DNA of 32,527 nucleotides. It comes from Clostridia bacterium (GTDB lineage Bacteria; Bacillota; Clostridia; Christensenellales; Aristaeellaceae). The position numbers were made by a program, and so were the translations under genes. The stretch spans positions 1 to 32,527 of the forward strand of contig JAUNNK010000015.1 in NCBI GenBank assembly GCA_030537335.1. The letters run 5' to 3'. Below are positions 1 to 32,527 of this stretch, one piece after another. How positions within the stretch are numbered: position 1 is the first letter of the stretch; every line of letters begins with the position of its first letter. The notes below the pieces were generated by a model that saw only the letters and a program-made list of their open reading frames with translations, was not told the DNA's origin and did not search any database.

Positions 1-20
1 AATGCGGACGGAGGAATCGG

Positions 21-941
21 ATGGGTACTTCAAACAAACTGAAGGGACGCAAGCTCACCTCCAAAATGTGCGTGAAATGCGGAAAGGTGCTTCCATAGGA
101 CCGGTTCTATGCGAATCGGGACTGGGCGGCGCAGTCCTATCACGACGCATGGTGCAAGGAGTGCGCCGGGAAGTGCAGCGTCAGCAAGGAGGGTGCGCGG
201 GAATTCTGCTGGTACAACAACCGGCGCTGGTCCGACGCATACTGGGACATGGCGGTGAAAAAGGCGTCCTACGCTCTGGCCAACGATGCAGAGTATCTCG
301 CGGCCAGGGACGAAGCAAAGCGGGAGGAGCTGGCGAACCGCAGCGCAGGACGGTATTTCTTCAGCATCATGAACCTCGGCAACGTGTATCAGTACTCGGC
401 CAATATCGACACCGAAGGGAGCTACCGGGAATTCAACCCGGAATCCACCGCGGGCACGGTCACAAGGGATGACAGCGGCGCGTTCCTCGACGACGGCGAG
501 CTGATCTTCAGCCGCAAATGGAATGGCATGTACACGCAGCGGGAGATTGATTATCTGGACGACTATTACGCGCGGCTGGAGGAAGGCTTTGTGCTTGACA
601 ATCAGAACATCCAAGACTACGCCCGCAAAGCGGCCAAGGCTTCGCTGGACGCGGATATCAAGTACAGCAGAATGCGCCACGGGCAGGCCAGCGTCGCCGA
701 ATGGGAAAAGGCGCAGGCGATCTTCGACAATCTTTCCAAGTCGGCCAACTTTGCCGCCTGCAAGCGCAAGCCCGGCGATATGGCGGGACTGGGCTCTCTG
801 GGCGCAATCGTGGCCAAGATCGAGATGAGCGGCGAGCTGGACACGCCCATGGTGGAGTTCCCGCCGGATGACGTGGATAAAATCATTGCCGATTTCCGGC
901 ATACGGTCGCTGCGGTCGGTTTGGAGCAGGTGGTCGTATGA
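21..941 (+). CDS. Zinc-ribbon DNA-packaging protein, putative small terminase subunit
   Basis: 306 aa when the TAG at 96-98 (codon 26) is read as sense; TGA stop. The ATG at 21 is preceded by GGAGGAATCGG. The N-terminus carries a CVKC and a CKEC pair about 35 residues apart, as in small zinc ribbons; the TAG falls in the loop just after the first pair, before DRFY, where such ribbons often read P-L-x-x-F-Y. The rest is charged and helical. Its stop overlaps the start of the large terminase gene (ATGA), and this position directly upstream of terL is where small terminase subunits lie, so DNA recognition for packaging is inferred from context and not from a diagnostic motif. With TAG as stop only 25 residues would be made. 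Confidence 0.55.
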
Positions 942-2590
942 TGCTGACGCAGATCCGTGACGTCCGGAACCTGAAGCTGTGGGCCAGGCAGATTCAGTTC
1001 TGGCGGACGCACCTGGATGTGTTCATCGAGGAATACTTTCACATCCGGCTCAAGGACACGCAGCGCGTCGTCGCCCGACAGTTCGGCAATGCGGACACCC
1101 TCATGGTGGTCAAGAGCCGCGGCTACGGAAAGACGTGGCTGACGGCATTGTGCTGCATCGCCATCGGCGTGCTGTATCCCGGCAGTCTGATCGCCGTCGT
1201 CTCCGGCACCGCCGAGCAGGCGACGCTGATCGTCAAGAAGATTCAGGACTACTTCATCCGGAATCCGGAGATCATGCGCGAGATTCAGTGCGACGGTCAC
1301 CGGCCGGTGCAGCTCTCCCGCAACAAGGGCATCTGCACGCTCAAGAACGGCTCCAAGATTGAGAGCTATTCCGTCGGCACCATGCGCGGCAACCGTGCCA
1401 AGATCATGGTGATCGACGAGTCCCCCGAGGTCAAGGCGGACGATCTGGATGCGGTCATCGGTCCCGTGCGCAACACCAAGCGCGACATCTGCCACCAGCG
1501 TGGAATCAGGGATTACGCCAGCAAGACGATCTCGATCACATCCGCCTGCCTCAAGAGCAATTACTTCTACGCCATGTTCATGGGCACGCTGAAGGAATTC
1601 TCCTGGGGCAGTACGTCCAATTTCGCCTGCGCGCTGGACTACCGGAGCGCTGCCCGCGTGGGCATCACCGATATGGAGTTTTTCCTGAAGGAGCAGCGCA
1701 AGATGCCTGAAGCGAAGTTCGCCATGGAATATGGCAGCATCTTCGTCGGCGCAGAGTCCGGGAGCATGTTTCCATACGACCTGACCGAAAGCTGCAGGAC
1801 GCTCAGGCAGGTGGAGACTGCGCAGCCGACAAGCTGCACTTCCAACTACGTGATGGGCGTCGACCTCGCCACCTCCAGTGAGCGCAAGGCGGACAACGCG
1901 GTCATCACGGTCATCAAGCTGGTTGAGATGGAAAACGGCTGCTACCTGAAAAAGATGGTCTATATGCGCTCCTACCACGGCAAGCGTCTGGATGCGCTGG
2001 CAGAGGAGGTTCGACGAACATATGCGAGGTTTCCCCGGATCATCAAGATCGTATTCGACCATCGCGGCCTGGGCGACGCGCTTCCGGAATTTCTCGCCCA
2101 ACCGTGGACGGATGACAACGGCAAGGAGTATCCGCCGTGGACGCTGGACGATGCCAGGTCGCTCATCCACAATGCAGTGCCGATCCTGAGGAGCGTCAAG
2201 GCGAATCCGCAGATCAATCAGCAGCTGGTCTCCTGTCTGCGCGTGGCGTAGGAACAGCACTCCATTGAGCTGCCGGTAAATTCGCGCTATGCGGAGGCTG
2301 TGCCGGAAGACGATGCCGAAGAGGATGCGCCCAGGCAGCGAAAGCTGACGCTTCCGGAGAAAGCCGTCTTTCTGGAGGGCGACGCGCTGCAGATTGAGAT
2401 GGGCAATATCGTCATGCGAACCGGCGCGGGCGGCGCCGTACTGTACGACGTGGCGCGCACCAACCAGCACAAGGACCGCTATTCGGCGCTCTCCATGGCG
2501 GTGAGGTACGTCGCTGAGCTGGAGGAAATTCGCAAACGGCGGATGCAGCGGCCTTCGGACGCCTGCATTGGCGTGGTGAGCAAATTCTAA
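938..2590 (+). CDS. terL: Terminase large subunit (packaging ATPase/nuclease)
   Basis: 550 aa with one in-frame TAG at 2249-2251 (codon 438); TAA stop. The ATPase half has a Walker A loop SRGYGKT at residues 60-66 and a Walker B strand IMVIDE at 156-161. The nuclease half begins with VMGVDLATS (Asp309), the first acidic residue of an RNase H-like fold, followed later by FDHRGLGDAL. The protein would drive ATP-dependent DNA translocation into the prohead and cut the concatemer. The TAG lies in the nuclease half, in a stretch where homologues, as I recall them, read VALEQ. Truncation there would leave an ATPase with a damaged nuclease. It overlaps the upstream gene by 4 nt (ATGA) and is followed after 14 nt by the portal. 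Confidence 0.93.
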
Positions 2591-2604
2591 TGGGAGGAAT
2601 CGGA

Positions 2605-4149
2605 ATGGGATGGTTCAACAGGTAGCGTGGTTCGACCCAGCCACGGGATGAGCCCCGGTCGGAGCGGACAGTCGACATTGCCGTTGGCGCAAAGGATGAC
2701 GGCAAAGGGACGATGACCTACAACGATAAGAGCATCACCTACACCGGCGATCTGGCCAGCTACGACTACGACAGCATTCTGCGGGACAAGCAGCGAAATA
2801 TCAACAGTCTGTTTGAACTGAGCGATTATTATGTGGACGCCGACCCCATCTACCGGGGCATCATCAAGGGCGTGTACGTTCCCTTCAGCATTGCGGACGA
2901 TTGGAGATAGATCGGCGCCAACGAGCAGACCAAGCAGAAGTATGAGGAATATTACGAACGCATCGGCCTGGCGGATCGTGCGCGCAGCATCTATTACCAG
3001 TATTACAAATACGGGAACGTATATGTGTATCTGCTGGAGGATGAAAGGATCATCACGCTGCCGGTTCACCTGGTTCGCATTGCAAACGTCATGATCGGCA
3101 ACGAGCCTGTGCTGGAATTCAACTGCAAGTCCGTGCGCGATGATATGAAGCAGCAGGGCGTCAAGGCGCAGAAGGATTTCCTGGAGGATGAGGATCTGGA
3201 GGTGCGGCTGGAGGGCTTTCCGCCCGAGGTGGCGGAAGCGCTGAAGAAGGGCGTGGACTGGGTTCAGCTCAACCCGGAGAACACCTTCGTGATGCAGGAC
3301 TTCAAGGAGGACTGGACGCGATATGCAGTGCCCATGGTCGCCACCTGCCTGAGCGCGTTTCGCAGGAAGGCGCTCATTGCGCAGTACGAATCGGCATAGC
3401 TGAATCTCGGCGCGCACAGCTTCGTGCATGTTACCTACGGCGATTCCAAAAGCGACGTCATGCCGGACATCACGCAGCTGAACGCGGTCAACGCGCTGTT
3501 TCGCCGCGCCATGACGGGCTCGGCCCTTGCGACGACCAACCACCTGTGCAAGGCGGAGGTCATCCAGCCCGACCTCAATGAGATGTTTTCGGATGACAAA
3601 TACAGGGACGTCAACGCGGAGATCCTGTCCGCAGGCGGCATTTCGGGCATCATCGTCTCCGGCCGCGCCGAGGATGGCAGCAACTTTGCCTCTGCCCAGG
3701 TGTCCATGCAGACGGCGGCGATCCGCATTAAGCAGGCGCGCGATAACTTCTGCGAGCTGATAGACAAGATCAATCTGCGGCTCAACGGTCACGGTCGAAG
3801 CGGCGTTACCCACAGCCGGCCTGAAAATGTGCCGCGCTTCACCTATCCGCCTGTGGATCTGGCCAACAGCCAGAAGTTCCAGGAGGCATGCCTGAAGCTG
3901 TGGGAAGCCGGCGTCGTCTCCACCAAAACGATGCTGCAGACCCACGGTTACGACATGGATCAGGAGGTCGAGCGCATGAAGCACGATCCACCCAGGGAAA
4001 AGGCTGCGGCTGACGTTCAGTCCTCCGAAGGCGCCGGCAGCGGCAAGGTCGGACGGCCGGAGATGGATGCTTCGGAGCGGACTTCGGATCCCCTGAAGGC
4101 CGCAACCGGCAAGCAGCCAAAGCCATCCAATCCCGAGGGAAGTCTGTAA
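2605..4149 (+). CDS. Portal protein
   Basis: 514 aa with three in-frame TAGs at 2623-2625, 2908-2910 and 3397-3399 (codons 7, 102 and 265); TAA stop. ATG 2605 follows GGAGGAATCGG with normal spacing, which fixes the start upstream of the first TAG. Portal-like features are the Tyr-rich region around residues 125-145 (YYQYYKYGNVYVYL), the LPVHLVRI strand, NPENTFVMQD, and the AGGISGIIVSGR plus SMQTAAIRIKQ region near residues 350-380. It would form the dodecameric ring at the capsid vertex and dock the terminase. The C-terminal 60 residues are charged and probably disordered. If TAG were stop, the largest piece would be a C-terminal fragment without a proper start. Confidence 0.9.
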
Positions 4150-4161
4150 TGGAGGTATGAG

Positions 4162-5250
4162 ATGCAGAAAGTGATCTTCGAAGCGCTGCATGTTGAGCTG
4201 GCGGAGGCGCGGCAGAACGACATTTACATGACGGTGCTCATGCGGATGTTCTCGACGCGGCCAAATCGCAACGGTTTTGCAGTGAGCGCGGCGTTCATCG
4301 ACAATATCGTCGCCAACGCCGCGAAATACACCTGTCTGCCCTAGTGCGCCGACGCCAACCGGCTGCGGCGCGGCGACACGCAGGGTTAGACCCACATGCT
4401 GGACGCGCAGTCCGGCAGATTTGAAAGCGAGCAGATCGGCTCGTTTTTTGCTTTCTACCGCGCAGTGGATGCGGAAGGCGTCGTCAGCCTGATCGGCGAG
4501 GCGCGCATTCCCAAGCGGCAGCCCGAGCTGTGCGAAACGCTCTGCCGCATGTATCATGCAGGGACGCTGAACTTCTCCTTTGAGATTTCGGTCGCGCTGC
4601 TGACGGAGCAGGACGGCGTACAGGTGATCGACGCAGCGGAGGGCAACGAGCTGATTGGCATGGCGGTGGTGACACACCCCGCCTGTCCGGAGGCCACTGC
4701 GCTCAGGCTGGTGGCCGAAGAACAAAACGATAGCGGAAGGGATGAAACGGATATGGACGAAAAGGATAAGCGCATTGCCGAGCTGGAGGGCAAGCTTCAG
4801 CAGGCGGAACAGAAGTCGGAGTGCGACGAGGAGCTGCGCAAGAAGGACGAGGCGCTGGAGGAGGCTGAAAAGAGGCGCAGCCGCTGCGAAGCGGAGCATG
4901 CCGAGTGCCTGGCGCAGCTTGCGGAAAGGGACGAGCGCATTGCCGGCCTTGAGACGCAGGTTGCCGAGCTGACGCCCTTCAAGGCGGAAGCGGAACAGCT
5001 CCGGGCAGAAAAGGCCGCTGCAGAGCTGGTCGCCAGACAGCAGGAGCTGACGCACTTTGCCGAGACCCAGGGTCTGGACCTCAAGGCGGACGTCATTGCA
5101 GAAGCCATCCGGAAGGCGGATTATGCCACGCTGGTTGCTGAGGTTGTCAAGGCGGAAAGGCCCGCTGTAAGGCCGGTGGTCGCATCCTACGCCATGGGCA
5201 GCGGCATCGCTGCCAGGGGCGAGTACGATGACCTGCTGGGCAAGGCCTGA
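4162..5250 (+). CDS. Prohead protease fused to a coiled-coil scaffold domain
   Basis: 362 aa with TAGs at 4342-4344 and 4387-4389 (codons 61 and 76); TGA stop. ATG 4162 follows GGAGG at 4151-4155. Residues 1-190 look like a phage head maturation protease, with a GSFFAFY strand and an NFSFEIS strand, though I cannot assign the catalytic residues with certainty. Residues about 195-320 are strongly heptad-like (repeated EL/LEEAEK/LAERDERI), as expected of a scaffolding domain. The C-terminus RGEYDDLLGKA may be the capsid-binding end. Fusion of protease and scaffold, immediately before decoration and capsid genes, is known in Bacillota siphoviruses. Both TAGs sit in the protease domain. Confidence 0.75.
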
Positions 5251-5267
5251 GAAGGAGGATTGAGAAA

Positions 5268-5711
5268 ATGGCTGGATATGTGACCAAGCTGATGGGCCAC
5301 GTTTACGATGGCGCCAACACCGCCGCCGAGCCGCTGATCAACGGCGTGTTCGCGGAAATCACCCCGGACGGCGTGAAAAAGACCGCAGCTGCGAAGGACA
5401 CCGTTCTGCGCGTGGAGGAAAAGACCGAGCTGTGGGGCAATCCCGCCCTGCGCTAGAATGTGACCGGCGTGGGTACGGATGAGGTCTACTTCGTGGAGAA
5501 CGAATGGGAAGTCGACGAAAACGCCGAATGGAACGAGGCGGACTACACGCTGCCCTCCGGAAAGTACGTGCGTATGAAGCGCCTGCTGCCCGGCGAGCAG
5601 GTGATCATGACGGTGGCCTCCGATCTGTTCGCCGCGCTGAACGTCGGCGACGCCGTACAGCCCGTTGCGGACGGCACGGTAGCCAAGTACACGAAGCCGT
5701 CCGGAACCTGA
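5268..5711 (+). CDS. Probable capsid decoration or stabilising protein
   Basis: 147 aa with one TAG at 5454-5456 (codon 63); TGA stop. ATG 5268 follows AAGGAGG at 5251-5257. The sequence is small, beta-rich and acidic, with no membrane segment. I do not recognise a diagnostic motif; the call rests on size, composition and position between the protease/scaffold gene and the major capsid gene, where decoration proteins usually lie. The residues around the TAG read NPALR-TAG-NVTGVG, a strand-like hydrophobic context that suits leucine better than glutamine. An alternative is a short head-fibre protein. Confidence 0.5.
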
Positions 5712-5726
5712 TGGGAGGAATGAGAG

Positions 5727-6728
5727 ATGAATCCGATTGAAATCAGAAATGACAGCCGCCTGGTGAAGCTGATCACTGCCCAGGCGCGCGGTGAAAGGGT
5801 GGACTCCGACCAGGCGGAAAAGGCTGCAAAGCTGATTGCGGAGTAGGCCTCCGATCCCACTCCGCACAACAAGTACGTGATCGGTCAGCTGGTGGGCTTT
5901 ACCGTCAATGAAATGACCCGTCCCCAGACCGACTGGCTGAACCATGTCGCCGACGTCAAGCGCGTCAATTACGGAGAGAAGGCAGCCTTCAAGGTGAAGA
6001 TGGACGGAATTCAGGCGTTCATTCAGGCGAAGGGCTCCACTCCGGCGCGCAGCAAGGTTGCGCACAAGCAGGTGACGCTGGATACCATCGCCGTATCCGC
6101 CCGCCCCGTGATCAACCTGTACGAGCTGCGCACCGGCCGCGTCCAGATGGCCGACCTGATCCGCGACGCCGCCAATGAGATGACGCTCAAGCAGATCGAG
6201 TACATCCAGAGCGTGCTGCACGGCGCCGTCACGGACTGGTCCGCACCCTTTTACGGAACCGGCGCAGGCATCGTCAAGACGGTGCTGAATCCGATGATCC
6301 AGCACTGGATGCGCACCGGAGCGGTCTCCCTGCTGGGCGACATCGCCATCATCTCCAAGCTGGCGGAGCAGACCGGCTTCACGGCGGCGACGGCCACCCA
6401 GCAGTATTCGCCTGCGGTGATAGACGAGGTCATGCGCACCGGCCTCATCGGCACCTATTACGGCGCCAAGGTTGTCAGCCTGGTCAACCCCTATCTGGGC
6501 GACAACGTGACCCCGGTGATCGATACGAACCGCCTGTACGTCCTGCCCTCCGGAGCATCCGCGGATATGCGTCCGCTGAAGGTGCTCTACGAAGGCGACG
6601 TGCAGTCCACGGAGGCCACCAATATCGATGATCTGGCCTATGAGGTTCGACTGGATCAGTGGTTCGGCGCGGCCATCGTCAGCGGCAAGACCCCGACCCG
6701 GAGCGTCTACACCGACTCCACCCCCTGA
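5727..6728 (+). CDS. Major capsid protein
   Basis: 333 aa with a single TAG at 5844-5846 (codon 40); TGA stop. ATG 5727 follows GGGAGG at 5713-5718 with an 8-nt spacer, which makes the TAG-containing N-terminus real. The bulk of the protein (residues 50-333) has the composition of an HK97-fold capsid subunit: RPVINLYELRTGR, the long helix DLIRDAANEMTLKQIEYI, and late beta strands such as NRLYVLPSGA and EVRLDQWFGAAI. It would assemble the icosahedral shell. Placement after scaffold and decoration and before the connectors supports this. Because the TAG is at codon 40, standard-code translation would give only a 39-residue peptide. Confidence 0.85.
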
Positions 6729-6747
6729 GCCGGCCCGTGACAGAGCG

Positions 6748-6772
6748 GCGGAGAGCTTGAAAAGCTCTCCGC
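6748..6772 (+). other. Strong RNA hairpin downstream of the capsid gene
   Basis: GCGGAGAGCTT, loop GAA, then AAGCTCTCCGC: 11 perfect base pairs with a 3-nt loop, in the 59-nt gap between the capsid gene and the next gene. No T-run follows; the next bases form the GGGAGG ribosome site. It is therefore more likely an mRNA-stabilising or processing element that favours capsid mRNA than an intrinsic terminator. Confidence 0.6.
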
Positions 6773-6787
6773 CCGGGAGGTGAGAAT

Positions 6788-7210
6788 TTGGAAAAGTTCA
6801 AGGTATACAATCCGCGAAAGTTTGCGATTGGGATGATCCTGCAAAATGGTTTGGAGTGTACTATTCAGCCGCACTCCTTTGCACTGCTTTCACAGGACGA
6901 TATCGAGTATCTGGCGAGCATTGCACCGGCGCTCTTCGAGGGCGAAAAGCTGCTGCGGCTCGAGGACCGCGCGTTGTCCGCACAGCTGGGCTTTATCGAC
7001 AGCGATACGCAGCCGGCTCTGGACACCGCGGAAATCCGCCGATGCCTGTCTCAGCGGGTTCCTCAGGTCAAGGCGTGGCTGGACGGCATTCAGGAGCCCT
7101 TCCTTCTGGACGCAGTCTGCGACGTGGCAGCGGAGATGGATCTGCCGGCCAGCAAGCTGCAGCTTCTGCAGGAGCGCATGCCGGATCGTGAATTTCTGAC
7201 CAGGGATTGA
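6788..7210 (+). CDS. Hypothetical connector-region protein
   Basis: 140 aa, no internal TAG, TGA stop. The start is TTG at 6788, chosen because GGGAGGTGAG ends just upstream and no ATG fits. The protein has an N-terminal beta part (FKVYNPRKFAIGM) and a helical C-terminal half. I do not recognise the family. It sits between the capsid gene and the first head-tail adaptor, so a role at the capsid vertex or in tail attachment is plausible but inferred. It is one of only four late reading frames here without a TAG. Confidence 0.7.
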   Translation: MEKFKVYNPRKFAIGMILQNGLECTIQPHSFALLSQDDIEYLASIAPALFEGEKLLRLEDRALSAQLGFIDSDTQPALDTAEIRRCLSQRVPQVKAWLDGIQEPFLLDAVCDVAAEMDLPASKLQLLQERMPDREFLTRD

Positions 7211-7221
7211 GGTGAACTGCC

Positions 7222-7611
7222 ATGACGGACATGGAGAAGCTGGCGCAGGAGCTGAAGCAGCGCACCGAGTGGCAGGATACGCCTGTTGAGCTGGTCGCGG
7301 AGGACTATCTGGAGATCGTCCGTCAGGCAGTGCGGCACCTGTACGTCATGACCGGGCGCTATACCCAGTACAGCGAAGATGGATCCATCGCATAGAGCGC
7401 GGACGAGTATGAATACGTGCTTACCACGGCGGAGATCGGCTTCTACCGGCGCGTGCAGAGCGACGTCAACCGCATCGTCGGCTATTCCACCGACGCCATG
7501 ACGATCACCAATGCCGACAAGCCCTACGCAAACCTCAGCCAGACCGTCGCAGAGCTGCTGAGCAGGCAGCGCGTTCTCTACTACAAGATGACGCGATTTA
7601 CGCTGCTATGA
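7222..7611 (+). CDS. Head-tail connector (adaptor) protein
   Basis: 129 aa with one TAG at 7393-7395 (codon 58); TGA stop. ATG 7222 is preceded by GAGGTGAAC. The protein is mostly helical (LVAEDYLEIVRQAVRHLYVMTG; TTAEIGFYRRVQSDVN), as in the small helical adaptors that plug onto the portal, and it sits second after the capsid gene. The TAG follows DGSIA and precedes SADEYEYVL. Identification as adaptor is by size, helicity and gene order; no catalytic motif is expected. Confidence 0.6.
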
Positions 7612-7623
7612 GGAGGAATGCCT

Positions 7624-8319
7624 TTGAAGTATTATATTCCGCCCACCTAGCAGCAGGATTTCCGGGACTGGCTGGCGACCGACGTTCCCCACGCAAACTA
7701 CGATTTCGAGCTGATCCGGGACTGGTACGCCCGCGAGGACGAAGGATATGAACCTGTTCATCTCCGCGCCCTCTACTATCCCATCAACTGGAAATCCAAG
7801 ATCGGCAATTCGGACGCAAACTCCAATTTCAAGACCAGCTATGACGTTCGCATCCGCAAGGGCGACATCGTCATCCGCATGGACAATCGGCAGATCTACA
7901 TGCTCAACTGGCAGGTGCAGCATCTGCCCAACAACCAGACCACGCAGGCCATTGACTGCAACGCCATGCTGACCTTCGAGCGTCATAGGGATGAGCAGGT
8001 GGACGATCGGGGGTTTCTGATCCGTGAGGCTTTCGACGAGGTCATCGCCCCTTCGATTCCCTGCGTCTATTCCGAGTACACGGGGCGTCCCGATTACGCG
8101 GTTGGCTACAACACGCCGGGCATCACGGCAGATCATCTGCTGACTGTGCAGGTGCAGTGGAACGCAAGGACCCGCAATCTGCGCACCGGCGACAAATTCA
8201 GCCTGCTCCACTCCCGCTACCGCATCGTCAGTCTCGTTGGCACGGAGCTGGATCTGAAACAGGAGCGCGGCATTCTGAACCTGATGGCGAGGAAGGCTGC
8301 CGGGGAGGAGGCGCCATGA
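7624..8319 (+). CDS. Head closure (stopper) protein
   Basis: 231 aa with one TAG at 7648-7650 (codon 9); TGA stop. TTG 7624 is preferred over the in-frame ATG at 7618, because AGGAGG (7611-7616) ends one base before that ATG but seven before the TTG. The product is beta-rich (YDVRIRKGDIVIRMDNRQIY) and lies third in the connector block, the usual place of the stopper that retains DNA. The family is not recognised with certainty. Its stop overlaps the next start (ATGA). Here the TAG precedes two CAG codons and does not discriminate between Leu and Gln. Confidence 0.55.
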
Positions 8320-8873
8320 ACGGACGGTGCAATCTGATTATGCTGGACGAAGCCGCGCTGATGTCCATTCTGAGGAACGAGGCGAAGGAGTCCCTGGAGC
8401 TGGAGGGGCAGCGACTGCTCAGCCATATGCGCCGGGAGGTTGATCGGACCACCTGCGGAGGTGCGCCGGGCAAACCGGCATGGCGGCAGGAGATCGCACA
8501 GAATCTTGAGCATACGGCGACCGCCGTCACAGACGATTCCGTCTCCATGGACTTCGGATACTCACCGTCCGGAAAAGCGGACGAAGTGCGCGCGATGGTC
8601 GTGGAGGCGGGCTCCGGCAGTGCGGTGGGCGGCGATGCCATTCACGCGGGCCCTGCGGGGCGCAGCGTCTGGGATGGCGATCTGTCCGAGCGGCATCCAT
8701 CCAGAGCCAGGAGCGAATACGCATAGCCCGAAGCGTTCAACCAGACCGGAAATGCCTTCGTTGAAAATGCGGTGCGCATGATGCGCGCGGAGTTCGGCGA
8801 CATGACCGAGCTCGTATTCGCCACCACACCCGACAGCGCCTACTATGGAAATGTGACGGTGAAGAGCTCATGA
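8316..8873 (+). CDS. HK97 gp10-like neck/tail completion protein
   Basis: 185 aa with one TAG at 8724-8726 (codon 137); TGA stop. The start overlaps the preceding stop (ATGA) and follows GGGGAGGAGG. The N-terminal helix, a central Gly-rich segment, and a C-terminal PEAFNQTGNAFVENAVRMM helix fit small neck proteins of the gp10 type; the assignment also uses gene order. The TAG lies between EYA and PEAFNQ, where related proteins as I remember them read LP. The next gene overlaps by 4 nt. Confidence 0.55.
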
Positions 8874-9343
8874 AGAAGCAGCGCACCTGGCACGATAATA
8901 TGAACAACGTCATTCGCGACGTGCTGTTCCCGGACGCGGAGCTGAAGGGACTGATGTGCATTCCCGACGGCCAGCGGAACAACCTCCGCGAGTTTATCGG
9001 GCGATACTTCATTGAGGACGCGCTGCCGGACGAGCCGGTAACGGATGAAAAGGTGCGCGTCATCTGGTACGAAACGGAGGGCGCGGCGCTGGGAACGGTC
9101 CATGTGCTGCGGAAGTACCTCGCTTTTGACGTGTACGTCCATAACGACTGCCTCTACAACGTTTCCAGCGACCGGCTCAAGCGGCGGGACAAGCAAATCG
9201 GCCAGCGGCTCAAGGAGCTGCTGACCGGAAAAAGTCACGTATGCGGCTTGCGGTTTCAGTACGTAGACGAGTACCATCTCGGTGCAAAGACCATCGGTTA
9301 TCGAAGGTACCACATCGTGTTTTCCTATGTCACGACGTGGTAA
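8870..9343 (+). CDS. Tail completion or tail terminator protein
   Basis: 157 aa, no TAG, TAA stop. It starts in an ATGA overlap with the preceding gene. An alpha/beta composition (VRVIWYETEGAALGTVHVL; YLAFDVYVHND) and its place as the last connector gene before the tail tube suit a tail terminator, which caps the tail and joins it to the head. No specific motif. It ends four bases before the convergent repressor gene, so late transcripts must run antisense into that gene. Confidence 0.5.
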   Translation: MKKQRTWHDNMNNVIRDVLFPDAELKGLMCIPDGQRNNLREFIGRYFIEDALPDEPVTDEKVRVIWYETEGAALGTVHVLRKYLAFDVYVHNDCLYNVSSDRLKRRDKQIGQRLKELLTGKSHVCGLRFQYVDEYHLGAKTIGYRRYHIVFSYVTTW

Positions 9344-9347
9344 GGTC

Positions 9348-9587
9348 CTACTCTTCCAGCCCTGCAAAGAAGGCATTGTAGTCCACGCCGAAAAGCTGTT
9401 TGAGCGCAACCAGCTCGGTAACGCGAATGTTGTAATCCCCACCTTCGATCTGTGAGTAGATGCTGCGCGATATGTCACATCCCGCCAGCTGGAGCTTGGC
9501 AACCACCTGCTCCTGCGTCATGTGCGCCTGGATGCGCAATTCCCGGATTTTCCGGCCAATATTTGCGTCTTGCCGGATTTTCTGCAC
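9348..9587 (-). CDS. Small XRE/Cro-type HTH repressor, ends in TAG
   Basis: 79 aa on the minus strand. The start is GTG at 9587-9585 with GGGAGG eight bases upstream. Residues 10-65 form an XRE helix-turn-helix: IGRKIRELR, MTQEQVVAKL, then SRSIYSQIEGG. It is the only minus-strand gene and lies head to head with the SLOG gene across two matching operators, so autoregulation and control of that gene are likely. It is also the only convincing gene in the window that ends in TAG (9350-9348). If that TAG is read as sense, the protein gains six residues (X-DLTTS) before TGA at 9332-9330. No internal TAG, so it is fully legible to a standard-code host. Confidence 0.85.
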   Translation of the reverse strand: MQKIRQDANIGRKIRELRIQAHMTQEQVVAKLQLAGCDISRSIYSQIEGGDYNIRVTELVALKQLFGVDYNAFFAGLEE

Positions 9588-9610
9588 CGCGCATCCCTCC
9601 CATCAAAGTT

Positions 9611-9630
9611 TTGCAATGAAAGCATTGCAA
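9611..9630. promoter_or_regulatory. Operator O1 of the HTH/SLOG cassette
   Basis: Inverted repeat TTGCAAT-N6-ATTGCAA, extendable to 8 bp per arm (TTGCAATG/CATTGCAA). It abuts the leftward -10 and lies just upstream of the rightward -35. It shares its arms with O2, 54 bp away centre to centre, as expected for a dimeric HTH repressor. Confidence 0.75.
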
Positions 9631-9656
9631 TATACCTTGATTTTAGGCGATCCAAC
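9629..9656 (-). promoter_or_regulatory. Leftward promoter for the HTH gene
   Basis: Read on the minus strand: -35 GTTGGA (9656-9651), 16-bp spacer, -10 TATATT (9634-9629). Its start point would fall in O1, so the HTH protein could repress its own gene. Confidence 0.5.
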
Positions 9657-9665
9657 GGTTAGAAT
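9637..9665 (+). promoter_or_regulatory. Rightward promoter for the SLOG gene
   Basis: -35 TTGATT (9637-9642), 17-bp spacer, -10 TAGAAT (9660-9665). O2 begins at the last base of the -10 and covers the start point, so repression by the divergent HTH protein is expected. Confidence 0.65.
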
Positions 9666-9684
9666 TGCAATATATACATTGCAA
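9665..9684. promoter_or_regulatory. Operator O2 of the HTH/SLOG cassette
   Basis: TTGCAAT-N6-ATTGCAA, identical arms and spacing to O1 with a different 6-bp centre (ATATAC). It overlaps the rightward -10 and start point. Confidence 0.75.
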
Positions 9685-9718
9685 ACCAAAATTCTATCCG
9701 ATTCGAGGTGGGAAATCC

Positions 9719-10213
9719 ATGAAATCGTGTGCTTTTACCGGATACAGACCTGAAAAGCTGCCCTTTGGCAGCAACGAAAGCGATCCAAGGTGTGAACGGA
9801 TTAAGCAGCAGCTGTTCTGCAACATCCTGAGATTGACCCGCGAAGATGTGAATGTCTTCATTTCCGGGATGTCAAGGGGCGTAGACATCTGGGCAGCAGA
9901 AATCGTACTGGACCTCAGGGAGACGCTTCCGAACAGGAACCTTCAGCTCTGGGCAGCCGTGCCCTATGACAGGCAGGCGCTCAGCTGGAGCATATCGGAA
10001 CAGGCGCGCTACAGGCGGATTCTGGAGCGAGCGGACAGAGTAGAGCGCCTCAGTCAGGATTATTACAACGGCTGCCTCCAGAAGTGCAACCGCTGGATGG
10101 TGGATCATGCGACCCACCTGATCGCCGTCTATGACGGTCAGCCGGGCGGAACGAAATCCACGCTGGACTATGCCCGCAGGAAGGGGCTGGAGATTACCAT
10201 TATCGAACCATGA
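9719..10213 (+). CDS. SLOG-domain protein (DUF1273/YoqJ-like)
   Basis: 164 aa, no TAG, TGA stop. ATG 9719 follows GAGGTGGG. Rossmann-type SLOG features in order: FTGYRPEKLP at residues 6-15; ISGMSRGVDIWAAE near 48-61 (G-x-x-x-G-x-D); AVPYDRQ near 80; and LIAVYDGQPGGTKSTLDYA near 133-151 with the GGT loop. Family members bind nucleotide-type ligands, and relatives occur in prophages (YoqJ of SPbeta) and in defence proteins; the ligand here is unknown. It is divergent from an HTH repressor and stands between connector and tail-tube genes, so it is a moron rather than a morphogenesis gene. A role in host modification or in sensing rival phage is inference. Confidence 0.85.
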   Translation: MKSCAFTGYRPEKLPFGSNESDPRCERIKQQLFCNILRLTREDVNVFISGMSRGVDIWAAEIVLDLRETLPNRNLQLWAAVPYDRQALSWSISEQARYRRILERADRVERLSQDYYNGCLQKCNRWMVDHATHLIAVYDGQPGGTKSTLDYARRKGLEITIIEP

Positions 10214-10228
10214 GGAGGATGATCCACA

Positions 10229-11062
10229 ATGGCACAGTACATTGAACAGATTGCCGGCTACATCGCCGACAATCCCAACATCGACTTTGAGCGCTGCGAC
10301 GGCAAGGTGTTTTCCTACTACGAGGTGAATACCGCCAATATGAGCGCAACCAACAACACCTAGCCCATCAACGGCGGCCAGGGCAACTATCCGCTGGCAT
10401 TCATCGAGACGGACAAGGCGTAGGAATTCACCTTTGCCAGCTCCCAGTTCACACTGGACATGTTCGCCATGGCCAACGCCGTCTCCATGAAGCAGGGCGA
10501 CATGGCGACGCTGGAGAGCCGGCTGTACGAGGTGAAGGCCGGGCACAAAATCACGCTGCCCTTCGAGGTGCAGGAGAAGTCCGTCCGCATCAACGGCTAT
10601 ACCGAAGCGGCTGAAGCTGCGGCCGGCAAATTTGCCGTAAAGATCGCCACGGACACCTCTCCCTCCACCGAAATCACCTTCTTTGAGGGCGATGTGGAGG
10701 CCGGCGATACGCTGCGCGTGGCCTATCGCCGCCGCGTGAACGGCGCCTCTGTCGCGACGGTGAAGACCAACTCCACCACCGCCAAGGGTGCGCTGTACGC
10801 CCACTGGCCGGTGTATTCCAGCGGCACGGACTGCACGGAGAGCGCCGTCAAGGGCTATCTGCACCTGTTCGTGCCCCGCGTCCGCGTGACCGCGCTGCCG
10901 GGCTTTGACAACAGCTACAAGTCTGCATCCACCAACGCCGTGACCTTCTCGGCCATTGACCCGAAGCGCGCGGACAACAAGATGTACGATCTGTACTACG
11001 AGCCGCTGGACGCCAACGGCGAGATCATCACGGAATCCACCGGCGATGTGAACTGGAACTGA
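10229..11062 (+). CDS. Major tail (tube) protein
   Basis: 277 aa with TAGs at 10361-10363 and 10421-10423 (codons 45 and 65); TGA stop. ATG 10229 follows AGGAGG at 10213-10218. The sequence has the pattern of siphoviral tube subunits: an N-terminal arm, INGGQGNYPLAFIETDK, SSQFTLDMFAMANA, a beta-rich core and a C-terminal segment MYDLYYEPLDANGEI. It would polymerise into the tail tube. Gene order (after connectors, before chaperones and tape measure) agrees, apart from the lysis genes that follow. Both TAGs flank the conserved GGQGNYPLAF block; the second lies in TDKA-TAG-EFTF, a strand. Confidence 0.8.
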
Positions 11063-11069
11063 CCCATTG

Positions 11070-11098
11070 AGGGCGCGGCGTTGAACCGCGCCCTTCTT
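11070..11098 (+). terminator. Terminator-like hairpin after the tail-tube gene
   Basis: AGGGCGCGG, 7-nt loop, CCGCGCCCT, then TTCTT. The 9-bp GC-rich stem is strong but the T-run is short and interrupted, so it is probably partial and would set a step in expression between tail tube and lysis genes. Confidence 0.5.
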
Positions 11099-11125
11099 CC
11101 ATAAACAAGGAAAGGATGCGTGAAC

Positions 11126-11944
11126 ATGGCCAAGTATACGAATCTTCAGTAGGCCGCCTTTGCGGAGAGGGCGCTGGCCGAGGGCTGGAAATACTGGTAC
11201 GGAACCTGCGGCTACAAGGCAACGGAATCGCTGTACGCCAGCAAAAAGAAGCAGTATCCGACCCACTACGGCTCTTCCCGCACGGCGACGTACAAAAAGC
11301 ACATCGCAGAAAACCGAACGGTTGCCGATTGCGTCGGCTAGATCAAGGCGTTCTTCTGGACGAGCAACGGGACAACTGCGAGCAAATATGGCACGAACAG
11401 CTGCCCGGATCGCTCCGCCAACGGCATGTATCAGATGTGCAAAAAGACCGGTCCCATCGCCTCCATCCCGTCCACGCCCGGCCTTGTGGTCTGGAACAGC
11501 GGCCACATCGGCATTTCGCTGGACGGCGTCTGGGCGATCGAGGCCAGAGGCTTCAACTATGGTATCGTCAAAACAAGGATCCGGGACCGCTCCTGGACCC
11601 GTTGGGGCGAGCTGCCCGCGTCCATGCTGGACTATGTGACCGCAGGCAGTCAGGTCCCTGAGACGCCTGTGACTCCGGCGGACAAGGGCTGTCCCTACGC
11701 CGAGCCTTCCACGAATCTGAAAAAGGGCGCGAAGGGCGACGGCGTGCGCTGGGTACAGTGGATGCTTACGGAGTGCGGCTACAGCGTCGGAAGGTACGGC
11801 GTCGACGGCGACTTTGGCAATGATACCCGCACGGCAGTGCGGACATTCCAGAAGGACAGCAGGCTGTCCGTGGATGCGATCGTCGGTCCGCTGACCCGTG
11901 CGGCGCTCAAGGCTGCGTATGAGAAGAAGGAGGCTGCAAGATGA
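11126..11944 (+). CDS. Endolysin: NlpC/P60-like domain plus peptidoglycan-binding domain
   Basis: 272 aa with TAGs at 11150-11152 and 11339-11341 (codons 9 and 72); TGA stop. ATG 11126 follows AAGGAAAGG. The N-terminal domain (1-175) has the likely catalytic Cys69 in ADCVG-TAG-IKAFFW and His127 in WNSGHIGIS, followed by AIEARGFNYG. The C-terminal domain (about 194-268) is a PG-binding type 1 fold: LKKGAKGDGVRWVQ, GVDGDFGNDTRTAV, VGPLTRAAL. It would cleave cell-wall peptides for host lysis. The second TAG is three codons after the Cys, where NlpC/P60-type enzymes read DC-x-G-L; this is one of the best indications that TAG means Leu. No signal peptide. The holin gene overlaps its end. Confidence 0.88.
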
Positions 11945-12279
11945 ACATGATCGATCTGACCCCGGTTCTGGAGGCATAGCTTGCGCTGCTGGCTGCGGTT
12001 ATCACTGTGAAGGTGATCCCCTGGCTGAAAAGCAAAACGACCAGGGAGCAGCAGGAATATCTGCTGGCAACCGTCCGCGTGCTGGTATACGCGGCGGAAC
12101 AGCTGTACGGCTCCGGCAAGGGCGAGGCCAAGCTGCAGTATGTGCAGGACGAACTGGAGGCGCGCGGCCTGTCGGTGGACATGCCCGCCATCGAAGCCGC
12201 TGTGCGCGAGATGAACCTGTTGGGCAGCTGGGAGGTCGCGATTGAGCAGGAGGTCGAAACCGATGACGGCGAGGACTAA
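11941..12279 (+). CDS. Holin, LLH type
   Basis: 112 aa with one TAG at 11977-11979 (codon 13); TAA stop. It begins in an ATGA overlap with the endolysin gene. One N-terminal hydrophobic helix (LALLAAVITVKVIPWL) is followed by KSKTTREQQEYLLATVRVLVYAAEQLYG and a charged helical tail, the layout of LLH-type phage holins. The TAG lies at the start of the membrane helix, in LEA-TAG-LALLAAVITV, where an aliphatic residue is expected. The protein would form membrane lesions that release the endolysin. With TAG as stop only 12 residues are made, so the whole lysis pair is off in standard code. Confidence 0.8.
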
Positions 12280-12676
12280 GCCGCTGCCTGCTGCGGAACA
12301 GCCTGAGAAAGGGCTGCCCCAGGTGGGCAGTCCTGAAAACACGGTCGTCATCGGCGACCAGCTGATCGAGATTCGCCCAACGAAGCTGCGGTATCAGCGC
12401 AACCGCACAGCGGCGTTCTACAAGATCCTGGAGATGTATCCCGTAGCGGATGTGCTTGCCATGGAATCCGGTGCGTTTGGAGACGACCGCGACGGGGACA
12501 AGGCGCTCATGGACTGGCTCATCGCCGTGTTCGACGATGCGGCGCTGGTGACGGAGCACTACGATGAGATGGATACGGATACCATCGAGCAGCTGCTCGC
12601 CATTTTCCGGCGCGTCAACCGCATCGACGAAAAGGAGCAGAAGCTAAAAAACCTGCAGACGGCGCGAAAGGGGTGA
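12263..12676 (+). CDS. Tail assembly chaperone, gpG-like short form
   Basis: 137 aa, no TAG, TGA stop. ATG 12263 lies inside the end of the holin gene and follows GGAGG at 12249-12253. The small acidic helical protein ends in KEQKLKNLQTARKG. It precedes a reading frame displaced by -1 and the tape measure, as lambda gpG does. It would coat the tape measure protein during tail assembly. A canonical slippery heptamer near its 3' end yields a longer form. Confidence 0.75.
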   Translation: MTARTKPLPAAEQPEKGLPQVGSPENTVVIGDQLIEIRPTKLRYQRNRTAAFYKILEMYPVADVLAMESGAFGDDRDGDKALMDWLIAVFDDAALVTEHYDEMDTDTIEQLLAIFRRVNRIDEKEQKLKNLQTARKG

Positions 12677-12996
12677 CACTCGATCGCGCCGTCGCAATGC
12701 TCGCCGCGCATCTGGGCGTGGTGGACGAGGAATGCATCAACAACATGGCCTATGTATTTTTCGACGACGTGCTCCGGGAGCTGGGCTACAGGCTCAACTA
12801 TGAAGCCATCGTCAACTATGCGGGCAACAGCTTCTGCGAAAAAAGCTGGGACATGATTCAGCGGAGCAATCCCTTCAATGTCGCCGACCCGAACGACCGC
12901 GCGCAGGCCATGGGTTCGCTTGCGAATTTCTTTGAACGAAGCAAAATCACAATCATGGGAGGAAACGGACATGAACGTCAAACAGGAACGGTATGA
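12263..12996 (+). CDS. Tail assembly chaperone, gpGT-like frameshift product
   Basis: About 244 aa, made if ribosomes slip by -1 on A-AAA-AAC at 12646-12652. The first 130 residues are shared with the short form; the -1 frame then reads PADGAKGVTLDRAVAML without interruption through LNYEAIVNYAGNSFCEKSWD to TGA 12994-12996. A GTG at 12673 could start the second frame alone, but it has no good ribosome site and the frames join cleanly upstream of it. In lambda-like phages the rare fusion recruits tail-tube subunits to the tape measure; the same role is inferred here. No TAG occurs in either frame. Confidence 0.72.
12646..12693 (+). promoter_or_regulatory. Programmed -1 ribosomal frameshift site
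   Basis: Slippery A-AAA-AAC at 12646-12652 is in phase with the zero frame (CTA AAA AAC). Five bases later a perfect 10-bp stem starts: GACGGCGCGA (12658-12667) with TCGCGCCGTC (12684-12693), 16-nt loop. A second possible slip site, A-AAG-GGG at 12667-12673, lies in the loop next to the zero-frame TGA. Heptamer, phase, spacer and stem all match the textbook arrangement. Confidence 0.8.
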
Positions 12997-13540
12997 GTAC
13001 ACCCACGCGCTGGAGATGGACGGACAGGTCTTTCACGTCCGGGAGATGCTGCCCTGTCAGGAAAAGGAGCAGCTGGCATAGGATCTGGTGAGCGCCACCA
13101 TGGTGTTCGATGAGGCGGCAGGCGTCGCTTATGAGAGCTACAACGCGGAGCAGATCCGCGCATTTTTGATTCTGGTTCACTATACCGACCTGGATCTTGC
13201 GGAGTACGATACGCCCGAAGGCCGCTACGCCGCGCAGGACGCCGTCGCCTCCCACGGCCTGTGGCAAAAGATTCTGGACATTGTGGAGCAGGATGTGGGC
13301 GACGTGGACGCCATCGCCGCACGGCTGAGGGACTCTGCAAAGTGCTGCTTTGAACGGCAGCATTCGCTGGAATACCGTCTGGCGAAGGTATTTGAATCCC
13401 TGCTGGGCACAGAGGATCTGATGGAGACGATCGCCAAGGCGGAGGATTTGAATTCGAAGCTGATCGACATGCTGGGCGCGGTGCGGAAGCAGCCTGCCCC
13501 CATGGCGGGCGGCGGACTTCAGTTTGCCAAAAAGGACTGA
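12971..13540 (+). CDS. Unknown tail-region protein
   Basis: 189 aa with one TAG at 13079-13081 (codon 37); TGA stop. ATG 12971 follows GGGAGGAAAC and overlaps the end of the chaperone frame by 26 nt. An N-terminal beta part (YTHALEMDGQVFHVREML) leads to a helical remainder. I do not recognise the family. Lying between the chaperones and the tape measure it may be a further tail-assembly factor. The TAG is in the helix KEQLA-TAG-DLVSATM. Confidence 0.6.
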
Positions 13541-13552
13541 TATTCCGCGTGG

Positions 13553-13581
13553 TTGACGGTGGCCTGAATTTGCTGTATACT
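13553..13581 (+). promoter_or_regulatory. Sigma-70 promoter of the one-gene moron
   Basis: -35 TTGACG (13553-13558), 17-bp spacer, -10 TATACT (13576-13581). Close to consensus, 28 bp upstream of the moron's start codon. Confidence 0.75.
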
Positions 13582-13609
13582 GGAACGGCACGCGAACGGA
13601 GGTGATCAG

Positions 13610-13852
13610 ATGGAATTTGAAGAGGCGCTGATGCGGCTGACGGAGGGAATCGTCCGGCGGGTGTGCGACGTCTATCATCTGACGGACGCCGACGCGGAGC
13701 GGCTGCTGAAGCGCAGCAATTTTTATCAGGTACTGTCCGATCCAAAGCGCGGATTCTGGAGGAAGGATGCAGAAACCTGCTTCCGGCTGCTCCAGAACGA
13801 GGTCGAGTACGGTTCCTGGGACAGAAATGAAAGCGGCGGGATTGCTGAATAA
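13610..13852 (+). CDS. Moron gene of unknown function
   Basis: 80 aa, no TAG, TAA stop. ATG 13610 follows GGAGGTGATCAG, an excellent ribosome site. The protein is small, soluble and helical: MEFEEALMRLTEGIVRRV, then LTDADAERLLKRSNFYQVLSD, and a hydrophilic C-terminus. I do not recognise it. It has its own promoter and terminator and separates the tail genes from the tape measure, so it is not needed for their expression and is best read as a lysogenic-conversion or superinfection-exclusion type moron; that function is only inferred. Confidence 0.75.
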   Translation: MEFEEALMRLTEGIVRRVCDVYHLTDADAERLLKRSNFYQVLSDPKRGFWRKDAETCFRLLQNEVEYGSWDRNESGGIAE

Positions 13853-13868
13853 GGCAATCCCGCTTTTA
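13836..13868 (+). terminator. Intrinsic terminator of the one-gene moron
   Basis: GCGGGATTGC, 8-nt loop, GCAATCCCGC (perfect 10-bp stem) followed by TTTTACTTT. The left arm lies in the last codons of the moron gene and the stop codon is in the loop. Confidence 0.8.
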
Positions 13869-13892
13869 CTTTGATGACAGGGTGGTGAGCAC

Positions 13893-16800
13893 ATGGCACA
13901 GAGCCAGAACAAGCTGGTCGGCACATAGTATCTGGATTTGTCCCGGCTGAGAAAAGACGTCAGCGAAACGAACGATCTGCTGAAATCCATCGGTGCGGGC
14001 GTCAATCTGAACATGAGCGACGTGGTAGAAAAGCAGGTTCGGGAGATGCTGACCCGCTTCAAAAGCGAGATTCAGAAGATGGCCAGCCAGAGCGTGAAGT
14101 CCGGACAGCAGGCCGCGGACGGTCTGAAGCCTGCGGTCTCCCAGATTCAGACGCTGCTCACCACCACCCAGCGGCTTGCGGCGGACGGCACGCTGACGGA
14201 GACCCGGAAGGGCTACGACGCGCTGGGCCGCAGCATCACCGAGGTTTACAAGAACGGTCAGTAGCTGAACAAGACCCTGAAGGCCGACTCCGCGTTGACT
14301 GCGGAGATCCAGAATGCCAACCGCCTCTACCGGGAGCAGAGCGACGCCCTGAAGCAGATCTATCGGCTGAAGACCCAGCGTCTGAAGGTGCAGGACGATA
14401 CGCCGTATGCGCAGAGTCTGGACGGTCAGATCGCCAATCTTCAGACGCTCATTGACGGCAACCGGAAGCTGATTGCGCAGATGGATCAGCAGGCGGTCGC
14501 CCGATCCCGGCTGGTGGAGCTGGCCCGCGAAGAAGCGCAGCTCTCCTCCCGGTATGGAAACGCGCAGCAGTCCAGAGCGCAGTCGGCGGGCAGGGCCGAG
14601 CTTCATCAGCTGCAGCAGGCATACAGGCAGCTGACCACAGCCTACCGCCAGTACAACATCGCCGTTAAAAACGGCAATGAGACCGGAAAGGAATACTGGA
14701 GCCAGAGCGCTACGCAGGCTATGGAGGAGATCCAACAGATCGAGCAAAAGCTGGTCTCTCTCAACATTGAGGAGAGTGTCCGCAAGCAGATCCTCGATCT
14801 CATTCAGCAGGCGAAGAACGCGGAAGCCGCGCACCAGGCACAGCTGGAGGGCACAGGAAATCAGCTGTCCCGGCTGGACCAGTCGCTGGACCGCATGGGC
14901 AGCCGCCTTCTCCAGATGGCGTCCACCATGCTCGTGCTGCGCGGCTAGACCTCCCTCTGGCGCAGTGCGACGGACTATGCGCAGCAGTACTACGACAAGC
15001 TGAACGAGATCCGCATCGTCACGGGGAAATCCGAAAGCGAGGTCAACCGCCTGGGCCAGAGCTATCGCACACTGGCGAAAACCATGAAAGTCTCCGCAAC
15101 GGAGATCGCTACCGCCGCCGTAGAATTCTGGCGGCAGGGCCTCGACGAAAGCGAGGTCAATGCGCGGCTTACGGCCTCCATTCAGTATGCGAAGATCTCC
15201 GCCATGGAGTTTGACGAAGCTGCCGAGCTGATCACCGCGGCCACGAACACCATGGAGATCAGCGCGCAGCGCGCGGCGGATGTATTCGCATATCTGGGCG
15301 ACGCCAGCGCCTCCGGTCCCGACGAGATCGGCATTGCCATGCAGAAGGCCTCCGCCTCCGCTGTGGAGTTCGGCCTGACCTTTGAGTGGCTGGGCGCGTA
15401 CATCGCCACCATCTCCGAACAGACCCGGCAGGCTCCTGAGGTCATCGGCACTGCCATCAACTCCATCATGGCGCGCCTGCACTCCATCAAGGCCAAGGGC
15501 TACACCGAGGAGGACGAGACCAAGATCAACGACGTCGCCCAAGCGCTGGGGACGATCGACGTGGCGCTGCTGGACAACGAGGGCAACTGGCGCGCAATGT
15601 CCGACATCTTCTCGGATATTGCGGCGCAGTGGGATACGCTGGACAGCAAGACCAAGAGCTACATCGCCACCACCATGGCCGGCACCCGCCAGCAGAACTA
15701 CTTCCTCGCCCTGATGAACGATATGTCCAAGGGCGTCGAGGGCGGCAGCCGCGCCTTTGAGCTCTACGCAGGCGCATTGAACGCGGCGGGGACTGCGGCA
15801 CAGAAGTACGCGGTCTGGCAGGACTCGGTGACCGCTGCGCAGAACCGGCTGACCGCCGCCGCGGAATCCTTCTATGCGCTGCTGGATGCGGAGTGGATGA
15901 AGGACTTTTACAACGGCATGGCGGGCCTGGTGGAGGTCATCACTGCCGGCACGGACGCGCTGGGCGGCTGGAACCTGATGATTCCCGTCGTCGCTGCAGG
16001 CGTCGCAGGGCTGGTCGCCGTGGTCATCAAGGCGGCCGCAGCCATCAGGACGATGACGGCTGCGCTTTCCGCCGGATCGGGCATTGCCGCTGCCATGAGC
16101 GGAGGTTCCATCGGAGCGATCATCGCCGCCGTCGGCATGCTTACCGCGGTGGTCACCATGATCGCAGGCGTATCCGCCAGAGCCGACGAGATCCGGAAGG
16201 TGGACTATGCAGGCACCATCCAATCGGTCTCCGGCTACCGGGACGCCGCAGAGGCGCTGGTCAGCGAGCTGGAGACGCTCGCGGAACGAACAGAGCTGTC
16301 CGCTGACGAGCAGTCCCGCGCGGATGAGATCATGCGCACACTGTCCGGAACCTCCCTTTCCATGAAAGCCGCGCTGGAAAACGGCGGAGAAGGCTTTGAC
16401 ACCCTGGGCGAAAAGGCCGTCGCTGCGCGCGGCGAGCTGGAAAGAACGGAGCAGGTGCTCCGAAGCCTGAACGCTGCGGACGCGCTGCAGAATCTGAGAG
16501 ACGACGGCGGTTCCTATTCGAACGCCATTCGCGAGGCGCAGCAGAACCTGACCTCCGTGAGCCAGTACAGGGAAATCGCGGACGCCTATGCGCAGTTCAT
16601 GGCCGAACATCCCGAAGGACTGTATGCGCAGAGCTACACCGGTCCCCACGGCATGTATGCCAGCAAGGACGAGAATTTCTACGTCTACGCAAAGAATCAG
16701 GCGGAACAGCCCATGCCCGTCTGGTACTCAAGGGAGGACAAGGCGAGGATCCAGGCGGATCGCGACTTCTGGGCAGGCGTCGTATCGGAGATGGATGCGC

Positions 16801-19800
16801 TGGGGCTGGACTATGCCTCCTCGGTGGAGACGATCTCCAACAAGATGCTGGAGTTCGACATCGCGGCGGGCACCTACGCCGAGGCCAATCGTCAGGCTTT
16901 GGAGGATGCCTGGCAGCCGGTGTTCGATGATCTCTACACCGTCATGACCGACGGCACCCAGTTTGCACAGCTGCCCTCCTTCATGCAGGACGCCGCCATC
17001 CGGTACTACGATGAATTCATTGCCGGAATTGACCGGCAGACGGAGCTGGCCGAGGGCGACCTGATGGCCATGGCCGCAGACCTGACCGGAAAGGTGGACG
17101 CCATGGCGGAATACGTCGACGCCCACGCGGACTTTGATGGAATCATCAAGCGCTTCGACGAATTGCTGGGCGGCGAGCAGACGCAGGAGACCGTGGACGA
17201 GCTCAACAGCCTGCTGCCCGTTGTCAACGAATTCATCACCGCTTATAACGCGCTGACCGAAACGACGGACGACGACATTCCGCTGTTCCCGGAGTTTACT
17301 TTGGACAGCCTGCGTCAGGCGCAGCAGGAGATGGAGACCACGGAGAAGTCCATCGCTTCGCTGGACACCGATGAGCTCTACCGCAAGCTCGCCATCGCAC
17401 GCGAGGAAGCCAATCGCTTCAGCTCGGTGCTCGCCAGGCTTGGCGAAGGCGAGGGCCAGTTTGACAACCTCCATGATGCGGTGCTGTCCGTTGCCGAGGA
17501 GATTGCCGCAGGGCTGAACATCACCGACGCAAAGGTCATCGGAGAAATCGGCGACGCACTGCTGGAGGGACTCTACGAAACCTATCCCGGCATCGCCGAC
17601 TATGTGGACACTGCTACCGGCATGCTGACGGACGGCTGGCAGGAGGGTGTGGCGAAGGCCGCCAATCCCTGGGCGGAGTTCTTCGAAAAGGCGCGCCTGG
17701 AGGATGCACTGAAGGCTGCGAAGAAGGATATGGCCTCTCTGGACGCCTCCGAGCTGTGGACGCAGCTGCTCGATCCGAACGGCATGGGGCTCTATGCCTA
17801 CGCCGAGGACTGGGCGCGCAGGCTCCTGCCGGAGGCCACTGAGGAGGAAGTCATCGCACTGGCGGGTCAGTTTGTGGACGCGTTTTTCGAGATGTTCGCC
17901 GACATCGACACGACCATCATGGACGCGAACGGCAGAATTGAAGCGGGCATGGACGGCGTTGTAGCGACCATGCGTGAAAAGGTGGCCGAGGCACAGCGGG
18001 AAGCGACCCAGCTGGAGACGGCCTACAATTCCCTGCACTCCGGACAGATTGCGCGCGACGAGGCAATTGCCGGACTGACCTCCATGGCCGGACTGGCGCG
18101 CAGCGGCGACAGCGCCGGCGTCCTTGGCGTCTTTGAAGGGATGTCCGCCGAAAGCATTCAGGCGATCATGGAGGCCATGCCCGAGCTGATCGACAGGCTT
18201 GTGGACGGAACCTGGGCGGCCGAGGACTTTGACGAAGCAATCCGTCGCATCGACGAGGTGGCGTCCAAAACCGGAAGCGACGCCTGGGCAGATTATCTCT
18301 CCGGAACCGCAGAAGGCATGAAATCCGACGCAGACGCAATGAAGGAGGCCATGCGCTCGGTCATTGCCGAGGTTGCTGCCGCAGATGACAAGACCGCAGC
18401 CTTTTACAGCGCGCTCACCCGCCTGGAAAGCGAGGGCATTGACATCGGCGCGCTGCTGGAGCAGTTCGGCACGCTGGCAATGCTGCTGCTCAACGGCGCG
18501 GCCAGCGCGGACGAACTGTATACATCCCTTGACCGGCTGGGCGATCTGCGCAACCTTCAGATCGATCTGGAACAGGCGGATTCGCTGTCCGCGGCCGCAA
18601 GGGCGATTGATCCCTCGAACGCTGCCTATGATCCCCTTTCGGCGCTGGATGCCTACGCGCTGCTGGAAGCGGAATATGTGGAGCTGACTGCGCTGCAGCG
18701 CGGTTCGGCGGAATACATTGCCCGCGCCCGACAGCTGACGCAGGAACAGACTGCAGCGGTCTACGAACAGGCGGCGGCCTACGGCGTCGTTTCTGATATT
18801 CAGGCAAATTCCGCGCAGTATGCGGCGAATGCCCAGCGGGAGCGGCGATTTGACCGCGCAGCAGCAAACGGCTATGCGGGCGCCGTGTCCTATCTTGAGG
18901 AAGCTGTGCGGCAGGCGGAGGAAAACGGCGAAGACGTCGTACAGGCATGGAACAATGCACTCGGCGATCTGGATGAAGCTGGCGTTCTCGAAGGCATGAT
19001 TGCCATGTTCGGAGACATCTCCAATCTGGCGGTTGCCTGCGGCGGCGACGTGGCGAAGATCGTGGAAGGGATTTACGCCATGCAGGAGGCCGCCAATTCC
19101 ATGACGCTCAGCGACATGGCGCAGTCCCTGCGCGAGGAGCGCGCAGCCAATGCAGCTGGCACGGACGGCTATCAGGACCAGACCGGCGCGCTGCTGGACG
19201 CCTTCGGCTCCGGCGGCACGGAGGGTGTGGAAAATGCCATGGCCGTATGGAACGGCTTCGACGAATCGCTGCGCCAGTCCATTGCCGAAACCTATCCCTC
19301 CCTCGTCATCGCACTGGACGATGCAAATCAGGCAGCGGAGGCGCTGAAAGAAGGTACGTCCGAGCTGGAAGGCGCGCAGGGTGACCTGTCCGACGCGTCC
19401 CGAAGCGCGGGAAAGCAGATTGACGCGCTGGGCAAGGAACTGAACAGCGCACAGAAGTCCTCCACGGCAAGGTATTTCAAGAATACCGCCGCTGCCATCG
19501 AGGACCTGAAGCATGGCGCGATCAGTGTCAGCGGTGCATTCGGCACCTACAACAAGGAGGCCGAAAAGGCCGTCAAAGCCAACGAGCAGTATCAGGCTGC
19601 GGCTAAGAAGATGGCGCAGGGCATGCAGGTTGCGTCCAACGAAATCGACGTGCTGGCAGAGTATCTGGGCAACACCGATCCCGAGGTGCTTCTGGCGAAC
19701 TGGGATCAGGTTGGGCCGATGATGGCGGCGGCGCTGGCGGAAGGCGAAGCGGCCTTTGACCGGCTGAACGAAGCTGCATTTATCTGCATCACCGGTACGT

Positions 19801-21956
19801 CGGTCGCGGATTTCTCCGCATTGACCAACGGCCTTGTGAGCGTCAAGAATCTGGCAGCGGAAACCGTACAGGCGCTGATTGCCACCGGCCAGTGGACCAC
19901 TGAGACCATTACGCTGCCCCAGGAGGGAGCGCAGTGGGATCCGATCTCCGGCACATGGACGCGCACGATGCTCAATACCAACCAGACGGTGCTGAAATAC
20001 ACCGGCAGCAATCCTTTGAGATCCGGCGGCGGCAGCTCCGGTTCCGGAAGCAGCGGCGGCGGCGGTGGCGGCAAGGGCGGCGGTGGCGGCAGCTCAAGCA
20101 CTGAGGTCAGCAAATCCATCCAGAAGATGCTGGATCAAATGGACGAGGATCAGGGATTCGAGGATCACTACCGGAAGATGGCGCAGCTCGCGCAGGGCTA
20201 CCATGAAGCGCGGGGTGAGATCCAGGGCGTGATTCTCTACCTTGAGAAGGAGCGCACGCTGGTTGCGGACAACACGGAGACGCTGCGCGGCTATGTGCGC
20301 ACGCTGGAAACGCAGATCGAGCAGAAGCAGGCCGAGCTCGCCAAATACAAGGAGGGCTCGAAGAAGTACAAGCAGGCAGCTGTCGATCTGGAGGCGCTGC
20401 AGAGCGCGCATCAGCAGTACTCTGAGCAGCTGCTGGAGAACATGACCGATCTGGAGGAGCTGAAGGACCAGATTGAAGAATGGCACAATACCGTGCGCGA
20501 GATGGAGATCGACCTGCGGGAGCTGATCCACGACGCGATTCTGGATCGGGAGGCGCTGAACCAGCGGATGCTGGAGGGGCGCATCGATCTGGAAAACGAG
20601 CTGATGGACGTGCTGACGCGGCGATACGAAAAGGAGCGCGACGAGCTCATTGAGGTGGCGGAGCTGAAGCGCGAAGCGCTCAATGAGGAACTGTCTGCGC
20701 TGGACGAGCAGCTGGAGGCCCGGAAGAAGCTGAATGAGCAGCAGGATCGGGCAAAGCTGCTGGCGGAAAAGGAGGCGCAGCTCGCCAGAATCTCCGCCGA
20801 CCCCACCCGAAAGAAGGAGGAACTGGCGCTTCGCGAGGAGATTGCAGAGCTGCGGGAGGAGATGGCCTGGGAGCTGGCTGAGGAAGAGGTCAACGCCCAG
20901 AAGAAATCCATCGAAGCCCAGATTGACTCCATCGATGAATACATCGAATATGTGGAGAATTACTACAAAGAGCTGCTCTCCAATCCGAGAAAGCTGATCG
21001 AAGAGCTGCAGGAGCTGATGACCCGCTCGGATGAGGAAATCCTCGCATGGCTGGAGGCCAATCATGAGGAATACGAGACTGCAACGGACGCAACCCGGGA
21101 GAGCATGCGCCTGGGCTGGCAGGAGATGCTGGACGACATGCGCGGATACACGCAGACCTATTGGGACGAAGTAGAAGAAATCATCGCCCAGGGCGACGAC
21201 GCCATCATCGAGTTTCTGAAACAGAACTCTGCGGACTACAAGGAGGCCGGACGGCTGCAGGCGGAGGCTTATGTGGACGAATGGAAGAAGAAGCTGCAGG
21301 AGCTGAAGGACGCGATGAAATCTGTGTCCGATTCGCTCAGCAGCGTAAAGTATACATCCACTTCATCCAAGACAAGCGGCAGCTCCTCCAAAAGCGGCGG
21401 CAGTTCGGGAAGCGTGGCAAAGGTCACACTCTACCAGGCAACCTATCCCGCCATCGGCTCTGCCAAAGGTGGAACGCTGAAGGGTTATGCGACGGCGGAG
21501 GAGGCGCAGAAGGCGGCGCAGTCCAAGATCAATTCGATCTGTCGAGAGCAAAGCGGCAGCAGCTCCAGCATGATCGGCGAATGGGCGCGCAGCCTGTACA
21601 GCCAGATCAAGGTGACGGCGTACGCCCGGGGCGGCCTCGCCAGCACAACCGGCCTGGCTTGGCTGGACGGTACAAAGCAAAAGCCTGAGCGGATTCTGTC
21701 TCCCTATCAGACGGAACTGTTTGAAGATCTGCTCCATACGCTGCACGCCATTCGCACTTATCAGGCGCCGGCTGCTGCGGTACAGCCCCGGCTTCCGGAG
21801 TCTCAGCAGAGCGCGCTCCACATCGACAGCATCACCGTGCAGGTTCAAAGGCTGGAACGCGAGCAGGACTACGAGGAGATGGCCGAGCGCGTCGGGGAAC
21901 AGATCATGGAAAGGGTGTCCAGGGGCATGGCTGTGGGCGGCGTCCGGCTGGGATGA
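13893..21956 (+). CDS. Tape measure protein, very long
   Basis: 2687 aa with TAGs at 13926-13928, 14262-14264 and 14946-14948 (codons 12, 124 and 352), none in the remaining 2335 codons; TGA stop. ATG 13893 follows GGTGGTGAG. Residues 1-350 are coiled-coil rich. From about 352 a TP901-type tape-measure core is recognisable (KTMKVSATEIATAAVEFWRQG, ATNTMEISAQRAADVFAYL). A hydrophobic stretch lies near 696-765. A Gly/Ser linker (about 2043-2070) is followed by a long charged coiled coil to about 2480, a second Ser/Gly linker, and a C-terminus with GGLASTTGLAWLDG. It sets tail length and occupies the tube lumen until DNA ejection. Confidence 0.92.
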
Positions 21957-21986
21957 CCGCCCAGCCATATGCCGGAAAGGAGGACG

Positions 21987-23042
21987 ATGGAGGGATTTTC
22001 ATTTGCGGGCGTTCATTCGGGCGCCTTTGGCTGTTGGCACATCCCGGATGCAAAGGAGCGCGGCGGCGGTATGGAGGATTACGAACTTAGCGAGCTGGTT
22101 CCGGAAAACCGCGACGGCGGATACTATCTCGGCGTGCGCGCGAAGCCACGGGATTTTGAACTGAAGTGCTATTTTGAAGAAATCACAGAGGCCCAGTAGG
22201 AAGACATCTACCGCTGGCTGCGGCGCGGCATGCAGGGCGAGCTGGTTTTCGACGCGAGGCCCTATGTCTGCTATGACGCTGTGACCAGCAAACGGATTGC
22301 CATCAGCCTGTACGATTCAGAGGCGGCGGACGGTAAAATCCGCTATAGCGGTACCTTTACCGCATACTTCCGGTGCTACAATCCCTTTGGAAGGCTGAAA
22401 AGAATCTGGCATGACGGCGACGTGAGCGAAAGCGAGCTGATTCACACCGGCGTGCTCCCGGCAGGCATGAAGCCTGACATCCCGACTGCGGAAAGCCGGA
22501 ACCTTCTGTTGTACAATCCCGGCACGGAGCGGGCGCACACCGTGATCCGGATCGCCGGAGACGTCGGCAGCGGCCTTCTGATCCGCAATTTCACCACCGG
22601 CCAGCGCTGCAGCGTGGTTGGCCTGACCGCTGACAGTCTGCTGCCCGGAGCAGTGCTGGAGCTGGACAGCGCCATGGGCCAGACGCGGATTGCCCTGGGC
22701 GAAGATACGTCGCTGGCCTTTGCCCTGCACGACGAGGGGTACATCGAGCTGGCTCCCTGTACGCCCTTCGTTCGCTCCGTGAGGATTCGTCATGCAGCCG
22801 GGAGCAATGTGATTGCATCGGATGGATGCTTCGCGGCGCACATGGAGGGACAGTTTCTGTTTCTTGACGGCTGGAAAAAGCTCCGGCAGATCACCAGCGC
22901 CGACATGGCAATTCTCTCAGAGCCCGCCGACCGCGACGGTGAAACGGATACGCCCATCGTGACCATGAACGAAATCGAACTGAGCGGCGATGGGCTTGCA
23001 CTCACTCGGCTGGAAATTGACTGTATTCCCCGAATTCGCTGA
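21987..23042 (+). CDS. Distal tail protein (Dit)
   Basis: 351 aa with one TAG at 22197-22199 (codon 71); TGA stop. ATG 21987 is chosen because AAAGGAGG lies four bases upstream; an ATG at 21969 is also in frame. N-terminal Dit features: FSFAGVHSGAFGC, FELKCYFEEIT, IYRWLRRGMQGELVFDARPY and the YSGTFTAYFRCYNPFGR strands. The C-terminal half is a beta sandwich (LLLYNPGTERAHTVIRIAG) common in Dit proteins. It would form the hub between tube and tail tip. The TAG falls in the helix TEAQ-TAG-EDIYRWL, where an aliphatic residue or Met is usual. Confidence 0.85.
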
Positions 23043-23059
23043 CGAAGGAGGTGTTTCCA

Positions 23060-25543
23060 TTGGCGACCACGAGGTAGTCCATCCACGATATGAACCGGCA
23101 GAAGCTGTGCGAGTAGTATGACTCGGAGCTTCGGCCGGAGGGGCAGGCCTACGACCTGACCATCACCACGGAGATCAGCGGCTGGAAAGAACTGACGTTT
23201 TCACTCCCTCAGACCGTCAATGGGAAGCGAAACTTCCGCTGGGACTATATCCGCAGCGGCTATCTGGTGCGTCTGGAGCGGGATGGCGCGTATGACTGGT
23301 TCCTGCTCAATGCACCGAAGCGATCCCACAAGGGTCTGGCCGTCAGTGCGACCATCACCTGTCAGCACATCTGCGCGCAGCTCTCCAAGAAGAACCTGTA
23401 CCTCAGCTTCGATGACGGGAACGGCGTCGGTACCGCACAATTTCTTTTGGAACAGATTCTCCGGAACACCGGCTGGCGGCTGGACTTCTGCGAGACCTTT
23501 TACGAGCAGGACGGCGAAACCGAAAAGGTGCGCTCAATCAAGTCGGAGGGAAAGCGCGGAGCGTATCTTCTGATCTCCGATGTGTGCAAGCTGTTCGGCG
23601 CACGGCCGGTGTTTGACGGCGATTCCCGAAGCGTGCGCATCTGTTCGCTCAACCGCTATGAGGATCTGCTGGAACTCAGCTTCGGAAAGAACCTGACGGC
23701 AATCGACCGCAAGGAGGACGCCGAAAACATCGTCACCCGGCTGTACGTCGAGGGCGAATACAGCGATTCCGGTTATGTGGGCATTGACGAGGTCAATCTT
23801 ACAGGGCTTCCGTTTCTGCTGGATTTCTCCTATTTCAGGGAGCTGGGCGTATTCACGGACGCGCATCAAGCCGCGCTGGACGCATACCTGAGGGACGTCC
23901 GCACGGCCAAGGCCGACAGCTCGGAAACCGCCGCGCAGCTGATTGAAATGGACGGACAGCTCAACAGCCTGTGGGGCCAGACGGACTATGTGCTGTATGT
24001 TCTGGAGGACGGAGCCGCCAAACGCATAATTCCCGGCGGCGGTGCAACGGATGCGCAGACGGAAATCGGTGACGAGGACGTCGTAACCGTGCTGCTCTCC
24101 GACGGCACGCACCGGGAGCAGACCGGGCCCACCTTTGAAGCGGACGCGCAGTATGCGGTCAAATGGATTCAGCGTGCGTCCGGCGTCATTGGCGGCAGGG
24201 AGGTCGCCATTGAAGCGAAGCGCTCCAGCATTCAGAGCCTGTACCGTCAATATGAAAAGGAGACGGATGAAACCAAACGGCAAAGTCTGCTGGATCAGAT
24301 TGCAGCGTTGGAGGATGGGATTGCGCAGCTCTATGCGGGGACGGATACCGATGAGGGCCTATATGCGCTGATGCGAAGGGCTGTTCTGCTGGCGATCGAT
24401 CGCGACGATCTGCGACAGGTCTACGAGGCCTCCCTCTCCGGACAGGAGGCGATCGAAAACCGTTTTGCGGAAGCCATGGGCGACATGCTGATCGACGGCT
24501 ACTGGAGCAATACCAGCTACGCGCCCGGCCAGGAGGAGCTGCTGTACCGCGAGGCGTGCGAGGTCATGGAGCATCTGGCGAAGCCCACCGTCTCCTACAC
24601 GGCGAGCATTCAGAACCTCTCGGGCGTCAGCGGCTATGAACAGGAGCGCTTCACACTGGACGCCGCGCTGCGGATCCGGGACGAGGCGCTGTCGCTCAAC
24701 GACATGGCCTATGTCACCAAGCTGGTTGAGCACCCTGAAGAACCGGAGAAGGACGCGGTCACCATTTCCAACGATCTGACGCAGATCGGCGGCGTGTCGC
24801 TGGACAGCGTCATCAGCCGGATCACGGGCATCGCGGAACTCATCAATCAAAAGAAGGCGCTCTACGATCGCTCCCGGGTAATTACTGACCAGGGCTCCAT
24901 TCCCGCGCAGAGGCTGGAGGGCATGATCGACGTGTAGAAGACGCGGCTCACCTCCAGCGTCTCCAACTGGTACACCGATGAGAACGGCAATCTGATTCTG
25001 GAGGCGGTGAACGGGACAAGCGCCATGCAGCTGTGCGGCGAGGGCTTTATGATCGCCAGCAGCAGAAATGACGACGGCAGCTGGGACTGGCGTACTTTCG
25101 GCACCGGCGAGGGCTTTACAGCCGACCTGATCGTGACCGGCTTTCTTTCCGCCGATCGCATTCAGGCCCACTCCATCACGGCCAACCATCTCTCGGCAGA
25201 CGTGGGACAATCGCTGGATCTCTCCAGCAACACCTCGATCCGGATGACCGTGGAGAGCGCGGCGCTGAAGGCCGTGGGCTACCGGGTGGAGATCTGTTCC
25301 GAACACGGCGACGTGCTTTCCGACAGGGTGCCCTCCACGACGCTGCGTGCCCGGGTCTGGCAGGGCGGCACGGAGGTTACGGACGGCATCGACGCCTCGC
25401 GCTTTGTCTGGACGCGCCAGAGCAACGACGAAACCGCAGACCGGGTGTGGAATGCGGCGCATACAGGTGTGAAGGAAATCACGCTCACCACAGCGGACGT
25501 ACTCTACAGCGCAAATTATTCCTGCGATCTCCTCGAAGCATAA
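23060..25543 (+). CDS. Tail-associated baseplate protein (Tal-like)
   Basis: 827 aa with TAGs at 23075-23077, 23114-23116 and 24935-24937 (codons 6, 19 and 626); TAA stop. The start is TTG 23060, after AAGGAGGTG. The N-terminal 250 residues match the hub domain of siphoviral tail-tip proteins (IHDMNRQKLCE, AYDLTITTEISGWKEL, LVRLERDGAYDWFLL). A helical middle (about 280-600) carries DGYWSNTSYAPGQEELLYREA. After the last TAG come SNWYTDENGNLILE and a C-terminal Ig-like part. It forms the tail tip next to Dit. No peptidase motif that I can identify. The third TAG lies in EGMIDV-TAG-KTRLTSS, a position I expect to be hydrophobic. Confidence 0.8.
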
Positions 25544-25568
25544 TCATCGCTTCTTCTGATGCATGGCA

Positions 25569-25597
25569 TTGACGGCATGAGCAAATCATGATATAAT
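25569..25597 (+). promoter_or_regulatory. Sigma-70 promoter of the toxin-antitoxin moron
   Basis: -35 TTGACG (25569-25574), 17-bp spacer, -10 TATAAT (25592-25597), about 32 bp upstream of the antitoxin start. The strongest promoter in the window by sequence. Confidence 0.85.
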
Positions 25598-25629
25598 ATG
25601 ACTATGAGGAGTGAGCGGAGGTGTTTTGC

Positions 25630-25923
25630 ATGGAAATGATTCGGCCATCGGCGGATCTTCGCAACCATTACAGCGAGATTTCCAAGACCTGCCGGGAGAG
25701 TCGTCAGCCGGTGTACATTACGGTCAACGGCCGCGGCGATACGGTACTGATGGGACTTACAGAATATGAACAGATGCGTGCAGAGCTTGAACTGCTGCGC
25801 ACGCTTTCTGAGGCGGAGGAGGATGTGCGCGCCGGTCGCGTTGCACCCATCGAGGACACGTTTGGCGGCATCCGCGAGGCGCTGCTTGCCCGGAAACAGG
25901 ACGGAGGATCTGACGGAAAATGA
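25630..25923 (+). CDS. Phd/YefM-type antitoxin
   Basis: 97 aa, no TAG, TGA stop. ATG 25630 is preferred over GTG 25621 because GGAGGT (25617-25622) is then correctly spaced. The N-terminal fold is typical of Phd/YefM: MIRPSADLRNHYSEI, then QPVYITVNGRGDTVLMGLTEYEQM. The C-terminal half is charged and would wrap and neutralise the toxin. Such antitoxins also repress their own promoter together with the toxin. The toxin gene overlaps by 4 nt. Confidence 0.88.
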   Translation: MEMIRPSADLRNHYSEISKTCRESRQPVYITVNGRGDTVLMGLTEYEQMRAELELLRTLSEAEEDVRAGRVAPIEDTFGGIREALLARKQDGGSDGK

Positions 25924-26231
25924 AATACAGAATCCTCCGAACCGACAAGGCGAACGACCAGCTGTATTCCATACTCCAATATATCGCCGAGGATTCAGGC
26001 AGCGTGGACATTGCTCTGAATTACCTGGACGTTCTGGAAACTGAAATCAAAAAGCTGGAGACCGCACCCCACATGGGCAGCTATCCCCGATACAGCATTC
26101 TGCGAAAGCAGGGCTATCGGGTGCTGATCGTCCAGCGGCACCTTGTGTTCTACAAGGCGGATGATGAAAGGCGGGAAGTAATCATTTACGCTGTCGTAGA
26201 CTCCCGACAGCACTATGTCAACCTGATCTAA
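25920..26231 (+). CDS. RelE/ParE-superfamily toxin
   Basis: 103 aa, no TAG, TAA stop. It begins in an ATGA overlap with the antitoxin gene. The order DKANDQLYSILQYI, then ALNYLDVLETEIKKLETAPHMG, then YRVLIVQRHLVFYK and VIIYAVVDSRQHY is that of RelE/ParE toxins. Whether it cleaves mRNA (RelE-like) or poisons gyrase (ParE-like) cannot be told from the sequence. It and its antitoxin form a self-contained unit with promoter and terminator placed between tail-tip and fibre genes. Confidence 0.88.
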   Translation: MKYRILRTDKANDQLYSILQYIAEDSGSVDIALNYLDVLETEIKKLETAPHMGSYPRYSILRKQGYRVLIVQRHLVFYKADDERREVIIYAVVDSRQHYVNLI

Positions 26232-26243
26232 TAGGAACCCAAA

Positions 26244-26273
26244 GCGTCCTTTGTTCCGCAAAGGGCGTTTTTT
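26244..26273 (+). terminator. Intrinsic terminator of the toxin-antitoxin moron
   Basis: GCGTCCTTTG, loop TTCCG, CAAAGGGCGT, then a T-run (26268-26273). The 10-bp stem includes two G-T pairs. Confidence 0.8.
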
Positions 26274-26290
26274 CGTGAGGAGGCGAATCT

Positions 26291-28114
26291 ATGGCAATTA
26301 TCGCAACGGGCAGCAAGACGATCATCGATTTGACGGACGGAAAATCCTAGTCCGTCCATCTGGGGAGCAATCAGCCGCGAACGCAGATCCACGACGTCAA
26401 CGCCGGGACCTTTGTGCCGGACTGGACGAGCACAGCGGGCAAGCTGGTCATCACTCCCGTCATCTATGCCAACCAGGCGGCGATTCCCCTGACGAGCGCC
26501 GCGCTGTCGATCACATGGAAGCGCCGGGAGGGATCAGCCAATGAAGCGGCGCTGACTTCGGGCGAAACGGTGAGCGGCAACATTCTGACCGTATCGGCCA
26601 ATCAGCTTTCCGCAATTTCCAGCGGTCTGATCACCTACATCGCATATGTGACCTGGACCGATCCCGATAACGGCGTTCCGGTCAACGCCACTGCAGACAT
26701 CAGCTTTGCACTGGTATCCACCGGCGAAAATGCGAAAACCGCATGGATCGGCGGAGAGCAGGTGTTCAAGTATGCTGCGGGCAGTACGACCTCTGTGCCG
26801 GCGCAGATCGAACTCAACGCCAATCTGCAGAATGTTACCATGAGCAGGTGGCAGTACAGAGCAGCAGATGGCACGTGGACGGACTATCCCACCACCAGCG
26901 ACAATTCGAGCATCACCGGAACCACGCTGATCGTCAAGCCGACACACGGAATCTGGGTTGGCGACGCCGCGACCCTCCGCATCGTCACGAGCGACGCCAA
27001 TATTGGCGATACGACCAGCATCTACAAGGTTTCCGATGGCGCGGATGGCAGTACAGGCGCAGCGGGACAGAGTGCGCCGGTTGCCTTTCTCTCCAATGAG
27101 AACATCACCTTTGCGGGCAATGTCTCCGGACAGGTCGCTGCGATTACCAGGACCTGCAATGTCGTGGCCTATCGGGGAACGACCAAGGTCACGCCCACGG
27201 TGGGCTCCGTGACGGGCGCGCCGACCGGCATGACGGTCACCGTGGGCAGCGCGACGGCAAACGAGATTCCGATCTCGATCGCCATTGCCGCCAACGCGAC
27301 GCTCGGCGGCAGCGGTCCTCAGCAGGGAACGCTGTCCGTTCCCGTCACCGCGCCAGTCAGCACCACACTGACAATCGCCTGGAGCAAGGTCAACACGGGC
27401 GCGACCGGGGCAGCCGGGCAGAATGCGGTGGTGTTTTCTCTGTATGCCCCGTCGGGCACGGTGTTTGTCAACGGCGAGGGCACGCTGCCGATTCAGGTTG
27501 CAGCTTACAATGGTTCCACGCCCATTTCCAGCGGCGCGACCTATGCCTGGGCGAAGTATGCCAGCGGCAGCTGGACGACCATCTCCGGACAGACCGGAAG
27601 CAGCCTGACGGTTGCAGGCGCTGACGTCGCCGGCACGGCCAGCTACCGCTGCACCATGACCTACGGCGGCAAAACCTATCAGGACATTATCACGCTGATT
27701 GACAAGACGGACAACTACCAGCTGGATGTCGATTCCACGGCGGGAGACGTCTTCAAAAACAGCGTCGGCGAGAGCGTGCTCATCGCCCGCCTCTGGCAGA
27801 ACGGCGCCGAGGTGGATGCATTGAAGAGCACGACCTATGCCACTGCCGCGCCTGCGAGCCCTGCGACGGGTGATTTCTACTACCGGATCACCAAGTCCAC
27901 GCCGCAGATGGCGCTGATGCGCTACTCCGGCTCCGCCTGGACTGACGTTACGAGCAACGCCACATACGGTCATGCCCGAAGCTATACCTGGTACCGCCGG
28001 GACAAGGACGGCAATCCGCTGGATGGCGGCAAGGCCTTTGCCACGGGAAAGACCATCTATATCGATGGCGACGACGTGGACAACAAGACGGTCTTTGTCT
28101 GCGAGGTGGAATGA
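26291..28114 (+). CDS. Tail-tip/fibre protein with Ig-like domains
   Basis: 607 aa with one TAG at 26348-26350 (codon 20); TGA stop. ATG 26291 follows GAGGAGGCG. The N-terminus (IIDLTDGKS-TAG-SVHLGSNQPRTQ) is a common start of Bacillota tail-tip proteins. Next come several beta sandwich domains, including an Ig-like one around residues 400-470 (ATYAWAKYASGSW; GTASYRCTMTYGGKTY). Two short Gly-rich collagen-like pieces (DGADGSTGAAGQ, NTGATGAAGQ) act as hinges. It probably contributes to host-surface binding. The C-terminal DDVDNKTVFVCEVE closes another Ig-like domain. Confidence 0.7.
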
Positions 28115-29172
28115 TGATCGCACAGGCACAGAAGACGATCGTGGATCTCAACGATCCCATCCAGCAGGGGACGGCTCCGGCCGCCCCCGTGACAGGGATG
28201 CTCTGGTAGGATACTTCCCAGTCTCCATCGCAGCTCAGACGCTATACGGGCAGCGAATGGGAGCTGGTCAACGAGGTGCAGATCGGCGGCGTAAACCTGA
28301 TCGCAGGCAGCGCCAGCCATACCCTCGTGGCGACAGATGCAGACACCTATTGGGTGGCGGCGGATGAGCTCATGCGCGGAGGCAGCTACACCTTTTCTGT
28401 GGACGAGGTTCGTCTGACGGCAGGTACGGCGACAGGTGCGAGCTGGGCGCTGGTCAATCAGAACGATGGCGCGGTGAATCAGAGCGGCACGCTTGCGTTT
28501 TCTGAGAACCGGCAGACGGCGCAGTTTACGGTGCCTGCAGCAGACGGCAACTGGTCGCTGTATCTGTACGCGGGAATCCGCGGCGCCACAAGCGGCAACA
28601 CGGTCGTCTACGTGCGATCCATGCTGGAGGAGGGCGACATTGCTACCAGCTGGCGCGCTGCTCCGGAGGATACGGCCAATCAGATTGAACAGCTGATGGG
28701 AAGCATTTCCGGACTGGACAGCACGCTGGAGAGCCGCGTCCGGGCATTGATCTACTCTATGGAACTCTCGGGTCAGTTCGCCAGTGCAGAAGATTTTCTC
28801 AACGCGCTGAAGGACATCGAGCTGATCCGAAGTGAGCTGGCGCAGACGGACAGCAATCTGACGCTGACCTTCAGCCGCCTCGCCGCCGCCGAAAACGGAA
28901 TTGCCCAAATGTTCTCCTATTTTGAATTTGGCGACGACAACGGCACGCCCTATCTGGACATGGGCAGTTCCGCATCCAGCGTGAAGATGCGATTGACCAA
29001 TACGCGCCTCACATTCGTGCAGGCGGGCACGGAGCTGGCCTACTTCAGCGACAACAAGCTGTATGTCACCCGCCTGGAGGCCAGAGAGCAAATCTCCATT
29101 GGAACGGTGGAGAACGGCTATCTCGACATGGTGACCACGCCCACCGGCGTGGGCTTCAAATGGAGAACCTGA
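28111..29172 (+). CDS. Tail-tip protein, possible receptor-binding component
   Basis: 353 aa with one TAG at 28207-28209 (codon 33); TGA stop. The start overlaps the previous stop (ATGATGA). The N-terminus GMLW-TAG-DTSQSPSQLRRYTGSEWELV is the widespread LW-x-DTS module of tail proteins, where x is normally Leu, Val or Ile. A jelly-roll-like carbohydrate-binding region (about 70-180) follows, then a helical region (ENRVRALIYS type) and a C-terminal beta part (MRLTNTRLTFVQAGTELAYF) typical of siphoviral tail-tip proteins. Receptor binding is inferred. Confidence 0.65.
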
Positions 29173-29188
29173 CAGAGAGGTGAACGAA

Positions 29189-31216
29189 ATGCCCACATTT
29201 TCGACAACAGCCAGTGAGCTGAAGTATGCTTCCGGTTCCTCCTGGTCGTCCGGCAAGGCGCGGCAGGGCGTGTATTCAAGCACGCGATACGAGGGCGCAA
29301 TCAACTTTTCCGGTTAGTCCGGTCTGAGCTTCTCCAATATCGCCATCTCCCAGATTCAGATGAATGTGACCTTTGGCCCGGCAGGCGGCGATTCACGCAA
29401 GAACCTTACCTTCTACAAGGCGACGAAGAACAGCATCTCCGGCAGCATTGCCTCCATGCGCGGCGACAGCATCGGCGCGATCTCCGTGGAATACGCCTAC
29501 GATCGATCCACGACGCTGACCTTCAACAGCAGCACCAATGCCGGCATCTTTTCTACGCTGCAGGCTTACTTTGCAGCGGGCAATCAGGTGCTCATCATCT
29601 ACGTTCCCACCACGCGTGGAACCTATTCCGGCGGATATTGCTACGATTACCTGTCCGTGACCGCCGCTTCGCTGACGATTACCTACGAATACCTGCAAAG
29701 CGATGGTTCGCTGGCCTCTGCCAGCGTGGCGGCAGGAAGCGCTGCGAAGCTGAACATCACTGCCTACAACACCGCGTACAGCCACAAGGTCACATGGAGT
29801 TTCGGGAACCATACCGCGACGCAGACCATCGCGTCCGGGACGGCGTCCGCCTCCTACACAATCCCGCTTTCGTGGCTGGATGTGATTCCCTCCGCAACGT
29901 CCGGCGCTGCATCCGTTTCCCTGGAGACATAGGACGCCGGTGGAAACTCCCTGGGAACCTACAGCTATGGATTTACCATCACTGCACCCGCGAGCGTCGT
30001 ACCCACGATTTCAAGCGTAACGGCAGCTCCGGTCAACGACAACAGCGTGCTCGCCGGCTGGGGTATCTACGCCTACGGCAAGTCAAAGGCGACGCTGAAA
30101 ATCAATGGTGCGGCGGGTGTCTATGGTTCCACCATCAAATCGTATTCGATCACTACCGACCCTGGCATCGGCAGCGCATCGTCCTCCAGTCTGACGACGT
30201 CAACGATCTACAAGACGGGAACCATTACGGTGACTGCCAAGGTCACGGACTCCCGCGGACGCAGCGCAACGAAAAGCACAACCTTCTCCGTCTATTCCTA
30301 CGGCAGCCCCTATTTCTCGTCCATCGAAGCCTATCGCTGTACCAGCAGCGGTGCGCGTGACGAGGTCAATGGAACCTATGCACGGCTGCTGGTCAGCTTT
30401 GCCTGCTCCGCACTCAGCGGCAGCAACAAGGTAACCGGTCAGGTCGTGCTGGCGCAGGTGGGCGGCAGCTATTCGACATCTGCCACGCTGACCAGCGGCA
30501 CTGCATTGATCCTCGGCGGAGGGAATCTTGCCGTAGATGCGACCTATAAGGCTACGCTGACGCTGACGGATACCGTGGGAACCGTGTCCACCTATGTGGT
30601 GGAGATCAGCTCCGCGGCATACATCATGCATGTCAAGAAGGGCGGCAAGGCGATTGGCTTCGGCATGGCGGCCGGTGAAGACAATACCGCCTCCTTTGGC
30701 TGGGCGGTAAAGCTCAGCAATCCACTGGAGGTTTCGCAGGGCGGTACGGGCGCGTCATCCGCTTCATCAGCGTGTTCAAATATCGGCGCAGTCAAAAAAG
30801 CCGGTGACACGATGACCGGGAATCTTTCCATCCAGACCAGCCTGTATCCGTCGCTGTATCTGCTGCCCACCTACAACGGAACCACAAATAGGACAGTGTT
30901 CGAGGGATCTTATGCAGGCGCTTCATCCTTTTCCGCCTGGCAGGACAGCACTGGCAACAACCGCCGCATGCTGGAGGTGCGCAACGCAGCCTACCAGTCC
31001 AGCCGGGATTATGCTGTTGTTCTTCGTGATGTTGTCAATGGCAGTTATTACACCTATCGTGTTTTCCATGCAGGAATGGCGACGCCCGTGCCCATTGCCA
31101 ACGGCGGCACGGGTGCGTCGGCTGCCAAGGCAGCCCTGAACAATCTGGGCGTTTTCTATGCGGATGAGCTGCCCGAGAGTGGCACGGATGGGCAGATCTG
31201 CCTTGTCCCGGTCTGA
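29189..31216 (+). CDS. Tail fibre protein, DUF859-like
   Basis: 675 aa with TAGs at 29315-29317 and 29930-29932 (codons 43 and 248); TGA stop. ATG 29189 follows GAGAGGTGAAC. The N-terminal third is a Ser/Thr/Gly-rich beta domain (FSNIAISQIQMNVTFG). The middle has repeated Ig-like strands. The C-terminal third carries two fibre repeats, QGGTGASSASSACSNIGA near residue 518 and NGGTGASAAKAALNNLGV near 639, with KKAGDTMTGNL between, all typical of trimeric phage fibres. The composition is strongly biased to Ser, Thr, Ala and Gly. It should mediate adsorption. Confidence 0.75.
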
Positions 31217-31230
31217 TTGGCGGTGATGGA

Positions 31231-31890
31231 ATGGCAACATTTACGGCAACCGCCAACAGCAGCTCCACCATCGGCTACGCGCAATATGGTTCGACCAGCT
31301 GGAATACGGGTACATCCAATGGGGCCTGCCAGGGTGCCTATCAGGGAACCACGGCCAGCAAATCCCGTGTGGGCGTCATGGTCTTCTCCGGCGCAGGCAG
31401 TACGCTGAAGGGAAAGATCATCACGCAGATTGCACTGAAGATCACCTGTTCGTCAGCCGGATCGAGCAGCACATCCAAGATACTGTCCTTTCGCAGAGCC
31501 AACTACCAGTCGCTGAAAACTGGCATCACCGGTTCGTCACAGGTCGGGGATTCGCTGGGGACACTGACCGGCAAATTCTACGGCAATACCGTAACCCATA
31601 CACTGAACGCGACGACCAACGCTGCTCTGTTCAATGCCATGAAGGTGTATCTTGCGGAAGGCAACTCCGCGTTGGTCTAGTACAACGCCGAGACTTCCTC
31701 GTCCTCCGGCTATTCCAGCAACTATGCCCGCGTGACCACCTGCGTGATCACCGTGACGTATATGGATGCGACAGTATGGTATTGCGCAGGCGGAACGTGG
31801 AAGCAATGTGCGGTCTGGTACTGCAATGCGGGTACATGGATTCAGTGCGTTCCCTATTACAACAGCGGCGGGACATGGATTCGAGTTTGA
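31231..31890 (+). CDS. Small fibre/adhesin with C-terminal aromatic-Cys repeats
   Basis: 219 aa with one TAG at 31678-31680 (codon 150); TGA stop. ATG 31231 follows GGCGGTGATGGA. The N-terminal 180 residues form a beta domain similar in composition to the upstream fibre. After the TAG come YNAETSSSSGYSSNYAR and three degenerate repeats built on W/P-Y-C/Y-x-x-G-T-W (residues 182-219). Such repeats are common at the ends of Bacillota phage tail proteins and may bind glycans. Without sense TAG the whole repeat tail is lost. The TAG lies in NSALV-TAG-YNAE, probably a strand. Confidence 0.65.
31774..31887 (+). repeat. Three aromatic-Cys peptide repeats
   Basis: Encoded repeats VWYCAGGTWKQCA, VWYCNAGTWIQC and VPYYNSGGTWIRV. 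The third has lost both Cys. They are too diverged at DNA level to be recent duplications. Confidence 0.6.
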
Positions 31891-31908
31891 AAGAAGGAAG
31901 GGATGCCC

Positions 31909-32250
31909 ATGAATTGGGGGGTCATAGTTGAAACCGTTCAGAAGTACTGGGTCCAGCAGCTCTGCGTGCTGACTGTGGCAATCATTACCGGATAGTACCA
32001 TAGACAGATCAAAAGGCTCAAAAAGGAGTCTCAGGATCAGAAAGCAATCCGCATGGCGATGGTCGCGCTTCTTCGGGATCGCTTCTACGAAGGCTACAAG
32101 ACTTATGTCCAGCAGGGGTACTATCCGATCCCTGATCGCGAGGTCATGCAGGACATCTACGATCAGTATCATGCGCTGGGCGGGAACGGCGTTATTACAC
32201 ATCTAATGGAAAAGCTTGATGAATAGCCCACATAGTCGCATCACCAGTAA
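31909..32250 (+). CDS. Small membrane-anchored coiled-coil phage protein (holin-like)
   Basis: 113 aa with TAGs at 31993-31995, 32224-32226 and 32233-32235 (codons 29, 106 and 109); TAA stop. ATG 31909 is preferred over ATG 31903 because the AAGGAAGGG site needs the longer spacing. A hydrophobic N-terminal helix (LCVLTVAIITG-TAG-Y) is followed by HRQIKRLKKE, then ALLRDRFYEGYKTY and IYDQYHALGGNGV. Related proteins end the genome's tail block and are usually annotated holin-like or minor structural. The terminal KLDE-TAG-PT corresponds to a recurring KL-x-x-LPT ending as I remember the family. Confidence 0.65.
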
Positions 32251-32294
32251 ACAAATGGCGTCGGCCTAACTATTGAGATCGACGCTATTTGTTT
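32249..32294 (+). terminator. Terminator-like hairpin at the end of the tail block
   Basis: A 15-bp stem with one G-T pair: AAACAAATGGCGTCG (32249-32263) against CGACGCTATTTGTTT (32280-32294), 16-nt loop, followed by CATTTG. The A-rich left and T-rich right flanks make it usable from both directions. It marks the end of the late operon. Confidence 0.65.
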
Positions 32295-32297
32295 CAT

Positions 32298-32327
32298 TTG
32301 ATCGACACGAAAAATTTTTCATATTTT
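32298..32327 (+). promoter_or_regulatory. Possible promoter in the AT-rich tail end
   Basis: TTGATC (32298-32303), 18-bp spacer, TATTTT (32322-32327). A weak match in an AT-rich stretch upstream of a small reading frame. The rest of 32328-32395 shows no other feature. Confidence 0.3.
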
Positions 32328-32395
32328 CAATCGTCATTTCTATGAATACAATATTAGTAGTCAGCAAACAGATTTTGAGTTTAGGAGGATTAGGT

Positions 32396-32485
32396 ATGAA
32401 ACAACCGGGCATTCTTCATTGGACATATTCTTACTTCCTGAAGCAGTACTTTTCCATGGATAAACGCAGTATGTGTATTCGCTAA
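32396..32485 (+). CDS. Tiny open reading frame, uncertain
   Basis: 29 aa, TAA stop, with TAGGAGGATTAGGT upstream of ATG 32396. The composition (many aromatic and basic residues, AT-rich codons) differs from every late gene. No family recognised. The good ribosome site argues for translation, the length against. It may be a small peptide or belong to host or early-region DNA beyond the late block. The bases 32486-32527 show nothing else. Confidence 0.3.
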   Translation: MKQPGILHWTYSYFLKQYFSMDKRSMCIR

Positions 32486-32527
32486 AATGTAAGTGACGCA
32501 AAAGGGCGCGAAAAAGTTAGCAGGCTC

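Follow-up and report, generated by a model that had tools for sequence, protein, structure and literature searches.

What does TAG mean in a phage whose genes it repeatedly interrupts? The window analyzed here, that is, the whole stretch of 32,527 nt, holds 29 plus-strand phage genes (10,476 codons), of which 21 carry 33 in-frame TAGs and eight carry none (Table 1). An earlier note on this DNA had counted the same 33 TAGs and had proposed that they most likely encode leucine rather than glutamine. Its lead example, TAG 28207 in the gene at 28111–29172, is present as codon 33 in the context GMLW-TAG-DTSQ and is the only in-frame TAG of that gene; the other sites it had named (96, 7648, 11339, 11977, 14262, 22197, 31678, and 32224) were all located. 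In the literature consulted, a recoded TAG has glutamine (code 15) as its sole meaning in phage pipelines, and the proteins of this clade would therefore be mistranslated at every TAG. Stop recoding in phages is already known; what appears to be new here is leucine as the meaning of TAG in a phage.

In-frame TAGs and gene ends

The in-frame TAGs do not reflect chance, since reading through TAG alone keeps frames as long as 2,687 codons open and the alignments of the terminase and portal to their relatives span the TAGs over the whole or nearly the whole length. Among the 29 plus-strand genes, TGA is the stop in 21 and TAA in 8, and none closes with TAG, while TAG ends 17 of 112 open reading frames of the host MAG (p = 0.023; naive longest-ORF reading of nine stretches on eight contigs). 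TAG does seem to be the stop of an XRE-type regulator on the minus strand. The next stop, a TGA, lies six codons past it, and a 67%-identical relative in genome G006 stops at the same residue using TAA. Adding this one gene brings the count to 1 of 30, so that the TAG-stop deficit relative to the host is no longer significant (p = 0.12). In a block of relative G005, 2 of 39 code-11 gene calls end in TAG.

Since the contig was binned in a bacterial MAG, the genes might instead be those of a decayed prophage with amber mutations and no recoding. We give this explanation almost no credence: none of the 29 frames holds an internal TAA or TGA, the proteins align across their TAGs, several TAGs are common to many lineages, and relatives carry a CUA tRNA.

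Table 1. Features of the window, with in-frame TAG positions and residues found opposite them.
Feature	Coordinates	Strand	TAG	Matches and TAG columns
Gene preceding terminase	21..941	+	96	Weak endonuclease VII-like PHROGs matches, no Pfam match; Leu in 7/7 lineages
Terminase large subunit	938..2590	+	2249	phrog_2; 11 lineages: TAG 5, Leu 6
Portal	2590..4149	+	2623, 2908, 3397	phrog_2739
Gene of no assigned function 3' of portal	4162..5250	+	4342, 4387	4342: TAG in 8/9 lineages; 4387: Leu in 8/9
Small gene 5' of capsid gene	5268..5711	+	5454	
Probable major capsid protein	5727..6728	+	5844	phrog_2522, E 7e-7
Gene without PHROGs match	7222..7611	+	7393	Leu in 6/6 lineages
Gene without PHROGs match	7618..8319	+	7648	6 lineages: TAG 2, Leu 2, Ile 2
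Gene without PHROGs match	8316..8873	+	8724	Leu in 4/4
XRE-type helix-turn-helix regulator	9348..9587	-		Outside the 29; Pfam HTH_19, HTH_3, HTH_31
Virion structural protein	10229..11062	+	10361, 10421	phrog_2729
Endolysin	11120..11944	+	11150, 11339	PHROGs, Pfam PG_binding_1; 11150: L/F; 11339: L/L/M
Holin	11941..12279	+	11977	phrog_6918; TAG in 2/2 lineages
Gene upstream of tape measure	12971..13540	+	13079	TAG in 2/2 lineages
Tape measure protein, 2,687 codons	13893..21956	+	13926, 14262, 14946	phrog_4211
Distal tail protein (Dit)	21969..23042	+	22197	phrog_33; Leu in the sole lineage covering the site
Tail protein	23051..25543	+	23075, 23114, 24935	phrog_6211
Toxin-antitoxin pair in tail block	25621..26231	+	none	Phd/YefM-like, ParE-like; Pfam PF02604, PF05016
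Tail protein	26291..28114	+	26348	phrog_3267; Leu in 4/4 phages
Tail/fibre-like gene	28111..29172	+	28207	Weak PHROGs tail matches
Tail protein	29180..31216	+	29315, 29930	phrog_372; 29315 aligned to gaps
Gene closing tail block	31231..31890	+	31678	Leu and Ile in one homologue each, the former 72% identical
Small gene	31903..32250	+	31993, 32224, 32233	phrog_4105; 31993: L/V/V/A/A; 32224: L/L/L/M

The amino acid at TAG

Alignment to recoded relatives covered 24 of the 33 window TAG columns, 18 of them with at least one sense lineage, and 16 of these 18 were leucine throughout. The 69 sense cells opposite window TAGs comprise 63 Leu, 4 Ile, 1 Met, and 1 Gln; six of the 18 lineages (N, O, P, Q, R, and K), near-identical to kept rows, were left out, and the column count for the gene upstream of the tape measure used a frame taken from 12968, one codon early. 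Portal codon 12 (2623) has a mixed column, with one Leu, two Ile, one Met, and one Gln. Scored in natural-log units, every alternative falls below leucine: Met by 35, Ile by 44, Gln by 57.5, Tyr by 74, and Ser by 82. In the reverse direction, at the 61 columns with TAG in a relative and a sense codon in the window, the window has Leu in 45 and Gln in 3. Several TAGs recur across many lineages, and TAG sites also turn over between relatives.

Phages lacking recoding were consulted as a second source. Opposite the window TAGs, 28 residues from GenBank phages comprise 13 Leu, 5 Tyr, 3 Val, 2 Met, 2 Ala, one each of Phe, Lys, and Ile, and no Gln; they derive from 12 loci and 11 phage records chosen among the matches listed, one of which (MT835488) has a stop inside the alignment and is perhaps not standard-code. 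For the DNA polymerase of the relatives, the TAG columns yielded 24 Leu and no Gln among 49 residues (six phages, from 40 rows among 1,272 matching records). Leucine is the commonest residue in both sets. Site 28207 aligns with Leu (CTG) in phage NatCom_6392 and with Leu in a recoded relative, and a viral scan with its gene as the query gave no match. Other sites are less uniform: 29930 is Tyr in five of five phage homologues, 14946 faces Val and Lys in homologues of only ~20% identity, and no homologous residue was obtained for 23075, 29315, and 32233.

Glutamine (NCBI code 15) is the meaning given to TAG in the phage reassignments described in the literature consulted, as in the known recoded gut phages. 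Its deficit of 57 log units, its absence from both sets of other phages, and the class II, A73 form of the CUA tRNAs described below leave it a probability close to nil. The earlier note had called for such a column alignment, and leucine occupies most TAG columns with sense lineages; neither the Gln-dominated columns nor the Gln suppressor tRNA that it had listed as contrary outcomes was found. Its proposal of leucine over glutamine is upheld by the columns of recoded relatives, the residues in GenBank phages, and the features of the CUA tRNAs. Judged by sequence comparison, these data show that this phage and its relatives read UAG as leucine in their genes for packaging, virion, tail, and lysis, and that the relatives do so in their replication genes too.

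The suppressor tRNA and the host

The host encodes RF1 (prfA), and TAG serves it as a stop codon. CUA tRNA genes were found in four relatives: G003, G005, G271 (contig JAFSKN010000028.1), and G007, the last residing in a genome from the same genus as the host. All four tRNAs belong to class II and have A73 as well as a D arm resembling that of leucine tRNAs (features judged by eye). Identity over the whole length is 62–69% to host Leu UAA/CAA tRNAs, 57–64% to Leu GAG, 66–67% to one Ser tRNA, and 63–67% to Trp, and therefore fails to single out leucine; three CUA tRNAs compared with host Gln tRNAs gave 51–60%.

Serine and tyrosine tRNAs are the other class II tRNAs of bacteria, and either amino acid would fit the class II shape alone. 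Tyrosine would also match the homologues at site 29930, and ARAGORN labels the CUA tRNA as pyrrolysine because of its anticodon. We nevertheless consider all three very unlikely, given the log-likelihoods of serine and tyrosine, the G73 of three host Ser tRNAs against A73 in the suppressors, and the lack of a pylS match over the cut-off in four of four genomes (G000 and G007 gave best matches below it, G271 and G109 no match), a search in which one genome out of 14 controls scores above the cut-off.

No suppressor tRNA was found in the window, a partial contig, or among the tRNA calls that 25 Rfam matches yielded for its MAG, nor in four of six longer viral contigs, all possibly fragments. Pattern scans recovered leucine-like CUA tRNAs on four viral contigs, on six genome contigs, and in one of 400 related genomes, with a pattern that overlooks the G007 tRNA and its different loop. 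Of these 10 loci, viral and genomic, six gave a CUA tRNA call with ARAGORN; L078, L080, and L081 are among the six, but they lie in MAGs of other phyla and were not themselves clearly recoded. The tRNA gene directly follows that of the phage DNA polymerase in three relatives, and no promoter-like site was seen around one tRNA (L070, 12300–13000).

A phage-encoded class II CUA tRNA with leucine features is thus the apparent UAG decoder in four relatives and, by extension, probably in this phage, presumably charged by the host LeuRS. We place at roughly 85% the reading that UAG is leucine by way of a phage CUA tRNA, in a host that stops at UAG with RF1, and that the TAGs act as a putative amber lock.

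Placement of TAG codons

TAG makes up 3.7–8.6% of Leu codons per genome, and its use declines along genes. With replication and late genes pooled, TAG accounts for 42 of 248 Leu codons (17%) in codons 1–25, for 22/241, 35/477, 25/677, and 26/689 in successive bins between codons 25 and 400, and for 25/936 (3%) beyond codon 400; the gene blocks were set by hand, and the pools include related genomes and shared sites. The gradient persists without the first 25 codons (57/718 versus 76/2302, p = 5e-7). In the window alone, 22 of the 33 TAGs fall in the first 100 codons, against 10.8 expected, and all three tape measure TAGs lie within its first 352. A naive gene caller preserved the first-100-codon excess in four of four genomes (p of 0.004 or less); the mean place of TAG fell short of significance in the window (p = 0.051) and in G003 (p = 0.095), and gene calls span just 65–78% of G003, G005, and G006. 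Some TAGs in the first codons may lie before the true start: polymerase TAG codons 4 and 7 had no standard residue aligned, and the G003 integrase and one block gene lose their TAGs once the start is set inside.

Recoded codons are present in structural and lysis genes and, in the relatives, in replication genes as well, but are nearly absent from the genes presumed to be early. In the presumed early block, none of the 30 gene calls of G003 has an internal TAG, against 3 of 40 in G005, two of these three being weak; which genes are early is itself our inference. Directly before TAG, A is found at 83 of 171 sites; 28.7 would be expected if the identity of the preceding residue is kept constant.

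We also considered one lock per gene. In the window, 21 of 29 genes with TAG exceeds the 15.7 expected (p = 0.005), but the excess vanishes once position is weighted, the gradient alone predicting 83.5 genes where 85 of 115 carry TAG (p = 0.41).

A proposed amber lock

In the mechanism that we propose, host RF1 would cut replication and late proteins to short peptides at early TAGs before the suppressor tRNA is made; these products would be short because TAGs crowd near gene starts. The presumed early block, and the integrase of one relative, are TAG-free or nearly so and would require no tRNA. Transcription of the replication genes would also yield the tRNA, whose gene sits downstream of that of the DNA polymerase in three relatives and would therefore be made together with replication transcripts, enabling translation of replication and late genes. 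The synonymous preference for A before TAG may aid readthrough once the tRNA is there.

A fuller version, in which a temperate Clostridia phage clade would have a leucine amber code of its own that locks translation by position, with TAGs early in most replication and late genes and often behind A, a DNA-polymerase-linked tRNA as the key, and an altered C-terminus of at least one TAG-ended regulator, so that lysis or lysogeny would be decided by the change of code, is tentative, and we rate it somewhat below even odds. A reading without any regulatory role, in which TAG is leucine by the phage tRNA and its placement reflects drift from Leu codons plus selection against costly late RF1 termination, seems to us a little less probable than a coin toss. 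The agreement of TAG-bearing genes with position weighting, the turnover of TAG sites, and the low share of TAG among Leu codons all speak for it. However, drift would be expected in the presumed early block if the tRNA were always present, and that block is near TAG-free in two genomes; furthermore, one code-15 phage lacks a clear gradient.

A second amino acid for phage TAG would show that its meaning is set by which tRNA a phage acquired. The gradient and the near TAG-free block would turn the question of why phages recode stops into measurable predictions on timing and position.

Comparison with known systems

No phage with TAG as leucine was found in the literature surveyed, Borges et al. 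2022 lying outside that survey. Those authors reportedly observed recoded stops in structural and lysis genes and proposed that these block premature late expression. Recoded codons in structural and lysis genes are common to both systems, whereas here the amino acid is leucine, the replication genes of relatives are TAG-rich too, and TAGs are graded toward gene starts.

Code-15 gut phages described as reading TAG as glutamine include crAss-like phages (PMC9523058) and phAss-1 (PMC10607447). As here, TAG is reassigned in structural genes and a phage CUA suppressor tRNA is reported; unlike here, the meaning is glutamine rather than leucine with a tRNA bearing leucine features. In the phAss-1 genome (OQ749652), analyzed as a control with a naive gene caller, TAG makes up ~29% of its residue's codons in genes having TAG, compared with ~5% here; it rises slightly in the first 25 codons (28/69), but a start-of-gene gradient is unclear and the preference for A before TAG is weaker. 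Phage suppressor tRNAs linked to theta ribozymes are described as well (PMC10879173) and share the CUA anticodon, whereas no Rfam match to such an HDV-like ribozyme was found near two of our four tRNAs (L019 and L020).

A precedent for the assignment itself is table 16, in which TAG is leucine, reported for chlorophyte and chytrid mitochondria, a rhizarian, and phyllopharyngean ciliates, where the ciliate CUA tRNAs are described as most like tRNA-Leu (PMC11687900). Those systems share the change of UAG to leucine but are eukaryotic nuclei or organelles, whereas here the change belongs to a virus whose bacterial host still terminates at UAG.

Residues opposite the TAG codons

With TAG read as sense, the window (contig C230 of a 2.81 Mb bacterial MAG in 240 contigs) holds 29 plus-strand genes arranged as in phages, from packaging through head, lysis and tape measure to tail. 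Thirty-three in-frame TAGs are spread over 21 of these genes, and the sites named in the earlier note are correctly placed. In the leucine codon usage table for the window, TTA is absent, CTA occurs 4 times, TAG 32 and TTG 34, with TAG about as frequent as TTG.

A terminase scan of viral contigs returned 15 loci (71–89% identity), and portal and Dit scans added one further contig and another part of one already found. Window genes were compared with 18 lineages, leaving out six near-duplicates and counting one cell per lineage per column. Recoded relatives covered 24 of the 33 window TAG columns, six of which held TAG alone; 16 of the 18 columns with a sense codon were exclusively Leu. The sense cells summed to L 63, I 4, M 1 and Q 1, and two columns were not all Leu: codon 12 of the portal gene, with L 1, I 2, M 1 and Q 1, and codon 11 of the gene starting at 7618, with two L and two I. 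In the reverse direction, the sense codons of the window opposite TAGs of a relative (61 columns) gave L 45, I 4, Q 3, M 2, R 2, E 2 and one each of W, H and F. Using a substitution table built from the same window–relative alignments, Leu had the best log-likelihood, with Met, Ile, Val and Gln trailing by 35, 44, 57 and 57.5 natural-log units, in keeping with the earlier note, which had read TAG as most likely leucine rather than glutamine.

Alignment with homologues outside the code, a check suggested in that note, agreed. This control comprised PV036419 and PV036454, both filed as Ca. Heliusvirales with a Christensenellales host, and nine other GenBank records; MT835488 gave the sole alignment containing a stop. 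The 28 residues opposite window TAGs were L 13, Y 5, V 3, M 2, A 2 and one each of F, K and I, with no Q. At 28207, in the tail/fibre-like gene under study, an outside phage encodes Leu as CTG (56% identity, 55 residues). Leu was likewise found in 4/4 outside homologues at 26348, and the residues were L, L, L, M at 32224 and L, L, M at 11339. Position 29930 is a genuine exception, with Tyr in 5/5 homologues, which accounts for every Tyr in the outside count; TAG lies one base from TAC and TAT. Across four recoded relatives, 13 TAG columns occur in the DnaE-like polymerase. Six other phages have no residue at two of these columns and supply 49 residues at the rest: L 24, I 5, V 4, E 4, smaller numbers of other residues and no Q. 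We put the probability that TAG stands for leucine in the window phage and its relatives at about 0.97.

The tail-block genes at 26291–28114 and 31231–31890 share 74% and 72% identity with genes of PV036419 and PV036454, and their stop-free alignments make gene exchange across a genetic-code boundary probable.

Termination codons and host code

The plus-strand window genes end in TGA (21) or TAA (8), never in TAG. Among host long ORFs, 17 of 112 (nine stretches on eight host contigs) end in TAG, and prfA, encoding release factor 1 (RF1), is present in the MAG; the host therefore appears to use the standard code. The difference (0/29 vs 17/112) gave p = 0.023, and p = 0.12 once the minus-strand regulator was counted (1/30). 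A relative of this regulator in genome G006 is 67% identical, has the same last residue and stops at TAA. If a suppressor were present, the window regulator would gain six C-terminal residues.

Further features of the window
Feature	Position	Strand	Remarks
XRE-type regulator	9348–9587	minus	apparent stop TAG; TGA six codons further on
Phd/YefM-like antitoxin and ParE-like toxin pair	25621–26231		between tail genes; TAG-free

Suppressor tRNA genes

ARAGORN detected no tRNA in the window, where an Rfam scan (E up to 1) produced a single match scoring under its curated cut-off. Two of six longer viral contigs, G003 (72 kb) and G005 (80 kb), carry a tRNA with anticodon CUA; none was found in the other four. 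A pattern scan additionally matched JAFSKN010000028.1 (Clostridia bacterium, goat reticulum), the same contig as G271:C52 and from the host's family. With G007, a genome of the host's own genus in which a CUA tRNA lies just downstream of a recoded polymerase bearing four TAGs, four distinct genomes carry this tRNA. In G005, G271 and G007 no more than about 80 bases separate the tRNA from the end of the polymerase gene; in G003 the two are far apart, with transposase and reverse transcriptase genes between (L059, 13395–19062).

All four tRNAs are class II, 85–87 nt long, with encoded CCA and A73. They have in common the D-arm stretch TGGCGGAACTGGCA, which matches the host Leu(UAA) tRNA at 12/14 bases, and read by eye they have A15 and U48 vs G15 and C48 in the host Ser(UGA) tRNA. 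We take A15/U48 and A73 to be leucine features and G15/C48 to be serine features. Whole-length identity to host tRNAs (Leu UAA/CAA 62–69%, Leu GAG 57–64%, one Ser 66–67%, Trp 63–67%, Gln 51–60%) is not decisive for the predicted amino acid. A pyrrolysine reading was not supported: the ARAGORN label Pyl derives from the anticodon, and no pylS scored above cut-off in 4/4 genomes.

The G007 tRNA (L113, 5195–5280) apparently has C rather than the usual U at anticodon-loop position 33. Leucine-like CUA tRNAs also occur at loci L078, L080 and L081, in MAGs titled Hyphomicrobiales, Planctomycetota and Bryobacterales, in surroundings without clear recoding.

Placement and context of TAG

The pool analysed comprised 115 replication and late genes with 175 TAGs, taken from hand-drawn blocks of the window, G003, G005 and G006, related genomes included. 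TAGs per Leu codons fell from 42/248 in codons 1–25 through 22/241 (26–50), 35/477 (51–100), 25/677 (101–200) and 26/689 (201–400) to 25/936 beyond, while TTG was flat across these ranges. Codons 1–100 held 99/175 TAGs vs 55.6 expected from Leu positions (window, 22/33 vs 10.8). With the first 25 codons removed, the excess persisted (57/718 vs 76/2302, p = 5e-7; G006 alone, p = 0.11). Under a naive gene caller the codon 1–100 excess stayed in all four genomes (p 0.004 or less), and mean TAG place was significant in G005 and G006 only (window p = 0.051, G003 p = 0.095).

An A directly precedes TAG at 83/175 sites, compared with 11% for sense Leu codons and 15% for Tyr codons; for TTG the rise is smaller (24%). 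With the preceding residue fixed, the count was 83/171 vs 28.7 expected, and in the window 12/32 vs 4.2 (p = 4e-4). At aligned sites with equal preceding residue, the relative had A in 90/201 TAG pairs vs 47/304 sense Leu pairs, the pairs not being independent. This A may aid readthrough in the window phage and its relatives. In eukaryotes, two adenines 5′ of a stop accompany readthrough (excerpt of PMC7764779), and context effects reportedly differ in bacteria (excerpt of PMC8216290).

In the relatives, TAG occurs in the genes for DNA polymerase, primase-helicase, exonuclease and anaerobic ribonucleotide reductase, among others. A block at 31.5–54 kb of G003 had internal TAGs in 0/30 gene calls and TAG stops in 0/31 code-11 calls; at 15–64.7 kb of G005, 3/40 calls had one TAG each and 2/39 code-11 calls a TAG stop, the calls covering 70% of G003 and 65% of G005 and missing genes. 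An earlier calling with longer starts placed one TAG in the G003 block. Three of ten block proteins scanned had a named PHROGs family (anti-restriction protein, DNA methyltransferase, reverse transcriptase), and the block presumably comprises early genes. The G003 integrase adjoins a tRNA-Lys gene and is TAG-free with an inner start, with two TAGs otherwise.

TAG placement, tRNA genes in relatives, and host RF1 with TAG stops tip the balance slightly towards TAGs acting as a lock on replication and late genes. RF1 would terminate these proteins early until the phage suppressor tRNA was made, upon which they would be completed. The number of genes with at least one TAG is as predicted from the position gradient alone, which counts against a lock as the sole reason.

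Comparison with known recodings

In phAss-1, a code-15 phage in which TAG is Gln (303 TAGs, 56 genes, by the naive caller mentioned above), the start-of-gene gradient seen in our pool is not significant (mean relative place 0.467 vs 0.485, p = 0.076; codons 1–100, 77 vs 71.5, p = 0.13), although codons 1–25 are slightly high. Its A preference before TAG is also weaker (27% vs 16%), with T up as well and C down. One phAss-1 suppressor tRNA, annotated Sup-CTA (L118, 12445–12532), is 88 nt long; its variable arm is long, and its D arm does not resemble that of the leucine tRNAs here.

Among the matches listed in a search of titles and abstract openings, with Borges et al. 2022 and Ivanova et al. 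2014 outside it, we found no report of TAG as Leu in phages. Phage stop reassignments in the portions of the literature examined are TAG to Gln and TGA to Trp or Gly, and UAG as Leu is known from mitochondria, a rhizarian and ciliates (excerpt of PMC11687900).
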